A model generated the notes under the pieces. The model did no database searches, had not been told where the DNA came from, and worked only from the letters and a program-made list of their open reading frames with translations. Shown here in pieces: positions 1-64,000 of a stretch of 64,000 bases of DNA (the first letter of the stretch is position 1; each line of letters begins with the position of its first letter). The DNA is from Shimia abyssi (GTDB taxonomy: Bacteria > Pseudomonadota > Alphaproteobacteria > Rhodobacterales > Rhodobacteraceae), in the NCBI RefSeq assembly GCF_003014475.1, contig NZ_PYGJ01000002.1, positions 248,001 to 312,000 of the forward strand. The letters run 5' to 3'. Made by a program: the position numbers and the translations under genes.

Positions 1-1218
1 GTACTCGCGATCAAGTTGAACATGGACGCCGCCGAACTGCGCCGGATCAACTTTATCAAAAAAGAACAGTTCCCATATAACTCGGCTCTGGGTTGGGAAT
101 ATGACTCGGGCGATTATCACACCGCTTGGGACAAGGCGCTCAATGCGGTTGGATATGACGACCTGCGCGCAGAACAGGCCCAACAGCTTGAAGATTTCAA
201 GGCTGGCAAGACCCGCAGGCTTATGGGCATCGGACTGACACACTTCACCGAAATCGTCGGCGCCGGGCCAGTCAAAAACTGTGATATCCTAGGGCTTGGC
301 ATGTTCGACAGTTGCGAAATTCGCATCCACCCCACAGGATCGGCGATCGCGCGCCTTGGCACAATCAGCCAAGGTCAGGGCCACGCCACAACCTTTGCCC
401 AGATCATCGCTAGCGAGATCGGCATACCCGCCGATGACATCACACTGGAAGAAGGGGACACCGATACGGCACCGTATGGGCTTGGCACCTATGGCTCTCG
501 TTCCACTCCGGTGGCCGGAGCGGCGACGGCCATGGCTGGACGCAAGATAAAGGCCAAGGCCCAGATGATCGCAGCGTATCTTCTTGAGGTGCATGACGAC
601 GATGTCGAATTCGACGTGGATCGCTTTGTGGTCAAAGGCGCGCCAGAGCGGTTCAAGACGATGAAGGAGATCGCTTTTGCCGCCTATAATCAAGCTATTC
701 CGGGTGTGGAACCAGGCCTTGAGGCGGTCAGCTACTATGACCCTCCCAACATGACCTATCCTTTCGGGGCCTATATCTGTGTGCTAGACATTGATGTGGA
801 CACTGGCGAAGCAGAGGTACGCAAGTTCTATGCGCTGGATGATTGTGGCACGCGGATTAATCCGATGATCATCGAAGGGCAGGTACATGGCGGCCTGACC
901 GAGGCACTGGCCATCGCGATGGGACAAGAGATTGCCTATGACGAAATGGGCAACAACAAATCTGCGACGTTGATGGACTTCTTTATCCCCACGTCTTGGG
1001 AAACGCCCAACTACGAAACCGATCACACCACCACCCCTAGCCCGCATCACCCGATCGGTGCCAAGGGTGTTGGCGAAAGTCCGAATGTCGGTGGCGTTCC
1101 TTGTTTCTCAAATGCGGTGCATGATGCGTTCCGCCCATTTGGGCTAACGCAGAGTCACATGCCCCATGACCATTGGCGCATCTGGAAGACGGCCAATGGC
1201 TTGGGGCTGCACAGCTGA
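1..1218 (+). CDS. coxL: Carbon monoxide dehydrogenase large subunit, C-terminal half (partial)
   Basis: This is the molybdopterin-binding large subunit of aerobic CO dehydrogenase, which oxidises CO to CO2. The frame is open from the first base, so only about the last 405 residues are present. The part with the Cys-containing active-site loop lies upstream of the window. Visible signatures are QFPY..ALGWEYDSG near the start, the cofactor-contacting segment SQGQGHATTFAQI, and the C-terminal HHPIGAKGVGESPNVGG motif, whose Glu is the expected catalytic base. The C-terminus ends in LGLHS, as in form I enzymes from memory. coxD, coxE, coxF and coxG follow directly, which supports a true CO dehydrogenase over another xanthine-oxidase-family hydroxylase. 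The form I assignment is likely, but the diagnostic loop cannot be seen. Confidence 0.9.
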   Translation, partial: VLAIKLNMDAAELRRINFIKKEQFPYNSALGWEYDSGDYHTAWDKALNAVGYDDLRAEQAQQLEDFKAGKTRRLMGIGLTHFTEIVGAGPVKNCDILGLGMFDSCEIRIHPTGSAIARLGTISQGQGHATTFAQIIASEIGIPADDITLEEGDTDTAPYGLGTYGSRSTPVAGAATAMAGRKIKAKAQMIAAYLLEVHDDDVEFDVDRFVVKGAPERFKTMKEIAFAAYNQAIPGVEPGLEAVSYYDPPNMTYPFGAYICVLDIDVDTGEAEVRKFYALDDCGTRINPMIIEGQVHGGLTEALAIAMGQEIAYDEMGNNKSATLMDFFIPTSWETPNYETDHTTTPSPHHPIGAKGVGESPNVGGVPCFSNAVHDAFRPFGLTQSHMPHDHWRIWKTANGLGLHS

Positions 1219-1241
1219 GTGCGGATTAACTGAGAGAGGTT

Positions 1242-1289
1242 TCGGATCGGCCTTTGGCCGATCCGACCGAAGCGGGGGCCAGCCCCCGC
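1242..1289. repeat. Two back-to-back GC-rich hairpins between coxL and coxD
   Basis: The 111-bp gap holds two perfect inverted repeats. The first (1242-1266) has an 11-bp stem and a TTT loop. The second (1272-1289) has an 8-bp stem, GCGGGGGC/GCCCCCGC, and a 2-nt loop. The second hairpin is followed by CACCCCCGAAGTATTT and an AAGATGAAG tail. That whole string resembles an interspersed intergenic repeat I know from Rhodobacteraceae genomes. There is no T-tract, so the hairpins may protect or attenuate the mRNA rather than end it, since coxD starts 41 bp later on the same strand. Confidence 0.7.
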
Positions 1290-1329
1290 ACCCCCGAAGT
1301 ATTTCTGGCAAGATGAAGAGAAGCGGCCC

Positions 1330-2184
1330 GTGACCCATTTGGAACTGCAAGGAAGTTTGAGCGCAACCGGCTATGTGGCCGATGAAAGCTTATCGATGGC
1401 GTTGCACTTGGCGCTTGCACTGGGCCGCCCACTTCTGATTGAGGGGCCCGCTGGTGTAGGAAAGACTGAAATTGCCAAGGCACTAGCCGAAATGCAGAGC
1501 ATCGAATTGATCCGTCTGCAGTGTTACGAGGGGCTGGATGCCTCGCACGCGATCTATGAATGGAATTACCAGCGCCAACTTCTCTCAATCCGGGCGGAAA
1601 ACACTTCTGAAGAAGAATTGTTTTCGGAAAAGTACCTGCTGAAACGTCCTCTTTTACATGCAATTTCGCGAGACAAGGCTCCGGTACTTCTGATCGACGA
1701 GATTGATCGGGCGGACGAAGAGTTCGAGGCATATCTTTTGGAAATTCTATCGGATTTCCAGATCACCATCCCGGAACTTGGCACGATCCACGCCAAGACA
1801 CGCCCGATTGTGATTCTAACGGCGAATGGCACCCGCGACCTCTCGGACGCGCTGCGCCGCCGCTGTCTTTATGTTTACGTCGACTATCCCGACCGTGACA
1901 GTGAGCTGGCAATTTTGCGAAAACGCGTGCCTCATGTCGAAGACCGACTCGCACGTCAGATTGTTGGCACCGTGCAGGCCATCCGCCGCGAAGATCTCGA
2001 CAAAACCCCTGGTATTGCCGAAATGCTTGACTGGGCCGCTGCGCTCTCAGGGCTTGGTGTCAACGACCTGACCGAAGACCGCGCGACGTTACAGGCGACC
2101 CTCGTTTGTCTGTTGAAAACCGCAGCGGACCGCGGCGCGCTGCCGCCAGAAGTGCTTGATCGTATCCTTGGAAAAGTCGCCTGA
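1330..2184 (+). CDS. coxD: CoxD, MoxR-family AAA+ ATPase
   Basis: An AAA+ ATPase of the MoxR family, 284 aa, starting at GTG. Walker A GPAGVGKT is at residues 39-46, Walker B LLIDEIDRAD near residues 119-128, and a sensor 1 region ILTANGTRDLSDALRRRC follows. In the Oligotropha system CoxD is a membrane-associated chaperone needed to build the [CuSMoO2] active site. Its stop codon overlaps the coxE start (TGATG), which implies translational coupling. MoxR ATPases work with von Willebrand A proteins, which fits the next gene. The reaction is ATP hydrolysis coupled to remodelling, not CO chemistry. Confidence 0.9.
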   Translation: MTHLELQGSLSATGYVADESLSMALHLALALGRPLLIEGPAGVGKTEIAKALAEMQSIELIRLQCYEGLDASHAIYEWNYQRQLLSIRAENTSEEELFSEKYLLKRPLLHAISRDKAPVLLIDEIDRADEEFEAYLLEILSDFQITIPELGTIHAKTRPIVILTANGTRDLSDALRRRCLYVYVDYPDRDSELAILRKRVPHVEDRLARQIVGTVQAIRREDLDKTPGIAEMLDWAAALSGLGVNDLTEDRATLQATLVCLLKTAADRGALPPEVLDRILGKVA

Positions 2185-3365
2185 TGGTCGTCACACACTT
2201 TCCCTCTCGCGCTGCTGGCGTGGCCGACCGTATGTCAGGGTTCATCGCGCATCTGCGATTGAATGGGCTAAAGCTCGGCCCCGGTGAAACAGGCGAGGCG
2301 CTGACCGCTTTGACCCAGGTTTCAGCGACTGACGTTCAAGAAGTGCGTCTTGCGCTCAAGACGCTCCTGGTGCCTGACGCGGACACTTGGAGTACGTTCG
2401 ATGCTCTCTTTGATGCCTATTGGTTTAATGCAGGCAAAACCCGATCTGGCACTGCGTCCACTCATGTCCGGACTCAATCTGCACGCCCAACACTTTGGCA
2501 ACCTCATCTAAATGGTGCGGGGGCCGACACCGAAGGCCAGAACGAAACTACACCCAGTCATGGTGATGGCGACGCTGAAGGGGTCGACGGCCGCCTCATT
2601 GCAACGCGCTCAGCAAACCTTCGCAAACGCGACCTGCGCGAACTGATGGATGAAGAGACATTGCGCGAGGCGGAGGCCGCCGCGCGTCGTCTGGCTCAGG
2701 CGATCCGCGACCGCCGTTCGCGCCGCCGCAAGCGCAGCCAGCGTGGCGCATTGCTCGATCTTCGCCGCATCCAGCGAACAAGCCTCGCCAGAGGCGGAGA
2801 GCTGCTAGACCTGCATTATCGCAAACGTCCAGACCGCTCGATGCGCATCGTTGCAATTGCCGATGTTTCAGGCTCAATGACCGTGTACTCACGCGTCTTT
2901 CTTGCCTTCATCAAGGGTCTCATCGACACCGACACCAGTGCAGACGCATATCTCTTTCACACCCGCCTCATGCGTATCACTCCAGCTTTGCGCGATCACG
3001 ATACTCTGCGCGCGGCTGGGCGGCTTTCACTCATGGCCGAAGGCTTTGGCGGTGGCACCGATATCGGCGGCTGCCTTGCAAATTTTGTCAAAAACCACGC
3101 CGCCAAAGCAGTGAACAACCGAACCGTCGTGCTGGTATTGTCTGATGGCTATTGCACCGGAACGCCAGAAGCTCTCGCCGACAGCCTGTCAAAAATTCGC
3201 CGCAAGGCGCGTCGAGTTGTCTGGCTCAATCCGCTGTTGGGTTGGAAAGACTACGCCCCGGTCAACGCGGGTATCACTGCTGCGTTGCCGCATATCGATG
3301 CCCACCTCCCCGCCAACACGCTTGATGCGCTCGCCGCGCTTGAGCCACAGTTTGCCAAGCTATGA
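2184..3365 (+). CDS. coxE: CoxE, von Willebrand factor A domain protein
   Basis: A 393-aa VWA protein. A metal-ion-dependent adhesion site, DVSGSM, lies near residue 227, and a second MIDAS element GGGTDIGG follows about 65 residues later. The middle is a very basic, Arg-rich stretch (RDRRSRRRKRSQR) just before the VWA domain, which is common in CoxE proteins. The family partners with CoxD in maturing the copper-molybdenum centre of CO dehydrogenase. The start overlaps the end of coxD and its end overlaps coxF by 4 bp (ATGA), so the three are probably one translationally coupled unit. No signal peptide is visible, so it should be cytoplasmic. Confidence 0.88.
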   Translation: MVVTHFPSRAAGVADRMSGFIAHLRLNGLKLGPGETGEALTALTQVSATDVQEVRLALKTLLVPDADTWSTFDALFDAYWFNAGKTRSGTASTHVRTQSARPTLWQPHLNGAGADTEGQNETTPSHGDGDAEGVDGRLIATRSANLRKRDLRELMDEETLREAEAAARRLAQAIRDRRSRRRKRSQRGALLDLRRIQRTSLARGGELLDLHYRKRPDRSMRIVAIADVSGSMTVYSRVFLAFIKGLIDTDTSADAYLFHTRLMRITPALRDHDTLRAAGRLSLMAEGFGGGTDIGGCLANFVKNHAAKAVNNRTVVLVLSDGYCTGTPEALADSLSKIRRKARRVVWLNPLLGWKDYAPVNAGITAALPHIDAHLPANTLDALAALEPQFAKL

Positions 3366-4189
3366 GGCCATCCATGGGACACTTTGATATCTTCGACACG
3401 ATAGATACCCTGCGCCAATCCGGCGAACCATTCTGTGTCGCTACCGTGGTTCGCACGGCCGATGTGACCTCTGCCAAAGCGGGAGCAAAAGCCGCTGTGA
3501 CGTCTTCGGGTGAGATCATTGGCCATTTGGGCGGCGCTTGCGTTCAGCGCGCTGTTCGCAGCGCCGGGCAAGTGGCCATTGACTCAGGAGAGACAGGCGT
3601 GATCCGCGTAAAACCATCAAGCAAAGTCGTGGATCTCACTGATCAGGACGGCGCTCAAGTTTACAAAAGTGGCTGCCCGTCTGGCGGCACTGTGGATGTT
3701 CTGATCGAGCCCTACGTTCCTCCTCCCAAGCTTGTCATCTTTGGCAACACACCGATCAGCCGCGCCCTTGCTGCCCATTCTGCACTAGCAGGATACCGCG
3801 TCGTTACACCTTCTGAAATGAACTTCGCCGAGTCGGTCGAAACTTTTGCTGATCACGACATCAGCGCGCTCACAATCACCACGCGCGACTTCGTGGTCGT
3901 CGCGTCTCAGGGCGCAAAAGATGGCGTTGCCCTGCGCGCGGCCCTCGAAAGTCCGGCACGGCGCGTGTCGATGATCGCCTCTCGTCGCAAGGCCAACGCC
4001 TTGACCGCCAAACTTGCCGCTGACATCCCACAGGACAAGATCGACCGGCTTAAGTCCCCGGCAGGTCTCGACCTCAAAGGCATCGATCCTCAGGAAATCG
4101 CGCTCTCGGCGCTTGCCGAGATTGTCATTTGGCGCAACACCGACGCCAAGGCCCCAAACTCCGGAGACAGCCATGAAAACACTGCGTAA
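3362..4189 (+). CDS. coxF: CoxF, XdhC/CoxI-family maturation protein
   Basis: A 275-aa protein with the XdhC/CoxI N-terminal domain (CVATVVRTADVTSAKAG, then GEIIGHLGGACVQ) and a C-terminal Rossmann-like domain starting near VIFGNTPISRAL. XdhC proteins deliver finished molybdenum cofactor to molybdo-flavoenzymes. In cox clusters CoxF is thought to act in maturing the CO dehydrogenase active site. The GGxC motif expected in this family is present as GGAC, with a second Cys in KSGCPSGG. The start is the ATGA overlap with coxE. A second in-frame ATG four codons later is an alternative. Confidence 0.85.
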   Translation: MRPSMGHFDIFDTIDTLRQSGEPFCVATVVRTADVTSAKAGAKAAVTSSGEIIGHLGGACVQRAVRSAGQVAIDSGETGVIRVKPSSKVVDLTDQDGAQVYKSGCPSGGTVDVLIEPYVPPPKLVIFGNTPISRALAAHSALAGYRVVTPSEMNFAESVETFADHDISALTITTRDFVVVASQGAKDGVALRAALESPARRVSMIASRRKANALTAKLAADIPQDKIDRLKSPAGLDLKGIDPQEIALSALAEIVIWRNTDAKAPNSGDSHENTA

Positions 4190-4283
4190 CTGGATCACGC
4201 GCTGGCGTGCACCTCAAGCAAGCGCCCTTACACCGGAAGAGCGCGCCGAACTTGCTCTGCGCAGCTTTCCCAAATGTTGTTGA
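4173..4283 (+). CDS. 36-aa small ORF between coxF and coxG
   Basis: This ORF starts inside the end of coxF, overlapping it by 17 bp, and stops 19 bp before coxG. It encodes 36 residues: a basic, Trp-containing N-terminus (MKTLRNWITRWR), an acidic middle (TPEERAEL) and a terminal FPKCC with two adjacent cysteines. A GGAGA stretch 5-6 bases upstream of the ATG is a credible ribosome binding site. The tight placement in the operon favours real translation. I recognise no family. A membrane-surface amphipathic helix or a metal or thiol role for the CC end is speculation. It could also be spurious. Confidence 0.5.
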   Translation: MKTLRNWITRWRAPQASALTPEERAELALRSFPKCC

Positions 4284-4302
4284 CCTAAAGGACCCATAAG
4301 AC

Positions 4303-4755
4303 ATGGAACTAAATGACGAAATCCGCATACCTGCGCCCAAACAGGTGGTTTACGACGCGCTCAATGATCCCAACATACTGCGCCAATGCATCCCCGGTTG
4401 CGAAGAGCTGATCCAGCACTCCCCATCCGAGCTTGAGGCCAAAGTCGTGCTCAAGATCGGACCGGTCAAAGCCCGTTTTGCCGGGACTGTGGAACTCGAC
4501 CAATCGGGGGCACCCGATGGCTTTTCTCTCTCCGGAGAAGGCAAGGGCGGCGCAGCAGGTTTCGCCAAGGGCGGCGCCAATGTCACCCTAACAGAAGACG
4601 GAGACGAAACTATTCTGGCTTACACTGCAACTGCAGATGTCGGCGGTAAAATCGCCCAGCTTGGCAGCCGCTTGATCAAAGGAACGGCCAAAAAACTCTC
4701 TGGCGCATTCTTCAAGAAATTCGCCGAAGTTGTCGGAGAGTCAGTCGAGGCTTAA
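4303..4755 (+). CDS. coxG: CoxG, carbon monoxide dehydrogenase subunit G family (SRPBCC fold)
   Basis: A 150-aa protein of the CoxG family, a START-like/SRPBCC hydrophobic-cavity fold. Family features are the opening MELNDEIRIPAPKQVVYDALNDPNILRQCIPG, then KIGPVKARFAG and a Gly-rich GEGKGGAAGFAKGGA segment. CoxG has been linked to membrane anchoring of CO dehydrogenase and, in mycobacterial CO dehydrogenase, to delivery of electrons to lipid-soluble quinone. The short C-terminus (AEVVGESVEA) lacks the long membrane-binding tail of some homologues. It is the last gene of the cox unit and is followed by a hairpin and a convergent gene. Confidence 0.88.
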   Translation: MELNDEIRIPAPKQVVYDALNDPNILRQCIPGCEELIQHSPSELEAKVVLKIGPVKARFAGTVELDQSGAPDGFSLSGEGKGGAAGFAKGGANVTLTEDGDETILAYTATADVGGKIAQLGSRLIKGTAKKLSGAFFKKFAEVVGESVEA

Positions 4756-4761
4756 CAGTAT

Positions 4762-4794
4762 TTGGGACGCGCGCTGGAAACCACCGCGTCCCAA
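4762..4794. terminator. Hairpin between convergent coxG and rpiR-type gene
   Basis: A perfect 10-bp stem, TTGGGACGCG paired with CGCGTCCCAA, with a 13-nt loop, fills the 40-bp gap between two convergent stop codons. No long T-tract follows on either strand. It is best read as a bidirectional terminator or 3'-end stabiliser. Confidence 0.6.
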
Positions 4795-4795
4795 T

Positions 4796-5665
4796 CTATC
4801 GATTGGCGTTTTGGCCAAATTTGCGAAACAATCGGGTGCGGTCAAAGGCTTGCTCAAGCTCTTCGGTACGCGATTTGACTGACTCCCACAATCGTTCCTG
4901 CGTTTCCGCAATCGCACATTCCAACAATACCAAAACCGCCGCCATGGAATCCCAAGCTGACGGTGCCGCAACCCGCATTCCAAAAGTGTGTTTGGCAAAC
5001 CTGTGAATAGGCGAGCGCCATTGATCCGTGACCAAAACAATCTCAGCGCCACGCTCATGACACATCTGACCTATTGTCAGCGTCGTGTTTTCATAACGCC
5101 GTACATCCAGCGCCACCAAAACATCCCCCTCCCGCACCTCCAAAAGGTCATGCGTCCATGATGCCGCCTCAGGCAATAGCCGCACATCCGGGCGTACCAT
5201 TTGTAGATGCAGGTAAAGATACTGTGCCAAAGCCCCGGTGATCCGACCGCCCGCAATGAAAATCCGGCGATCCGGGTCACACAACAGACTACAAAGGCTG
5301 TCAAACTCTGCGGGATCAATATCTTCAAGGCTCCGGCGCTGGTTCTCAATCGCTCTGGCGCCGAACCGGTTCAGAATGTGCTCGTCCGGCAATTCCGATT
5401 TCCACTCATCCCGCTTGGCAGCTGGATCTAAAATCATCGCCTTCAGCTCTAAACGCACTTGTGCCTGAAACTGCGGATAACCGCCAAAACCTGCCTTTTG
5501 CAACATCCGCGCGACAGTCGTTGTCGAAACTTTTGCGATCCCAGCCAATTCGGTGATACTGCCAAGCCCTACCACAGGATAATCGTCCAACAACGCTTGA
5601 ACCAACTGCCGCTCACTAGGCGTCATCTGGTCACGCGCGGCCATTATCCTGTCGATCACCCGCAC
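4796..5665 (-). CDS. RpiR/MurR-family transcriptional regulator (HTH + SIS)
   Basis: A 289-aa regulator. The N-terminal HTH_6 domain carries LTPSERQL-like and AGIAKVSTTTVARMLQKAGF motifs, and a C-terminal SIS sugar-isomerase fold follows (IFIAGGRITGALAQYL). SIS domains usually sense phosphosugars, but many family members control unrelated catabolic genes. I chose GTG at 5665 because AGAGAGG lies just upstream. A TTG at 5698 would add 11 residues but has no such site. It is divergent from the N-formylglutamate amidohydrolase/TRAP genes, which it probably controls. Identity as a regulator is firm; the ligand is unknown. Confidence 0.88.
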   Translation of the reverse strand: MRVIDRIMAARDQMTPSERQLVQALLDDYPVVGLGSITELAGIAKVSTTTVARMLQKAGFGGYPQFQAQVRLELKAMILDPAAKRDEWKSELPDEHILNRFGARAIENQRRSLEDIDPAEFDSLCSLLCDPDRRIFIAGGRITGALAQYLYLHLQMVRPDVRLLPEAASWTHDLLEVREGDVLVALDVRRYENTTLTIGQMCHERGAEIVLVTDQWRSPIHRFAKHTFGMRVAAPSAWDSMAAVLVLLECAIAETQERLWESVKSRTEELEQAFDRTRLFRKFGQNANR

Positions 5666-5722
5666 TCTTTCACCTCTCTTGCTGCCCCATAATGTCAAAA
5701 ATTAGCCACCTCAATCAAGAGT

Positions 5723-5780
5723 GGAAAATTCCATGCAGGAAAATTATTGACAGACGCTCCAGCTCCGTGAAACTTTTCAC
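5723..5780. promoter_or_regulatory. Divergent regulatory region with palindrome and direct repeats
   Basis: The gap between the RpiR gene and the amidohydrolase holds a perfect palindrome with 6-bp arms, GTGAAA-CT-TTTCAC (5767-5780), ending only 2 bp before the ATG at 5783. A direct repeat GGAAAATT occurs at 5723-5730 and 5738-5745, 15 bp apart. A consensus-like -35 hexamer TTGACA lies at 5747-5752, and the matching -10 position would fall in the palindrome. This is a plausible RpiR operator. The -10 match is poor. Confidence 0.5.
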
Positions 5781-5782
5781 AG

Positions 5783-6565
5783 ATGGACACCTCATCTTTC
5801 AACGAGTCGCGATCCAGCGACGCCACTTTCGGCCCCGCGGTGCATGTCACGCCATCTAAGTCGGCCCCGTCCATCATTGTCGTGTGCGAACATGCCACAA
5901 ACCGCGTACCCGAAACGCTTGGAACTCTCGGCCTTGATGCCCAGTCACTCGACGCGCATATCGCATGGGACCCAGGTGCGCTCGGTGTGGCACAAGCCCT
6001 GAGCCAACACCTCGACGCGGTTCAGGTGCATGGGGGCATCTCGCGGCTCGTCTATGATTGCAATCGCCCACCCCAAGCGCATGACGCAATTCCCGTCACC
6101 AGTGAAATCTTCGCGATCCCCGCTAATGCCAACCTGTCGGAAAAGGACAAGGCTGTTCGGGCCGCCAACGTTTACGCCCCTTTCCGCGACATGCTCTCCC
6201 AAACCATCACAAACAATCGCGACACGCTGGCCCTGATGGTAACTGTGCACAGCTTTACCCCAATCTACCGCGGCCAACCGCGCGACGTCGAACTTGGCCT
6301 TTTGCACGGCAAAGACCCCCGGTTTGCCACAGCAATGCTGGCCGCCAAACCGGCAAGCATCACCCTTAACACCCAGCTCAACGCGCCCTACTCGGCCACC
6401 GACGGTGTCGCCCATACGCTCGACGTTCACGCCGCACCGATCAACTTGCTGAACGTTATGCTCGAAATCCGCAATGACCTGATCCAGACATCAGCCCAGC
6501 AAAGCGAAATCGCTGAAGCGCTCGCGCTATGGATCAGCACGACGCGTGACGGGTTCACCTCATGA
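5783..6565 (+). CDS. N-formylglutamate amidohydrolase family protein
   Basis: A 260-aa member of the N-formylglutamate amidohydrolase family, which cleaves N-formyl amino acids to formate and the amino acid. Diagnostic segments are IVVCEHATNRVP, AWDPGALGVA, SRLVYDCNRPP and MVTVHSFTPIYRG, with the conserved Glu/His and His expected to bind zinc. It starts at the ATG two bases after a palindrome, with no clear Shine-Dalgarno sequence. Its end overlaps the next gene, a TRAP small permease, by 4 bp. The pairing suggests an N-formyl or N-acyl substrate is imported and cleaved. There are no hut genes nearby, so a role in histidine breakdown is not shown. Confidence 0.82.
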   Translation: MDTSSFNESRSSDATFGPAVHVTPSKSAPSIIVVCEHATNRVPETLGTLGLDAQSLDAHIAWDPGALGVAQALSQHLDAVQVHGGISRLVYDCNRPPQAHDAIPVTSEIFAIPANANLSEKDKAVRAANVYAPFRDMLSQTITNNRDTLALMVTVHSFTPIYRGQPRDVELGLLHGKDPRFATAMLAAKPASITLNTQLNAPYSATDGVAHTLDVHAAPINLLNVMLEIRNDLIQTSAQQSEIAEALALWISTTRDGFTS

Positions 6566-7146
6566 TCCGCGTCATGTCCGGATATGTGTGTATTGTTGAT
6601 GCCGTGAACTATCGCATCGGACGCGTGATGATGTGGGGCCTCTTCGTGATGATGGGCATCCTCCTGTGGTCTTCAATCTCGAAAACCTTCTTCCTGCCGT
6701 CCCTCTGGACACTGGAACTCGCCCAATTTGCCATGGTCACCTATTATATCATGGGCGGCCCCTACTCGATCCAGCTCGGCTCAAACGTCCGCATGGACTT
6801 GTTCTATCACAGCTGGAGTGACCACCGGAAAGCATGGTTCGATGCCTTCACAGTGCTACTTTTGATCTTCTATCTTGGCATTCTCTTTTACGGAGGCTTA
6901 GGCTCCACGGCCTATTCTCTGGGGTATTGGGGCGACAACCCGTTTGCCTTCTTCACTGGCCTCCTAAACGGGTCCGAGGAAATCGGACGCATGGAACGTG
7001 CCTCATCGGCTTGGCGTCCCTTTATCTGGCCCGTCAAATCCATCATGGTATTCGGCTTCTTCCTGATGCTGCTTCAGGCCATCTCGGAATTTCTAAAGGA
7101 CATTGCCCGCATCAAAGGGCACGAGATCGGGGTGGCCCGCACATGA
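6562..7146 (+). CDS. TRAP transporter small permease (DctQ type)
   Basis: A 194-aa membrane protein with four predicted hydrophobic helices, typical of the DctQ subunit of TRAP transporters. It associates with DctM in the inner membrane to take up organic acids with a sodium gradient. The VTYYIMGGPYSIQLGSNVRMDL segment matches the loop and conserved Arg-Asp region of the family. It overlaps the amidohydrolase stop (ATGA) and the dctM start (7143), so all are probably co-translated. Confidence 0.88.
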   Translation: MIRVMSGYVCIVDAVNYRIGRVMMWGLFVMMGILLWSSISKTFFLPSLWTLELAQFAMVTYYIMGGPYSIQLGSNVRMDLFYHSWSDHRKAWFDAFTVLLLIFYLGILFYGGLGSTAYSLGYWGDNPFAFFTGLLNGSEEIGRMERASSAWRPFIWPVKSIMVFGFFLMLLQAISEFLKDIARIKGHEIGVART

Positions 7147-8462
7147 GCCAGGAATATATCGCGATCTTCATGTTCGCCTCAATGATGTTGATGCTCTTTA
7201 CCGGGCAACGCGTGTTTGGCGCCATTGGCGCTGTTGCCTCCATCGCTGCGCTCGCGCTGTGGGGCACGGGCGGGTACGACATTCCATTCTCTGCGGCCAT
7301 GAAGCTGATGAAATGGTATCCATTGCTCACGCTGCCGATGTTCATTTTCATGGGCTATGTGCTCAGCGAAAGCAAACTCGCCGACGATCTCTATCGGATG
7401 TTCCACGTCTGGATGGGGCCGATGAATGGCGGCCTTGCCATTGGCACAATTGCCCTCATGGTGCTTGTATCAGCAATGAACGGTCTCTCGGTGGCGGGTA
7501 TGGCTATCGGCGCGACCATTGCCCTACCCGAATTGCTACGACGCGGTTACGACAAGATCATGGTGACCGGTGTGATACAGGCCGGTTCAAGCCTCGGCAT
7601 CCTTGTGCCCCCCTCCGTGGTACTGGTGCTCTACGCCATGATCGCACGTCAACCCGTGGGACAACTCTGGCTTGCTGGAGTTATTCCAGGCCTGATGATG
7701 GCGGCGATGTTCATCTTCTACATATGGCTGCGCTGCCGCCTCCAACCCGAACTGGGTCCGGCTATGCAAGACGCCCATCTCGTTTCACGCGCCGAGAAAC
7801 TCCGTGTGCTTGGCGCGGGTATCCTGCCACTTGCGATTTTCGCCGCCATGATGGTCCCATTTGTTAACGGTTGGACCTCGCTTGTCGAAAGCTCCGCCAT
7901 CGGTGCGCTTACAGCTCTTGTAGCCTCGATCCTCAAGCGGCGTATGACATGGGCGATCTTTGAACTTTGCACCAAACAAACGTTGGCGATCTCTTGCATG
8001 TTCATGTGGATCATCCTTGCCGCCCTCGGCTTTGGTGCGGTCTTTGATGGCCTTGGCGCGGTTAAAGCCATCGACAACCTCTTTACCGAACAAATGGGTC
8101 TTGATCCGTGGACGATCCTAATCCTGATGCAGCTCAGCTTTATCATCATGGGTACGTTCCTCGATGACACTGCAATGCTGGTCATCGTCGCGCCGCTCTA
8201 CGTCCCCTTGGTTAAAGTGCTCGGCTTTGATCTCATCTGGTACGGTGTGCTCTACACGATCACGACCCAAATTGCCTACATGACGCCACCGTTCGGCTAT
8301 AACCTGTTTCTGATGCGCGCCATGGCCCCACCAGAAATTGGCCTCAAGGATATCTATCGTTCCATCATCCCATTTGTCGGGGTCATGGTTCTTGCCCTCG
8401 CAATCATTATGGCCTTCCCGCAAATCGCGCTTTGGCTGCCAAATTTTGTTTACGGAAAATAA
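7143..8462 (+). CDS. TRAP transporter large permease (DctM type)
   Basis: A 439-aa polytopic membrane protein, the transport subunit of a TRAP system. Family marks include FMGYVLSESKLADDLYR, GLSVAGMAIGATIALPELLRRGYD, GSSLGILVPPSVVLVLYAMI and MTPPFGYNLFLMR. I used the ATG at 7143, which overlaps the dctQ stop. The open frame reaches far upstream, but that extension has no membrane character and overlaps dctQ. It forms a complete transporter with the neighbours at 6562 and 8516. Confidence 0.9.
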   Translation: MSQEYIAIFMFASMMLMLFTGQRVFGAIGAVASIAALALWGTGGYDIPFSAAMKLMKWYPLLTLPMFIFMGYVLSESKLADDLYRMFHVWMGPMNGGLAIGTIALMVLVSAMNGLSVAGMAIGATIALPELLRRGYDKIMVTGVIQAGSSLGILVPPSVVLVLYAMIARQPVGQLWLAGVIPGLMMAAMFIFYIWLRCRLQPELGPAMQDAHLVSRAEKLRVLGAGILPLAIFAAMMVPFVNGWTSLVESSAIGALTALVASILKRRMTWAIFELCTKQTLAISCMFMWIILAALGFGAVFDGLGAVKAIDNLFTEQMGLDPWTILILMQLSFIIMGTFLDDTAMLVIVAPLYVPLVKVLGFDLIWYGVLYTITTQIAYMTPPFGYNLFLMRAMAPPEIGLKDIYRSIIPFVGVMVLALAIIMAFPQIALWLPNFVYGK

Positions 8463-8515
8463 CGAGAATGCCCTAAGGCATCGCTGATTAGAAACCAACT
8501 GGAGAGGATAAACCA

Positions 8516-9550
8516 ATGACAACAAGACGTAATTTCCTAAAAACCACCGCCCTTGGCGCCGCAGCGGCCCCGCTGGCCGCGCCTGCGCTTGCCCAATCCA
8601 CGATTAAATGGCGGATGCAGACCTATGCGGGCGCTGCCCTTGCTGCTCATGTCATCGATCCTGCAATCGAGATGTTCAACAAGATCGCAGGCGACCGTAT
8701 GCAGATCGAATTGTTTTATGCCGATCAGCTGGTCCCCACCGGAGAGCTTTTCCGCGCCATGCAAAAGGGCACCATCGACGCCGTGCAATCGGATGACGAT
8801 TCCATGGCCTCCCCCACCGAAGTCACAGTGTTCGGAGGCTACTTCCCGTTCGCCTCGCGCTATTCGCTCGATGTACCGGTGCTGTTCAACCAGTACGGTC
8901 TGGCCGAAATCTGGGACGAAGAATATTCCGCCGTTGGTGTAAAACACATCTCAGCTGGCGCATGGGATCCGTGCCATTTTGCCACTAAAGACCCGATCAA
9001 CTCGCTTGCTGATCTCAAGGGAAAACGCGTCTTTACCTTCCCAACCGCAGGCCGCTTCCTGTCACAATTCGGCGTGGTGCCGGTATCGCTGCCTTGGGAA
9101 GACATCGAAGTCGCCGTGCAAACCGGCGAACTCGACGGCATTGCATGGTCTGGCATAACCGAGGATTACACCGTCGGCTGGGCAGATGTGACCAACTACT
9201 TCCTGACCAACAACATCTCGGGCGCATGGGCAGGATCGTTCTTTGCCAATATGGACCGCTGGAACGAACTGCCCGAAGATCTCCAGACGCTGTTCAGGGT
9301 TTGCTGTGATCAGTCACATTACTACCGTCAATGGTGGTATTGGGGCGGAGAGGCCAACCTGCGCGTCAACGGAACCAAAATGCAGCTGACCACGATCCCG
9401 GATGACGATTGGGCACAGGTCGAAACAGCCGCCATTAAGTTCTGGGACGAAATCGCAGCCGAAAGCCCCACCAAGGCCAAGGTTGTCGACATATTCCGTA
9501 AATACAATGCCGACATGCAGGCCGCTGGCCGCCCATATCGCTACGGTTAA
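8516..9550 (+). CDS. TRAP transporter solute-binding protein (DctP type, Tat-exported)
   Basis: A 344-aa periplasmic binding protein. The N-terminus TTRRNFLK plus a hydrophobic Ala-rich run and APALAQ is a twin-arginine signal, so it is probably folded, perhaps as a dimer, before export. The mature part has the DctP fold signatures MQIELFYADQLVP and LKGKRVFTFPTAGRFL. The overall form is closest to TakP-like 2-oxoacid binders as I remember them; that is a weak inference. It lies 53 bp after dctM with a GGAGAGGA ribosome binding site. Confidence 0.88.
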   Translation: MTTRRNFLKTTALGAAAAPLAAPALAQSTIKWRMQTYAGAALAAHVIDPAIEMFNKIAGDRMQIELFYADQLVPTGELFRAMQKGTIDAVQSDDDSMASPTEVTVFGGYFPFASRYSLDVPVLFNQYGLAEIWDEEYSAVGVKHISAGAWDPCHFATKDPINSLADLKGKRVFTFPTAGRFLSQFGVVPVSLPWEDIEVAVQTGELDGIAWSGITEDYTVGWADVTNYFLTNNISGAWAGSFFANMDRWNELPEDLQTLFRVCCDQSHYYRQWWYWGGEANLRVNGTKMQLTTIPDDDWAQVETAAIKFWDEIAAESPTKAKVVDIFRKYNADMQAAGRPYRYG

Positions 9551-9560
9551 CCAAAGTTTC

Positions 9561-9588
9561 GCAAGGCGGGGTTCATACCTCGCCTTGC
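9561..9588. terminator. Convergent hairpin between dctP and ceramidase-like gene
   Basis: A 12-bp stem (one G-T wobble), arms at 9561-9572 and 9577-9588, loop TCAT. It overlaps the stop codon of the ceramidase-like gene and sits 10 bp after the dctP stop. A short GTCTT follows on the plus strand. It probably ends transcription of both convergent genes. Confidence 0.6.
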
Positions 9589-10229
9589 GTCTTCAAATGC
9601 CGCCGCAACACTTCGATCATCCATCCCAGCATGATCGCATTCAGCACATGCCAAAGGAAGTGCGTCCCTAGCGGAATTGCATCGCAAATCGGCTCGTCCA
9701 GACTGCGCATCACCAGCGAAACAACCAGTATCGCCGCCCCAATGCCCAGCCCTTTTGCTACGTTCGGCACCCTGGCGCGCAGCAAAACCGCATAGATCGC
9801 AATCAAGGTTGGCACCGGCCAATACCCCGCAGAACTGCCGATAAACGGCACCATCTGAAACAACGGCACCGTCACATAAGCATACGGAAAAAACAGCACC
9901 GTCGCGCCCAGCGCCGCGAACCAGCGCATCCCCCAATAATACCGGTTCGCCGCCCAGATATAGATCAATACATAAATCGCGATAGGCACCACATCCGCGA
10001 CCGCAGACCAAACTTCGGCATGGGTGTGAAACAGGTAGCTTCCTAGCCCAATCATCCCCAGCACCACGCACAGTAATCGCGCAGTACCTAACCCCGGTTC
10101 CTGCACACGTCGCCACATGACATACGCCGCAATCAAAAACGCTAGGTTTGTGACCGCATTAACCGGTTCCGCCCAATACATCGGCCCCAATCGCTCGCAA
10201 TAACCGTCAATCTGACGTGTCCAATCCAT
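9573..10229 (-). CDS. Ceramidase-family integral membrane protein
   Basis: A 218-aa membrane protein with about seven hydrophobic helices and the alkaline ceramidase family pattern: an N-terminal YWAEPVNAVTN segment, GSYLFHTHAEVWSAVADVVPI with the conserved Ser, His and Asp, and a C-terminal THFLWHVLNA pair of histidines. Family members hydrolyse amide bonds in ceramides using a zinc site, and bacterial homologues may act on other N-acyl lipids. Start at 10229 is chosen because GGAAAGGG precedes it; an ATG at 10250 would add seven residues. The substrate in this organism is unknown. Confidence 0.8.
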   Translation of the reverse strand: MDWTRQIDGYCERLGPMYWAEPVNAVTNLAFLIAAYVMWRRVQEPGLGTARLLCVVLGMIGLGSYLFHTHAEVWSAVADVVPIAIYVLIYIWAANRYYWGMRWFAALGATVLFFPYAYVTVPLFQMVPFIGSSAGYWPVPTLIAIYAVLLRARVPNVAKGLGIGAAILVVSLVMRSLDEPICDAIPLGTHFLWHVLNAIMLGWMIEVLRRHLKTQGEV

Positions 10230-10298
10230 TGCGCCCTTTCCAGAATCCAATCCCGTGCTAACCTGATGGCAACATACGTCATTTCAAGGGGCACTCAC

Positions 10299-10991
10299 AT
10301 GCAAATCATCTGGCTCGGCCACGGCTCGTTCCGCATCGAAACTGGCGACAAGGTTCTTCTCCTTGATCCATGGCTCACGGGCAACCCAGTCTTGCCCGAG
10401 GAACAGCATGATACGGCCATTGGCGGGGCCACGCACCTTGTGTTGACCCATGCCCATTTTGACCACGTCGCCGATATGCTGCCTCTGGCCCGCAAGCTCT
10501 CAATCCCCGTTGTTGGGCAATACGATCTTATGGGCCATTGGGAAGAACACGAGAAAATCACCACTATCGGCTTTAACAAAGGCGGTACGGTCGACTTCGG
10601 CGGTGTTTCACTCTCCATGGTCCCCGCCTCCCACAGCACCTGTTTTGGCACGCCAGACGGACCGAAATCTTCAGGCACCGAAGTTGGCTATATGCTGCGC
10701 GCAGAAGGTAAAACAGTCTACATTTCTGGCGATACCGACATCATGGCTGACATGGATTGGATGGGCGACTACTACAAACCAGATGTAGGCATCCTTTCCG
10801 CCGGCGGTCATTTCACCATGGACATGAAAGGAGCCGCCTACGCCGCCAAACGCTATTTCAACTTTCATACGGTGATCCCCTGCCATTACGGCACATTCCC
10901 GATCCTTGAACAGTCAGCCCAAGCGCTGATCGACGGTTTGCCCGGCGTCAACGTGATCGAACCTACTGTCATGCAGGCGATCGCAATATGA
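10299..10991 (+). CDS. UPF0173-family metal-dependent hydrolase
   Basis: A 230-aa metallo-beta-lactamase-fold protein of the UPF0173 (YtkL-like) group. It begins MQIIWLGHGSFRIE and carries LTHAHFDHVADM, the HxHxDH zinc motif in this family's form. Further ligands appear in ASHSTC, ISGDTDIM and IPCHYGTFP. AAGGGG at 10286-10291 supports the ATG at 10299 over an ATG at 10266. The biological substrate of UPF0173 proteins is not established. It is probably cytoplasmic. Confidence 0.88.
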   Translation: MQIIWLGHGSFRIETGDKVLLLDPWLTGNPVLPEEQHDTAIGGATHLVLTHAHFDHVADMLPLARKLSIPVVGQYDLMGHWEEHEKITTIGFNKGGTVDFGGVSLSMVPASHSTCFGTPDGPKSSGTEVGYMLRAEGKTVYISGDTDIMADMDWMGDYYKPDVGILSAGGHFTMDMKGAAYAAKRYFNFHTVIPCHYGTFPILEQSAQALIDGLPGVNVIEPTVMQAIAI

Positions 10992-11019
10992 CACTCATTG
11001 TCTGCACTCAGGCTCCGCC

Positions 11020-11988
11020 ATGACCGAACATTCCGCCGAAATAGAAGCCATCGTACGCCGTTTCACATCGTCGATACGCGACCACAATGTAGAAGACCTG
11101 CCGCACTACTTTTCGCTTTCCGCCGCCACCACCTATATCGGCACCGCCGTCGGTGAAATCTGGCAAGGGCAGATTGTCCGCGATGGCATCGCTGCGCATC
11201 TGGCCGAAGTACCCGATTTCACCGAAAGCGATGTCCAGATTGACGCGTTCGAAAACGGCTCTACTGGGTGGGCGACCTACCAAAGCAAGTTCAAGTTCCA
11301 CTCAACAGGGGCAACCGGTACGCACCGCGCGACCTTTGTGTTTGTTCTGGAACACGGCGCGTGGAAGTTAATTCAGCACCACATTTCCGAGGCCACATCC
11401 AACATCGAAAAGCTGGGAATCGAGCACACAGCATTTGCCGATCTGCTCACCGCCGCAGAAGCCGGCACTTTCGATTTTGGCTCTGAAGGTCTCGCCACGA
11501 TCATGTTCACGGACATCGTAGACAGCACACGCATCGCTCTAAATCTCGGTGATCGGCAATGGCTGCAACAACTAGATGATCATATCACAAAGGTGACAGA
11601 GATCATCGAACAACATAGCGGCACATTGGTGAAATCACTTGGTGATGGAACCATGTCCGCCTTCCCTTCTGCAAGCAATGCGCTCACAGCGGCACAAGCA
11701 ATTCGCCATATGACAAGCCAATCCTCACAAGAACCTGCTCTTGTTGTGCGCATCGGACTGCATACAGGCGAAGTCATTCGATCTCGGGACGATTTTTTTG
11801 GGAATGTCGTAAACAAAGCAGCTCGTATAGCTGGCTCAACCTTGGCTGGTGAAATTCGCCTGTCTGATGCAACGCACTTGATCTCTGGCATCTCCACCGA
11901 ACTAGATTTCTCTGAACCTGAAATATTATCGCTCAAGGGAATCCCGGGTGACCACATAACCTACCTGCTCATAGCCAAGGACACATAA
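11020..11988 (+). CDS. NTF2-like domain fused to class III nucleotide cyclase
   Basis: A 322-aa soluble protein. Residues about 1-130 form an NTF2/SnoaL-like domain (IVRRFTSSIRDHNVEDLPHYF, ending in LEHGAWKLIQHHIS), the kind of fold that binds small ligands in a pocket. Residues about 155-320 form a class III adenylate/guanylate cyclase catalytic domain with FTDIVDST (first metal Asp), VKSLGDGTMSAF (second Asp) and FFGNVVNKAARI (Asn and Arg of the transition-state pair). All key residues look present, so it should make cAMP or cGMP. The stop overlaps the next start (TAATG), suggesting coupling to the M24 gene. Confidence 0.85.
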   Translation: MTEHSAEIEAIVRRFTSSIRDHNVEDLPHYFSLSAATTYIGTAVGEIWQGQIVRDGIAAHLAEVPDFTESDVQIDAFENGSTGWATYQSKFKFHSTGATGTHRATFVFVLEHGAWKLIQHHISEATSNIEKLGIEHTAFADLLTAAEAGTFDFGSEGLATIMFTDIVDSTRIALNLGDRQWLQQLDDHITKVTEIIEQHSGTLVKSLGDGTMSAFPSASNALTAAQAIRHMTSQSSQEPALVVRIGLHTGEVIRSRDDFFGNVVNKAARIAGSTLAGEIRLSDATHLISGISTELDFSEPEILSLKGIPGDHITYLLIAKDT

Positions 11989-13166
11989 TGCCCGCCAGTG
12001 ATTTCAGCACCAACGAATACAACGCTCGTATCGCAAAAACTCGCATCGCAATGACAGAACAGGGCATCGACACGCTCATCGTTGCCGACCCGTCAAACAT
12101 GGCGTGGCTCACGGGTTACGACGGGTGGAGCTTTTATGTCCCGCAAGCTGTCATCTTGCACGCGGCCGGCGACCCAGTTTGGTGGGGCCGCACCCAAGAC
12201 CGCCCCGGTGCCGCCCAAACAACATGGCTGCCAGCCGACAACCTGCTCGACTGGCCCGAAGAACACGTTCAGCACCCTGACCACCACCCGTACGAGGCGC
12301 TTGTGACCCATCTACGCGACCGTGGCTGGACCAAATCCCTCGGCGTTGAAATGGACAACTACTATTATTCCGCCGCATCCCATCGCGTCCTCTCGGATGC
12401 ATTAGGCGCGGATAACATCGCGGACGCAACCGGCCTTGTGAATTGGCAACGTGCCGTCAAAAGCGACGCCGAACTCTTAATGATGCGCAAAGCAGGCCGC
12501 CTTTCCGCTCATATGCACGCCACATTGCGCGCTGGATTTAAATTAGGTCGCCCTAAGCACGAACTTGTTGCCGAAGTTCAGGCTGCCGGTATCGCAGGCT
12601 TGCACGACCTTCCCGGCGACTACGCCGCAATCGCCCCAATCGCACCCTCCGGTCGCGAAGCCTCCGCCTCCCACATAACGTGGAACAACCGGCCACTGAC
12701 AGCAAACGAGGCCACCTATTTTGAAATCTCCGGCTGTTATCACCGCTACCATTGCCCGATTAGCCGCACTCTCTTCGTCGGAGAACCGCCTGCCGATATC
12801 CGCCGCGCGGAAGAGGCGGTTCTTAGCGCCATTGCCGATACATTCGCAGCTGCAAAACCCGGAACGACATGCGAAGACGTCGCGGCTTGTGTTTACGAAA
12901 GTTTCGCCCGCGCCGGATACGTCAAAGGCAATCGAACCGGATATCCAGTCGGCCTCAGCTACCCACCAGATTGGGGCGAACGCACCATGAGCCTGCGACC
13001 CGGTGACACCACTCCACTCAAGGAAAATATGACCTTCCACCTGATGCCCGGCCTGTGGACCCCTGACTGGGGTGTCGCCATCACCGAAAGCTTCGTGATC
13101 ACGCCAACCGGCGGTCAACCACTTGCCGACATCCCACGGGAAATCCACACTATCCCGAGCGCCTAG
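11988..13166 (+). CDS. M24 (creatinase/aminopeptidase P-like) hydrolase, ectoine hydrolase DoeA-like
   Basis: A 392-aa protein with creatinase N-terminal and M24 catalytic domains. Segments such as VEMDNYYYSAASHR, DATGLVNWQRAVKS, FEISGCYHRYHCP and RTGYPVGLSYPPDWGERTMSL match what I know of DoeA (EutD), which opens the ectoine ring. The usual second-step deacetylase doeB and the ectoine transporter genes are absent here. The substrate could therefore be another cyclic or N-acylated diamino acid. It is co-directional with and overlaps the cyclase gene, and its stop overlaps the tadA stop on the other strand (CTAG). Confidence 0.72.
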   Translation: MPASDFSTNEYNARIAKTRIAMTEQGIDTLIVADPSNMAWLTGYDGWSFYVPQAVILHAAGDPVWWGRTQDRPGAAQTTWLPADNLLDWPEEHVQHPDHHPYEALVTHLRDRGWTKSLGVEMDNYYYSAASHRVLSDALGADNIADATGLVNWQRAVKSDAELLMMRKAGRLSAHMHATLRAGFKLGRPKHELVAEVQAAGIAGLHDLPGDYAAIAPIAPSGREASASHITWNNRPLTANEATYFEISGCYHRYHCPISRTLFVGEPPADIRRAEEAVLSAIADTFAAAKPGTTCEDVAACVYESFARAGYVKGNRTGYPVGLSYPPDWGERTMSLRPGDTTPLKENMTFHLMPGLWTPDWGVAITESFVITPTGGQPLADIPREIHTIPSA

Positions 13167-13624
13167 CGCATCCGTGCAAAAAACGCTTTCAGCAACCGCT
13201 CGGATTCAACAGCACCAATCCCGTCATACACTTCGGGCACATGATGGCTCTGGGGATGCGAAAACACGCGTGGCCCTTGCGCTACGCCGCCAGATTTCGG
13301 GTCAGCTGCTCCATAATACACACGTGCAATCCGCGCCTGCGATATCGCACTTGCACACATCGGACACGGCTCCAGCGTCACGTATAGGTCGTGCCCCGCC
13401 AGCCGTTCACTTCCCAGGATCCGGCACGCCTCACGGATTGCGACAATCTCTGCATGTGCGCTCGGATCACACCATTCCCGCACCCGGTTGCCCGCCGCCG
13501 ACACGACCTTCCCGTCGGGCGAAACCACAACCGCTCCAACGGGCACTTCTCCGCGCTTCTCCGCTGCACGCGCTTCTTCCAGCGCCTGTTCCATTTGGCT
13601 TGTAAATGTCATGCACTCTGACAT
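13163..13624 (-). CDS. tadA: tRNA-specific adenosine deaminase
   Basis: A 153-aa cytidine-deaminase-fold enzyme that converts A34 to inosine in tRNA-Arg(ACG). The zinc site is complete: AHAEIVAIREA supplies His and the catalytic Glu, and LEPCPMCASAI supplies two Cys. The expected EVPVGAVVV start of the fold is present. Two ATGs three codons apart (13624 and 13615) are possible starts; an AAGGCGG stretch favours the first. It is divergent from rluB, a common arrangement in alphaproteobacteria, with about 50 bp between them. Confidence 0.92.
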   Translation of the reverse strand: MSECMTFTSQMEQALEEARAAEKRGEVPVGAVVVSPDGKVVSAAGNRVREWCDPSAHAEIVAIREACRILGSERLAGHDLYVTLEPCPMCASAISQARIARVYYGAADPKSGGVAQGPRVFSHPQSHHVPEVYDGIGAVESERLLKAFFARMR

Positions 13625-13675
13625 GCCCCGCCTTGCCCCCTTTCGCAATCCCCCAAACCCGGTTACAGGAAGTGC

Positions 13676-14470
13676 ATGACCCAAGACAGCCAATCCCCGT
13701 CCACACCTCAGGGCGACCGCATCGCCAAAGTCCTCGCCCGAGCCGGAGTCGCCTCCCGCCGCGAGGCTGAACGCATGATCGAAGCAGGCCGCGTCTCAGT
13801 GAATGGCAAAAAGCTATCCTCCCCGGCGCTCAACGTCACGGTCAAAGATCGCATCACGGTTGACGGCAAGCCCATTCGCGAGGCAGAGCCCGAGCGGATC
13901 TGGCTCTATCATAAACCTTCGGGCCTTGTGACGACGAACAAGGATGAAAAGGGGCGCGAAACGATCTTTGATCACCTGCCCGAAGACCTTCCGCGCGTCA
14001 TGACTATCGGTCGTCTTGATCTCAACTCCGAAGGGCTGTTGCTGCTGACCAACGATGGCGGCGTCAAACGCAAACTCGAACTCCCATCTACCGGATGGTT
14101 GCGCAAATATCGCGTCCGCATCAATGGCCGCCCTACCGAAGACACGTTTGCCCCGCTGCGCAATGGCATCGTTGTTGAACGCGAGCATTTTCAACCAATG
14201 GAGATCACACTTGACCGCCAACAAGGTGCAAATGCTTGGGCCACCATTGGTTTGCGCGAAGGCAAAAATCGTGAAATCCGCCGCGCGATGGAGGCTATAG
14301 GCCTAACCGTAAATCGCCTGATCCGCGTCTCGTACGGGCCCTTTCAACTCGGCGATCTCAAAGCGGGCAAGGTTGAAGAGGTGCGTCGTCGCATCGTGCG
14401 CGATCAACTCGGGCTCGACGGCGCCAAGCCACCAGAAGTTCGCAAAAAACCCGTGCGCAAACGCCGCTAA
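13676..14470 (+). CDS. rluB: 23S rRNA pseudouridine synthase, RluB/RsuA family
   Basis: A 264-aa RNA-modifying enzyme. It has an N-terminal S4 RNA-binding domain (RIAKVLARAGVASRREAERMI) and a catalytic domain with GRLDLNSEGLLLLTNDG, where the Asp is the nucleophile. GKNREIRRAMEA and RVSYGPFQLG complete the RsuA/RluB pattern. The C-terminal tail is basic (RKKPVRKRR), which fits RNA binding. RluB makes pseudouridine 2605 in 23S rRNA. RluE or RsuA specificity cannot be fully excluded from sequence alone, but the tail and length favour RluB. Confidence 0.88.
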   Translation: MTQDSQSPSTPQGDRIAKVLARAGVASRREAERMIEAGRVSVNGKKLSSPALNVTVKDRITVDGKPIREAEPERIWLYHKPSGLVTTNKDEKGRETIFDHLPEDLPRVMTIGRLDLNSEGLLLLTNDGGVKRKLELPSTGWLRKYRVRINGRPTEDTFAPLRNGIVVEREHFQPMEITLDRQQGANAWATIGLREGKNREIRRAMEAIGLTVNRLIRVSYGPFQLGDLKAGKVEEVRRRIVRDQLGLDGAKPPEVRKKPVRKRR

Positions 14471-14490
14471 CTGCGCGCGCGTTTCGCTCA

Positions 14491-17400
14491 TCAGAACTCT
14501 TCGACGCTCATCACCCCATCCAGCGATTTCAATGCGCCTTTGATTTGCGGGTTCACCGGGAACTCGGCCTTTAAATCCATCTCCACGTCCCCCGGCAACT
14601 CCGGGTCCAGCAGACACACCATCACTGGCCCCTTCGGCACCCCGCGCAGGCTTTCTGCCGCGCCCTGCAACACATTTGCCACCGGCGCCACGGCCTCTGC
14701 CCGCTCAAGGAATATCCTTAGCCCAACCGCGCCCGCATCCGCGACAATCGTGTCCACCGGGGCCACCGACTGCGCAAGCAGCTTAAGCTGATCGCTTTCC
14801 ATCTCGGCTTTTACGGTCACAACGACCTTGGCTCCGGTTTCCAAGAACTCACGAGATTTTTCAAGCGTCTCGCTAAAAATCGTCACCTCGTACGCCCCGG
14901 TCGGATCGCTCAACTGCGCAAACGCAAACCGATTGCCCCGCGCCGATTTGCGCTCTTGCCGCCCAGACACGCGCCCCGCAATCTTGGCAACGAGCGCGCC
15001 ACCGCGCGCCTTTTCCGTCAACTCATCCAGCGTCAGAACCTTCTTACGCTTGAGCGCTCCCATGTAATCCTCAAGCGGGTGCCCAGACAGGAAGAACCCG
15101 ATGGCGCGCGCCTCTTCATCCAGCCGTTCCGCAGGCAACCAATCCCCCACAGGTGACAATCGCGGCTCTGGCAAATCATCCCCTGCCTCGCCAAACAACG
15201 ACACCTGATTGCTCGCCTTTTGTTCAAAAATTGCAGACGAATATCCAACCAGCGCATCTAGGCTGGCCAGCACGCGATGCCGATTTGGATCAAGCTGATC
15301 AAACGCCCCAGACCGCGCCAACATCTCCAGCGGGCGCTTGCCGACTTTCTTCAAGTCCACGCGCCGCGCAAAATCAAATAGCGTCGCAAACGGCTTTTCC
15401 GCACCGTCCACGTTGCGGCCCGCCACAACGAGGTTCATCGCCTCGACACCGACGTTTTTCAACGCACCTAACGCATAGACCAATGCACCATCAACTACCT
15501 TGAACATCGCATCCGAGCGGTTCACGCATGGCGGCACATACGGCAACTTCAGCGCCTTTTTGACTTCCTCAAAATAGACCGCCAACTTGTCCGTCAGGTG
15601 AATATCGCAATTCATCACCCCTGCCATAAACTCCACCGGATGGTTCGCCTTTAGCCATGCCGTTTGGTAAGACACCACCGCATAGGCCGCCGCGTGGGAT
15701 TTGTTAAACCCATAGTTGGCGAACTTCTCCAGAAGGTCGAAAACTTCGGACGCCTTCTTGGCCGGCACACCGTTTTCCGCAGCCCCCTTCTCAAATTTAG
15801 GCCGCTCAGCGTCCATCGCCTCCTTGATCTTCTTACCCATCGCCCTGCGCAATAGGTCCGCTCCGCCAAGGCTATAGCCAGCCATAACCTGCGCAATCTG
15901 CATCACCTGTTCCTGGTAAACGATGATACCTTGGGTTTCTTCCAGAATGTGGTCGATCAGGGGATGCACTGATTCAATTTCACGCAACCCATTCTTGACC
16001 TCACAATAGGTCGGAATGTTCTCCATCGGCCCCGGGCGATAAAGCGCCACCAGCGCAACAATATCCTCGATACACGTCGGTTTCATCCGCTTAAGGGCAT
16101 CCATCATGCCCGTCGATTCCACCTGAAACACCGCCACAGTTTTGGCCGACGCATAAAGCTTGTAGCTTGCTTCATCGTCCAGCGGGATGGCGTTGATCTC
16201 GTTCTCCGCCCCCTCTGCCGGCTCATAAAGCTGCGTACCATCCGCAGCGATGTGAATATGCCTCCCGGACGCATGTATCTGCTCGATTGCGTTTTGAATC
16301 ACCGTCAGCGTCTTCAAACCCAAGAAGTCAAACTTGACCAAACCGGCCTGCTCAACCCACTTCATGTTGAACTGCGTCGCGGGCATATCCGAACGTGGAT
16401 CTTGATATAGCGGCACCAACGCATCCAGCGGACGGTCGCCAATCACCACTCCCGCCGCGTGGGTCGAGGCGTTCCTCAGCAACCCTTCAACCTGCTGACC
16501 ATAAGTCAGCAAACGGTCCACGACCTCTTCGTTGCGCGCCTCTTCGCGCAAACGCGGCTCATCCTGCAAAGCCTTCTCGATCGACACCGGCTTCACGCCT
16601 TCGACCGGGATCATCTTGGACAATCGGTCCACCTGCCCATAGGGCATCTGCAAAACCCGGCCAATGTCGCGCACCGCCGCCTTGGACAACAACGCACCAA
16701 AAGTGATGATCTGCCCCACTTTGTCCCGCCCATATTTCTGCTGCACATAGCGGATCACCTCTTCGCGGCGATCCATGCAAAAATCGATGTCGAAATCAGG
16801 CATCGATACCCGCTCTGGGTTCAAAAACCGCTCAAACAGCAGCGAATAGCGCAGCGGGTCCAAATCGGTGATCGTCAAGGCGTATGCGACCAGCGACCCC
16901 GCACCAGATCCACGCCCGGGCCCCACCGGAATGCCCTGATCTTTACCCCACTGGATAAAGTCCGCAACGATCAGAAAATACCCTGGGAACCCCATTCCCT
17001 CGATAATATCCAACTCGAAATCAAGCCGTTCCTGATATTCCTCCACCGATACCGCGTGCGGAATCACAGCAAGGCGTTTTTTTAACCCTTCATTGGCGAT
17101 CCGGCGCAGTTCTGCCACCTCGTCATCCGCAAATTTGGGTAGGATGGGGTCGCGCAAATACGCCTTGAATGCACAGCGTTTGGCTATTTCTACGGTGTTT
17201 TCAATCGCCTCAGGCAAATCTGCAAACAGCGTGACCATCTCTTCGGGGGACTTAAAGTAATGCTGCGGCGTCAATCGCCGTCGCCCCTCCTGCTGATCGA
17301 CATAGGCGCCCTCAGAAATACAGATCAGCGCGTCATGCGCCTCGTACATCTCCGATTTCGGGAAATAGACATCATTTGTCGCGACCAGCGGAATATCCAT

Positions 17401-18009
17401 CGCATAGGCCATCTCGACAAACCCGCGCTCACTCAACCGCTCAGCCTCGGGCGCACCGCCCTCTCCCGGATGGCGCTGCAACTCGATATACAACCGATCG
17501 CCAAAGATCCGATGCAAACGCGAAATCAGCGCCTCGGCCTCCGCCCGCTGCCCGTGTCGTAACATCCTTCCCGCAGGCCCATCCGGTCCACCGGTCAAGC
17601 AAATCAACCCGTCAGAATGCGCCTCCAGCTCGTCTAGCGTGACCTGCGGCAACTGTCCGCCCTTGTCTACGTACAGGCACGAGCTCAATTTCATCAGGTT
17701 CTCATATCCTACTTCGCTCTGGCTCAGCAGTACGACTGGCGCAGGTGCTGGTGCCTGCGTTCGCCCGGATTGATCCGGATTTGGCATTTCCAGATCCACC
17801 TGACAGCCGATAATTGGCTGAATGCCTGCTCCGCTGGCCGTAACCGAAAACTCCAACGCCGCAAAAAGGCTGTTGGTGTCTGTAATCGCAACCGCTGGCA
17901 TACTCATATCGGCGCACATTCCGGGCAATTTCTTTACCCGGACGGCCCCTTCCAAAAGCGAGTATTCAGTATGCGTGCGGAGATGAATGAATCGTGGTGT
18001 GCTGCTCAT
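14491..18009 (-). CDS. dnaE: DNA polymerase III alpha subunit
   Basis: A 1172-aa replicative polymerase. It has an N-terminal PHP domain (FIHLRTHTEYSLLEGA), a C-family catalytic domain with SMPDFDIDFCMDRR (two Asp, near residue 400) and VKFDFLGLKTLT (third Asp), then HhH and OB-fold regions (KIAGRVSGRQERKSA). Length is close to E. coli DnaE. The thumb and palm segment PVGPGRGSGAGSLVAY is intact. The gene is complete and housekeeping in character. It marks the end of the conserved stretch before the mobile element that begins 120 bp upstream of its start. Confidence 0.96.
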   Translation of the reverse strand: MSSTPRFIHLRTHTEYSLLEGAVRVKKLPGMCADMSMPAVAITDTNSLFAALEFSVTASGAGIQPIIGCQVDLEMPNPDQSGRTQAPAPAPVVLLSQSEVGYENLMKLSSCLYVDKGGQLPQVTLDELEAHSDGLICLTGGPDGPAGRMLRHGQRAEAEALISRLHRIFGDRLYIELQRHPGEGGAPEAERLSERGFVEMAYAMDIPLVATNDVYFPKSEMYEAHDALICISEGAYVDQQEGRRRLTPQHYFKSPEEMVTLFADLPEAIENTVEIAKRCAFKAYLRDPILPKFADDEVAELRRIANEGLKKRLAVIPHAVSVEEYQERLDFELDIIEGMGFPGYFLIVADFIQWGKDQGIPVGPGRGSGAGSLVAYALTITDLDPLRYSLLFERFLNPERVSMPDFDIDFCMDRREEVIRYVQQKYGRDKVGQIITFGALLSKAAVRDIGRVLQMPYGQVDRLSKMIPVEGVKPVSIEKALQDEPRLREEARNEEVVDRLLTYGQQVEGLLRNASTHAAGVVIGDRPLDALVPLYQDPRSDMPATQFNMKWVEQAGLVKFDFLGLKTLTVIQNAIEQIHASGRHIHIAADGTQLYEPAEGAENEINAIPLDDEASYKLYASAKTVAVFQVESTGMMDALKRMKPTCIEDIVALVALYRPGPMENIPTYCEVKNGLREIESVHPLIDHILEETQGIIVYQEQVMQIAQVMAGYSLGGADLLRRAMGKKIKEAMDAERPKFEKGAAENGVPAKKASEVFDLLEKFANYGFNKSHAAAYAVVSYQTAWLKANHPVEFMAGVMNCDIHLTDKLAVYFEEVKKALKLPYVPPCVNRSDAMFKVVDGALVYALGALKNVGVEAMNLVVAGRNVDGAEKPFATLFDFARRVDLKKVGKRPLEMLARSGAFDQLDPNRHRVLASLDALVGYSSAIFEQKASNQVSLFGEAGDDLPEPRLSPVGDWLPAERLDEEARAIGFFLSGHPLEDYMGALKRKKVLTLDELTEKARGGALVAKIAGRVSGRQERKSARGNRFAFAQLSDPTGAYEVTIFSETLEKSREFLETGAKVVVTVKAEMESDQLKLLAQSVAPVDTIVADAGAVGLRIFLERAEAVAPVANVLQGAAESLRGVPKGPVMVCLLDPELPGDVEMDLKAEFPVNPQIKGALKSLDGVMSVEEF

Positions 18010-18172
18010 GCAGCCACTCTAGCCCAGCCCGCTAAGTTCCGAAATCCCGAACCGACCTGTCACCATCAAACTTGCATTGCTATGCTCGAAAAAGACGATC
18101 CAAGGGTAATCCTGCCGGAAATTGTGGGTGTTTAGAAGTGGAATTTTCTCAACAATGAACGAGGAGATTCTG

Positions 18173-18439
18173 ATGAGGAAATCGAAGTACAGCGACGCTC
18201 AGATCCTGAACATTTTGAAGCTGGCTGATAACGGCGTTCCGGTTGCTGATCTGTGCCGTGAACATGGTAAGAGCTCGGCCAGCTTCTACAAATGGCGGGC
18301 GAAGTATGGCGGGATGGATGCGTCGCTGATCTCGCGGATGAACGCGCTGGACGAAGAGAACAAGCGCCTGAAGCGGATGTACGCCGAGAAGAGCATGCAG
18401 AATGACCTGCTGAAGGAGGCCTTTGGGGAAAAGTGGTAA
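18173..18439 (+). CDS. IS3-family transposase OrfA (helix-turn-helix)
   Basis: An 88-aa OrfA of the transposase_8 type. MRKSKYSDAQILNILKLADNG and VADLCREHGKSSASFYKWRAKYGGMD form the helix-turn-helix, and a leucine-rich helix (NALDEENKRLKRMYAEKSM) follows for dimerisation. It appears intact. GAGGAG lies 10 bases before the ATG. The orfB frame overlaps its 3' end by 7 bp, as usual for elements that make an OrfAB fusion by programmed frameshifting. Confidence 0.88.
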   Translation: MRKSKYSDAQILNILKLADNGVPVADLCREHGKSSASFYKWRAKYGGMDASLISRMNALDEENKRLKRMYAEKSMQNDLLKEAFGEKW

Positions 18440-19213
18440 GGCCATCTCAGCGCAAGGAGATGGCGCAATGGGCCGTGCGATACAAATCTGCCAGTATCCG
18501 GTTTGCGTGCCAGACGTTCAGCATCGGCGAGACCTGCTATCGGTATCAGACGAAACTGAGCGGCGAGAACGAGCTGATCGCCAATTGGCTGGTGGCGTTG
18601 ACGGATCGGAAGAAGGCGTGGGGGTTTGGCCTGTGCTTTCTGCATCTGCGCAACGTCAATGCTTGGCTGGAACCACAAGCGGGTTTACCGCATCTATTGC
18701 GGGTTGGAACTCAATGTGCGGATCAAACCGCGCAATCGGCTGCAACGGGACAAACCGGAACCGCTGGCTGTGCCGGAAACACCCAACGAAGTCTGGTCCA
18801 TGGACTTCATGGCCGACCAAATCGTGGATGACTGGTCGTTCCGCACGCTGAACGTGCTGGACGGCTTCAACCGCGAGGAGCTTGCCATCGAGGTGGGTTT
18901 CTCGCTGCCCTCAGAACGGGTCGTCCGAGCGCTGAACCAGCTCATTGGCTGGCGTAGAAAGCCACTGGCCATTCGCGTTGATGTACATTCGGCCCGGCAA
19001 GCCCAGCAGAACGCATATGTAGAGCACCACAACCGCACTGTCATGACGGAATGGCTGGGCCGGTATCACTTTGAATCCATCGCAGAGGTTCAGAATCATG
19101 CAATCCGCTGGCTCTGGACACACAACAACGAACTTCCGAACAACGGTATCGGTATCGGTATCGGTATCGGTATCGGAGGAATGACACCAATCCAGAAACT
19201 AAAAGCAGCATAG
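18433..19213 (+). pseudogene. IS3-family transposase OrfB, frameshifted and internally deleted
   Basis: The DDE integrase half of the transposase is recognisable in two frames. The first frame runs from VRPSQRKEMAQ to LCFLHLRNV, then a net +1 shift near 18655-18662 moves homology into the second frame (GWNHKRVYRIY, SMDFMADQ, FNREELAIE). The first Asp is in SMDF, the second in AIRVD and the Glu in QQNAYVE. About 20-25 residues expected between AIRVD and QQNAYVE are missing in frame. The C-terminal GIGG is expanded to a GI repeat. It is inactive on this evidence. Confidence 0.82.
19145..19174 (+). repeat. Hexanucleotide microsatellite (GGTATC)x5
   Basis: Five perfect tandem copies of GGTATC lie in the 3' part of the decayed orfB, where intact relatives read a single GIGG. 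It encodes a Gly-Ile dipeptide run. Slippage expansion inside an unselected gene is the simple explanation. Confidence 0.95.
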
Positions 19214-19232
19214 ATTCTACTTTTGGACCCCA

Positions 19233-19901
19233 CCAAAAATGGGGGAAATACCGATTGATCTTGCGTTTGTGGGTTCGGCCTGAAGAAGCGCGAGACCGAT
19301 TATGTTTATGAGATTTAGCGACGGAATAATTGGGCCACAAACCAAACGGTAGATTATTCTGCCGGGCTTCCTTGACTCAGGACTCTCAGTTCGACAGCTG
19401 ATTATGCAATCTATGGCGGGTAGACTGGCTGCTCGCTGCGCCGACGCTCGGTTTATAATCCGCCAAACCGCCAGAATTGGTACATTTACAAAGACCAACG
19501 CTGGCCGCTTTCCTCAAGGCTTGCCTCTTACTCTCCAGACAAGTCCAAAAACCGCGAAGCGCGCCATGCTCCAAAACGCAATGAACTACTAATTCTCGTT
19601 CTGGCCGCACTGTGCGCCGCGCACGAAATCCTCGCAAAGGCGCTGCACTTGCAACAAATCAGCCTAAAAGATAATCACTCTCACCTAGCAACACTTTCAA
19701 TAATTCGTTGAAAATAGGATGGCATTACCCTTTATAAACACACACATTTTCCAAAAATCTTACACGTAAACACTCCAAAACCGTGCCCCATCCCGTGTCT
19801 CTAACCCTAAGTTCCTCTTGCTAAATCCGCCCTGCACTTCCTAGTGTGAGGCCGCTAAAAGCCATTCAGCACCCAATCAGCCCTCGGCCAAAGGAACGCA
19901 C
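19233..19901. other. Gene-free stretch between IS remnant and ABC transporter
   Basis: About 670 bp with no supportable gene on either strand. The longest frames (for example 19217-19498 on minus, 93 codons) show no family resemblance and poor coding character. The right part (19680-19790) is visibly AT-richer than its surroundings and probably holds the promoter of the ABC operon at 19902. The left part may be decayed mobile DNA, but I cannot name it. Confidence 0.5.
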
Positions 19902-21449
19902 ATGATGAGCGACACCGGACCCTTGCTAAGCATCTCCGGCCTGACCAAGGCCTATCCGGGCGTCGTCGCCAATGACACCGTGTCGTTTGATATCGGCCAA
20001 AGCGAGGTGCACGCGCTTTTGGGGGAAAACGGGGCCGGCAAGTCCACGCTCGTGAAAATGATCTACGGGCTCGTTAAACCCGACAGCGGCACCATGACAT
20101 GGAAGGGCCAGCCTTTTACACCAGCCGAACCCAAAGCTGCCCGTGCTGCGGGGGTCGCCATGGTGTTTCAGCACTTCTCGCTGTTTGATGCGCTCAATGT
20201 CGCCGAAAACGTCGCGCTTGGCATGGAGGATCCGCCCCCCATGCGCGATCTGGCGCGCAAAATCCGTCAGGTTTCCGAAACCTACGGCCTACCGCTTGAT
20301 CCCAACCGCACCGTTGGCGACCTCTCTGCCGGTGAACGTCAGCGGGTCGAAATCATTCGCTGCCTGCTGCAAGACCCCAAGCTTCTGATCATGGACGAAC
20401 CCACCTCGGTCCTGACCCCGCAAGAGGTCGAAATCCTGTTTGAGACATTGAACAAGCTCAAAGCCGAAGGCACCTCGATCTTGTATATCTCGCATAAACT
20501 CGAAGAGATCCGCACCCTCTGCGATCACGCCACCATTCTGCGCCTTGGCAAAAACGTCGGCGAATGTGTTCCTGCCGAAACCTCTGCGCGCGATATGGCC
20601 GAGATGATGGTTGGCGACACATTGCAAACACCGACCCGCTCAACCGAAAAGGCAGGCGACGTGGTACTCGACGTCTCTGGCCTCTCGCTAGAACCGGCCA
20701 ACCCATTTGGCACAACGTTGAAAAACATCCATTTTACTGTGCGGGGCGGCGAAATCCTTGGCCTCGGCGGGGTCGCGGGCAACGGGCAAGACGAATTGCT
20801 CGCGGCGCTGTCTGGTGAAACGCCGACATGGCCCGACGCAATCAAGGTCAAGGGCAGTGAGGTCGGTAATCTTGGCCCCAGTGCTCGCCGCCGTCTAGGC
20901 ATTTTGGCAGCACCCGAGGAACGGCTCGGCCACGCCGCTGCCCCGGATATGAGCCTTACAGAAAACGCCCTTCTCACCGGTGCTATCCGCGAAGAACTCA
21001 CCTCAAATGGTTTTGTGAACTGGTCGGGCACCACATCCTTCGCGGAAAACATCATCAAATCCTTTGACGTGCGCACCCCCGGAACGCATGTCGCCGCCCG
21101 CGCGCTCTCTGGCGGCAATTTGCAAAAGTTTGTCATCGGCCGCGAGGTGCTTCAACGCCCCGAAGTGTTGATCGTTAACCAACCTACATGGGGCGTCGAC
21201 GCCGCCGCCGCGGCAGCCATCCGCCAATCGCTACTGGACCTAGCGGCCGGTGGTGCCGCCATTGTCGTCATCTCTCAGGATCTCGACGAGCTGATGGAAA
21301 TCTCTGATCGCTTCGGCGCTCTCAACGAAGGTCGCCTATCCGACATTCGCCCCGCCGCAGGTCTCACCATTGACGAAATTGGCCTGATGATGGGTGGCGC
21401 ACACGGCATGGAAGCCGCTCATATCGGCGCAGAAGGAACTCCGGCATGA
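19902..21449 (+). CDS. ABC transporter ATP-binding protein, BMP/nucleoside type (double NBD)
   Basis: A 515-aa protein with two fused nucleotide-binding domains, like YufO/NupA of purine nucleoside importers. NBD1 has Walker A GENGAGKST, signature LSAGERQRVEI and Walker B LLIMDEPTSVL. NBD2 has a degenerate Walker A (GVAGNGQDELL, no Lys), signature LSGGNLQKFVIG and Walker B LIVNQPTWGVD with Asn in place of the usual Asp-Glu pair. Only site 1 probably hydrolyses ATP. This asymmetry is normal for the family. The two permeases and the BMP binding protein follow, overlapping or closely spaced. Confidence 0.9.
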   Translation: MMSDTGPLLSISGLTKAYPGVVANDTVSFDIGQSEVHALLGENGAGKSTLVKMIYGLVKPDSGTMTWKGQPFTPAEPKAARAAGVAMVFQHFSLFDALNVAENVALGMEDPPPMRDLARKIRQVSETYGLPLDPNRTVGDLSAGERQRVEIIRCLLQDPKLLIMDEPTSVLTPQEVEILFETLNKLKAEGTSILYISHKLEEIRTLCDHATILRLGKNVGECVPAETSARDMAEMMVGDTLQTPTRSTEKAGDVVLDVSGLSLEPANPFGTTLKNIHFTVRGGEILGLGGVAGNGQDELLAALSGETPTWPDAIKVKGSEVGNLGPSARRRLGILAAPEERLGHAAAPDMSLTENALLTGAIREELTSNGFVNWSGTTSFAENIIKSFDVRTPGTHVAARALSGGNLQKFVIGREVLQRPEVLIVNQPTWGVDAAAAAAIRQSLLDLAAGGAAIVVISQDLDELMEISDRFGALNEGRLSDIRPAAGLTIDEIGLMMGGAHGMEAAHIGAEGTPA

Positions 21450-22525
21450 TCAAGCTCGAAAAACGCCCTATGCCGTCGCGCACCTTATCTGTGGCCACAC
21501 CCCTGATCGCAGTCGCGATCACAATGATCGCTGGCGGTTTGCTATTCTCCGCCCTCGGCAAGAACCCGTTTGAGGCGATCCGTACGATTTTCTGGGATCC
21601 AATCTTTGGAGAGTTCGCCTTTTATTACCGCCCGCAATTGCTCGTCAAAGGCGCGCCGCTTGTACTCATCGCGATCGGCCTCAGCCTTGGCTTCAAGGCA
21701 GGTATCTGGAATATCGGTGCCGAAGGCCAATACATCATCGGCTCCCTGTGCGGAGCTGCTGTTGGCCTAGCGTTCTACCCATTTGACAGCTTTGTCGTCT
21801 TCCCGCTTATGATCCTTGCCGGAGCGCTTGGCGGTTGGGCCTGGGCCATGATCCCGGCACTTTTAAAGGTCAAATTTGGGACCAACGAGATCCTCGTCTC
21901 GCTCATGTTGGTGTATGTGGCCGAACAGCTGCTCGCCTCCATGTCGCTTGGCTTACTTAGAAACCCCGAAGGCCACGGCTTCCCTGGTTCACGCAATTTC
22001 AACGACTACCCTGCTGGCACGTCATGGATCAATGAGGCCGCAGGCCTGCACTGGGGCATGGTCTTTGCCTTCATTGCGGTGATCTTTGCTTACATCCTTC
22101 TCAATCGCCACATCCTCGGCTTCAACATCCGTCTCACCGGCGAAGCCCCCCGCGCCGCGCGCTTTTCAGGCGTCAGCCCAACACGTTTGATCCTGTTCTG
22201 CCTTGGCACCTCAGGCGCTCTCGCTGGCCTCGCGGGTCTATTCGAGGTCTCAGGCCCCGGCGGTCAGGTGAGCATCGACTTCAATGTCGGCTACGGATTT
22301 ACAGCGATCATCGTCGCCTTCCTTGGCAGGTTGCACCCGGTCGGCATCCTGCTCGCGGGACTGCTCATGGCTCTGACTTACATTGGCGGCGAGATCGCCC
22401 AAGGCAACCTCGGCCTGCCCTCCGCCGCCATTCAGGTCTTTCAGGGAATGCTGCTGTTCTTCCTTCTCGCACTTGATCTTCTCACCAATTACCGCGTGCG
22501 ATTTGCCGTAAAGGGAGCTGCTTAA
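21446..22525 (+). CDS. ABC transporter permease, BMP/nucleoside type (first)
   Basis: A 359-aa inner-membrane permease with about ten hydrophobic helices. It carries WNIGAEGQYIIGSLCGAA and LKVKFGTNEILVSLMLVYVAEQLL, the typical NupB/YufP family segments, and the EAA-like loop around GEAPRAARFSGVSPTR. It pairs with the permease at 22525 to form the channel for the ATPase at 19902. It overlaps the ATPase gene by 4 bp and shares one base with the next start. Confidence 0.9.
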   Translation: MIKLEKRPMPSRTLSVATPLIAVAITMIAGGLLFSALGKNPFEAIRTIFWDPIFGEFAFYYRPQLLVKGAPLVLIAIGLSLGFKAGIWNIGAEGQYIIGSLCGAAVGLAFYPFDSFVVFPLMILAGALGGWAWAMIPALLKVKFGTNEILVSLMLVYVAEQLLASMSLGLLRNPEGHGFPGSRNFNDYPAGTSWINEAAGLHWGMVFAFIAVIFAYILLNRHILGFNIRLTGEAPRAARFSGVSPTRLILFCLGTSGALAGLAGLFEVSGPGGQVSIDFNVGYGFTAIIVAFLGRLHPVGILLAGLLMALTYIGGEIAQGNLGLPSAAIQVFQGMLLFFLLALDLLTNYRVRFAVKGAA

Positions 22526-23445
22526 TGGATCTGTCCGCAATCAACCCCGTCCTGCTGATCGCCTCACTCATGGTCGCGGCCACACCACTGCTCTTGGCTG
22601 CCATCGGTGAACTCGTCGTCGAAAAGGCCGGTGTCCTGAACCTCGGCGTCGAAGGCATGATGATCGTCGGCGCGATCTCCGGCTTTGCCATTTCGGTCGA
22701 AAGCGGCTCTCCGATGCTCGGTCTTATCGCCGCAATGATCGGTGGCGCGCTACTCTCGCTGCTCTTTGCCTTCCTCACTCAGTTTGCGTTGGCCAATCAG
22801 GTCGCCTCTGGCCTTGCCCTCACCCTCTTCGGCCTCGGCCTCTCTGCCCTCATGGGGCAGTCCTATGTGGGCATCAAACCCCCGGCTATGGCCACACTGG
22901 ACATTCCGGTCATCTCTGACATCCCGGTGATCGGCCCAATCCTCTTTTCCCATGACCCTGTGCTTTATATTGGCATTGCCCTCTGCGCCGGTGTTTGGGC
23001 TTTTCTCAAATTCTCACGCGGAGGCCTTGTGCTGCGCGCGGTCGGAGAAAGCCACGATGCAGCCCATGCCCTCGGTTATAACGTCATCCGAGTGCGAATC
23101 CTCGCCATCATGTTTGGTGGCGCCTGCGCCGGTCTGGGCGGGGCGTACATCTCGCTGATCCGCGTACCGCAATGGACCGAAGGCATGACCGCAGGAATCG
23201 GCTGGATCGCTTTGGCACTTGTCGTATTCGCAAGCTGGAAACCGTGGCGGGTTTTACTTGGTGCTTACCTTTTTGGCGGTATCAACGTTCTGCAACTCAA
23301 TTTGCAGGCTGCTGGCATTGCCATTCCAGTCGAATACTTGGCAATGTCGCCCTATCTGATAACCATTCTAGTGCTGGTTATCATGTCGGCTGATAAGAGC
23401 GGTGCACCTGCGTCACTCGGCCGAACATTCCATGCCTCTCAGTGA
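22525..23445 (+). CDS. ABC transporter permease, BMP/nucleoside type (second)
   Basis: A 306-aa permease with eight or more hydrophobic helices. The opening TPLLLAAIGELVVEKAGVLNLGVEGMM matches NupC/YufQ family permeases, and VGESHDAAHALGYNVIRVR is the cytoplasmic coupling loop. It completes the transmembrane pair. The start codon overlaps the previous stop (TAATG). Confidence 0.9.
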   Translation: MDLSAINPVLLIASLMVAATPLLLAAIGELVVEKAGVLNLGVEGMMIVGAISGFAISVESGSPMLGLIAAMIGGALLSLLFAFLTQFALANQVASGLALTLFGLGLSALMGQSYVGIKPPAMATLDIPVISDIPVIGPILFSHDPVLYIGIALCAGVWAFLKFSRGGLVLRAVGESHDAAHALGYNVIRVRILAIMFGGACAGLGGAYISLIRVPQWTEGMTAGIGWIALALVVFASWKPWRVLLGAYLFGGINVLQLNLQAAGIAIPVEYLAMSPYLITILVLVIMSADKSGAPASLGRTFHASQ

Positions 23446-23485
23446 GGCCAACACAAAAACGACGAACCAACCGGGGAGAACCAAA

Positions 23486-24556
23486 ATGAAACTGACCAAC
23501 TTGCTTACAAGCGCAGCCATGGCGCTTGGTCTGGCAACTACCGCAATGGCCGCAGACACTAAAGTGGGCTTTGTCTATGTCGGACCCGTCGGCGACGGAG
23601 GCTGGACATATGAACACGATCAGGGGCGCAAGGCCGTGGTTGAAGAGTTCGGCGATGCCGTTGAAACCGTTTATGTCGAAAACGTCCCCGAGGGCGCCGA
23701 TGCAGAGCGCGTGATCACCCAGATGGCCCTACAAGGCGCTGATCTGATCTTTACAACTTCGTTTGGCTACATGGATCCCACGATCAACGTGGCCAAAAAG
23801 TTCCCAAAAGTGAAGTTTGAACACGCCACCGGCTATAAACAGGCCGACAACGTGTCCGTCTACTCGGCCCGTTTTTATGAAGGCCGTGCCGTTCAGGGTC
23901 ACATCGCTGGTCAGATGACCAAAACCAACACTATCGGATACATCGCTTCATTCCCGATCCCCGAAGTTATTCGTGGCATCAATTCGGCTTATATCCACGC
24001 CAAGGAAGTGAACCCCGATATCCAGTTCAAGATTATCTGGGCCTATACATGGTTTGACCCCGCGAAAGAGGCTGACGCAGCCAAGGCGCTGATCGAACAG
24101 GGTGCCGACGTGATCCTTCAGCACACCGATTCGACAGCACCTCAAGCGGCCGCTCAGGCAGCAGGCAATGTTATTACATTTGGGCAAGCGTCAGACATGA
24201 GCGAGTACGCCCCTTACCCGCGCGTTTCTTCCATCATTGATGACTGGGCCCCCTACTATGTGGCCCGCACCAAGGCCGTTATGGACGGCACATGGGAAAG
24301 CGTGAATACATGGCATGGCATCGGTGACGGCATGGTCGGAATCGGTGAAATTTCGGATGCAGTTCCCGCCGAAATCAAAGCCTCGGCTCTAGCACTCAAA
24401 GACAAACTGGCCGACGGCTCCTATCACGCTTTCACCGGCCCGTTGAAAAAGCAGGACGGATCGGACTGGCTGGCAGACGGCGAAACGGCTGATGACGGCA
24501 CTTTGGCCGGTATGAATTTCTACGTAGAAGGTCTGGACGCGGAAATCCCGAACTGA
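23486..24556 (+). CDS. BMP family ABC transporter substrate-binding protein
   Basis: A 356-aa periplasmic binding protein of the Bmp/Med (PnrA-like) family, which binds purine nucleosides in characterised members. The signal peptide MKLTNLLTSAAMALGL..AMAA is cleaved near residue 24, and the mature start KVGFVYVGPVGDGGWTYEHDQG is diagnostic. GGGGAG at 23473-23478 supports this ATG over earlier in-frame candidates. Neither nucleoside phosphorylase, deaminase nor kinase genes are adjacent, so the ligand may be a nucleoside, a base or a related compound. Confidence 0.9.
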   Translation: MKLTNLLTSAAMALGLATTAMAADTKVGFVYVGPVGDGGWTYEHDQGRKAVVEEFGDAVETVYVENVPEGADAERVITQMALQGADLIFTTSFGYMDPTINVAKKFPKVKFEHATGYKQADNVSVYSARFYEGRAVQGHIAGQMTKTNTIGYIASFPIPEVIRGINSAYIHAKEVNPDIQFKIIWAYTWFDPAKEADAAKALIEQGADVILQHTDSTAPQAAAQAAGNVITFGQASDMSEYAPYPRVSSIIDDWAPYYVARTKAVMDGTWESVNTWHGIGDGMVGIGEISDAVPAEIKASALALKDKLADGSYHAFTGPLKKQDGSDWLADGETADDGTLAGMNFYVEGLDAEIPN

Positions 24557-24580
24557 TCAGGACGAAACCCAAATTAACGA

Positions 24581-24609
24581 AAAGCCCGCCAAATTCGGTG
24601 GGCTTTTTT
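24581..24609 (+). terminator. Rho-independent terminator of the BMP-ABC operon
   Basis: Stem arms AAAGCCCGCC (24581-24590) and GGTGGGCTTT (24597-24606), with one G-T wobble, loop AAATTC, running into six consecutive T residues at 24604-24609. It is 24 bp after the binding-protein stop. This is the clearest terminator in the window. Confidence 0.92.
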
Positions 24610-24725
24610 GTTATCGGCACGACGTAAAGACGGTCTAAGCGGATTGGCCACTTAGGCCTCAACAGAGCAAGGGCATGTGATCTTAGCCCCGCATAGGCCA
24701 AACTGGCGCCATAAGCTTGTGCCCC

Positions 24726-25385
24726 CTACTCGGGGCTCGTCGCCTCAATCCAATAGGAACCCTCTTTCCGATCAATGTGGTACTTCAGGATATTCAGCGC
24801 CTTATGAGCGTCCTGCTCAAGTACGGCATCCGTCAATTCGCAGTGCTCCCGAAATGATTTTGCCATGTGATCGGTGTGCCGGCCCAATCGATTTCTTATT
24901 GCCGCCATCTTCAAGGCGATCGTTTGATAGGCATCGTTCAGAAACCGATTGTCCGAGAAATCGAAGAAGTATTGGTGAAAGGCCGTATCCTGAACCAAAT
25001 ACTCCCCATCGTCTCCCACGGCTCTTGCCGCCGTCATTTTCTCCACGCAGTCCTTCAACGCCTCATGCAACCCTTTCGGATGTGCTTGGATCGCCAGAGC
25101 CAGAGCCGTGGTTTCAAGACACACCCGAGCGTCACAAAGCTGCGCCAGCTCCTCAGGCTCAAGACTAAAAACAAATGATCCGCGCTGTGGCTCGACAATT
25201 AGCAAACCTTCCGTTTCAAGGCGGTTTATCGCCTCGCGTACGGGCGTTCGACTGACCTCCAGATCTCTTGCGATTCGAGCTTCCGACAACTGGCTTCCCA
25301 GTTCAAAACCCCCGGATACAATGCGCTGACGAAGATTTTCCGTCACCAATTCTGTTAATGATTTCGGGCGATTAAACGGGCTCAT
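24726..25385 (-). CDS. GntR-family regulator, FCD (FadR) subfamily
   Basis: A 219-aa regulator. The winged helix lies at residues about 5-70 (LTELVTENLRQRIVSGGFELGSQLSEARIA, VSRTPVREAINRLETEGL). The C-terminal FCD all-helical domain follows, with metal-type residues in DTAFHQYF and the FREHCELTDAV histidine. The ATG at 25385 follows GGAGGAG. FCD regulators often repress sugar-acid or organic-acid genes and are released by a pathway intermediate. It is divergent from the sugar-acid TRAP operon starting at 25510 and shares its operator region. Confidence 0.9.
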   Translation of the reverse strand: MSPFNRPKSLTELVTENLRQRIVSGGFELGSQLSEARIARDLEVSRTPVREAINRLETEGLLIVEPQRGSFVFSLEPEELAQLCDARVCLETTALALAIQAHPKGLHEALKDCVEKMTAARAVGDDGEYLVQDTAFHQYFFDFSDNRFLNDAYQTIALKMAAIRNRLGRHTDHMAKSFREHCELTDAVLEQDAHKALNILKYHIDRKEGSYWIEATSPE

Positions 25386-25422
25386 ATGGCTCTCCTCCAC
25401 AAGACCTTATCAGTACCTATTC

Positions 25423-25468
25423 TGGCATACAATATACAAGTGTTGACATGTTAGCATACTGTATGCCA
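25423..25468. promoter_or_regulatory. Candidate GntR operator pair in the divergent promoter
   Basis: A perfect 13-bp palindrome GCATAC-T-GTATGC (25454-25466) and a weaker copy at 25425-25437 have centres 29 bp apart, about three helical turns. They are framed by a 9-bp inverted repeat, TGGCATACA (25423-25431) and TGTATGCCA (25460-25468). Length and symmetry fit FCD-type GntR operators. TTGACA at 25443-25448 between them could be a -35 element for the TRAP operon. Confidence 0.72.
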
Positions 25469-25509
25469 GTTTCGACTCACCTTGAAAGACCGCGATGGGA
25501 GGAGCGTCT

Positions 25510-26016
25510 TTGCACTTACTTGAGACATGGATCGTCAGACTGAACAGGGCGCTGGTTGCCTTCGCGTTGGCGGCTGTATTCCTCATCGTTTTTGCCAACG
25601 TTGTGGGTCGCTACGGCTTTGGGTCGTCTTTTGCTTGGGTCGAAGAGGTTGCGCGTCACCTTATGATCTTAGGCGCCTTCTGCGGAGCAGGTCTTGCACT
25701 GCGCGAAGGTCGGTTGGTTGCGATCACAACGGTTCCTGACCTGTTGCCAGACACGCTGGCGACCACCCTTCGATGGGGCATCGTAATCGTAATGTTTGCC
25801 TTCATGGCAACCATGCTTTGGTTGGGAATTCGCTTTGTTGAATTTGGTTGGAACAAAGAAACCATGTCGACAGGCATCTCTCGCGGCATTCCATACCTCG
25901 CCATTCCGATTGGCTGCGCCCTGTTTTTGATACAGCTCCTGTTCTTCGCAAAGCGCTTTGTCGCACAGGAATTCGAAGCAGGCCTCGATCCCGAAATTGA
26001 AAAGCTTGAGGTCTGA
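25510..26016 (+). CDS. TRAP transporter small permease (DctQ type), sugar-acid operon
   Basis: A protein of 168 aa with four hydrophobic helices and the DctQ marks FANVVGRYGFGSSFAWVEEVAR and GAGLALREG. The strong GGGAGGAG at 25498-25504 sits inside a frame that could begin at ATG 25495, so I favour the TTG at 25510; the difference is five residues. First gene of the GntR-controlled operon, followed at 4 bp by the large permease. Confidence 0.88.
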   Translation: MHLLETWIVRLNRALVAFALAAVFLIVFANVVGRYGFGSSFAWVEEVARHLMILGAFCGAGLALREGRLVAITTVPDLLPDTLATTLRWGIVIVMFAFMATMLWLGIRFVEFGWNKETMSTGISRGIPYLAIPIGCALFLIQLLFFAKRFVAQEFEAGLDPEIEKLEV

Positions 26017-26019
26017 ACC

Positions 26020-27306
26020 GTGGCGAAAACTCTGATTATTCTCTTCTTTGCCACCCTGTTCCTTAGCGTTCCCGTGGCATTCACAATGGGCATCGCCGGG
26101 CTTTCGGCAATCTTCATCAATGGCGGTCTAAACCCTTTGGTTGCCACCCAGCGTATGTTCGCTGGCATTGACAGCTTCCCGCTGATGGCCGTGCCCTTCT
26201 TCATCTTGGCGTCCGAACTTATGACCGCATGCGGGCTTACCAACGCCCTGCTGCGCTTTGCAAACGCCCTTGTTGGGCACGTGCGCGGTGGCTTGGGTCA
26301 CGTAAACATCCTCGTTTCGATGCTTTTTGCCGGGATTAGCGGCTCGGCGTTGGCTGACGCAGCAGGGCCATCGGCCATTGTGATGCGGATGATGCGTGAA
26401 GCGGGTTATGAAAAGAACTACGCTGGAGCGCTTTCAGCCGCAACCGCCACAATCGGCCCCATCATTCCGCCGTCGATCCTTGCCGTTATCTTCGCAATCT
26501 CTACAAATGGCGTGACCGTTGCGGGTCTCTTCCTTGCAGGCATCGTTCCAGGCGTCCTGCTCGGCGTGTCGCTGGCCATTGCAAACCACTTTGTTTCTAC
26601 GCGAAACGGCTATCGTGGTCGCGAACACCGTGCATCCGCCTCTGAACTTCGCAGTGCCACGTTCTCGGCAGTGCCCGCGTTGATTATGCCAGGCATCATC
26701 CTCGGCGGCATCCTTTTTGGCGTCTTCACACCAACCGAGGCTGGGGCCGTTGCATCCGCGTATGCGTTGTTCCTTGGTTTCATCCTGCGCGCTTTCACTG
26801 CTCGTACGCTCTACGCCGCTTTTGTACGCGCGGCAGTTGTGACGTCGTCGGTATTCCTGATCGTCGCAATGGCATCCATCTTTGCATGGCTGTTGACTTA
26901 CCTTCAGATTCCACAGGAACTCGCGAAACTCATCACAGAGATTACGGACAGCCGGCTCGGCATCCTCTTTATCCTCGCGGCTTTCGCGCTGATCTGTGGT
27001 TTTTTCATCGATACTCTGCCCGCGTTGATCATTCTGACACCGATCCTCGGGCCCATCGCATACTCGGCGGGCATTGATCCGCTGCAGTTTGGCATGATGT
27101 TGGTACTGAACCTGACCATTGGCATGATCACGCCTCCGGTCGGGCCCGTGCTCTTCGTCATCGCCACCGTCGGTCAACTCAAGATCGAGGCTCTGTCAAA
27201 AGCGGTTCTTCCGCTTCTGCTAGCCGAACTCATTGTGCTGCTTCTCGTCATTCTCGTGCCGGGCGTCAGCACCTTTGTCCCCAACTTCTTTGGATTTGCG
27301 AACTGA
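26020..27306 (+). CDS. TRAP transporter large permease (DctM type), sugar-acid operon
   Basis: A 428-aa polytopic transporter starting at GTG. Family segments include FPLMAVPFFILASELMTACG, LFAGISGSALADAAGPSA, TATIGPIIPPSILAVIFA and NLTIGMITPPVGPVLFV. It works with the small permease just upstream and the binding protein at 27326 to import an anionic substrate. This subgroup commonly serves C4-dicarboxylates or sugar acids. The enzyme genes downstream argue for a sugar acid. Confidence 0.9.
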   Translation: MAKTLIILFFATLFLSVPVAFTMGIAGLSAIFINGGLNPLVATQRMFAGIDSFPLMAVPFFILASELMTACGLTNALLRFANALVGHVRGGLGHVNILVSMLFAGISGSALADAAGPSAIVMRMMREAGYEKNYAGALSAATATIGPIIPPSILAVIFAISTNGVTVAGLFLAGIVPGVLLGVSLAIANHFVSTRNGYRGREHRASASELRSATFSAVPALIMPGIILGGILFGVFTPTEAGAVASAYALFLGFILRAFTARTLYAAFVRAAVVTSSVFLIVAMASIFAWLLTYLQIPQELAKLITEITDSRLGILFILAAFALICGFFIDTLPALIILTPILGPIAYSAGIDPLQFGMMLVLNLTIGMITPPVGPVLFVIATVGQLKIEALSKAVLPLLLAELIVLLLVILVPGVSTFVPNFFGFAN

Positions 27307-27325
27307 CATGAAAGGGAGGAATACC

Positions 27326-28336
27326 ATGAAACCCATGTCTAAACTGATGACTGCGACCGCAGCCATCGCAATCACCGCCGCAGGCGCTGCCTCGGCAAAA
27401 GAGCTCAAGTATGCTCACTTCCAGGCAGCTGACCTTAGCTCGCCTAAACACGCTGCAGCTCTGGCTTTCGAAGCCTGTGTGGAAGGCAAAACATCCGGGT
27501 CGATCGACGTCCAGATCTTCCCCGCGTCCCAGCTGGGGGGCGGTTCGGAGATCATGGAAGGTCTGCAACTGGGTACAGTTCAAATGGCTGCGATCCACGA
27601 TGGTCCTATCTCCGCTGTCTACAAACCGTTCTCGGTTCTGGCGATGCCGTACCTGTTCGACGACCAGGCGATGGCATGGTCTGTCATGGACGGTGAATTC
27701 GGCGATGCACTGGCCGACGACATGCTGGCAAAAACCGGAATCCGCAACTTCGGCGTGGCAGACAACGGCGTTCGTAACTTCACCAACAACGTGAAGCCCG
27801 TTGCCGAGCCTGCCGACATGGAAGGCCTGAAAATGCGCGTTATGACCGCGCCGGTCTGGATCACACTCGTCGAAAGCCTTGGCGCTTCGGCAACTCCGGT
27901 TCCATGGCCAGAACTGCCTGGCGCTCTGCAGCAGGGTGTTGTGGATGGTCAGGAAAACGGCGTGACCAACATAGTGAACGCGTCGCTTTATCAGCACCAG
28001 AAATATGTGTCCCTCGACGGTCACGTGTTCAGCTGGCACGCATACCTGATGTCGGACATGTTCTACGCATCGCTGACAGGTGACGAACAAGCCGCTGTCA
28101 GCCAGTGTGTGGAAATCTCCAAAACCATTCACCGTGGCATGACTGCCGCTCAGGACGCCAACGCAACTGCAATCCTGTCCGATTTGGGCATGGAAGTTGT
28201 TCCGGTTAGCCCAGAGCAAAAGGCAATGTTCCGTGCGGCAGCTCAGCCTGCAGTGCGCGAATACATCGTTGGTGAGATCGGTGAAGACTGGCCAAACCGC
28301 CTCGACGCAGCCGTCGAAGCCTACAAAGCTCAATAA
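27326..28336 (+). CDS. TRAP transporter solute-binding protein (DctP type), sugar-acid operon
   Basis: A 336-aa periplasmic protein with a Sec signal (SKLMTATAAIAITAAGAASA). The mature domain has DVQIFPASQLGGGSEIMEGLQLGTVQM, LKMRVMTAPVWITLVESLGASATPVPWPELPGALQQGVVDGQENG. The Arg in KMRVM and the Asn near GQENG are where family members bind the substrate carboxylate. GGGAGGA precedes the chosen ATG. DctP relatives in this group bind uronates, aldonates and C4 acids. Confidence 0.9.
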   Translation: MKPMSKLMTATAAIAITAAGAASAKELKYAHFQAADLSSPKHAAALAFEACVEGKTSGSIDVQIFPASQLGGGSEIMEGLQLGTVQMAAIHDGPISAVYKPFSVLAMPYLFDDQAMAWSVMDGEFGDALADDMLAKTGIRNFGVADNGVRNFTNNVKPVAEPADMEGLKMRVMTAPVWITLVESLGASATPVPWPELPGALQQGVVDGQENGVTNIVNASLYQHQKYVSLDGHVFSWHAYLMSDMFYASLTGDEQAAVSQCVEISKTIHRGMTAAQDANATAILSDLGMEVVPVSPEQKAMFRAAAQPAVREYIVGEIGEDWPNRLDAAVEAYKAQ

Positions 28337-28356
28337 AAATACCTAGGGACCGTCAC

Positions 28357-29325
28357 ATGACTAGCCAAACCATCGCAATACTTGAACCCGGTTACGCACG
28401 CTACGATACCGAACGCTCGGTGTTAGCACAGCATGACGTTCAAGTCTTATCGGTGGCCGGTGACGTCGAGGCGGTCCCTGCGCTACAGGCATTGGACCCG
28501 GTTGCAATACTGGTGCGCGAGCGCACGGTGGATAAGTCCGTGATCAATGCCTGCCCAAATCTGAAAGTCGTCGTCCGCTACGGAGTGGGCGTCGACAACC
28601 TTGACCTTGATCTGCTGCGCGCACGTGGGATCTACGCTGCCAATGTCCCAGACTACGGCGCCGAAACCGAAGTCAGTGAGCACGCATTGGCACTGTATTT
28701 GGCAGTCCAACGGCGTGTTCCATCCCGTGACATCGAAATTCGCGATGGCAAATGGGGTATTGGACAGGCCGCGATGATTCCTAACCGCGAGAACGCCATT
28801 CTCGGCCTCATCGGATGTGGCAAAATTGGTCTCAAGGCCGCTGAGAAATTCCGCGCCCTCGGCTTTACCAAGGTGATGGTCTTTGACCCCTACATGACAG
28901 ATGAAAATGCGACGACCGCGGACGTGGAAAAGGTGGATCTCGACACGTTGTGTTCGTCCGCCGATGTTATCAGCCTACACGCACCGTTGACCCCAGAAAC
29001 CCACCATATTCTGAACGCCGACCGCATCGCACAGATGAAGCCAACCTCCATCGTTGTCAACGTATCGCGCGGCGGCTTGGTCGATGAAGCAGCTCTCGCT
29101 GAGGCTTTGGTGGAAGGGCGCATTTTTGGGGCCGGTATTGATGTGTTCGAACAAGAACCGGTTTCCCAAGACCACCCTTTGCTCAAGAGCCCGAATACTG
29201 TCGTCTCTGATCACGCAGCTTGGTACTCCGAGCGCTCGGTGGCGGTTCTTCAGAGTAACGCTGCACACGAAATCGACCGTGTTCTGCAGGGTCAGGCCCC
29301 TCAAAGCTGGGTAAACCCATGGTAA
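28357..29325 (+). CDS. NAD-dependent D-2-hydroxyacid dehydrogenase
   Basis: A 322-aa member of the D-isomer 2-hydroxyacid dehydrogenase family (SerA/CtBP-like). The NAD site is LIGCGKIG. The catalytic triad can be read as Arg in NVSRGGLVDEAAL, Glu in FEQEP and His in SDHAAW. In this operon it may oxidise or reduce a sugar-acid intermediate at C2. It is placed between the TRAP genes and the KDPG aldolase and overlaps the latter by 7 bp. Substrate not determined. Confidence 0.87.
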   Translation: MTSQTIAILEPGYARYDTERSVLAQHDVQVLSVAGDVEAVPALQALDPVAILVRERTVDKSVINACPNLKVVVRYGVGVDNLDLDLLRARGIYAANVPDYGAETEVSEHALALYLAVQRRVPSRDIEIRDGKWGIGQAAMIPNRENAILGLIGCGKIGLKAAEKFRALGFTKVMVFDPYMTDENATTADVEKVDLDTLCSSADVISLHAPLTPETHHILNADRIAQMKPTSIVVNVSRGGLVDEAALAEALVEGRIFGAGIDVFEQEPVSQDHPLLKSPNTVVSDHAAWYSERSVAVLQSNAAHEIDRVLQGQAPQSWVNPW

Positions 29326-29951
29326 ATTTTATCGAAAAATTGCGCGCAGCGCGCGTCGTCCCAGTTATCCGACACAGCAATCCTGACATTGCCATGGCGG
29401 CCTGCGAACTATTGGTCGGCGCTGGGATCAAAGCGCTTGAAGTCACGACAACCGTTCCCCGTGCCGACACGCTCATCGCAGACCTTCGCCAGCGGTTTCC
29501 AGATATCTGCACCGGTGCCGGAACTGTTTTTACCGCCGCACAAGCACACGACGTTCTCGCTGCAGGTGCCGAGTTTGTCGTGTCACCTTGCTGGAGCGAA
29601 ACCGCCGCACCGGTCATTCTGGATGCTGGTATCCCCTATTTGCCTGGCGCGATGACACCGGGCGAAGTGCATCACCACGCCGAAAACGGCGCGTCCGTGG
29701 TCAAGGTTTTCCCGGCTGACGCGGCTGGCGGCCCCGGTTTTCTCAAGGCACTCAAGTCGGTTTTCCCTGATTTGGCCCTCATGCCAACCGGCGGCGTCTC
29801 TCCCGAGAACGCCACCGCTTACCTCAACGCTGGTGCCGTCTGCGTCGGCATGGGGGGCAAACTTCTTCCCGCAAGAGCGCTCGAGGCAAACGACCTGCCT
29901 CTGGCACGCGAACAAATAAACACGGCCATTGCGGCCGTCTCGATTCACTAA
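29319..29951 (+). CDS. eda: 2-dehydro-3-deoxyphosphogluconate (KDPG) aldolase
   Basis: A 210-aa class I aldolase of the KDPG/KHG family. LEVTTTVPRADTL carries the catalytic Glu, and VKVFPADAAGGPGFLKAL carries the Schiff-base Lys. MPTGGVSPENATAYLNAG is the phosphate-binding loop. It splits KDPG (or the galactose analogue) into pyruvate and glyceraldehyde 3-phosphate. With the KDG kinase at 31952 it gives the two terminal steps of a uronate/aldonate route. The KDPGal aldolase activity cannot be told apart here. Confidence 0.9.
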   Translation: MVNFIEKLRAARVVPVIRHSNPDIAMAACELLVGAGIKALEVTTTVPRADTLIADLRQRFPDICTGAGTVFTAAQAHDVLAAGAEFVVSPCWSETAAPVILDAGIPYLPGAMTPGEVHHHAENGASVVKVFPADAAGGPGFLKALKSVFPDLALMPTGGVSPENATAYLNAGAVCVGMGGKLLPARALEANDLPLAREQINTAIAAVSIH

Positions 29952-29974
29952 TTATGAGTTAAAAGGACAAGACA

Positions 29975-30625
29975 ATGAACACTCAAGAAATCGTAGCCGC
30001 CTTCCGCGACGTGGCAACAGCTTCGGTTGCTGACGCCGTTGACAAAATTGCTGGCAAAACCGGCTTCCTGCCGGAATCCATGAAACCACGCATCAACGAA
30101 AAGAAAATCGTTGGCCCAGCCGTCACCATTCTGGAAGGCCCATCTGACGAATTTCTGCCCCCCCAGCACGCGCTGGACGCCATAGACGAGAGCGAAGCCG
30201 GTTCGATCATCGTAATCTCGACAAACGGCACCACCGACGTTGCACTCTGGGGTGGCCTGATGACTGCTGGCGCCGTTGCAAACAAGCATGAAGGCGCGGT
30301 TCTCGATGGAGGCGTGCGCGATCTGGTGGAAATCAAGCGCGACTATGACTTCCCGGTCTACTCCCGCTGTGTAAACCCTGGCACCACTTTGGGCCGCATC
30401 AAAACGCTTGCCTCGAATGTCGAAGTCGCGATGGGCGAAGTCATTGTTCACCCCGGCGACATCATCGTTGCGGACGTTGACGGTGTCGTTGCGGTTCCCC
30501 GCGATCACGCCGAAGCGGTCCTGGAAATGGCCCGCGAGATTGACGAACGCGAAGCGGAACAAGCGCGCCTGATCATCGAAAGCGGCTCGCTGCGTGAAGG
30601 TCTGGCCAAATACGGCCGCATCTAA
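29975..30625 (+). CDS. RraA-like/HMG-CHA aldolase family protein
   Basis: A 216-aa protein of the RraA/4-hydroxy-4-methyl-2-oxoglutarate aldolase superfamily. The family core WGGLMTAGAVANKHEGAVLDGGVRDLVE gives the G-x20-R-D-x2-E arrangement used by metal-dependent class II pyruvate aldolases or decarboxylases. True RraA inhibitors of RNase E lack the full site, so an enzyme is more likely. In a sugar-acid operon it could be a second aldolase or a lyase for a branched or C5 acid. Its exact reaction is unknown. Confidence 0.83.
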   Translation: MNTQEIVAAFRDVATASVADAVDKIAGKTGFLPESMKPRINEKKIVGPAVTILEGPSDEFLPPQHALDAIDESEAGSIIVISTNGTTDVALWGGLMTAGAVANKHEGAVLDGGVRDLVEIKRDYDFPVYSRCVNPGTTLGRIKTLASNVEVAMGEVIVHPGDIIVADVDGVVAVPRDHAEAVLEMAREIDEREAEQARLIIESGSLREGLAKYGRI

Positions 30626-30641
30626 TTCTAAGTTTCCAATC

Positions 30642-30673
30642 GTTCCGCAGGCTGTTGCAGCAGCCTGCGGAAC
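30642..30673 (+). other. 13-bp perfect hairpin in rraA-MRJP gap
   Basis: GTTCCGCAGGCTG and its exact complement flank a 6-nt loop, 16 bp after the rraA-like stop codon. No T-tract follows; AACACCAAAAC comes next. It sits within an otherwise compact co-directional run, so it is probably an mRNA-processing or stabilising element, or a partial attenuator, between the cytoplasmic enzymes and the secreted protein. Confidence 0.75.
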
Positions 30674-30699
30674 ACCAAAACTCAGCAAGGGAGGAATAC

Positions 30700-31890
30700 A
30701 TGCTGAAACGACTGATCAACACGGTTGCCCTTACAACCATTCTGGCTACCCCGGCGCTCGCGAACGAGCCCGAGGTAGTAGTGGAATGGAACAGTTTGCC
30801 CTACTCCGTCAAGGACGAGGCAACAAAGGCAGCTTGGGAGGGTAGCGAAATTTACGGTCGCGCATTGGTTCAGGGCGCGAAAGTAGACAGTGAGGGGAAC
30901 ATTTACGTATCCACGGCCCGTTGGGGCGGAGCCGAAATTCCCTCAACTTTGTCTAAGCTGGTTCAGAACGGCGACACTTGGGAACTCGAAGCATATCCCA
31001 ACGAAGCGATGAACAACATCGCCGACGCAGCTGGCCTCAAGGCCGTTCTGGGCTTTGAGATTGACCGCAATGACGTAATGTGGATCCTCGACCAAGGCCA
31101 CGTTGCAGGCCCTCCTTACAAAAACGGCGACGCCAAGCTTGTTCTGTGGGACATTAAAGCTGACAAAGAAATCCAGCGCTACGTCTTCTCAAACGAGGAA
31201 GCTGACGAAAACTGCTCGTTCCTGAACGATCTCGCCGTCGACAACGATACAGGCTTTGCCTACATCGCCGACAGTGGCATCTTTTGCGATCCCTTGCACG
31301 GTGGTCTGATTGTTTATGACAGCAACACAAACTCGGTGCGTCGTATTCTGGATCAGCACCGTTTCACCAATGACGAGCCGAACTTTTTCTTCAACATCGA
31401 CGATCGTACAGTCCTCAGCGGTGGTAAAATGCGAACCGGTGCAGACGGTATCGCATTGGCTGGTGACAAAGAGACGCTCTATTGGACCAACCTGACCGGC
31501 AACCACCTCTATAGCCTCCCAACAGAGGTACTACGCGACTTCGACACAAACGAAACGGTGATTGAAAACGCAGTAGAAGTTGCCGCCGTATTGCCTTCTA
31601 ACACCGATGGCATGACGGCTGACAATGCTGGAAACATCTACATGACCGCCCTCTCGCTGGACGGCATCATGAAGTTTGACGAAAGCACACGTCAGGTCAG
31701 CCGTTTCGTACATCACCCTGAAATGAACTGGCCTGACGCGCTGGCGTGGGGCCCGGACGGCGAAATGTATGTGGTCTCCAACCACCTGCATATCTGGGTT
31801 GATGGCGACATGAACTTCGAAAATCCCGAAATCCCGAACTTCCGCATCTGGAAGATTCCTGGGGTTGGACAAAGCTACACAACTGAATAA
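30700..31890 (+). CDS. Secreted Major Royal Jelly Protein/Yellow-family propeller
   Basis: A 396-aa protein with a Sec signal (MLKRLINTVALTTILATPALA, cleaved before NEPEVV). The mature protein shows features of the MRJP/Yellow family: FLNDLAVDNDTGFAYIADSG followed by GLIVYDSNTNSVRRIL, then ADGIALAGDKETLYW and PDALAWGPDGEMYVVSN, which are blades of a six-bladed beta-propeller. The fold is close to SMP-30/gluconolactonases, so a periplasmic lactonase or sugar-acid binding role is possible. GGGAGGA precedes the ATG. Bacterial members lack a settled function. Confidence 0.78.
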   Translation: MLKRLINTVALTTILATPALANEPEVVVEWNSLPYSVKDEATKAAWEGSEIYGRALVQGAKVDSEGNIYVSTARWGGAEIPSTLSKLVQNGDTWELEAYPNEAMNNIADAAGLKAVLGFEIDRNDVMWILDQGHVAGPPYKNGDAKLVLWDIKADKEIQRYVFSNEEADENCSFLNDLAVDNDTGFAYIADSGIFCDPLHGGLIVYDSNTNSVRRILDQHRFTNDEPNFFFNIDDRTVLSGGKMRTGADGIALAGDKETLYWTNLTGNHLYSLPTEVLRDFDTNETVIENAVEVAAVLPSNTDGMTADNAGNIYMTALSLDGIMKFDESTRQVSRFVHHPEMNWPDALAWGPDGEMYVVSNHLHIWVDGDMNFENPEIPNFRIWKIPGVGQSYTTE

Positions 31891-31905
31891 TCCTCCCTAC
31901 AACTT

Positions 31906-31929
31906 GGCCAGCCCTCTCTTGAGCTGGCC
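31906..31929 (+). terminator. Short hairpin after MRJP-family gene
   Basis: A 7-bp stem GGCCAGC/GCTGGCC with a 10-nt loop, followed by CCCTTTC, 15 bp after the stop codon. Weak as a terminator. It may lower read-through into the kinase gene at 31952. Confidence 0.4.
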
Positions 31930-31951
31930 CCTTTCATAAGAAGAGATCAAA

Positions 31952-32872
31952 ATGACACCCGATATTCTCTGCCTTGGTGAACCAATGCTGGAATTCAACC
32001 AGCAACCTGACGGCAACTACCTGCCAGGACATGGCGGCGACACATCCAACTGCGCAATTGCTGCCGCACGTCAGGGCGCGTCCGTTGGTTATGTAACGCA
32101 TATCGGGGCAGACACCTTTGGAAATTCCTTCATGGACCTATGGAAGTCCGAAGGCGTCGACACATCCACCGTGTCTCAGGTCGACAGCGCCCACACAGGC
32201 GTGTACTTCGTGACGCATGGCGCCGATGGCCATGAATTCAGCTATTTCCGCGCCGGTTCCGCCAGCAGCCGCATGGGTGCAGAACACCTGCCTGTCGCCG
32301 CGCTCGAACAGGCCAAAATCCTCCATGTCTCGGGCATTTCCCAAGCGATTTCCGACACCGCCGCCGACGCTGTGTTCAAGGCAATCCGCATCGTCAAAGC
32401 CGCTGGCGGCAAGGTGTCTTACGACACCAACCTGCGCCTGAAGCTATGGCCCATCGAACGCGCCACGGCCGTAACGCATGCCGCCATGGCCCAATGCGAC
32501 ATCGCCCTACCGGGGCTTGATGACGCACAGCAACTGACCGGCCTGACCGACCCCGACGAAATTGCCGATTTCTACTTGAACCTCGGCGCAAGCGTCGTTG
32601 CTCTTACACTTGGCGCGGACGGCACACTTGTCGCGACGCCCGAGAAACGCGAACGCGTCAAGGGCCGCCGCGTTGAAGCGGTCGACGCCACTGCGGCGGG
32701 CGACACGTTTGACGGCGCATTTCTCGCTCGCATTTCCAAAGGCGACGATCCATTTCAGGCCGCTCGCTACGCAAATGCCGCTGCCGCGCTCTCAACCCAA
32801 GGATACGGCGCAGTTGAGCCGATGCCTCACAAAGACGCCGTCGAAGCATTCTTGGCAGAGGTTGTCGAATAA
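31952..32872 (+). CDS. kdgK: 2-dehydro-3-deoxygluconokinase (PfkB/ribokinase family)
   Basis: A 306-aa sugar kinase. The opening ILCLGEPMLEFNQQPDGNYLPGHGGDTSN is characteristic of KDG kinases, and VDATAAGDTFDGAFLARI is the ATP/anion-hole motif with the catalytic Asp. It phosphorylates 2-keto-3-deoxygluconate to KDPG, the substrate of the aldolase at 29319. It overlaps the next gene by one base. Function is inferred from family and context, both of which agree. Confidence 0.88.
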   Translation: MTPDILCLGEPMLEFNQQPDGNYLPGHGGDTSNCAIAAARQGASVGYVTHIGADTFGNSFMDLWKSEGVDTSTVSQVDSAHTGVYFVTHGADGHEFSYFRAGSASSRMGAEHLPVAALEQAKILHVSGISQAISDTAADAVFKAIRIVKAAGGKVSYDTNLRLKLWPIERATAVTHAAMAQCDIALPGLDDAQQLTGLTDPDEIADFYLNLGASVVALTLGADGTLVATPEKRERVKGRRVEAVDATAAGDTFDGAFLARISKGDDPFQAARYANAAAALSTQGYGAVEPMPHKDAVEAFLAEVVE

Positions 32873-33576
32873 TGCCGCACGCAGTTATCATTGGTGGCAC
32901 TCGCGGCATTGGTGCAGGTGTCGCCAGCACATTACGCGACAAGGGCTGGACATTAACCGTTACCGGCGTCAGTTCAGAAGAAGTTGCGGACTATCTCGCA
33001 GTGAACCCGCAGGACTCCGCAACTCAACTCGACGTTCGCGACACTACGGCCGTCAATGATTTTTTCGCTGGGCTGAATACTCTGGACGGGCTCGTAAACT
33101 GCGCAGGTATCCTCGCGCGGGGTGCTGAATACGATATCGACATGTTCGAAACCGTCATCGACATCAACCTGACTGGCACAATGCGTTGCTGTCTCGCGGC
33201 CCAGCCTTTGCTGGCCGCATCCAAAGGTGCGATTGTGAATACGGCTTCAATGCTCAGCTATTTCGGCGGCCCCCTAGTTCCGGCCTACTCGGCGTCCAAG
33301 GGTGGCGTGTCGCAGCTGACCAAGGCTCTGGCAGGCAAATGGGCCGAAGACGGCATCCGCGTCAACGCCGTCGCGCCAGGCTGGATCGCAACTGAAATGA
33401 CCCAAGCCCTTCAGAACGACGCAGAACGCAGCGATCCAATCTTGGGACGCACCCCCCTAAAACGCTGGGGAAAAACAACCGAGGTCGGGGAACTTGCCGC
33501 ATGGCTTCTGTCAAAGGATGCGGCATTTGTCACCGGCGCCATCTACCCTGTTGATGGTGGCTATTCAGCAATGTGA
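32872..33576 (+). CDS. Short-chain dehydrogenase/reductase
   Basis: A 234-aa SDR with GGTRGIGAG (cofactor site), VNCAGILARG, catalytic Ser near NTASMLSYFGG and the YSASK Tyr-Lys pair, then the GWIATEM and YPVDGGYSAM ends typical of classical SDRs. It probably oxidises or reduces a sugar or sugar acid (uronate, ketogluconate or similar) in this pathway. The cofactor preference is unclear. The start overlaps the kinase stop (TAATG). Confidence 0.87.
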   Translation: MPHAVIIGGTRGIGAGVASTLRDKGWTLTVTGVSSEEVADYLAVNPQDSATQLDVRDTTAVNDFFAGLNTLDGLVNCAGILARGAEYDIDMFETVIDINLTGTMRCCLAAQPLLAASKGAIVNTASMLSYFGGPLVPAYSASKGGVSQLTKALAGKWAEDGIRVNAVAPGWIATEMTQALQNDAERSDPILGRTPLKRWGKTTEVGELAAWLLSKDAAFVTGAIYPVDGGYSAM

Positions 33577-33592
33577 GCGAGGAGAAAACGCG

Positions 33593-34120
33593 ATGCCTGT
33601 CCAAGGACAAGACCACGACCCCAGAATGCCCTACCAGCTGCCGTTCCCTCAGGACGCGCAAGAAGAAATAGTCATCCCAGAGGCCGTGGCCACAGACGAA
33701 CGTATCTGGGTGCCTCAGACCGAAAACGTGTCATTCCGTCCACTGTGCCTGAACCGGTCTCAGGGATACTGGATGAACCTGCTGCGTGTGCGTAAATCCG
33801 GCGTTCTGTCCCGCCACAGACATCCCCAACCCGTGCATGGCTTTGTGCTTAAGGGGCGCTGGCACTATCTCGAACATGATTGGACCGCTGAAGAAGGCGG
33901 CTATGTCTATGAACCACCCGGCGAAACCCACACGTTGGTTGTCCCCGATGATGTCGAAGAGATGATCACCTATTTTCAAGTCAATGGTGTAATGCTTTAC
34001 GTCGACCCTTGGGGTAAAACCATGGGATACGAAGACGTCTTCACAAAAATTGACATGTGCAGAAAACACTACGAAGACGTCGGACTCGGAGCTGACTATG
34101 TCGAACAATTTATCCGGTGA
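33593..34120 (+). CDS. Cupin protein, 2,4'-dihydroxyacetophenone dioxygenase/ChrR-like family
   Basis: A 175-aa single-domain cupin. [33 protein letters not shown] gives the first metal motif (HRH and a later His), and [14 protein letters not shown] the second (Glu and His). [19 protein letters not shown] is a family feature I associate with the 2,4'-dihydroxyacetophenone dioxygenase-like group. A carbon-carbon cleaving dioxygenase is one possibility; an isomerase of sugar acids is another, as cupins with this metal set often do that. GAGGAG is upstream. It overlaps mgsA by 23 bp. Confidence 0.72.
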
Positions 34121-34496
34121 TACATTGCGGGTTGCACTCGTGGCCCACGACCAAAAGAAAGACGCGCTGGTCGCTTGGGTTGAAACAAACGCCGAGCATC
34201 TCGAATCGGCGCAACTCTACGCCACAGGCACAACCGGGTCACGCATCAACGATGCGTTGCCCGTTCTCAATATCCATTGCCTCAAAAGCGGCCCCTTAGG
34301 CGGCGATCAACAGATCGGCGCACTGATCTGCGAAGGAAAACTGGACGCGCTTTTCTTCTTCATCGATCCCATGTCGCCAATGCCACACGACGTTGACGTC
34401 AAAGCGCTGAGTCGCCTCGCGATCGTTTACGACCTGCCATTCGCAAACAGCCAGAGCACAGCCACTTACGTGCTCAAGGGCCTTCTTAACGGTTAA
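34098..34496 (+). CDS. mgsA: Methylglyoxal synthase
   Basis: A 132-aa Mgs[16 protein letters not shown] holds the catalytic Asp, [18 protein letters not shown] holds the conserved His and Asp, and [18 protein letters not shown] and YATGTTG give the substrate phosphate site. It converts dihydroxyacetone phosphate to methylglyoxal. The start codon lies inside the cupin gene, so translation is probably coupled to it. Placing this toxic-product shunt in a sugar-acid operon suggests relief of triose phosphate overload. It is the last gene of the run. Confidence 0.9.
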
Positions 34497-34627
34497 GGCA
34501 GCCGCAGACTTTGCCGCGTACTAACCTGGCAACCGTCTCTCCCTGACTGTCGGATCGATTCAATCACTGGACATTCAACGCGTCTTCCCGTTTCCTTGGA
34601 GCAACCCGTGAAACAAGAGGTATTTCC

Positions 34628-35455
34628 ATGCGCTCAACTCAGTTCCTGACCGCCCTAGGCCTAACAATCTGCACTTTCCCCGGCATCGCCCTCGCCGATG
34701 GGCACTGCGCCGCCGGAAAAACACTCGAAGACGGCAAGCTGACCATCGCAACCGGGAACCCTGCATATTTTCCTTGGGTAATGGATGACGCGCCGGAATC
34801 AGGCCAGGGTTTCGAATCCGCTGTTGCCTATGCCATCGCCGCGGAGATGGGTTTTGAAGCTGACAATGTTGTTTGGGTGCGCTCCGGCTTTGACGAATCC
34901 ATCCAACCTGGCGCAAAGAATTTCGACTTCAACATGCAGCAGTTTTCGATCACCGAAGACCGTGAAAAAGTAGTCGACTTTTCAATGCCTTACTATTCTT
35001 CGGCCATGGCTGTCCTAACCACACAAGGCGTGGTTGACGCGGGCGCGGAAGCAAATCTTGCCTCACTCAAATCCCTGAAATGGGGGGCCGACGCCAACAC
35101 CACAGCCGTGCCGCTTCTGATGAACCTCGTCGCGCCCGACAGCGATCCATTGCTCTATAACGACAACACCGACGTCACCGCCGCTATTCAGGCTGGCCAG
35201 ATTGACGCCGCCCTCTTCGATCTGCCCACAGCACTTTACCTTTCGGCGGTTGTGGTCGAAAATGGCACCCTGCTGGGCCAGTTTCCCGCCGACCGGTCCG
35301 AAAACCCGGACCAATTTGGTGCGCTTATGGAAGAAGGTTCGCCCCTCAAGGCCTGCGTTGACGAGGCAATCACGGTCCTTTCAGAAAGCGGTGCATTGCA
35401 GCAGATCGAAGCCAGCTGGCTCTCTGAAACAACCGGTGTACCCGTAATCAAATAA
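34628..35455 (+). CDS. Polar amino-acid type ABC substrate-binding protein
   Basis: A 275-aa periplasmic protein of the family 3 solute-binding proteins. The signal peptide ends near TFPGIALA; mature GKLTIATGNPAYFPWVM and FDFNMQQFSITEDREKVVDFSMPYYSS are hallmark segments, and GAALFDLPTALYL-like and PLKACVDEAITVLSESG ends follow. It lies in one run with the permease and ATPase. The adjacent TetR/MttB/flavin-GcvT genes suggest the ligand is an N-methylated amino acid or betaine. AAGAGG supports the ATG. Confidence 0.87.
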   Translation: MRSTQFLTALGLTICTFPGIALADGHCAAGKTLEDGKLTIATGNPAYFPWVMDDAPESGQGFESAVAYAIAAEMGFEADNVVWVRSGFDESIQPGAKNFDFNMQQFSITEDREKVVDFSMPYYSSAMAVLTTQGVVDAGAEANLASLKSLKWGADANTTAVPLLMNLVAPDSDPLLYNDNTDVTAAIQAGQIDAALFDLPTALYLSAVVVENGTLLGQFPADRSENPDQFGALMEEGSPLKACVDEAITVLSESGALQQIEASWLSETTGVPVIK

Positions 35456-36285
35456 TGACGACACCATCATCCGGCCTGACCCGCCGACAGGAATATGAAC
35501 GCCGCCAGCGTCGACGCTCGCTCGTCATCGCTGGCTCGTCCACCGCTTTGATCATACTTGCCATCGTGCTGCTGGTGCCATTGGCACCAGGCTGGGAACG
35601 TGTGCAAAACAGCTTTTTCAACGCAGAGGTCTTTGCCAAGTCCTTTCCCAAGTTGCTCAGCGCCTTTCTCGTCGATGTCGCTATTTTCGCATGGTCTGCA
35701 CCTCTGATCGCCATTCTCGGATTGGCCATCGCTCTGGCCCGTGACGTGCGCAACCCGGTCCTCTACCCTCTACGCCTCTTCGGTATGGTCTACACCGACG
35801 TGTTCCGCGGTGTCCCTGTCGTGCTAGTCGTATATCTGATTGGCTTTGGCATACCGGGTCTTGGCTTGCCCCGCCCGTGGAATTCACCTTACATCTGGGG
35901 CACTGTTGCTCTCGTGCTGACCTACTCGGCCTATGTCGCGGAAATCTTCCGCTCCGGCATCGAAAGCGTGCACGCCTCACAACGCAGCGCTGCCCTGTCC
36001 CTAGGTCTCAGCAGCTCAGACTCAATGCGCTTTGTGGTTCTCCCCCAAGCCATCCGCCGTGTGATTCCGGCTCAGATGAACATGCTGATAGCCTTGCAAA
36101 AAGACGTCGCCCTGCTCTCCTTCATTGGTCCGGTCGAGATTTTCCGGCAGGCCGGTGTTTTCAAATCCCTGCTCGCGAATTTCACACCTTATGTCGTAGC
36201 CGCTCTGATCTTCCTTGTGATCACCGTCCCGACAACCCGTCTCGCAGATCACCTCATTTCCAAACAGAACCGGGCCCGCTCGTGA
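35455..36285 (+). CDS. Amino-acid type ABC transporter permease
   Basis: A 276-aa permease of the HisM/GlnP family with about six hydrophobic helices. [21 protein letters not shown] and the EAA loop [30 protein letters not shown] are typical. The N-terminus is charged ([14 protein letters not shown]) before the first helix, which fits an inner-membrane orientation. It overlaps the binding protein stop by one base. Only one permease is present, so a homodimer is expected. Confidence 0.9.
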
Positions 36286-37016
36286 AACTCCGCCTCGATC
36301 AGATCAAGAAGACTCTCGGCAACCGTCTTGTGCTGGATGGCATCTCGTTGGATGTGTCCCAAGGTGAAATGATCTGCCTGATCGGCGCGTCAGGGTCTGG
36401 CAAATCGACCCTTTTGCGCTGCATTAACCTGTTGGAACCATTGGATGATGGCGCGATCTGGCTGGATGGTCACGACATCGCAACCCCCGGCCTTGATCCG
36501 CAACCGGTGCGCCAGAAAATTGGCATTGTTTTCCAGTCCTATAACTTATTTCCACATATGACAGCCTTGGAAAACGTTCTCCTCGCCCCACGCCGTATCA
36601 CCAAGAAATCACGCGCCGACCTGATGCCGCATGTTGGCGAATTGTTTGAACGCTTTGGCCTGTCCCAACATATGGACCAATACCCCGATCAGCTCTCTGG
36701 CGGGCAACAGCAACGCGTCGCGATCGTGCGCGCATTAGCGATGAAACCCGAGATCATGCTCTTTGACGAAATCACCTCAGCCCTTGATCCGGAACTGGTT
36801 GGCGAAGTTCTCGAAGTCCTCAAGGCACTCAAACGCGAAGGCATGACCATGATCCTCGCGACCCACGAAATGACCTTTGCGCGCGATGTGGGTAATCGCG
36901 TCTGTTTTCTCGATCGCGGGCGCATCCTAGAACAGGGCCCGCCGGAACAGGTGTTCAACACCCCCAAGGAACCCCGCACGCGTGACTTCCTCGCCCGTGT
37001 GCTAAACCGCGGCTAG
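36282..37016 (+). CDS. Amino-acid type ABC transporter ATP-binding protein
   Basis: A 244-aa ATPase of the HisP/GlnQ class. Walker [11 protein letters not shown]-loop [16 protein letters not shown], signature [11 protein letters not shown], Walker [14 protein letters not shown] and the His switch ATHEMTF are complete. Start is GTG at 36282, overlapping the permease stop by 3 bp (GTGA). It completes the single-permease importer with 34628 and 35455. Confidence 0.93.
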
Positions 37017-37025
37017 GGTCGGAAA

Positions 37026-37688
37026 CTACTCCCAGAAGCTCTGCGCATAGACACTAAATTCCTCAATTTCGTCCGGACGTGCTTCAATCCCTGTAAACGT
37101 CAACAAATAATGCGGCAGCAGCCTCAGCCGAAACGCGACCGGTTCATTCAGCTGCGCCAGATCATAACCGATCTGCATATAATACAGCACCCGCGCCCGC
37201 GTAATAGCTTCCAGCTCATCGTACCCATAACGACAAAACATCTTGGTTAATGCATCCACACGTTGCGCGTCGGACTGGTCCAGCAAATCTCGCACCTTGT
37301 CCGACCGACGCGCCCAGTCCCTAATTGCAAAATCCAGTGCCGTATTGAACAACGCCGGGTTCACCACACAGCGATGCACGTTGCACACCGCCGCAGTGAT
37401 CGTTGCCGCCTCGGCCTCTGCCTGCCGGATCAACGCCCCGGTATTGGTCGCCTGCCAATCGGCCAACAACGCGTCGAGCAGCTCCTGACGGGACTTGAAA
37501 TACCAATAAAACGAAGATCGCGACACGGCCATATGCGCGGCCAAATTCATCACTTTGACCTGCTCTACCCCGTCCGAAACCAATACATCGCGCGCGACAT
37601 TCAGCCAATCGTCACGCGTGACTTTGACATTGCCACCCAATGGCTCGGCTTCGGGATTATCACGGTGCAGGACTGTCTTGGAATTCAT
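37026..37688 (-). CDS. TetR-family transcriptional regulator
   Basis: A 220-aa TetR/AcrR-type protein. The HTH is at residues about 20-70 (TRDDWLNVARDVLVSDGVEQVKVMNLAAHM, VSRSSFYWYFKSRQELLDALL). The C-terminal domain is all-alpha and ligand binding (ITAAVCNVHRCVVNPALFN). It is the downstream, same-strand neighbour of the MttB and flavin-GcvT genes and convergent with the ABC genes. Probably senses the methylated substrate. The ATG at 37688 is used; longer frames run into mttB. Confidence 0.85.
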   Translation of the reverse strand: MNSKTVLHRDNPEAEPLGGNVKVTRDDWLNVARDVLVSDGVEQVKVMNLAAHMAVSRSSFYWYFKSRQELLDALLADWQATNTGALIRQAEAEAATITAAVCNVHRCVVNPALFNTALDFAIRDWARRSDKVRDLLDQSDAQRVDALTKMFCRYGYDELEAITRARVLYYMQIGYDLAQLNEPVAFRLRLLPHYLLTFTGIEARPDEIEEFSVYAQSFWE

Positions 37689-37692
37689 GGCA

Positions 37693-39237
37693 TCAACTTT
37701 CCGGTGGGGCACCCCCCTCGGATATGCGCCGCTCAATGAACCGATGCAAGTCATTCAACCCACTTGCCTTCGGTTCCGGAGCTGGAGAGTTAGCCACGAT
37801 GTCTTGCCACAGCGCCGTGGCGCGCTGATTGGCATCTTGTGCCCCCCGCTCTGTCCATGTTCCAAAATTGGCGTAATCGTGCAAAAACGGCTCGTAAAAC
37901 GCGGTCTGATACCGCTCCATCGTCTGTGGCGCGTCAAAGAAGTGACCGCTCGGCGCGACTTGGGTCAATGCAGTGTCATAGCCAATTTCATCCGCCCCCG
38001 CCTGTGCCCCAGCACACAGCTCGGCCACCATATTCAACACTTCGGCGTCGCAAATCATCTTCTCAAACGACACTGTTAACCCCCCTTCCAGCCACCCGGC
38101 GGAATGGATCACAACACTGGCCCCAGCCAACAGGCACCCCCACAAACCAAACTGGTTTTCGTTTGCGGCCTGAATGTCATTGCTATTCGACGCAGACCCG
38201 GCCGCAGAACGCCACGGCAGCCCAAGGAACCGCGCCAACTGTCCAGCCGCCAAAGACGCCTGAAAATGCGACGGCGTGCCAAAGGCAGGCGCGCCGGACT
38301 TCATGTCTACATTTGATGTGAACGTACCGTAGCAAATCAGCGCTCCAGGCGACACCAACTGTGTCAGTGCAATTGCTGCCATCGCCTCGGCATGGCTCAA
38401 CGTGATCGCCCCGGCCACCGTGATCGGCGCCATCGCCCCCATCAACGTGAACGGCGTCACGATCGACATTTGCCGCATCCGGGCAAAATCAATCAGCCCC
38501 TGCGCCATCGGAATGTCCAATGTGCGCGGACTGTTTGTATTGATGATCGTATAACTATGCGGCGCGGCCCGAAACGTCTCATCCGAAAGCCCGCGCGACA
38601 TGCAAAGCATCTCGAAACACTCCATCACCTGCGGCGTCCCTCGTGAGAAAAAGAACGGAAACTTGTCCGTCAATTCCACCTGCGCCTTGGTGGTAAAGTA
38701 ATGACGCTCATGTGGTGGAATGTCCTGCGGCTCGACTTGCGGCGACACCATCTGGAAAACGTCAAAATGATGGGTCATCTTCAGGAAATCGATGTAATCC
38801 TGTCCCGTCGCTGGCCTGCGCCCCTTCACCAGATCCGTCGCATTTGGCGCACCCGCCCCTGGTTGGAACACAAGACTGCCCAGCTCCAGAACAAAGTCGC
38901 GGTTTCGTGCGCCCGCACGACATTCAATCGACTTTGGCGCCGTCGCAATCGCCGACTCGATAATATCGCGCCCAATATAGACCATGTCGTCGTCAGAGAC
39001 GCGCGCCCCCGCTTTCGCGAATATGTCGCGCGCCTCGGGCAGCAAGACCCGGATGCCCATCTCTTCCAACAGGCGCAACGCGCTTTCATGCATGTGCGCG
39101 ATCTGGTCCACCGCAAAAACATCCATCGTCGCGAACGGGTTCTTTAGCTGGCGATAGTTGACCTCGCGCTTGGACGTCCCACGATCCTCCTGCGATTTGC
39201 GCCGGCCTCTGCGCCGCTCTGGCCTTTGGCCGTTCAT
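37693..39237 (-). CDS. MttB-family (trimethylamine/betaine methyltransferase) protein without pyrrolysine
   Basis: A 514-aa member of the MttB superfamily (COG5598). Marks include EMGIRVLLPEARDIFAKAGA, NTNSPRTLDIPMAQGLIDFAR, VTPFTLMGAMAPITVAGA and GLWGCLLAGASVVIHSAGWLEGG. The frame has no internal amber codon, so it is a non-pyrrolysine form. Characterised relatives demethylate glycine betaine, proline betaine or carnitine and pass the methyl to a corrinoid protein. No corrinoid protein or activase is nearby. Its start overlaps the flavin-GcvT stop (ATGA). Confidence 0.85.
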   Translation of the reverse strand: MNGQRPERRRGRRKSQEDRGTSKREVNYRQLKNPFATMDVFAVDQIAHMHESALRLLEEMGIRVLLPEARDIFAKAGARVSDDDMVYIGRDIIESAIATAPKSIECRAGARNRDFVLELGSLVFQPGAGAPNATDLVKGRRPATGQDYIDFLKMTHHFDVFQMVSPQVEPQDIPPHERHYFTTKAQVELTDKFPFFFSRGTPQVMECFEMLCMSRGLSDETFRAAPHSYTIINTNSPRTLDIPMAQGLIDFARMRQMSIVTPFTLMGAMAPITVAGAITLSHAEAMAAIALTQLVSPGALICYGTFTSNVDMKSGAPAFGTPSHFQASLAAGQLARFLGLPWRSAAGSASNSNDIQAANENQFGLWGCLLAGASVVIHSAGWLEGGLTVSFEKMICDAEVLNMVAELCAGAQAGADEIGYDTALTQVAPSGHFFDAPQTMERYQTAFYEPFLHDYANFGTWTERGAQDANQRATALWQDIVANSPAPEPKASGLNDLHRFIERRISEGGAPPES

Positions 39238-41636
39238 GCTCTCATGGCCTTGCCCGCCGGATCATAGGGCGATGCCTCAATAACACGCGCGGTCCGCTCA
39301 ACCCCAACAATATGCACACTCAGTTCACTGCCCACTGCCGCCTTGGCCGGATCAACCAGCGCCATGGCAAGGGATTTCTTCAAATGATGCGCATATGCGC
39401 CAGAGGTCACAAAGCCTACGCGTGCACTATCCGACCAAATCGGCTCATACCCGCTCGCGTCCGCATCCGCCGCATCAATCTCCAGCGTAACTTGAACCTG
39501 CGCAGGCCCATTCCCGTTACGCTCAGAAATAGCCGTATCCTTGCCGATGAAATCTTTGTCCCAATCGATCCAGCGATCCATGCCAGTCATGCCCGGCGTG
39601 TACCCTTGCGTGAACTCTGCCGACCAAATACCGAAACTCTTCTCAATCCGCGTGCTCAGCATGGCGTTAAAGCCAATTTCGCGGATGCCCAAGGGCTCCC
39701 CCGCCTCCAGCAACATCCGCCGCAGCGCGATGTGATCGCCATATCGACAGTTGATCTCATAACCTTTCTCGCCGGTAACTGACATCCTCGCCACTTTGGC
39801 CCGCACCAGCCCGACATCAAACGCGCCGCATTGCATGAATTTCAAACCCGAAATGTCCTGCTCCACCACGCACTCCATAACTTCTTCGGATTTGGGGCCA
39901 ATCACCGCAAATCCGCATATCTCTTCTCCCAGATCACGCAGGCTGACGCCCTCCTCCATGTGGTCATCAAACCACCGCATATGCCACGCGCGCAGGTAAT
40001 AACTGCCCATGATCCAAAAGGAGCCATCCCCCCAGTTCAAAACCGTCAGATCACCCATAAGCCGCCCGGTCTCGCTCAACATCGGCGCAAGCTTTGCCCG
40101 CCCTGGTGCTGGCAACTTGCTGGCCATGATCCTGTCCAGCCACGCTTGTGCGTTTGCCCCTGAAACTTCGAACCGCGAGAACCCGGTAATATCCAACAGC
40201 GCCACACCCTCGCGGATGGCTTTGCACTCTTCGGCAACAATCTCATGCGCATTCGAACGTTTCAGCGTCGGCGTCTCTTCGAACCCCTCAGGCGCAAAGT
40301 AGAGCGGCACCTCTAGGTCCCAGCTGACGCCCCATCTGCACCCCGCCTGTGTCATCCCGTCATGCGCCGGCGCCATCTTCAGCGGCCGCCCCGCAGGCAA
40401 TTGTTCATTCGGATAGGTCATCACGAACCGGCGTGAATAGAATTGCCCGGTGGTTTCTCGGATATAGCGCTTGTTCTCGGCATAGGTCCCATATCGCGCC
40501 ACATCCACCCCATAGACATCCGCCTCTGGCTCGCCTTCTATGATCCACTCCGCCAGCGACTTGCCAACGCCCCCGCCCTGCAAGAATCCAGCCATCACCG
40601 CGCAGGCCGTCCAATATCCGCGCTTGCCCGGCACCGGACCAACCAACGGGTTGCCATCCGGCGAGAAAGTGAACGCTCCGTTCACCCACGTCTTAATGCC
40701 GGCCTCTTGCAAACAAGGATAGCGCTCAAAGCCAAGCATCAGCTCATTCTCGATCCGCCCCAGATCCTCCTGTTGCAGTTCAAACCCATAAGACCAAGGC
40801 GCACCGTCTTCCATCCAATGGTCATACTCAATTTCGTAAATCCCTACGAGCATCCCATTCTGGTCCTGCCGCATATACGTGAACCCCTCAAGATCCACCG
40901 TCATCGGCAACTCGTGATCCAGCGCGGCCACCTCCGGTATGCCATCGGTAATCAGATAGTGATGGTTCAACGGGCTAACCGGCAGCTCAACCCCCGCCAT
41001 GCGGCCCACCTGCTTGGCCCACAATCCAGCGGCATTAACAACATGCTCGCACCGGATCGTGCACTTTTCGGTGACCACTTCCCATCCCTCAACCGTTTGG
41101 TTCAACTCTAGAACCCGGTTATTCTCGACCACGGTCGCGCCACGTTTCTTAGCCGCTCCGGCATAGGCATGCACGGTCCCGGTCGTGTCAATATACCCCT
41201 CGCGATCTGCCCACAGACCGCCCATAATACCGTCCCCCGACATGACCGGATTCAACGCAACCGCCTCGTCTCGTGTGACCAACCGACAATCATCAATGCC
41301 TATCGTCTGGAAAACGCGATAGGCCGATTGCAACCATTCCCAGCGCTCTGGCGTTCCCGCCAGCGTCAATCCACCAGTCATGTGCATCCCGACAGATTGC
41401 CCACTCTCCTTCTCAATTTCACTCAGCAAATCAATGGTATACGCCTGTAGTGACGCGATATTCGGATCAGCATTCAGCGCATGAAAACCACCCGCCGCAT
41501 GCCATGACGACCCCGCCGTCAGAATTTTGCGCTCGATCAGACACACATCTGTCCAACCCATTTTGGCCAGATGATACAAGACCGACGCCCCCACGACGCC
41601 CCCGCCTATAACAACCACACGGTAATGCGAATTCAT
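39234..41636 (-). CDS. FAD oxidoreductase with GcvT-like domain (dimethylglycine/sarcosine dehydrogenase family)
   Basis: An 800-aa two-part protein. Residues about 1-390 form a DAO-type flavoprotein (VVVIGGGVVGASVLYHLA; GSSWHAAGGFHALN with the His expected to carry FAD). Residues about 420-790 resemble the GcvT/folate-binding aminomethyltransferase fold (ALLDITGFSRFEVSG, FGIWSAEFTQGYTPG). Family enzymes oxidise an N-methyl group and pass the formaldehyde unit to THF. It is the first gene of the minus-strand unit with MttB and TetR. Confidence 0.88.
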   Translation of the reverse strand: MNSHYRVVVIGGGVVGASVLYHLAKMGWTDVCLIERKILTAGSSWHAAGGFHALNADPNIASLQAYTIDLLSEIEKESGQSVGMHMTGGLTLAGTPERWEWLQSAYRVFQTIGIDDCRLVTRDEAVALNPVMSGDGIMGGLWADREGYIDTTGTVHAYAGAAKKRGATVVENNRVLELNQTVEGWEVVTEKCTIRCEHVVNAAGLWAKQVGRMAGVELPVSPLNHHYLITDGIPEVAALDHELPMTVDLEGFTYMRQDQNGMLVGIYEIEYDHWMEDGAPWSYGFELQQEDLGRIENELMLGFERYPCLQEAGIKTWVNGAFTFSPDGNPLVGPVPGKRGYWTACAVMAGFLQGGGVGKSLAEWIIEGEPEADVYGVDVARYGTYAENKRYIRETTGQFYSRRFVMTYPNEQLPAGRPLKMAPAHDGMTQAGCRWGVSWDLEVPLYFAPEGFEETPTLKRSNAHEIVAEECKAIREGVALLDITGFSRFEVSGANAQAWLDRIMASKLPAPGRAKLAPMLSETGRLMGDLTVLNWGDGSFWIMGSYYLRAWHMRWFDDHMEEGVSLRDLGEEICGFAVIGPKSEEVMECVVEQDISGLKFMQCGAFDVGLVRAKVARMSVTGEKGYEINCRYGDHIALRRMLLEAGEPLGIREIGFNAMLSTRIEKSFGIWSAEFTQGYTPGMTGMDRWIDWDKDFIGKDTAISERNGNGPAQVQVTLEIDAADADASGYEPIWSDSARVGFVTSGAYAHHLKKSLAMALVDPAKAAVGSELSVHIVGVERTARVIEASPYDPAGKAMRA

Positions 41637-41648
41637 ACGACCCTCCCC

Positions 41649-41696
41649 AGCGTGAACGCACTCACGCTAGACACACTGTTCACTTCTGTCTAGACA
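41649..41696. promoter_or_regulatory. Inverted-repeat operator region upstream of flavin-GcvT gene
   Basis: An inverted repeat AGCGTGA/TCACGCT (41649-41668, 6-nt spacer) adjoins the element CTAGACA...TGTCTAG (41667-41673 and 41687-41693). The right half lies in a perfect 10-bp palindrome TGTCTAGACA at 41687-41696. Symmetry and size fit a TetR operator for the TetR/MttB/flavin unit on the minus strand. Confidence 0.55.
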
Positions 41697-41818
41697 TTTA
41701 TGTACAGAGCCTCCTCCACGAAACAGTAACCGCAAAAACCCGCTCTTAGACCAATTGGCAAATTGACACGCGACAGCACGGGCAATCACACTCATGGCGC
41801 ATTTCAAGGACCTGTCGC

Positions 41819-43534
41819 ATGACTCATTTTAGCCGCCTGATTTCCGCGCTGATCGGCGCAGCCGTACTCGCAACACCCGTTTTGGCCCAAGACATCGCTG
41901 ACCGCATTTACACAGGCGGTCCCATTCTCACAATGTCCGACCATGCCCCCCGCGCCCAAGCCGTCGCAGTGAAGAACGGTCACATACTCGCCGTCGGTTC
42001 ACTATCTGATGTACGCCCACATTGGGGCGACAGCACGCAGACGTATGACCTCGCCGGGCGCACCCTGCTGCCCGGATTTGTAGACAGCCACGGCCACGCC
42101 GTCATGGGAGGGCTTCAGGCACTTTCCGCCAATCTACTGGCCGCGCCAGACGGCAACGTATCCGACATTGCAAGCTTGCTCGACACATTGCGCGGTTGGA
42201 CCGCTGACCATCAAGCGACCGTTGACGCAACCAATCTCATCGTTGGCTTCGGGTACGATCAATCCCAGCTGGCCGAGCTGCGGCACCCGACCCGCGCAGA
42301 CCTTGATCAGGTCTCAGCCGACATTCCGATTATCATCGTGCACCAATCGGGTCACTTCGGCGCTGCAAACTCGGCAGCGCTCGCTCTGGCTGGCATCACC
42401 GCTGATTCTGAAAATCCCCCCGGTGGCATCATCCGCTTTGACGATACCGGCCTGCCCAACGGCGTTCTCGAGGAAAACGCATTCTTCATCGTTCTCGGCG
42501 CACTGCTCGACGGCCTCGGCGAGGAAGGCTTCAAATCCTTTGCCCGCGCAGGTGTCGATCTCTGGGCCAGCTTTGGCTACACCACCGCGCAAGAGGGGCG
42601 TGCCACCCCTCAAGTCGCCGCTATTGTCGACATGGTCGCCGCCGAGACACCCTTGCCCATTGATGTCGTCGTGTACGCTGATGTACTTGTGGATCGCGAA
42701 TTTGTCGCTCAAAACCATGGTCATGAGTACCAGAATCGCGTGCGTATTGGCGGCGCCAAGCTCACAATCGACGGTTCACCCCAGGGGTTCACGGCTTTGC
42801 GCGACCGGCCTTACTATGATCCGGTGGGCGACTATGCGGCGGGCTATCGTGGATACGCTTCCGCCACGATGCAGCAAGTCACCGACGCCATTGACTGGGC
42901 CTTCGCCAATAACGTTCAAATCTTAACGCACGCCAATGGTGAAGGCGCATCCGACATGTTGATCGCCGCCGTAGACGCCGCTACCCTATCTCATGGCGTG
43001 GCTGACCGCCGCCCTGTCCTGATTCATGGCCAATTTCTGCGACCGGATCAGGTCGACAGCTACAAACGCCTCGGCGTTTTCCCGTCCCTCTTTCCTATGC
43101 ACACATTCTACTGGGGCGACTGGCATCGTGATCACACTGTTGGGCCAGAAAATGCTGACAATATTTCACCCACCGGTTGGTTGCGTCAGCGTGATATGAT
43201 CTTTGGCACACACCACGATGCGCCCGTGGCCTTCCCAGACTCCATGCGCGTTCTCAGCGCCACGGTGACACGCCGCACCCGCTCAGGTGACATCCTCGGC
43301 CCCCATCAGCGTGTCGATGCAATGACCGCACTCAAGGCGATGACAATTTGGCCCGCGTGGCAACATTTTGAAGAGGGCAGCAAAGGATCACTGGAGCCTG
43401 GCAAGCTTGCCGATTTTGTGATCCTGTCGGATGATCCAACGGCCGTTGATCCCGAGATTCTTGCAAACCTCAAAGTGCTCGCCACAATCAAAGAAGACAA
43501 GGTGGTGTTCGACGCCTTGAAGCGAGACGAATAG
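41819..43534 (+). CDS. Secreted amidohydrolase (YtcJ-type amidohydrolase 3 family)
   Basis: A 571-aa metal-dependent hydrolase. A Sec signal (SALIGAAVLATPVLAQ) precedes the amidohydrolase fold: LLPGFVDSHGHAVMGG supplies two metal His, IIIVHQSGHFGAANS, GGAKLTIDGSPQGFTALRD, ILTHANGEGASD and the C-terminal WQHFEEGSKGSLEPGKLADFVIL. Family members cleave amide or ester bonds; the signal peptide implies periplasmic action. Substrate unknown. It is convergent with the MarR gene, 2 bp apart. Confidence 0.85.
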   Translation: MTHFSRLISALIGAAVLATPVLAQDIADRIYTGGPILTMSDHAPRAQAVAVKNGHILAVGSLSDVRPHWGDSTQTYDLAGRTLLPGFVDSHGHAVMGGLQALSANLLAAPDGNVSDIASLLDTLRGWTADHQATVDATNLIVGFGYDQSQLAELRHPTRADLDQVSADIPIIIVHQSGHFGAANSAALALAGITADSENPPGGIIRFDDTGLPNGVLEENAFFIVLGALLDGLGEEGFKSFARAGVDLWASFGYTTAQEGRATPQVAAIVDMVAAETPLPIDVVVYADVLVDREFVAQNHGHEYQNRVRIGGAKLTIDGSPQGFTALRDRPYYDPVGDYAAGYRGYASATMQQVTDAIDWAFANNVQILTHANGEGASDMLIAAVDAATLSHGVADRRPVLIHGQFLRPDQVDSYKRLGVFPSLFPMHTFYWGDWHRDHTVGPENADNISPTGWLRQRDMIFGTHHDAPVAFPDSMRVLSATVTRRTRSGDILGPHQRVDAMTALKAMTIWPAWQHFEEGSKGSLEPGKLADFVILSDDPTAVDPEILANLKVLATIKEDKVVFDALKRDE

Positions 43535-43536
43535 GA

Positions 43537-43992
43537 TTAGCCAGTGCGCGGCAATAGCCGCGCCAGCAACCCGACCAGCGTCTCGCGTTCTTGATCAGAC
43601 AGCGGGGCGAGGTTCAGATCGTTCACCAGCCCGACCGCGTCATACAAACGCTCAGCCAACTGATTGCCCGCTTCCGTAACATGAACTGCGTGAGCTCTGC
43701 GGGAATTTGGATGCGGTCGCCGTTCGATCAAACCGCGCTCCTCTAATCCGTCCAAAGCGCGGCTGATGACATACGCCGGACGATGGTAGTATCGTCCAAT
43801 TTCCGCCTGGCTCAACGGGCCATGCTCCAGAGCAACCATCAGGACCGGGAAATGCGGCAGGCTCAATCCCAGTTTCTTAAGTTCGGCTGTAAGGCGCTGC
43901 TGGCTCTGGTGAGAAACCTCTTGAACCATCCATCCGAAGCTGGACAACCTTACCCGACGTGCGTGTTCTTCCGCATTCATACGTCTCGCCAT
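43537..43992 (-). CDS. MarR-family transcriptional regulator
   Basis: A 151-aa winged-helix regulator. The recognition region GPLSQAEIGRYYHRPAYVISRALDGLEERGLIERR and the wing HPNSRRAHAVHVTEAG are typical, with dimerisation helices at both ends. Start is chosen as ATG 43992 (GAAGG upstream); an ATG at 43980 or a TTG at 44019 is possible. Divergent from the VOC gene at 44317, with about 325 bp between, it may control that gene. Confidence 0.84.
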   Translation of the reverse strand: MARRMNAEEHARRVRLSSFGWMVQEVSHQSQQRLTAELKKLGLSLPHFPVLMVALEHGPLSQAEIGRYYHRPAYVISRALDGLEERGLIERRPHPNSRRAHAVHVTEAGNQLAERLYDAVGLVNDLNLAPLSDQERETLVGLLARLLPRTG

Positions 43993-44159
43993 AAGGCCTT
44001 CATCACCTTCTCGCAACAATTGCGTGATTTGATAACGAAAATGCTACAAACCGTCATATCGCGCGCCACAACTCAGTCACCCCTATCAAAATTACCAGCT
44101 CAAGGCAGAGGCGAGCGCGCGCTCGGTCCCTAGCACGCGGTCCAATTATGGCACCTACG

Positions 44160-44195
44160 CGATACCGACGAACTACCGACGCAATACCGACGTGC
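44160..44195. repeat. Three spaced copies of TACCGACG
   Basis: TACCGACG occurs at 44163-44170, 44174-44181 and 44185-44192, each 11 bp apart, in the gene-free region (43993-44316) between the MarR and VOC genes. The 11-bp phase puts the copies on one face of the helix, as expected for a regulator site. I see nothing else of note in this stretch. Confidence 0.6.
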
Positions 44196-44316
44196 CATTT
44201 CACGACGAAACGCCCGATGTCTGATTATCGCAATTCGCGCACACGTCTCGTGCGCTGCTCCTCTATTTGAGGCGCCCAGAAGGTACTGTAAGCTATCCCG
44301 AACGAGAGGAGACTTC

Positions 44317-44898
44317 ATGCGCAAGATCCAAGCACAGGGCGTGCACCACATCACTCTGACCGGAGCGGACCGGCAGACATCTATCGATTTCTGGGAGGGG
44401 TTATTGGGTATGCCCTATATCTTCGACCAACCCAACCTCGATGACCCGAACGAGGGGCATCTCTACTTCGATCCCGGCGACGGTCGCTTGATAACCGTCT
44501 TCACCAACGAAACCCGCAAACCAGACCCGCAGCGCACACCGACCGAACCGGGTTGTGTGCATCACATCGCGTTCAACCTCAGCCGCGCCAGCTGGTTGCA
44601 AGCGATTGAAAGGCTTGATGAAAGAGATATTGAGCACTCAGGTGCTCGGGATCGGGGGTTCATGGATTCCGTCTATTTCAAAGACCCGATGGGACTACTT
44701 ATCGAACTGGCCACCTACAAGTTTGAACCCCCGTTTGGATGCTCTCATGCAGATGTCCTTATCCGTGCCCACCGTCTGCGCGTCGCCCGCGGGGATTACA
44801 ATATCGCCGAGGGCCATCTCGCGGATGCCGTGGAAGAACTGGTGCAAGAGCGCCAAGGCAGCCTCTCATCCGACCGTAGCGCCCAAGACCCGTACTAA
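44317..44898 (+). CDS. VOC-family (glyoxalase/ring-cleavage dioxygenase fold) protein
   Basis: A 193-aa vicinal oxygen chelate protein. Metal ligands are suggested by GVHHITLTG at the start, CVHHIAFNLS in the middle and DPMGLLIELATY at the end. Two beta-alpha-beta-beta-beta modules span residues about 8-130, then a 60-residue charged tail follows. Family reactions range from glyoxalase I to extradiol cleavage; nothing in the neighbourhood decides. GAGAGGAGA precedes the ATG. Confidence 0.8.
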   Translation: MRKIQAQGVHHITLTGADRQTSIDFWEGLLGMPYIFDQPNLDDPNEGHLYFDPGDGRLITVFTNETRKPDPQRTPTEPGCVHHIAFNLSRASWLQAIERLDERDIEHSGARDRGFMDSVYFKDPMGLLIELATYKFEPPFGCSHADVLIRAHRLRVARGDYNIAEGHLADAVEELVQERQGSLSSDRSAQDPY

Positions 44899-44906
44899 AC
44901 CTTCAG

Positions 44907-44934
44907 GTAGGTCGGACAAATTTGTCCGACCTAC
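44907..44934. terminator. Perfect 28-nt palindrome between convergent genes
   Basis: GTAGGTCGGACAAA and its exact reverse complement abut without spacer, between the VOC stop at 44898 and the tctA stop at 44942. It can act as a hairpin for both strands (TTT of the centre becomes part of the loop). It resembles dispersed GTAGGxxxGxCAAA palindromes in proteobacteria. No T-tract. Confidence 0.75.
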
Positions 44935-44941
44935 GAAACAA

Positions 44942-46456
44942 TCAGTCCCCGTCAGCCACTCCCTCAGCCCGCGCCCGCGCACGGCGTGCCCGATAGCTCG
45001 GCAACACCACTAATAGCAACGCAATCGCCAACAAACCAAGGGTCATCGGACGTTCCCAGATGAACGCGACCCCATCATAAAGCTGCATTGAACGAGAGAA
45101 GTTATCTTCCAGCATCCCGCCCAGAATGAAGCCAATAAGCAGCGGCGCGAGTGGATAGTCAGCAAACCGCAGCGCTGTCGCGCAGACCCCGAATCCAACC
45201 AGCAATAACAGTTCCGTCGCGTTGTTTTGCCCGATATAGGCCCCCATCAGTGTAAAGAACAAAATAAATGGAATCAGATAGTTACGCGGCACAGATAGAA
45301 CTTTTGCAATATACGGGATCAGCGGCAGGTTCAGGATCAGTAGCACGAGATTGCCAATGAACATCGACATGATCACGGCCCAGAAAATCTGTGGCTCATC
45401 GATCATCAACCTCGGCCCTGGCGTCACGTTCAACGCAATCAGTGCGCCCAACAAAATCGCCGTCGTTCCGGACCCCGGAATACCCAAAGTCAGCAACGGC
45501 ACAAATGACCCGGTACAGGCCGCATTGTTCGCCGTCTCAGGCGCCGCCAATCCCTTAATCGACCCTTTACCAAACTCTTCCTGCTCGGCCTTTGGCGCAA
45601 TATTGCGCTCGACTGCATAGCCCAGGAAACTCGCGATTGTTGCGCCTGCGCCGGGCAGAACCCCAATAAAGAACCCTTGCAACGACTGACGCCCAATGAC
45701 CGGTGCAATGGCCCTGGCCTCACTGCGGGAAATGCGCAAATCCTTGATTTCTCCGTCATTTCCCCCGCCCATCTCTTTAGGCTTCAGCACCAGAAAAAGC
45801 GCTTCGGGTAGGGCAAACATTGCCATGGCCAGCGTGATAAAGCCAAAGCCAGACTGCAGATCCATGATCCCCATGGTGAATCGCGGCATGTTAAACAATG
45901 CGCCTTCACCAACAGTTGCCATGATCAACCCAAGCACCGTCATCATCAGTGCCTTTGCTACCTGCCCGGTTCCGGCAAAAGCGGCGATTGCGGACAGACC
46001 CACCACCATCAGCGCGAAATACTCCGCCGAATGAAATAACAAGGCCACCGACGACAGCGCTGGTGCAAAAATCATCAACAAAAGTGCGCCGACGCTACCA
46101 CCCGCAAAACTTGCAATCGCGGCGATGGTCAGAGCTTTGCCCGCCTTGCCACTTTTCGCCATCGGATAACCGTCGAAACTAGAGGCGACAGTCCCCGCCA
46201 CCCCCGGCGCGTTCAGCAAGATCGAAGAAGTCGAGCCCCCAAAAATCGCGCCATAGTAGACGCCAGCCAGCAGGATCAACGCCGCCGACGGATCCCCCAT
46301 CGAGATCGCTACCGGGATCATGATCGCGATGATCGACATCGGCCCCAAACCCGGCAACATGCCAATGAATGTCCCAATTAAACACCCGCCGATCACCATC
46401 AACAGGTTCTGAACAGACAGTGCCGTTTGTAGACCAATCAGAAGTCCTTCAAGCAT
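44942..46456 (-). CDS. tctA: Tripartite tricarboxylate transporter large permease
   Basis: A 504-aa membrane protein with about twelve helices. GGCLIGTFIGMLPGLGPMSIIAIMIPV and GVYYGAIFGGSTSSILLNAPG are TctA hallmarks, repeated in the second half as LPGAGATIASFLGYAVE and PLLTLGIPGSGTTAILLGAL. It forms the main transport subunit for the TctC-bound substrate. It lies last in the tctCBA unit, 1 bp after tctB. The charged C-terminal tail (RARRARARAEGVADGD) is cytoplasmic. Confidence 0.94.
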   Translation of the reverse strand: MLEGLLIGLQTALSVQNLLMVIGGCLIGTFIGMLPGLGPMSIIAIMIPVAISMGDPSAALILLAGVYYGAIFGGSTSSILLNAPGVAGTVASSFDGYPMAKSGKAGKALTIAAIASFAGGSVGALLLMIFAPALSSVALLFHSAEYFALMVVGLSAIAAFAGTGQVAKALMMTVLGLIMATVGEGALFNMPRFTMGIMDLQSGFGFITLAMAMFALPEALFLVLKPKEMGGGNDGEIKDLRISRSEARAIAPVIGRQSLQGFFIGVLPGAGATIASFLGYAVERNIAPKAEQEEFGKGSIKGLAAPETANNAACTGSFVPLLTLGIPGSGTTAILLGALIALNVTPGPRLMIDEPQIFWAVIMSMFIGNLVLLILNLPLIPYIAKVLSVPRNYLIPFILFFTLMGAYIGQNNATELLLLVGFGVCATALRFADYPLAPLLIGFILGGMLEDNFSRSMQLYDGVAFIWERPMTLGLLAIALLLVVLPSYRARRARARAEGVADGD

Positions 46457-46457
46457 G

Positions 46458-46940
46458 TCAGCCTCCGATAAAGCCCGGCAACGGGCGCAAATAAATGCCC
46501 AGCACCTGCTGGACTAAATACCACACGACAAGTGTCGCAAAGAGAGCGATAGGCACCATGATGTGCCACTTACGTTCGCCCAGAATGAAAGACCCAAGGA
46601 TCAGGAAGGCGGACGTGGAAAAGATAAACCCAAGCGGACGCAGACACAGCGCATAGGCCACCATCAACGCAAGCAACATCAATGCTTGGCCAAGGTGGTA
46701 ATCCCCTAACCGCCTGTAATCTATATCCAGCTCCTTCTCCTCGCCCTTTTCCAATCCCAGCAAGATGATCAATGAGGCGACGATACCTAGCACAGACAAT
46801 ACCTTCGGAAAGGTGCTCGGCCAAATTGGGTTGCGACGCATGAACGGGGCCAAGCCACTATCCATTGTGAACCAGGCGGCATAGCCATAGGCCAAACACA
46901 CGCCCAGCAAGACCAACGCTATCCAGCGATCCAAGGCCAT
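46458..46940 (-). CDS. tctB: Tripartite tricarboxylate transporter small permease
   Basis: A 160-aa protein with four hydrophobic helices and a central LLGLEKGEEKELDIDYRRLGDYHL loop, as in TctB. It partners with TctA in the inner membrane. The start could be the ATG at 46946 or at 46940; GGAG lies right against the first, so the second has better spacing. tctA follows at once. Confidence 0.88.
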   Translation of the reverse strand: MALDRWIALVLLGVCLAYGYAAWFTMDSGLAPFMRRNPIWPSTFPKVLSVLGIVASLIILLGLEKGEEKELDIDYRRLGDYHLGQALMLLALMVAYALCLRPLGFIFSTSAFLILGSFILGERKWHIMVPIALFATLVVWYLVQQVLGIYLRPLPGFIGG

Positions 46941-46968
46941 CTGCATCTCCTGTCGGGTAAATCAAAAG

Positions 46969-46997
46969 ACGACAGAGCGGGCATGCCGCTCTGTCGT
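46969..46997 (-). other. 12-bp hairpin between tctC and tctB
   Basis: ACGACAGAGCGG and its exact complement flank a 5-nt loop (46981-46985) in the 68-bp gap. On the coding (minus) strand it is followed by a CTTTTGATTT stretch. This looks like an intra-operon attenuator that would leave more binding protein than permease mRNA, a common device for such transporters. Confidence 0.72.
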
Positions 46998-47008
46998 GCG
47001 TAGGGTCT

Positions 47009-47995
47009 TCAGAGGAAGCCCAGTTTCTTCATCAGGTCACCAATGACCTTTTCCTGATCTTCTAGGAACGATTGGAAATCGTCGCCTGAATTGTGGATGT
47101 TCACCCAACCGTTGCGGGCGCGCACTTCTTCCCACTCGTCGGTTTCATACATCTCGCCCAGCGCTTTCTGATACATCGCCAGCTTGTCATCCGGCAGACC
47201 TGGAGCCGCAAAGAACCCGCGCCAGTTCACAAACGATGTATCGATGCCCTGTTCCTTCATGGTCATCGCATCAGGGGCTGCAGACACTCGCTCATCCGCA
47301 GTGACACCAATGATTTTCACTTCGCCTGCATTGGCCAAATCAACCGCTTCTGAGAAACCAGTCGACAGCGCTGCAATCTCGCCCGACAGCAACGCCGCCA
47401 TGGCTTTGCCGCCAGCGTCGTAAGGGATGTACTTCACGCCCAGCGCGTCTTTGCCAGCCGCTTCCATCACCATCGCCGCCACCAGATGGTCCATACCGCC
47501 TGGAACCGATCCGCCGCCAATCGCGGTCTTGGATGGATCTGCGTCATAGGCCGCCATCAGGTCTTCCATCGAATTGATAGGGCTGTCTTTGCCCACAACC
47601 ATTGCGGCGTAATCGCCGATAGTGCCCGCGACCAATGTAAGATCCCGGAAGTTATGCGGGAACACACCGGTTAATGAGCGAATGACAATCGGCGTCGAGT
47701 TCACCATCAGCGTGCCGTGGTTACTCTCGGCGTTTTCGATTAAGAAACCGATGGCTTTACCACCGCCGCCACCGGACATGTTTTCGTAAGACGCATTGCC
47801 CACTATGCCCGCCTTGGTCAACGCCTCGCCTGTTCCGCGTGCCGTGCCATCCCAGCCGCCACCGGCACCGCCGGGGATCAGAAAGTGGATGCTGTCGGCA
47901 ACCTTGTGGCCGTCCGCCATTGCGGACCCACCAAAGGCCATTGCGGCGACAGCCGTCGCCATCAGGGCGCGGCGGCCCAGTTTGAATGTCGTCAT
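47009..47995 (-). CDS. tctC: Tripartite tricarboxylate transporter substrate-binding protein
   Basis: A 328-aa periplasmic protein of the TctC/Bug family. The signal runs from LGRRALMATAVAAMAFGGSAMA; mature HFLIPGGAGGGWDGTARGTGEAL is the family ligand-binding loop, followed by YENMSGGGGGKAIGFL. It feeds TctAB. GGGAGGA precedes the ATG at 47995. The adjacent tctDE suggests substrate-induced expression. The bound acid is unknown: Bug proteins bind citrate, aspartate, phthalates and others. Confidence 0.9.
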   Translation of the reverse strand: MTTFKLGRRALMATAVAAMAFGGSAMADGHKVADSIHFLIPGGAGGGWDGTARGTGEALTKAGIVGNASYENMSGGGGGKAIGFLIENAESNHGTLMVNSTPIVIRSLTGVFPHNFRDLTLVAGTIGDYAAMVVGKDSPINSMEDLMAAYDADPSKTAIGGGSVPGGMDHLVAAMVMEAAGKDALGVKYIPYDAGGKAMAALLSGEIAALSTGFSEAVDLANAGEVKIIGVTADERVSAAPDAMTMKEQGIDTSFVNWRGFFAAPGLPDDKLAMYQKALGEMYETDEWEEVRARNGWVNIHNSGDDFQSFLEDQEKVIGDLMKKLGFL

Positions 47996-48059
47996 GATTT
48001 CCTCCCAATTTGACAACTGTCCGAAAGACGGCTCAGTTGAAGAGAGAAAAACACCATAA

Positions 48060-48078
48060 CCTGACACAAACCTGTCAC
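48060..48078 (+). promoter_or_regulatory. Tandem direct repeat, candidate TctD site
   Basis: CCTGACAC (48060-48067) and CCTGTCAC (48071-48078) are direct repeats with an 11-bp period, in the 108-bp divergent gap between tctC and tctD. OmpR/PhoB-type regulators bind tandem repeats with this period. The pair lies 26 bp before the tctD start. Confidence 0.6.
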
Positions 48079-48103
48079 GCTCTCAGAAAGGCGCAATCGA
48101 GAC

Positions 48104-48772
48104 ATGAAATTCCTGCTGGTCGAGGACAATCACGAGCTGGCCAATGCAATCTGCACGCGGATGCAACTGGATGGTCATGTTATTGATCACGCTGACAGAA
48201 TCCAAGAGGCTCAAGCCTTCTCTGAAACCGGTGAATACGACCTGATCCTACTCGACATCATGCTTCCGGATGGCGACGGACGCAACTTTCTGAAACAGCA
48301 CCGTGCCCGCCAAAATGACACCCCGGTCATCGTTTTAACGGCGCGCTCTCAGGTTTCCGACAGAATCAGCATGCTTGATCTTGGTGCTGATGATTATGTC
48401 ACCAAGCCTTTTGATCACGAAGAACTACAGGCCCGATGCCGCGCCGTTTTGCGCCGCAATGCGGGGGCGGCCCAGTCTGTTCAACGGTTAGGTGACGTCG
48501 CCTTTGACTCGGTTGCCGGGTCGTTGACGGTCGGCGATTGTGTCATTCAGCTGCGCAACCGGGAACTGCGCCTTCTGGAAGTTTTGTTTAACGCACCCGG
48601 TCAGATATTTTCCAAGCAAAAACTCTTTGATCGTCTGTTTTCTTACGACGATGACGTTTCAGAAAACGCTATCGAAGTCTATATCGGCCGCCTGCGCAGA
48701 CATCTGGAACCTTCACAATTGCGCATCACAACCCATCGCGGTTTGGGATATAGGCTGGACCATGACGAGTAG
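48104..48772 (+). CDS. tctD: Two-component response regulator, OmpR family (TctD-like)
   Basis: A 222-aa response regulator. The receiver domain has acidic residues VEDNHE, the phosphoacceptor Asp in LILLDIMLPDGDG (near residue 51), Thr in VLTARSQ and Lys in VTKPFDHEEL. The C-terminal winged helix (NRELRLLEVLFNAPGQIFSK, ending in LRITTHRGLGYRLD) binds DNA. Divergent from tctC, it should switch on the tricarboxylate transporter. It overlaps the kinase start by 11 bp. Confidence 0.9.
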   Translation: MKFLLVEDNHELANAICTRMQLDGHVIDHADRIQEAQAFSETGEYDLILLDIMLPDGDGRNFLKQHRARQNDTPVIVLTARSQVSDRISMLDLGADDYVTKPFDHEELQARCRAVLRRNAGAAQSVQRLGDVAFDSVAGSLTVGDCVIQLRNRELRLLEVLFNAPGQIFSKQKLFDRLFSYDDDVSENAIEVYIGRLRRHLEPSQLRITTHRGLGYRLDHDE

Positions 48773-50141
48773 CGCGCCTGCCGATGTTCAGGTCCGTGGT
48801 GCGCTGCGCAACCGGTTGGTTATTTCATTGGTCGGCGGCGCGGCTGTCTTGGCAATTCTGATCTTTCTCGTGGTGCGCAGTTACGCAGCCCAGATCGCAC
48901 AGCAAGGACAGGATGACGTGCTTGGCGCGTCTGTTACCTCGATCCTCGACGCCGCGATCATACGCAATGGCGTCATCCAGATTGACATTCCATATGCATC
49001 GTTTTCCATGCTGAACACTCCGTCGGACGACCGGGTTTTCTACGCGGTTTATCAGGACGGAACTCCTATCTCGGGCTACGCCGACTTGCCTCCACCTCTT
49101 GACACCAACGCTACGAAAAACGACTTTCGCACTGTCACCTACAACGGCACCCCAGTAAGGTTGGCCACAGCGGCGCGCGTTCTGATTGGCGCGGATGTCC
49201 GCACCGAGGTCAAGGTCTCGGTCGCACAAACACGTGACGCACTTTCAGGCACACTCAACCGTATCTCACGTAACGTCGCTCTCTTTGGCGCGGGGTTCTT
49301 TCTATTGGCCACAGTGCTGTCGTTCTGGGCTACGTCGACAACCATTTCTCGTTTGCGACGTCTGACCGACTCTGTGACCCGCCGTGGCCCCAAAGATCTC
49401 AGCCCGGTCGCCAAACCCGTGCCCGTCGAAATGGCGCCGCTTGTTTCATCGCTCAACTCGCTGATGTCGCGACTGGATCAATCCCTGCACCGCTCCGAAG
49501 ACTTCATCGCCGAAGCGGCGCACCGCGTTCGCACACCACTTGCTACGGTTCGCTCTCATGCCGAGGCAACGCTACATCGCGTTGAGCGCGAGGAGAACCG
49601 CCAGGCTTTGCGCGCTATGATGCGCGCCATTGACGAAAGCTCCCGTGCCGCCGGACAGTTGCTTGATCACGCCATGATCACTTTTCGTGCCGATCATCTG
49701 GAACTACAAAACCTCGATCTCGTCGACTTGGTTCAGGATCTTGTGACACGCCTCACGCCAATTGCGGACATGAAGCACATTGACCTACGTCTCACCGGTG
49801 ACACTTCGGTGCCCGTAAGCGGCGATCCCATCCTATTGCAGAACGCATTGCGCAACCTGATCGACAACGCCCTCAAATACGCGCCGAGCGAAACCGAAAT
49901 AAGCCTAAATGTAACCACAGCCTCGCGACCAACTGTCGAAATTCGCGATCAGGGCGCGGGTTTTCCAACGGCAAACATGGCCGATCTGGTGTCCCGCTTT
50001 TCGCGCGGCGAAAATGCCAGCGATACTATCGGGTCCGGCCTTGGCCTTACCATCGCCCAAGACGTCGCGGCGGCCCATGGTGGCGCGCTGGTACTGTCCA
50101 ACAATCCAAAGGGGGGCGCATGCGTAACCTTGTCACTCTGA
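48762..50141 (+). CDS. tctE: Sensor histidine kinase (TctE-like)
   Basis: A 459-aa membrane kinase. The first helix is near residues 20-42 and the second near 165-190, so about 120 residues lie in the periplasm. HAMP-like linker, then H-box EDFIAEAAHRVRTPLATVRSH with the phospho-His, N-box LRNLIDNALKYAP and G-boxes EIRDQGAGFP and GSGLGLTIAQD. It pairs with the regulator at 48104. The start ATG lies inside that gene. The next gene starts before this one ends, so the three are probably co-translated. Confidence 0.9.
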   Translation: MTSSAPADVQVRGALRNRLVISLVGGAAVLAILIFLVVRSYAAQIAQQGQDDVLGASVTSILDAAIIRNGVIQIDIPYASFSMLNTPSDDRVFYAVYQDGTPISGYADLPPPLDTNATKNDFRTVTYNGTPVRLATAARVLIGADVRTEVKVSVAQTRDALSGTLNRISRNVALFGAGFFLLATVLSFWATSTTISRLRRLTDSVTRRGPKDLSPVAKPVPVEMAPLVSSLNSLMSRLDQSLHRSEDFIAEAAHRVRTPLATVRSHAEATLHRVEREENRQALRAMMRAIDESSRAAGQLLDHAMITFRADHLELQNLDLVDLVQDLVTRLTPIADMKHIDLRLTGDTSVPVSGDPILLQNALRNLIDNALKYAPSETEISLNVTTASRPTVEIRDQGAGFPTANMADLVSRFSRGENASDTIGSGLGLTIAQDVAAAHGGALVLSNNPKGGACVTLSL

Positions 50142-51127
50142 TCTTGTGCTTCCTGCCTGCCCTCTCGTCGGCCCAAGATTGGGAAGACCGGCAATTTTTT
50201 GGCACGACATCGCCAACGCAAACTCTGCGGGTGCTTTCCTCAACTGATACAGCGCTTTTCGAACCCATTATCGACCATTTCCTGCAATCCAACCGCGACA
50301 TTGCAGTTGAATATCTCGTGGCCAGCACCGCAGACATCGATGCCGCATTCCGCGCGACACCAGAACGGTTTGACGTAGTGATATCCAGCGCGATGGACTT
50401 ACAATTTAAACTGGTCAATGACGGGTATGCGATTGAAATAGAAGACTTACCTGCCCCCGATTGGGCTCAGTGGCGCCAAAGCCTGTTTGCCTTTACTGCT
50501 GAACCTGCGGCCATAATACTCAATCGAAACGCGTTTCGCGGCCATCCCATTCCACGCACCCGCCAGGAATTGATCCAAGCCATGCGCGCGCGTCCGGACA
50601 TCTTTGAAAATCGCCTGGGAACCTATGATGTCCGCCAATCCGCGCTTGGATATCTTTTTGCCACGCAAGACGCGCGCGCGTCCGAAACTTATTGGCGTTT
50701 GATGGAGGTTATGGGCAGTCTCGGCCTACGTCTCTATTGCTGCTCAGGTGACATGATCGACGATCTCACTCGTGGCGATCTGGTCGTCGCATACAACGTA
50801 CTGGGCAGCTACGCCGCCGCCCGCACTGAAAACGCGAATGTTCTGGAAATCATATTACCTTCAGAATTCCCCACAACAATGATGCGCACAGCTTTCGTGG
50901 CGGCACAAACCGACAAACCGGAAACGGCGGCGTCGTTCACGCGGTTTCTGGTTGAGATGCAGCAAGCGAATTCAGATCACGCGAGTTTCCCACTGCCACC
51001 GCTGAACCCAGCGGAAAACGTCGACAACCAATCCACCATCGCATTGGGCCCGGCATTGATGACGTATCTGGACACGCTTAAGAAACGAACATTTCTGCAA
51101 GAATGGGAAAACGCGGTTTTGCAATAG
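50120..51127 (+). CDS. Periplasmic binding-protein-like component linked to TctDE
   Basis: A 335-aa protein with a short signal peptide (MRNLVTLILCFLPALSSAQ). The mature fold reads like an iron/phosphoglycerate-type binding protein (TLRVLSSTDTALFEPIIDHFLQ; FDVVISSAMDLQFKLVNDG; GDLVVAYNVLGSY), in the style of PgtC. Overlap of 22 bp with tctE and no ABC permease nearby suggest a sensory accessory to the kinase, not a transporter part. Family assignment is moderate, the role inferred from context. Confidence 0.68.
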   Translation: MRNLVTLILCFLPALSSAQDWEDRQFFGTTSPTQTLRVLSSTDTALFEPIIDHFLQSNRDIAVEYLVASTADIDAAFRATPERFDVVISSAMDLQFKLVNDGYAIEIEDLPAPDWAQWRQSLFAFTAEPAAIILNRNAFRGHPIPRTRQELIQAMRARPDIFENRLGTYDVRQSALGYLFATQDARASETYWRLMEVMGSLGLRLYCCSGDMIDDLTRGDLVVAYNVLGSYAAARTENANVLEIILPSEFPTTMMRTAFVAAQTDKPETAASFTRFLVEMQQANSDHASFPLPPLNPAENVDNQSTIALGPALMTYLDTLKKRTFLQEWENAVLQ

Positions 51128-51210
51128 CGGCCAGATTCATCCCTTTTCCCACATCACATTCCATGCCACTCTCTCCTCGCTGAGCAGAAACAATACTCAT
51201 TGGGAAAAAC

Positions 51211-52287
51211 ATGATCGACTTTTTGGTGATTGGTGGCGGCATTGCGGGCGTATCCGCTGCCGCTCGGTTATCAGAATTTGGCAAAGTAACACTGTTGGAG
51301 CGCGAAACTGCATTGGGCTACCATGCGTCCGGGCGCTCCGCCGCTTTGTTTGAATCAAATTACGGCCTCAAGAGCACCGTCGAGCTTTCAAAAGCCAGCG
51401 CCGAATTTCACACCAACGCCCATGGCGGCTTTCTAAGCGCTCGCGGCCTCTTGGTATTGGGCAAAGCAGGTGAAGCAACCGATTTTGCACATGCCTGCGA
51501 TAACCTGAATGTCGCGCCCATCGACGTTGAACGTGCCTTTGAACTTGTCCCTATACTGGACCCCGCAAATGTCAAACACGCAGCCTTTCACAAGGCCGCT
51601 TATGACATCGACACCGATCTTCAAATTCAAACCTTTGCTCGCGTTTGCCGCCAAAATGGCAGCGCGGTGCTGACCAACCAAGATGTCACTGACATCAAAC
51701 GATTAGACGCTGGGTGGGAAGTCACCTCATCGGGTCAGGTCCATAATGCCCGGATGCTCTTTAATGCAGCCGGTGCTTGGGTTGATCACATCGCTGAATT
51801 GGCGGGAATTGCTCCCTTGGGCTTCACCCCATTGCGCCGGTCCATGGCGCGCATTCCCGCACCTGCCAATCATGACGTCAGCCCGTGGCCAATGATGTTG
51901 GGATGCCGCGAAGATTGGTATGCCAAGCCGGATGCAGGCAGCCTCTTGGTTTCCCCCGCCGAGGAAGACCCGATGTCTCCCTTTGATGCTTGGCCCGACG
52001 ATATTGTGCTGGCCGAGGGGATCGCCCGTTATCAGGAGTTTGTGACCGAAGATGTGACCCGGCTAACCGCAAGCTGGGCGGGCTTGCGCACATTCTCACC
52101 AGATCGCAATTTGGTCCTTGGCCCCGCTCTGGACGATGCCGGGTTTTTCTGGGTAGCCGGGCAAGGTGGATATGGGTTCCAGACCGCGCCCGCCGCTTCA
52201 CAACTGATTGTGGATCTTGTTACCGGCAAGCCTTCTGACCTCGACCCAGACACGCTTGCAGCTATAAACCCCAATAGGTTCGCCTGA
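51211..52287 (+). CDS. FAD-dependent oxidoreductase (glycine/D-amino-acid oxidase, DadA-like)
   Basis: A 358-aa flavoprotein. The N-terminal FAD site is FLVIGGGIAGVSAAARLSEFG followed by LLERE; GYHASGRSAALFESNYG is the FAD-covering loop and the C-terminal WAGLRTFSPDRNLVLGPAL and WVAGQGGYGFQTAPAASQL are family marks. It oxidises an amino or N-methyl group with O2 or a quinone as acceptor. No GcvT domain is attached. It overlaps the DUF938 gene by one base (TGATG). Confidence 0.83.
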   Translation: MIDFLVIGGGIAGVSAAARLSEFGKVTLLERETALGYHASGRSAALFESNYGLKSTVELSKASAEFHTNAHGGFLSARGLLVLGKAGEATDFAHACDNLNVAPIDVERAFELVPILDPANVKHAAFHKAAYDIDTDLQIQTFARVCRQNGSAVLTNQDVTDIKRLDAGWEVTSSGQVHNARMLFNAAGAWVDHIAELAGIAPLGFTPLRRSMARIPAPANHDVSPWPMMLGCREDWYAKPDAGSLLVSPAEEDPMSPFDAWPDDIVLAEGIARYQEFVTEDVTRLTASWAGLRTFSPDRNLVLGPALDDAGFFWVAGQGGYGFQTAPAASQLIVDLVTGKPSDLDPDTLAAINPNRFA

Positions 52288-52943
52288 TGCCAGAACGACG
52301 CAAACTGCCGCCCAGCGCTTCGGTTGCAACGCCGGATGAGAATGGCAAACTGTTCGCCCCATCACCAGATCGCAATGCAGGGGTCATTACTGATTTTGTA
52401 TCTTCCGTCGCGCCGGTGTCGGGTAACGCATTAGAGATTGCCAGCGGCACCGGCCAGCATATCATTCAACTGGCCGCCGCCATGCCCGGCCTGCACTGGC
52501 AACCGACCGAAATCGCCCCAGAACGCCGTGCCAGCATCGACACGTATCTGTCTGAGGCCAATCTCTCCAACACTTCCCCTGCAATCCAACTCGACGCAAC
52601 TGCGCCCGGTTGGGGCGCGCACCACCAAGGGCAAAGCCTGATCTTGTTGGTTAACCTGCTACACCTCGTGAGCAAGGCAGAGGCGCAAACCCTTGTGGCA
52701 GAGGCCGCACAAGCCCTGAAATCAGGGGGCCTCCTAGTGGTCTACGGTCCTTTCATGCGCGGTGACACCTTGATCAGCGAAGGCGACGCACGTTTTCACG
52801 CCAACTTACAATCTCAAGATCCAGAGATCGGGTACAAAAGCGATCAAACCGTTATTAAATGGGGCATCGGCGCCGGCTTATCGCACCAACGCACCACCCA
52901 AATGCCAGCCAACAATCTGGCGTTGTGCTGGCAAAAAACCTGA
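52287..52943 (+). CDS. DUF938 family SAM-dependent methyltransferase-like protein
   Basis: A 218-aa protein of the DUF938 family. ALEIASGTGQHIIQLAAAMP is the SAM-binding GxGxG-type loop, followed by WQPTEIAPERRASI; LLVNLLHLVSKAEAQTLVAEAA and GGLLVVYGPF continue the Rossmann fold. Methylation substrate is unknown. The start overlaps the upstream oxidase stop. The last residues (NNLALCWQK) match the family's usual end. Confidence 0.85.
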   Translation: MPERRKLPPSASVATPDENGKLFAPSPDRNAGVITDFVSSVAPVSGNALEIASGTGQHIIQLAAAMPGLHWQPTEIAPERRASIDTYLSEANLSNTSPAIQLDATAPGWGAHHQGQSLILLVNLLHLVSKAEAQTLVAEAAQALKSGGLLVVYGPFMRGDTLISEGDARFHANLQSQDPEIGYKSDQTVIKWGIGAGLSHQRTTQMPANNLALCWQKT

Positions 52944-53029
52944 AAATCCCCACCCGATCTGATCCGGATCAATAAACACATTCCAAAAGTAGTATTTGTC
53001 TCATCCGATATCACACTTTGGAGCCTCTA

Positions 53030-53368
53030 ATGAGCTGGACAGAAAAACTTACCGAAACCCGCACACAACTACGCTCGCTAAATAAAACCATCCCGGATGC
53101 TACCCGCGCCTTTGGCGGATTGGGCAAAGCTGTCAAAGAAGGCGGTACGTTTGATTTCAAAACCAAAGAATTCATCGCTCTTGGTATCGCGGTCGCAATG
53201 CGCTGCGACAACTGCATTGTCCTGCATTGCGAGGCGCTGCTTAAGGCAGGTGCCACTCGGGAAGAGGTTGGGGATGTTTTGGCCATGACCATACAGATGG
53301 GCGGTGGGCCATCGATGATGTATGCCGCCAAGGCGCTCGATTGCTTTGACACGCTTGCAAAGGGCTGA
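53030..53368 (+). CDS. AhpD-like/carboxymuconolactone decarboxylase family protein
   Basis: A 112-aa all-helical protein. RCDNCIVLH gives CxxC followed by His three residues on, and the Glu of TKEFIALG is twelve residues before the first Cys, the arrangement of the AhpD peroxidase site. It may therefore be a thiol-dependent peroxidase or reductase rather than a lactone decarboxylase. It probably forms an oligomer. The ATG at 53030 is preferred to a TTG at 53018. Confidence 0.82.
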   Translation: MSWTEKLTETRTQLRSLNKTIPDATRAFGGLGKAVKEGGTFDFKTKEFIALGIAVAMRCDNCIVLHCEALLKAGATREEVGDVLAMTIQMGGGPSMMYAAKALDCFDTLAKG

Positions 53369-53429
53369 CACCGTCTGCGCAACCTCTTAACATTGCACCA
53401 ACTCAGGCTTTTCCAGATCGGACCACATT

Positions 53430-53834
53430 ATGACTCGTTTTCTACCCCCAATCGCGGCCCTCGCCCTTGTTGCGACTCAGGCCACCGCCACAGACGCGTC
53501 TTTTCTGGAAAACTGGGATCTGGATGACGATGGTGGCGTGACATGGACGGAACTCGAAGATCTGCAACGCAAGATTTTCAGCACGTATGACATTGACGGT
53601 GACGGTGCACTCAATAGCGAGGAATACACAGCCTTTGACAAGGACCGCGCCGCCACAGCTGAGGCGACGGGCGACGCACATCACCGCCTCGCCGTGCATG
53701 GCATGGCCCGTAATCGATTTGACACGAACCTTGACGGTCTGGTGACATTCGAAGAGTTCCAAACCGGCTTGCGCAATTGGTTCAACAAGAACGACGGCAA
53801 CAAAAACGGCATCTTGGAGTCAGGCGACTACTAG
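53430..53834 (+). CDS. Secreted calcium-binding EF-hand protein
   Basis: A 134-aa protein with a short signal peptide (LPPIAALALVATQATA). Four EF loops fit the D-x-D/N-x-D/N-G pattern: DLDDDGGVTWTE, DIDGDGALNSEE, DTNLDGLVTFEE and DGNKNGILESGD. The first three have Glu at position 12, the fourth Asp. It should bind Ca2+ in the periplasm or outside. Relatives are common in marine alphaproteobacteria; partner and role are unknown. Confidence 0.85.
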   Translation: MTRFLPPIAALALVATQATATDASFLENWDLDDDGGVTWTELEDLQRKIFSTYDIDGDGALNSEEYTAFDKDRAATAEATGDAHHRLAVHGMARNRFDTNLDGLVTFEEFQTGLRNWFNKNDGNKNGILESGDY

Positions 53835-53857
53835 GCTCATCCGATGCCGCAAAAAGG

Positions 53858-53884
53858 GGCCAAGGCACATCATACGCCTTGGCC
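53858..53884. terminator. Convergent terminator, EF-hand gene and flavin-GcvT gene
   Basis: A perfect 9-bp stem, GGCCAAGGC and GCCTTGGCC, with a 9-nt loop, followed by TTTCGTCTCTTT on the plus strand and preceded by AAAAAGG (a T-run on the minus strand). It sits between two convergent stop codons and should serve both. Confidence 0.78.
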
Positions 53885-53907
53885 TTTCGTCTCTTTCACA
53901 AACGGGT

Positions 53908-56415
53908 TTACCCGTTCATGCGAATGGTTTCGTTCTTTGGGTCATAAGGGCTGTCACAGGTCACAACCGCATCCCAAAGCTGATCCTGCATCTTGACCTT
54001 AAGCTTGGTGCCTTCAATCACCAACTCCGGCTTGATATAGCCCATTCCAATGGATTTCCCGAACGCCACAGAATAACCACCTGATGTTAAGCGCCCTACG
54101 CGCTCGCCCTCCGGTGTATAAAGCACTTCGCGCCCCCATGGATCGGCATCCGACGGCCCATCAATCAGCAGCGTACAGCACTTTGCGCGTACACCCAGCG
54201 CCGCCATGGCCTCTTTGCCGTGGAACTCTTTGGACTGATCAATAAACCGCGGCAGATCAGCCTCGGCTGGCGTCGCATCCCGGCCCAGCTCATTGCCAAA
54301 CGCACGGTAGCTTTTCTCCTGACGCAGCCAGTTTTGCGCCCGCGCCCCAACCAGCTTGATCCTGTGCTTCTCGCCCGCCTGCATCAACAGATCCCAAAGG
54401 TAGTTCTGCATCTCAATCGGATGATGCAGCTCCCAGCCCAACTCGCCTGTATAGGCCACGCGGATTGCGTTGACCGGGCACATACCCAGCTCGATCTGTT
54501 TGGCCGACAACCAAGGAAACCGCTTGTTGCTCAATGCCGTGTCCTTGTCGGCATCTACGATGATCTCCTTCAAAACGTCGCGCGTTTTGGGGCCTGCGAT
54601 GGCGAACACGCCCCACTGGGTGGTCACGTCCTGAATTTCGATGTAGCCGAACTCATCCAACTTATCCTCGGCCGCCTTACGCAGGAAATCTGCGTCATAT
54701 TCGGTCCAGGCACCGGCAGATACGAGGTAATAGTTGTTCTCGCCATTGCGTACGATGGTGTATTCCGTGCGCGTTGTACCATGCGCCGTTAGCGCATAGG
54801 TCAAATTGATCCGCCCCACTTTGGGCAACTTATTACAGGTGAACCAATCAAGGAACGCCGTCGCGCCGGGCCCTTTGACCACGTGTTTGGTAAAAGCCGT
54901 CGCATCAATCAGCCCAACACCTTCACGAATGGCCTTCGCCTCGTCGACTGCATACTGCCACCAGCCACCGCGACGGAAAGACCTCGCGTCATGGTCAAAA
55001 CTCTCAGGCGCATCCAGCGGGCCATAATAGTTCGGACGTTCCCAGCCATTCACCCAGCCAAACTGCGCCCCAAGCGCCTTTTGCCGGTCAAACGCTGGTG
55101 CCGTGCGCAACGGGCGTGCGGCGGGTCGTTCTTCGTCCGGATGGTGAAGAATATAGACATGATCATAACACTCTTCATTCTTTCGCGCCGCGAACTCGGT
55201 TGTCATCCAGTTGCTGGAATACCGTTTCGGGTCCAACGAGGCCATGTCGATCTCGGCTTCGCCGTCCACCATCATTTGGGCAAGGTAATACCCTGTTCCA
55301 CCTGCCGCCGTGATCCCGAATGAGAAACCCTCGGCCAGCCACATATTGCGCAGCCCCGGTGCTGGACCAACCAGAGGGTTACCATCCGGTGTATAGCAGA
55401 TTGGACCATTAAAATCGTCCTTCAACCCACTTTCCTCGCATGATGGAATGCGGTGGATCATTGCCATGTACTGTTCTTCGATCCGCTCCAGATCAAGCGG
55501 GAACAGGTCGGCTCGGAAACTGTCTGGCACACCATGCTCAAACACCGCGGGGGCGTTCTTTTCATAGACGCCCAAAATCCAGCCGCCACGCTCTTCGCGC
55601 ACATAGCTTTGAGCATCCGCATCGCGCACAACCGGATGTTCCTGACCGCCATTTGCGCGGTACTCGACCAAGGCCGGATCTTTGTCCATCACGATAAACT
55701 GGTGCTCAACAGGAATCGCCGGCATCTTGATGCCCAGCATCTTGGCAGTACGCTGAGCATGGTTGCCAGAGGCAGTCACAACATGCTCGGCGCTGATCAC
55801 GATCTGTTCGTCACCCGGCACCAGATTGCCGCCCTTTTCAACCATCTTGGTTAGGGTCACGTCCCAGTGGTCGCCCTTCCACTCAAACCCATCGGCCTGC
55901 CATTTGCGCTCAATCATGACCCCACGTTGGCGTGCGCCCTTGGCCATTGCCTGTGTCACATCCGCCGGGTTAATATAGCCATCTTCGGTATGATATATCG
56001 CACCTTTCAGGTCTTCGGTGTTGATCAGCGGCCAACGTTCCTTAATCTGATCAGGTGTCAACCATTCATAGTCAACACCACACGTCTCTGCCGTGGACGC
56101 ATAGAGCATGTATTCGTCCATGCGCTCTTGCGTCTGCGCCATACGTAGATTGCCGACTACGGCAAACCCGGCGTTTAGCCCGGTTTCCTCTTCCAGCGTT
56201 TTATAAAAATCCACCGAGTACTGGTGAATATGGGTCGTGGCATATGACATGTTGAACAGCGGCAAAAGCCCGGCCGCGTGCCACGTCGACCCAGATGTCA
56301 GCTCATCCCGCTCGATCAGCATGACATCTTCCCAGCCCGCCTTGGCCAGATGATAGGCAATTGAAGTTCCGACGGCACCCCCGCCTACGACCAGCGCTTT
56401 GACATTCGTTTTCAT
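53908..56415 (-). CDS. FAD/GcvT-domain N-methyl dehydrogenase (dimethylglycine/sarcosine dehydrogenase-like)
   Basis: An 835-aa protein with a DAO flavoprotein part (ALVVGGGAVGTSIAYHLAKAGW; LTSGSTWHAAGLLPLFN) and a C-terminal GcvT-like folate domain (GLIDATAFTKHVVKGPGA, VAYTGELGWELHHPIEM, RLTSGGYSVAFGKSIGMGY). It probably oxidises an N-methyl group and makes 5,10-methylene-THF. The ATG at 56415 is used; a longer frame reaches 56706 but has no family content there. It is divergent from panC. Confidence 0.88.
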   Translation of the reverse strand: MKTNVKALVVGGGAVGTSIAYHLAKAGWEDVMLIERDELTSGSTWHAAGLLPLFNMSYATTHIHQYSVDFYKTLEEETGLNAGFAVVGNLRMAQTQERMDEYMLYASTAETCGVDYEWLTPDQIKERWPLINTEDLKGAIYHTEDGYINPADVTQAMAKGARQRGVMIERKWQADGFEWKGDHWDVTLTKMVEKGGNLVPGDEQIVISAEHVVTASGNHAQRTAKMLGIKMPAIPVEHQFIVMDKDPALVEYRANGGQEHPVVRDADAQSYVREERGGWILGVYEKNAPAVFEHGVPDSFRADLFPLDLERIEEQYMAMIHRIPSCEESGLKDDFNGPICYTPDGNPLVGPAPGLRNMWLAEGFSFGITAAGGTGYYLAQMMVDGEAEIDMASLDPKRYSSNWMTTEFAARKNEECYDHVYILHHPDEERPAARPLRTAPAFDRQKALGAQFGWVNGWERPNYYGPLDAPESFDHDARSFRRGGWWQYAVDEAKAIREGVGLIDATAFTKHVVKGPGATAFLDWFTCNKLPKVGRINLTYALTAHGTTRTEYTIVRNGENNYYLVSAGAWTEYDADFLRKAAEDKLDEFGYIEIQDVTTQWGVFAIAGPKTRDVLKEIIVDADKDTALSNKRFPWLSAKQIELGMCPVNAIRVAYTGELGWELHHPIEMQNYLWDLLMQAGEKHRIKLVGARAQNWLRQEKSYRAFGNELGRDATPAEADLPRFIDQSKEFHGKEAMAALGVRAKCCTLLIDGPSDADPWGREVLYTPEGERVGRLTSGGYSVAFGKSIGMGYIKPELVIEGTKLKVKMQDQLWDAVVTCDSPYDPKNETIRMNG

Positions 56416-56595
56416 TGTCCAGACGACTCCCAAGACATCCCTTTGAACAAGAGTCTTACTCGATATAAAAAACCGCGCAGGGTCCAGCCGACGCTTATGT
56501 GCGCGAAACCGACCTTGGTGTGGCGTAAAAATAACTTGCTGCAACGCAGCAACAAGGCTAAACACAGAACCCATCTTGGGAGGAGACAAGATTAC

Positions 56596-57441
56596 ATGCG
56601 GGTTTGCCGTACAATTACCGACTGCCGCGCCATTGTTGCTGACTACAAAAGCAAGGGCGAAACTGTAGGCATGGTCCCGACAATGGGGTTCCTGCACGCG
56701 GGTCATATGACGCTTGTGAAACTCGCAAGTTCCAAGGCAGACCGCACAGTCGTCTCAATCTTTGTCAATCCATCCCAGTTCGGCGAATCCGCCGATCTTG
56801 ACGCTTACCCTCGCGACGAGCCCCGCGATCTGGCAATGCTGAAAGCTGCCGGTGTTGACCTCGTGTTCATCCCCGACGTCGACACCATGTACCCACCGGG
56901 CGACGAAACCGTCGTTGAAACAACCCGCCTGGCCAACATGTTACATGGCAAGGTCAGACCGGGTCATTTTCGCGGCGTTACAACGGTCGTGTCGCGACTG
57001 TTCAACATCGTTCAACCTGACATCGCCTGTTTCGGCGAAAAGGACTACCAACAGCTGCAAATCATCAAACGCATGGTGGCCGATCTACACATGCCTGTGC
57101 AGGTGATCGGCGGCAAAACCGTGCGAGAAGACGACGGCCTGGCCATGTCATCGCGCAATGTGCGCTTGTCGACACAGGATCGCGCCGCAGCACTGGTCTT
57201 GTCCCGCTCACTCGACGCAGCTGAACACGCGGTACAATCAGGGACTACCGTTGAAAAGCTGCGCGATGTTATCGCGTCAACTATTAGGGCAGAGCCACGT
57301 GCCGCCCTCAAGGGGCTGGACATTGTCGCCGCAGAAAGCCTCAATGAACTCAGCGGGTTCGTCAACGAACCCACCGCAATAATGCTCTCCGTCGCTTTCG
57401 GAGACATCCTTCTGATTGATCAAAGGGTCGTCACACCATGA
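56596..57441 (+). CDS. panC: Pantothenate synthetase
   Basis: A 281-aa ligase joining pantoate and beta-alanine with [21 protein letters not shown] carries the HIGH-type motif, FVNPSQFG the pantoate site, and [18 protein letters not shown] and [11 protein letters not shown] the KMSKS-like ends. GGAGGAGA lies a few bases before the ATG at 56596. The panB start overlaps the stop codon (ATGA). Confidence 0.95.
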
Positions 57442-58247
57442 GCAAACAAGCCCCCATCCGCCGCACCACCGTGCCCCAAATCGCAGCGCGCAAGGGCGGC
57501 GAGCCTATTGTCTCGCTGACATCCTACCACGCACACACGGCAGCAATCGTCGACAAATACGCAGACTTCATTCTTGTCGGTGACAGCCTCGGCATGGTGA
57601 TGCACGGTATGGAAAGCACAGTTGGCGTACCGCTTGACCTGATGATCATGCACGGCAAAGCGGTGGTTCGCGGCACCAAAAAAGCGCTTGTCGTGGTCGA
57701 CATGCCCTTTGGAACTTACGAAGAAAGTCCCGGTATCGCCTTTCGCAACGCCGCCCGCATTATGAAGGAAACCGGCTGTGGCGCGGTTAAGCTTGAAGGC
57801 GGCGCGCGCATGGCTGAGACAATCCGTTTTCTGACCGAACGTGGCATCCCGGTAATGGCCCATATCGGCCTCACCCCTCAATCCAGCAACGTCATGGGCG
57901 GCTTTAAAACGCAGGGGCGCGACGAAGATGACTGGCCCGTACACGAGGCCGACGCACAGGCCGTGACCGAAGCAGGTGCCTTTGCCATTGTGCTCGAAGG
58001 TATGGTCGAACCCCTCGCCGCCCGCATCACCAAGCAGATATCGATCCCGACGATCGGCATCGGTGCCAGCTCTGATTGCGACGGCCAAATCCTGGTGCTC
58101 GAAGACATGCTGGGCCTGAACGAATGGACACCCAAATTCGTCAAAGTCTACGGCGACCTCGGCCCAGCCATCGAACGCGCCGTCAGCCAATACGCCGACG
58201 AGGTTAAAAACCGCAGTTTCCCTAGCGAAGACGAGGTTTACCGTTAA
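57438..58247 (+). CDS. panB: 3-methyl-2-oxobutanoate hydroxymethyltransferase
   Basis: A 269-aa TIM-barrel enzyme. [32 protein letters not shown] is the metal-binding start, [14 protein letters not shown] and [15 protein letters not shown] the substrate segments, and [27 protein letters not shown] the family end. It transfers a hydroxymethyl unit from 5,10-methylene-THF to ketoisovalerate, the first step to pantothenate. Operon with panC; convergent with the reductase at 58260. Confidence 0.95.
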
Positions 58248-58259
58248 CGCGAAAACTAC

Positions 58260-59327
58260 TTACTTCTTAATGTACCCATCTTCGATCATCTTGGTGAACA
58301 TGTCCTCCATGCTCTCCTGCATCGGACGATAGCTCATGCCAAGCGCCCGGATGCTTTTGGAGTTATCCCCGCGCCACGGCACATTCACCGTGCGGCTCAC
58401 AAACTTGCGATCCATCCCCAGCAGAGGGCCAACCAACCAGACCAGCCACTTAGGCAGCGCTTTTTTGGGCAACGGGTATTGATCCGCAAACTTCGGTCGC
58501 AACGCCAGCGCCATTTCCAGCAAATCGGTTTCGTGCCCGGACACAATATGCCGCCCCTCGGCATCCGCCAAATATCCCGCTGCCAAATGTGCCTCGGCCA
58601 GGTCGCGCACATCCACAACACCAAACCCTAGCTTCGGTGCGCCCATTCGGGCCGTGCCATCCCCCAGTTGCCTGAGGATGTTAAAGCTCTGCGATGTCGG
58701 CTTTGCCTGTACCGCAGGCCCAACTACCAATGACGGGTTCACCACCACTAATCGCCAACGTTCCTGAGCCTCAGCGATCTCCCAAGCGACTTTTTCCGCT
58801 AGCGTCTTGGAATAAGAATAGGGCTGATACTCCAGAGACGCCGTTGTGTTCCACATATCTTCTGTGATGCACCGGCCCGGCACATCTAATGTATCCTGCG
58901 CATCCGTGTAAATCGCCGCACAACTGCTTGTCAGCACTACGCGATGCACGCTTTCTACGCGGTTCGCTTCTTCCAATACATTACGCGTGCCCTTGACCGC
59001 CGGGTCGATCAGCTCTTTTTGCGGGTCTTTCACTGAAATCGTAAAGGGTGACGCCGTATGGAAAACCACGCCACACCCCTCCATCGCCTCGGCATAAGAC
59101 CCTTCTTTCAGCAAATCGGCCTTGAAGAATTTGATCTCACCAGGGCTTGCTTCGGCTATCGCCGCCAGATGCCCCACCTTGGCTGCATTCTCCGGATCAC
59201 GTACAGGCGCATGAACTGTTGCACCCGCCTCTAACAAACGTCTTACGATCCACCCGGCCACATAACCTGTCGCACCTGTGACCAACACCGGCTGGTAGGT
59301 GGCCACTTCAATAGGCTTGTCTGCCAT
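58260..59327 (-). CDS. NAD(P)-dependent epimerase/reductase (dihydroflavonol reductase-like)
   Basis: A 355-aa extended SDR. VLVTGATGYVAGWIVRRLLEAG is the cofactor site, VFHTASPFTI and VLTSSCAAIYTD follow, and PYSYSKTLAEKVAWE contains the Tyr-x3-Lys pair. The fold and length match the dihydroflavonol 4-reductase/cinnamoyl-CoA reductase-like group, which reduces carbonyls in varied substrates. Actual substrate unknown. A C-terminal helix region (MLGMDRKFVSRTVN) precedes a Met-rich tail. Confidence 0.82.
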   Translation of the reverse strand: MADKPIEVATYQPVLVTGATGYVAGWIVRRLLEAGATVHAPVRDPENAAKVGHLAAIAEASPGEIKFFKADLLKEGSYAEAMEGCGVVFHTASPFTISVKDPQKELIDPAVKGTRNVLEEANRVESVHRVVLTSSCAAIYTDAQDTLDVPGRCITEDMWNTTASLEYQPYSYSKTLAEKVAWEIAEAQERWRLVVVNPSLVVGPAVQAKPTSQSFNILRQLGDGTARMGAPKLGFGVVDVRDLAEAHLAAGYLADAEGRHIVSGHETDLLEMALALRPKFADQYPLPKKALPKWLVWLVGPLLGMDRKFVSRTVNVPWRGDNSKSIRALGMSYRPMQESMEDMFTKMIEDGYIKK

Positions 59328-59425
59328 ACCGTCACTCCCGCAAATCCACTGGTTGTCACCTAATCAAACTACGCCAGCCCAACAATAACAGATTACGCCA
59401 GCAAACTAGCAGATCATGCCAACCG

Positions 59426-60826
59426 CTAACCAACGATCTTGCCCGGGTTCATGATATCATCCGGATCAATCGCCGCTTTGATAGCCTCCATCACACTCAC
59501 GGCCCCACCCAGTTCGCGCCGCAGATAGGGTTTCTTGCCCTGCCCAATGCCATGCTCGCCGGTGCAAGTGCCATCCATCGAAATCGCCAGATCATTCAGC
59601 CAGGAAATAAACGCCGCACCAGCAGCAACCTCATCAGGGTTTTCCATGTCGATCAGCGGTAATGCGTGGAAATTCCCATCCCCAACATGCCCGACAATCG
59701 GCGCCAACAGGCCCAGTTCCGCCGCCTTGTCTTGCGCCGCAGTCACGCATTCGGCCAACCGCGAAATCGGCACACAAACATCCGTAGAAATCCCCTTGGC
59801 TCCGGGCCGCAGGGCCAGTGTTGCCCAATACATATCATGGCGTGCCTGCCACAGCTTGTTACGATCCTCGGCTTTTGTGGTCCATTCAAATCCCGAGCCA
59901 CCAACGTCACCAGCAATTTCACCAAATATTTCTGCCTGCTCCGCCACACTCGCCTCAGAGCCATGGAACTCAAGCAACAAAAGCGGCGATATCGGCAAAT
60001 CCAGCCCGGAATAGGTGTTGGCCGCCTCCACGCTTTTCTCATCCAACAGCTCGATCCGCGCCACTGGCACGCCGTACTGTATGGTCGCCATCACTGCCTG
60101 GCAGGCCGCGTCCACTGTTTCAAACGAGCAGCGCGCCGAAGACATCGCCTCGGGAATACCCTGCAATTTCAACGTGATCTGCGTGATGATACCAAGTGTC
60201 CCTTCGGCCCCGACCATAAGCCGCGTAAGATCATACCCCGCGCTCGATTTCTTGGCCCGCGTCGCCGTACGGATGATTTCACCAGACGGCAACACCACCT
60301 CAAGCGCCAGGACATTGTCCTTCATCGTGCCGTATCGCACTGCATTTGTGCCACTCGCACGTGTCGCCGTCATTCCACCGAGCGAGGCATTCGCCCCCGG
60401 ATCAATTGGGAAAAACAGCCCCTTGTCGCGCAAATAGGTGTTCAACTGTTCGCGCGTTACACCTGGCTGCACCACACAATCCAGATCCTCCGGATGCACC
60501 GCTACAATCTGGCTCATCTCGCTCAAATCAACGCAAATCCCACCCGCTGGCGCATTGACCTGCCCCTCAAGCGAAGTGCCCGTACCATACCCGATCACCG
60601 GCACTTTGTGCTCTGCACAAACACGAACAATTGCAGCAACATCTTCGGTAGATTGCGCGAAAACCACGGCATCAGGCGCTTGATTTACAATCCAAGTCGT
60701 CGTGTGCCCGTGCTGTTCACGCACGGATTGACCGGTCTGGAACTTCTCGCCAAAACGTTGCTTTAGAATGCCGGCCGCCGCCGCAATACCATCTTCATTG
60801 CGCGGCAGATCCAATGCCTCACCCAT
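59426..60826 (-). CDS. FAD-linked oxidase (D-lactate/glycolate dehydrogenase-like, GlcD family)
   Basis: A 466-aa flavoenzyme with a PCMH-type FAD domain (VPVIGYGTGTSLEGQVNAPAGG, then GANASLGGMTATRASGTNAVRYG) and a FAD-oxidase C-terminal domain ending in GTCTGEHGIGQGKKPYLRREL. Family members oxidise D-2-hydroxy acids such as lactate or glycolate. GGGGAGAGA precedes the ATG at 60826. It is followed on the same strand by no FeS subunit, so it is a single-polypeptide type. Confidence 0.88.
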   Translation of the reverse strand: MGEALDLPRNEDGIAAAAGILKQRFGEKFQTGQSVREQHGHTTTWIVNQAPDAVVFAQSTEDVAAIVRVCAEHKVPVIGYGTGTSLEGQVNAPAGGICVDLSEMSQIVAVHPEDLDCVVQPGVTREQLNTYLRDKGLFFPIDPGANASLGGMTATRASGTNAVRYGTMKDNVLALEVVLPSGEIIRTATRAKKSSAGYDLTRLMVGAEGTLGIITQITLKLQGIPEAMSSARCSFETVDAACQAVMATIQYGVPVARIELLDEKSVEAANTYSGLDLPISPLLLLEFHGSEASVAEQAEIFGEIAGDVGGSGFEWTTKAEDRNKLWQARHDMYWATLALRPGAKGISTDVCVPISRLAECVTAAQDKAAELGLLAPIVGHVGDGNFHALPLIDMENPDEVAAGAAFISWLNDLAISMDGTCTGEHGIGQGKKPYLRRELGGAVSVMEAIKAAIDPDDIMNPGKIVG

Positions 60827-60885
60827 AGTCTCTCTCCCCGATATCGCGCCAAGCCTATGCCTTGCGCGACATCCGGGCAACCACT

Positions 60886-62655
60886 CTACTCACCAAAGGC
60901 CAGACCTTCGCGGCGCGGGTCGGCACCGCCGCTTAATCCGTCACCCACCGCAATAACATGCAGTCCGGAATTCAACCCGCGTTGGTTTACTTCGAACCCC
61001 ATCGCTTCAAGTGGGGCAAGCAGGGTTTCGCTTTCCATGTCAAAGGTCCCGAACCGATTGACCAGATGCGGTAACGCAGCGGCGTCCTGCGCGTTCATGC
61101 CCCAATCCAGATGCGCAATGATCGTCTTGGCCACATACCCAATGATCCGGCTGCCGCCGGGCGATCCGATCACAAGCGCCGGCCTTCCGTCTTTAAGCAC
61201 AATGGTTGGCGCCATCGAAGACCGCGGCCGCTTGCCCGGCTCGACCCGATTGGCAACCGGCACGCCATCCACGTGGCTGCGGAACGAGAAATCGGTCAGC
61301 TCATTATTGAGCAGAAACCCCGCAGCCATAACCCGACTACCAAAGCCATTCTCGATGGTCGTCGTCATACTCAGCGCATTCCCGTAACTATCAACAATCG
61401 AGATATGAGAGGTTGAAGGATGCTCAATTGCGTCGTCATCGGCCCAGTTCAGGGCGTGGTCAAATTCCGGTTTGCCCGGCGCAACAGCCTCCAACGCGCC
61501 CTCGCGATCCAGCAACTTAGCTCGCTCTGCCAGATAATCATCCGCCAGCAAACCATTCGCAGGCACCGGCACATAATCGCTATCGGCCATGTACCGCCCG
61601 CGATCTGCAAATGCCAAACGAGATGCATCGCCAATCAACCGCCACGCCTCGGGGCTATCCGCGCCCATCCCGGCCAGATCGAAATGTGAAACCATCCCCA
61701 AAATCTGCCCAACGGTCAGCGCCCCGGACGAGGGCGGACCCATCCCGCAAACCTCATAGGCATGATACGTCACACATGCCGCAGACCGCTCTTTTACTTC
61801 ATAAAGCGCTAGATCAATTGCCCGTAGTTCGCCGGGTCGTTTCGCCCCTCGCACCGCGCTCACGATATCCGCAGCAATATCGCCTGTGTAAAACGGATCA
61901 GCCCCCTTTGCTGCCATTGCCTTTAGCGACGCAGCGTAGGCCTCATTCATCAGCAGATCACCTGCTTTCAACGGGTCTCCGCCAGGCAGGAAATAGCTGG
62001 CCGTGGTTGGATGCGTTGACAATCGCTCAACATCTCGCTCAATCGACGACGCCATGCGTGGCGACACGATGAAACCCTCTTGGGCCAGCGAAATCGCGTC
62101 GTCAAACAATCCCGCCCATTGCGCCTTACCCCAACGACGCTGTGCTTCTTCCATCAACATTGGTGTACCCGGTACGCCAACTGACAATCCACCGACAACC
62201 GCGTCAAAGAACCCAAGCCGCTCGCCATTTTCATCTTGAAACAGACGCGGTGTGGCGGACAATGGCGCGGTTTCTCGCCCGTCCAAGGTGGTCACTTCAC
62301 CACTCTCGGCATCGTACCAAACCAGAAACGCACCACCGCCAAGGCCAGAGCTTTGAGGCTCAACCAACCCAAGCACTGCCTGCACTGCAACCATGGCGTC
62401 TGCTGCCGTACCGCCTTCTCGCAAAACGTCGGCTCCAGCTTTCACGGCCAAAGGATGGGCCGCCGCCACCATCCATTTCTCGGCGTCATACGGCATTCCG
62501 GCATCTTTCGCCGCCTGCGCCGCTTTCAATTCTTCGGGAACAATGGCTCCCAAAATGGTATCCGCCTCAGGCGCGACCGCGTCTGCCGCTTCCTGAGCGG
62601 CAACTGCACCGGCAAGAACAAAACTCAAAACACAAGCATTCAAAATACACGACAT
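60886..62655 (-). CDS. ggt: Gamma-glutamyltransferase
   Basis: A 589-aa Ntn-type enzyme with a signal peptide (NACVLSFVLAGAVAAQ). EHPSTSHISIVDSYGNALSMT holds the autoprocessing/nucleophile Thr at the expected place, and the GPPSSGALTVGQIL and IGSPGGSRIIGYV motifs are typical. It cleaves gamma-glutamyl bonds, including glutathione, in the periplasm. The start at 62655 is chosen to give a proper signal peptide; 62688 is another candidate. Confidence 0.92.
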   Translation of the reverse strand: MSCILNACVLSFVLAGAVAAQEAADAVAPEADTILGAIVPEELKAAQAAKDAGMPYDAEKWMVAAAHPLAVKAGADVLREGGTAADAMVAVQAVLGLVEPQSSGLGGGAFLVWYDAESGEVTTLDGRETAPLSATPRLFQDENGERLGFFDAVVGGLSVGVPGTPMLMEEAQRRWGKAQWAGLFDDAISLAQEGFIVSPRMASSIERDVERLSTHPTTASYFLPGGDPLKAGDLLMNEAYAASLKAMAAKGADPFYTGDIAADIVSAVRGAKRPGELRAIDLALYEVKERSAACVTYHAYEVCGMGPPSSGALTVGQILGMVSHFDLAGMGADSPEAWRLIGDASRLAFADRGRYMADSDYVPVPANGLLADDYLAERAKLLDREGALEAVAPGKPEFDHALNWADDDAIEHPSTSHISIVDSYGNALSMTTTIENGFGSRVMAAGFLLNNELTDFSFRSHVDGVPVANRVEPGKRPRSSMAPTIVLKDGRPALVIGSPGGSRIIGYVAKTIIAHLDWGMNAQDAAALPHLVNRFGTFDMESETLLAPLEAMGFEVNQRGLNSGLHVIAVGDGLSGGADPRREGLAFGE

Positions 62656-62690
62656 GCGACTCTCCCCTTCAGGTTGAACTTGAACCAACC

Positions 62691-63260
62691 TTATGACAGT
62701 CGAGGCGCTTCACCAAATCCAACGAATGGGTAATCCGCCAAAATGTGGTGAACCGCTCTTTCTGGCGTCAACACAGACTCAAATAGGCTGAAGCTAGTCG
62801 CCATAACTTCCGGCAATACAGGCACTGATTGGGTGCTCAGGAAATGACCCAGCCGCGCCGCTTCGTTACCCTTCAACCCGCCACCAAACCGCGTGATCGT
62901 GACATGCGGATGGAACCGTTTTCGCTCTGGGGCGGCACCAACCAGCCTCGCGGCGCGACGCACACCATTCTCCAGCGCCAACAACTCGGCGCAAGGGTCG
63001 ACCCGCAACGTCAACACCTTAGGAACCGACCCACCCAGCGGCTCGAACCCAGCCAACCGCAACGTAAACGGCTCTACTGTTAGCGCATCCAGTTCTTCGT
63101 GAAGTGCCTCAAGCGCGGCTGCGCTCTGGTCTCCAAGGAACGCCACTGTCAGATGCAAGTTTTTCTTGGGCACGGATCGCCCTACAGGCACCTGCGCCTG
63201 TAGCTGCACAATTTCCGCACCCAGCGCCGCAGCCAGATCAATGGCCACAAACGCCCGCAT
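62691..63260 (-). CDS. thpR: RNA 2',3'-cyclic phosphodiesterase
   Basis: A 189-aa 2H phosphoesterase of the ThpR/LigT type. The two HxT motifs are present: NLHLTVAFLGD and FHPHVTITRFGG. It opens 2',3'-cyclic phosphates at RNA ends. MRAFVAIDLA is the common start. It is 3 bp after the dehydrogenase gene on the same strand. Confidence 0.9.
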   Translation of the reverse strand: MRAFVAIDLAAALGAEIVQLQAQVPVGRSVPKKNLHLTVAFLGDQSAAALEALHEELDALTVEPFTLRLAGFEPLGGSVPKVLTLRVDPCAELLALENGVRRAARLVGAAPERKRFHPHVTITRFGGGLKGNEAARLGHFLSTQSVPVLPEVMATSFSLFESVLTPERAVHHILADYPFVGFGEAPRLS

Positions 63261-63263
63261 CGA

Positions 63264-64000
63264 TCAGAGCATCGCCGGAACCACCAGATCAGGCGGTCGA
63301 TGCCCATCATCATGGGTTTTGATATTAATGAGCACTTTCTCACCCATCTCAATCCGACCCTCAACAGTGGCCGAACTGATATGTGGCAACAGAACCACAT
63401 TGGGCATGTCCCGCACATCCGGATTCACTTCGTTGCCATGTTCGTAAACATCCAAACCGGCACCTGCTATCTGACCCGATTTTAGCATACGAACCAACGC
63501 ATTTTCATCGATCACTTCGCCACGTGACGTGTTAATGATTACGGCTGTGGGCTTAAGCAAATTCAACCTGCGTGCATTGATCAGATGAAACGTGGATGGC
63601 GTGTGCGGACAGTTGACCGAAATCACATCCATCCGCGCCAACATCTGATCGAGACTCTCCCAATAGGTCGCCTCGTATTGCTCTTCAATCTCCGGACGTA
63701 AACGGCGGCGGTTGTGATAGTGTATCTGCATCCCACAGGCCTGCGCACGTCGCGCAACCGCTGTGCCGATACGTCCCATACCCAATATACCCAAACGCTT
63801 GCCGCTGATCCGCCCACCAAGCAGTGCCGTTGGTGCCCAACCGTCCCAAGTACCACTTTGCATTCGGTGCGACCCTTCTGGAATGCGGCGCGTCACACTC
63901 AGAATCAGCGCAAGCGCCATATCTGCGGCGTCATCGGCCGATACACCGGGCGTGTTCGATACTAATATCCCCCGCTGGCGCGCCGTCGCAACGTCAATGT
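63264..64000 (-). CDS. D-isomer-specific 2-hydroxyacid dehydrogenase (glyoxylate reductase-like), partial
   Basis: The C-terminal 245 or so residues are visible; the N-terminus lies beyond the right edge. GILVSNTPGVSADDAADMAL is the interdomain region, LGILGMGRIGTAVARRAQ the NAD site, NCPHTPSTFHLINARRL and IINTSRGEVIDENALVRML hold the Arg, then LDVYEHGNEVN and LLPHISSATVE the Glu and His. It reduces glyoxylate or hydroxypyruvate in relatives. Part of a unit with thpR. Confidence 0.88.
   Translation of the reverse strand, partial: IDVATARQRGILVSNTPGVSADDAADMALALILSVTRRIPEGSHRMQSGTWDGWAPTALLGGRISGKRLGILGMGRIGTAVARRAQACGMQIHYHNRRRLRPEIEEQYEATYWESLDQMLARMDVISVNCPHTPSTFHLINARRLNLLKPTAVIINTSRGEVIDENALVRMLKSGQIAGAGLDVYEHGNEVNPDVRDMPNVVLLPHISSATVEGRIEMGEKVLINIKTHDDGHRPPDLVVPAML

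Follow-up and report, generated by a model that had tools for sequence, protein, structure and literature searches.

The operon of Shimia abyssi analysed here is best explained, with a probability that we put at about 0.4, by a two-branch model in which an SDR dehydrogenase and a cupin form an oxidative exit from 2-keto-3-deoxygluconate (KDG). The gene content, its conservation, the pairing of SDR and cupin, the retention of catalytic residues and the altered residues of the pocket are all observed. In the model, the operon would, under control of a GntR regulator, import a sugar acid and channel KDG, which in the ordinary branch a kinase and KDPG aldolase would convert to pyruvate and glyceraldehyde 3-phosphate. 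In the other branch, the SDR would oxidise KDG at C5 to 2,5-diketo-3-deoxygluconate, a hydroxymethyl ketone, and the cupin would use O2 to cleave the C5-C6 bond, giving 4-hydroxy-2-oxoglutarate and formate. RraA and/or Eda would split 4-hydroxy-2-oxoglutarate into pyruvate and glyoxylate, and the D-2-hydroxyacid dehydrogenase (2HADH) would reduce glyoxylate to glycolate. Every reaction, substrate and direction in this scheme is predicted.

Gene content and proposed control of the locus

In the window, the whole stretch of 64,000 nucleotides that was analysed, the locus comprises 12 genes: a minus-strand GntR gene and a divergent run of 11 plus-strand genes at 25495-34496 (Table 1). Pfam and NCBIfam profile searches confirmed all families named for the run at their given places, bearing out the preliminary description of a single-direction series of TRAP, 2HADH, aldolase, RraA, propeller, kinase, SDR, cupin and methylglyoxal synthase (MGS) genes; only its figure of 13 genes has to be corrected to 12. 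With the starts chosen here, ORFs overlap or touch at 2HADH/Eda (29319-29325), kinase/SDR (32872) and cupin/MGS (34098-34120), which suggests one transcript. Control of the run by GntR through the candidate operator is plausible, given the inverted repeat upstream of DctQ and the presence of its 8-mers TGGCATAC/GTATGCCA in 24 of 27 GntR-DctQ intergenic slices, the window included. Sites returned by a promoter/terminator scan were no commoner than in shuffles (3 versus 5.0; 9 versus 11.6).

Table 1. Features of the locus, in positions of the window.
Feature	Position	Strand	Evidence
GntR/FCD regulator	24726..25400	-	Pfam GntR and FCD above cut-offs; start provisional
Candidate GntR operator	25422..25469		Inverted repeat CTGGCATACAATAT / ATACTGTATGCCAG flanking TTGACA
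TRAP small permease DctQ	25495..26016	+	Pfam
TRAP large permease DctM	26020..27306	+	Pfam
TRAP solute-binding protein DctP	27308..28336	+	Pfam; NCBIfam dctP 215.1 vs cut-off 175.05; start provisional
D-2-hydroxyacid dehydrogenase (2HADH), proposed glyoxylate reductase	28357..29325	+	Pfam
Eda, 4-hydroxy-2-oxoglutarate/KDPG aldolase	29319..29951	+	TIGR01182 189.5 vs cut-off 156.05
RraA-like, proposed 4-hydroxy-2-oxoglutarate aldolase	29975..30625	+	Pfam; G-x20-R-D-x2-E motif
Exported propeller, royal-jelly-protein/SMP-30 type	30703..31890	+	Pfam MRJP and SGL; start uncertain
PfkB sugar kinase, probable KDG kinase	31952..32872	+	Pfam; best NCBIfam KDG/KDGal kinase 191.6 vs 400
SDR dehydrogenase, cupin partner, proposed KDG C5 oxidation	32872..33576	+	Pfam; KduD/BudC models nearby, below cut-offs
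DAD-like iron cupin, a proposed C-C dioxygenase acting on hydroxymethyl ketones of sugar acids	33593..34120	+	Cupin_7
Methylglyoxal synthase (MGS), accessory	34098..34496	+	PRK05234 173.7 vs 84; TIGR00160 148.2 vs 146.9

The earlier name of KDG kinase holds at the level of the PfkB family and fails at that of the KDG-kinase equivalogs, the second model scoring 165.3 against a cut-off of 400 and the better one likewise falling short (Table 1); a relative in the PDB is 1wye. Eda passes the cut-off for bifunctional KHG/KDPG aldolases, while the matches of 2HADH to the NCBIfam models for PGDH, glyoxylate reductase and GhrB all lie below theirs. The RraA-like protein carries G-x20-R-D-x2-E, a motif of the aldolase type, the motif of HMG/CHA aldolases being G-x20-R-D-x2-E/D. 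It shares this motif with those enzymes of RraA fold and is matched by 3noj (7.8e-21); unlike them, it stays under all NCBIfam cut-offs (NF006731, 114.2 versus 179; TIGR02798, 113.1 versus 304.5) and its operon is devoid of aromatic-degradation genes. Roles of Arg123 and Asp124 in an RraA-fold aldolase are described in PMC5065237. In 16 of 96 cupin loci, kinase, RraA and 2HADH are present and an Eda-type aldolase is undetected, as expected if RraA can act as aldolase.

The propeller, with 2qe8 and 5yyl as PDB relatives, is proposed to be lactonase-like or accessory. A PDB sequence search with DctP returned 4p47, 4nq8, 4pdh, 4p9k, 4n8g and 7bbr, among which are sugar-acid binders. The short MGS was considered as the missing dehydratase or eliminase and rejected: it passes both methylglyoxal synthase cut-offs (Table 1), and solved MGS structures of 126-134 residues exist. 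Of 59 loci with a kinase, MGS was detected in 24 and went undetected in 35, which also weakens that idea; MGS is an optional part of the operon.

The cupin and its SDR partner

The enzyme DAD, 2,4'-dihydroxyacetophenone dioxygenase, catalyses the reaction R-CO-CH2OH + O2 -> R-COOH + formate. A PDB sequence search identified DAD (4p9g, E = 1.2e-46) as closest to the window cupin, with 75 of 161 aligned residues identical (about 46%), and Foldseek ranked both DAD structures first for the AlphaFold model, with TMq of 0.78 and 0.77. At E ≤ 0.001 the cupin matched no NCBIfam model, that of KduI included. Residue roles in DAD, and the Phe43, Asp63, Phe148 and Tyr153 that line its pocket, are described in PMC4219425. 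The fold, the iron-site residues His76, His78 and His114, and Tyr93, Val82, Phe129 and Glu108 are common to DAD (4p9g/5bpx) and the window cupin, whereas the pocket is changed by F43Q, S49F, D63N, F83H, V127T, W137Y, F148E and Y153K. By its three iron histidines and Tyr93 the window protein thus groups with DAD, but by the Phe43/Asp63/Phe148/Tyr153 pocket it does not, having Q43, N63, E148 and K153 instead. The true DAD pocket was seen in L136 and L138.

These features are well conserved. The changes F43Q, S49F, D63N, W137Y, F148E and Y153K are uniform in 91 compared relatives (duplicate loci included), the few exceptions being gaps in two truncated gene calls and a Leu at position 49 in one relative. 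His76/78/114, Tyr93 and Phe129 are kept in 116 of 120 cupins, and the remaining four are three truncated gene calls and one MAG with H76P. We propose that the cupin is a DAD-type dioxygenase with a polar pocket for sugar acids; it differs from DAD in lying in a sugar-acid operon, and its activity is predicted only. On plasmids recorded from Alpha-, Beta- and Gammaproteobacteria the family goes by the name '2,4'-dihydroxyacetophenone dioxygenase family protein', an aromatic label against which both the cupin pocket and many of the neighbourhoods argue.

A gene for this SDR lies beside 92 of the 96 cupins with Q43/N63/K153 versus 3 of 24 other cupins in raw counts that ignore kinship; after dereplication at 95%, the figures are 69 of 73 and 3 of 24, kinship again being ignored. 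One of those three, L048, is a truncated gene call. Four cupins have the same pocket and no such SDR (L105 at 77% identity; L120-L122 at 57-58%). Other-pocket cupins, true-DAD-like ones included, often adjoin a different SDR-family gene of 24-30% identity, and such neighbours occur at L121, L122, L126 and L136-L138, so that an SDR neighbour alone is no marker of the sugar-acid type. KduD, a KDG 5-dehydrogenase, and gluconate 5-dehydrogenase are classical SDRs like the window SDR and stand among its nearest named models and PDB entries; unlike KduD, the window SDR misses the model cut-off (TIGR01832, 166.8 versus 338.85), and a separate KduD above the cut-off is encoded elsewhere in the genome.

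Conservation among relatives

The set of relatives holds the best 80 of at least 584 confirmed stretches, to which 35 listed places were added from a class-level search that matched 69 of 385 genomes at E ≤ 0.001. Genes were called with an in-house codon-usage caller, which cut short the cupins of L048, L081 and L123 and so placed them among the 24 others. Neighbours were counted at >42% identity within 2.5 kb for SDR and, within 8 kb, at >35% for kinase and aldolase, >40% for 2HADH (the 2HADH of L033, at 38%, therefore goes uncounted) and >45% for RraA. Pocket and neighbour counts leave out six small duplicate loci (L001, L002, L004-L007) and cupins of ≤100 bits; L008/L018 and L009/L074, whose contigs match in length, are probably one genome each, sampled twice.

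The conserved-neighbourhood search, which the preliminary description had set as a refutation test, showed that the genes do co-occur, and supports the operon. The association exceeds chance: where the PfkB kinase accompanies the cupin (28 loci), SDR is found in 28, RraA and 2HADH in 26 each, the TRAP large permease (≥60% identity) in 24 and the propeller in 19. The same gene order is shown by the annotation of a Rhizobium etli plasmid, and it recurs in the class-level genome L116 and, up to the end of its contig, in L107. Its spread is patchy: among 25 genomes from the genus, 4 have the cupin. On the assumption of one common set of 292 order genomes for the RraA and PfkB-kinase counts, RraA occurs at E ≤ 1e-50 in 6 of 292 (the organism's own included), with the cupin within ~4 kb in 6 of 6. 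PfkB-kinase orthologues of 80% identity occur in G594 and G597 without the cupin, in surroundings that give no pathway context.

The SDR-cupin pair is seen with a KDG-type kinase, with a KDGal kinase or without either. For 59 of the 96 Q43/N63/K153 cupins, a kinase of the KDG or KDGal type is found no farther than 8 kb away, in several layouts including the TRAP type; 27 loci of sugar-ABC/DgoK type carry DgoK, DgoA, RraA and 2HADH, L115 has kinase, aldolase, SDR and cupin, and in L117 and L119 SDR and cupin adjoin DgoK/DgoA. Outside the 96, L112 has kinase, SDR and cupin only (pocket Leu43 and Arg153), L160 joins a TTT importer to cupin, SDR, Zn-ADH and kinase, and in L159 kinase and SDR adjoin sugar ABC genes and a dehydratase of galactarate/altronate type, the cupin lying ~6 kb off. 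L024 and L091 hold TRAP, 2HADH, SDR and cupin only. Kinase, aldolase, RraA and 2HADH all go undetected within 8 kb of 33 cupins among the 96, including a few on contigs <6 kb, and several stand-alone SDR-cupin pairs adjoin seeming housekeeping genes (judged by eye, with part of L045-L056 left out). The substrate therefore need not be KDG. In its general form, that SDR and cupin trim the CH2OH end of a sugar acid as formate, whichever the acid, the idea has roughly an even chance of being right; a trimming specific to KDG seems doubtful. It is likewise possible, and rather unlikely, that SDR and polar-pocket DAD-like dioxygenase form a widespread oxidative, non-phosphorylative module converting KDG (KDGal in the sister operon) to pyruvate, glyoxylate and formate.

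Routes to and from KDG

As in the phosphorylative end steps of KDG catabolism, by KDG kinase and KDPG aldolase, the operon has a PfkB kinase and Eda; it differs from them in the absence of a local dehydratase and in the additional SDR, cupin, RraA and 2HADH. The earlier remark that no usual dehydratase is recognisable is correct for the operon and does not extend to the genome, which has 4 IlvD/Edd-type and 11 enolase-type matches and, on typing 10 of these 15, carries ManD (635.6 bits against a cut-off of 550) and Edd (936.2 against 708.25). As the genome has these dehydratases elsewhere, a new route to KDG, as had been suggested, is not required. SDR and cupin are indeed unusual, as the preliminary description held, but in place of the novel entry proposed there an oxidative exit from KDG-type acids fits better, with RraA placed downstream as an aldolase. 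A dioxygenase step yielding KDG was discarded on reasoning only, as it needs an implausible seven-carbon precursor.

With ManD, Edd and further dehydratase-family genes available in trans, an aldonate or uronate product could be dehydrated elsewhere and finished by kinase and Eda, leaving SDR, cupin, RraA and 2HADH to adjust side isomers or oxidation states. The sugar-acid binders among DctP's relatives agree with this, as does the L162 cluster of TRAP, enolase-type (both by eye), IlvD/Edd-like and related kinase (55%) genes; however, it leaves unexplained the tight SDR-cupin pairing (92/96) and the TRAP operons in which the pair has no kinase or aldolase (L024, L091), and contig C8, where KduI, KduD and ManD lie near each other, has its own PfkB kinase (31% identical) ~13 kb from ManD. 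We consider it unlikely. The two-branch model has its own difficulties: with both in one operon, the kinase would draw on the same KDG as the oxidative branch, and L067 and L152 pair SDR and cupin with aldose-oxidising enzymes, a lactonase and an FMN hydroxyacid oxidase in the absence of KDG genes, which points to aldonates as substrates. The substrate might accordingly be an intact aldonate, which the SDR would oxidise at the carbon adjoining the CH2OH end (turning gluconate into 5-ketogluconate, or arabinonate into 4-ketoarabinonate); the cupin would then split off formate, leaving an aldarate with one carbon fewer, and the KDG genes would belong to a parallel branch. Besides L067 and L152, such enzymes lie near L011 and L081; Fe-ADH recurs (L033, L040, L081; Pfam run on L040), as does Zn-ADH (L032, L035, L072, also L160; Pfam run on L035), and gluconate 5-dehydrogenase is among the SDR's PDB relatives. 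Enzymes of these Fe-ADH and Zn-ADH types can convert diols or polyols to hydroxymethyl ketones. Aldonate trimming would not account for the recurrence of KDG/KDGal kinases, KHG-type aldolase and RraA in these neighbourhoods, and we regard it as improbable.

A uronate origin would supply KDG without a dehydratase: a KdgF- or KduI-like cupin would take a 4,5-unsaturated uronate, or the corresponding keto form, as its substrate, and DEHU/DKI would be reduced to KDG by the SDR, which scores close to KduD models. Cupin enzymes of uronate pathways do exist, but KdgF (5fq0) ranked only 50th in the fold search (TMq 0.45 versus 0.78 for DAD), the DAD catalytic residues are kept, and KduI (380.1 versus 250) and KduD (349.4 versus 338.85) are already encoded elsewhere in the genome. 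A search for one lyase family, PF05426 alginate lyase, found none in the genome, and a pectin-type keto-uronate would, by Fischer projections, lead to L-KDGal, whereas DgoK/DgoA of the second copy would be expected to use D-KDGal. This makes such an entry quite improbable. Very improbable is a supply of KDG by RraA as a sugar-acid dehydratase or by 2HADH oxidising a 3-deoxyaldonate at C2; the latter would need no dehydratase, but we know of no supply of 3-deoxyaldonates, and the window RraA has the aldolase-type motif. A precedent is FlDet, an RraA-family protein of the Flavobacterium oxidative DEHU pathway that is reported to be a KDGR dehydratase/decarboxylase in alginate catabolism; the pathway resembles the window in employing this family in sugar-acid catabolism but involves a different acid and other chemistry, and the main text of PMC8563752 uses neither 'cupin' nor 'dioxygenase'. 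'Cupin' likewise occurs 0 times in the available text of a deoxyribose study with an SDR pathway (PMC6365646).

The formate-releasing carbon cut of the two-branch model may be a new step in sugar catabolism. To our knowledge, no dioxygenase step in sugar-acid catabolism has been reported earlier, and the open PMC text searched yielded no description of the pathway or of such a cupin in sugar operons. If the model is true, the aromatic label '2,4'-dihydroxyacetophenone dioxygenase' misleads for hundreds of genes (at least 584 stretches were confirmed), and marine and soil bacteria would have an O2-dependent means of breaking sugar acids down to formate (C1) and glyoxylate (C2).

Gene run and candidate operator

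The gene run and the families assigned to it in the preliminary description are sound, with a GntR regulator and 11 co-directional genes lying within the window (C2:248001-312000 of the 4.73-Mb genome). The 8-mers of an inverted repeat recur in 24 of 27 GntR-DctQ intergenic slices, the window counted, and are absent from those of loci L017, L022 and L048. An inverted-pair scan of the loci returned 16 pairs in 15 loci, including L017.

Coordinates of features in the window and in compared loci (L003, sister operon in the same genome; L137, a cupin locus)
Feature	Location	Strand	Remarks
GntR/FCD regulator and 11 further genes	window 24726-34496	GntR minus, other 11 plus	Plus-strand order: DctQ, DctM, DctP, D-2-hydroxyacid dehydrogenase (2HADH), Eda-type aldolase, RraA-like protein, MRJP/SMP-30-type propeller, PfkB kinase, SDR, cupin, methylglyoxal synthase (MGS)
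Inverted repeat CTGGCATACAATAT / ATACTGTATGCCAG	window 25422-25469		Flanks TTGACA
ABC importer	window 19902-24556		ATPase, two permeases, PnrA/BMP-family binding protein; ends immediately upstream of operon
Short OrfA-type frame	window 18155-18439		Apparent insertion-sequence remnant, by eye
Short DDE-type integrase fragment	window 18770-19213		Apparent insertion-sequence remnant, by eye
Glyoxalase-like protein	L003:5698-6192		'glyox_marine' hypothetical family TIGR03645 (275.9 vs 262.05)
Gene akin to FMN hydroxyacid oxidases (by eye)	L003:14839-15990		Near TRAP set, adjoins DgoK-type operon; relatives in 23/31 DgoK-bearing loci
Three DAD-like cupin genes in tandem	L137:8418-10028		SDR-family gene adjoining

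The SDR and cupin pair

The main lead is a unit of an SDR and a cupin resembling 2,4'-dihydroxyacetophenone dioxygenase (DAD), which has a fixed polar pocket, is widely spread and is probably mis-named. We found no description of it in the open-licence PMC text searched. A phmmer search with the window cupin matched DAD (4p9g) at 1.2e-46. DAD was also the best fold match (TMq 0.78 and 0.77) to its AlphaFold model (mean pLDDT 84.4), followed by 3ebr, 3cjx and acetylacetone dioxygenase (3bal), with KdgF only at rank 50. In the DAD study (PMC4219425), His76, His78 and His114 are the iron ligands, and the alpha-hydroxyketone of the substrate model is hydrogen-bonded to Tyr93. The pocket for the peroxy intermediates is made up of Val82 and Phe129, and the cavity is lined by Phe43, Trp61, Trp137, Phe148 and Tyr153; Ser49 and Asp63 supply its polar portions. 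The window cupin retains the catalytic positions described there but differs at F43Q, S49F, D63N, F83H, V127T, W137Y, F148E and Y153K. This exchange of aromatic residues for a lysine and other polar ones suggests a polyhydroxy substrate that bears a carboxylate.

We analysed 120 cupins, comprising relatives from genome_contigs (the best 80 of at least 584 confirmed stretches) and loci from same-genus and same-class genomes. Ninety-six carry Q43/N63/K153, and a window-type SDR lies within 2.5 kb of 92 of these; within 8 kb are a kinase of the 2-keto-3-deoxygluconate (KDG) or 2-keto-3-deoxygalactonate (KDGal) type (59/96), 2HADH (57/96), RraA (55/96) and an Eda/DgoA-type aldolase (42/96). After 95% dereplication the SDR accompanied 69 of 73 such cupins versus 3 of 24 others (Fisher p = 2e-14, shared ancestry ignored). 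The DAD pocket itself occurs in L136 and L138, where an SDR-family gene 25-30% identical to the queries adjoins the cupin; this fits a general dehydrogenase-then-cupin logic but also means that an SDR neighbour alone is not specific.

Among the 96, the SDR stands without kinase, aldolase, RraA or 2HADH in 29, DgoK/DgoA/RraA/2HADH are present in 27, PfkB kinase/RraA/2HADH without aldolase in 16, and a window-like set with Eda in 10; the remainder have 2HADH only (3), nothing (4) or other layouts (7). Records from Rhizobium etli (GntR, propeller, TRAP, 2HADH, RraA, kinase, SDR, cupin) and Caballeronia (lactonase, oxidoreductase, hydroxyacid oxidase, cupin, SDR) agree with these loci.

The cupin is patchy, being found in 4/25 genomes of the genus, 23/292 of the order (1e-60) and 69/385 of the class (1e-3). 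To avoid cupin-based selection, the 292 order genomes, that of the window included, were also surveyed from RraA, 2HADH and the kinase. RraA (E<=1e-50) occurred in six, all with the cupin on the same contig within ~4 kb. 2HADH (E<=1e-70) occurred in the same six and in a seventh, at 48% identity, whose cluster looks unrelated. The kinase (E<=1e-70) gave 24 matches in 23 genomes. Ten matches in nine genomes reached at least 70% identity, and seven of the nine had the cupin near a kinase match on the same contig; G594 and G597 had no copy of it at 1e-60. At 45-56% identity, 0 of 14 matches had the cupin on the contig.

Proposed route and the supply of KDG

DAD chemistry requires R-CO-CH2OH, and C5-oxidised KDG would be such a ketone. 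KduD, among the nearest named families of the SDR, interconverts KDG and C5-oxidised KDG. C5-C6 cleavage by the cupin would yield 4-hydroxy-2-oxoglutarate and formate; Eda passes a curated model named, in part, 4-hydroxy-2-oxoglutarate aldolase, and RraA-fold aldolases canonically act on HMG, the 4-methyl homologue of that acid (PMC5065237). The 2HADH would reduce glyoxylate. Such a route would give a role to every gene family except the propeller and MGS. All its reactions are putative, and the substrate is possibly broader or different, because stand-alone SDR and cupin pairs and aldonate-type clusters exist.

The operon had been proposed to hold a novel entry to KDG, and this proposal finds only partial support: the SDR and cupin are indeed unusual, but a new entry is not required. 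Four IlvD/Edd-type and 11 enolase-type matches exist in the genome; of the 10 that were typed, ManD and Edd exceed equivalog cut-offs, and another two exceed cut-offs for IlvD-type subfamilies. KduI, KduD and ManD cluster on contig C8, with a second PfkB kinase ~13 kb from ManD; in this region (L145, G000:C8:80500-99500), a 130-residue protein between KduD and ManD matched no NCBIfam model at 1e-30. KDG can therefore be made in trans, and an operon without a dehydratase is not in itself evidence of a new route. A dehydratase-family gene lies close by in three of the neighbourhoods inspected, of the enolase type in L025 and L087 and of the galactarate/altronate type in L159.

The sister operon

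A second cupin copy, 81% identical, lies in L003 after an SMP-30 lactonase, sugar ABC importer, another SDR, the glyoxalase-like protein, 2HADH, RraA, 2-keto-3-deoxygalactonate kinase (DGOK), KDPGal aldolase (261 vs 207) and SDR, and before MGS and a divergent GntR. Both operons share 2HADH, RraA, SDR, cupin and MGS, so that one core is used with a branch of the KDG type and with one of the KDGal type. Relatives of the TIGR03645 protein occur in 26 of 31 DgoK-bearing loci, and this hypothetical family gains metabolic context from its place in the KDGal-type operon. The SDR and cupin unit itself yields a clear, cheap biochemical prediction.
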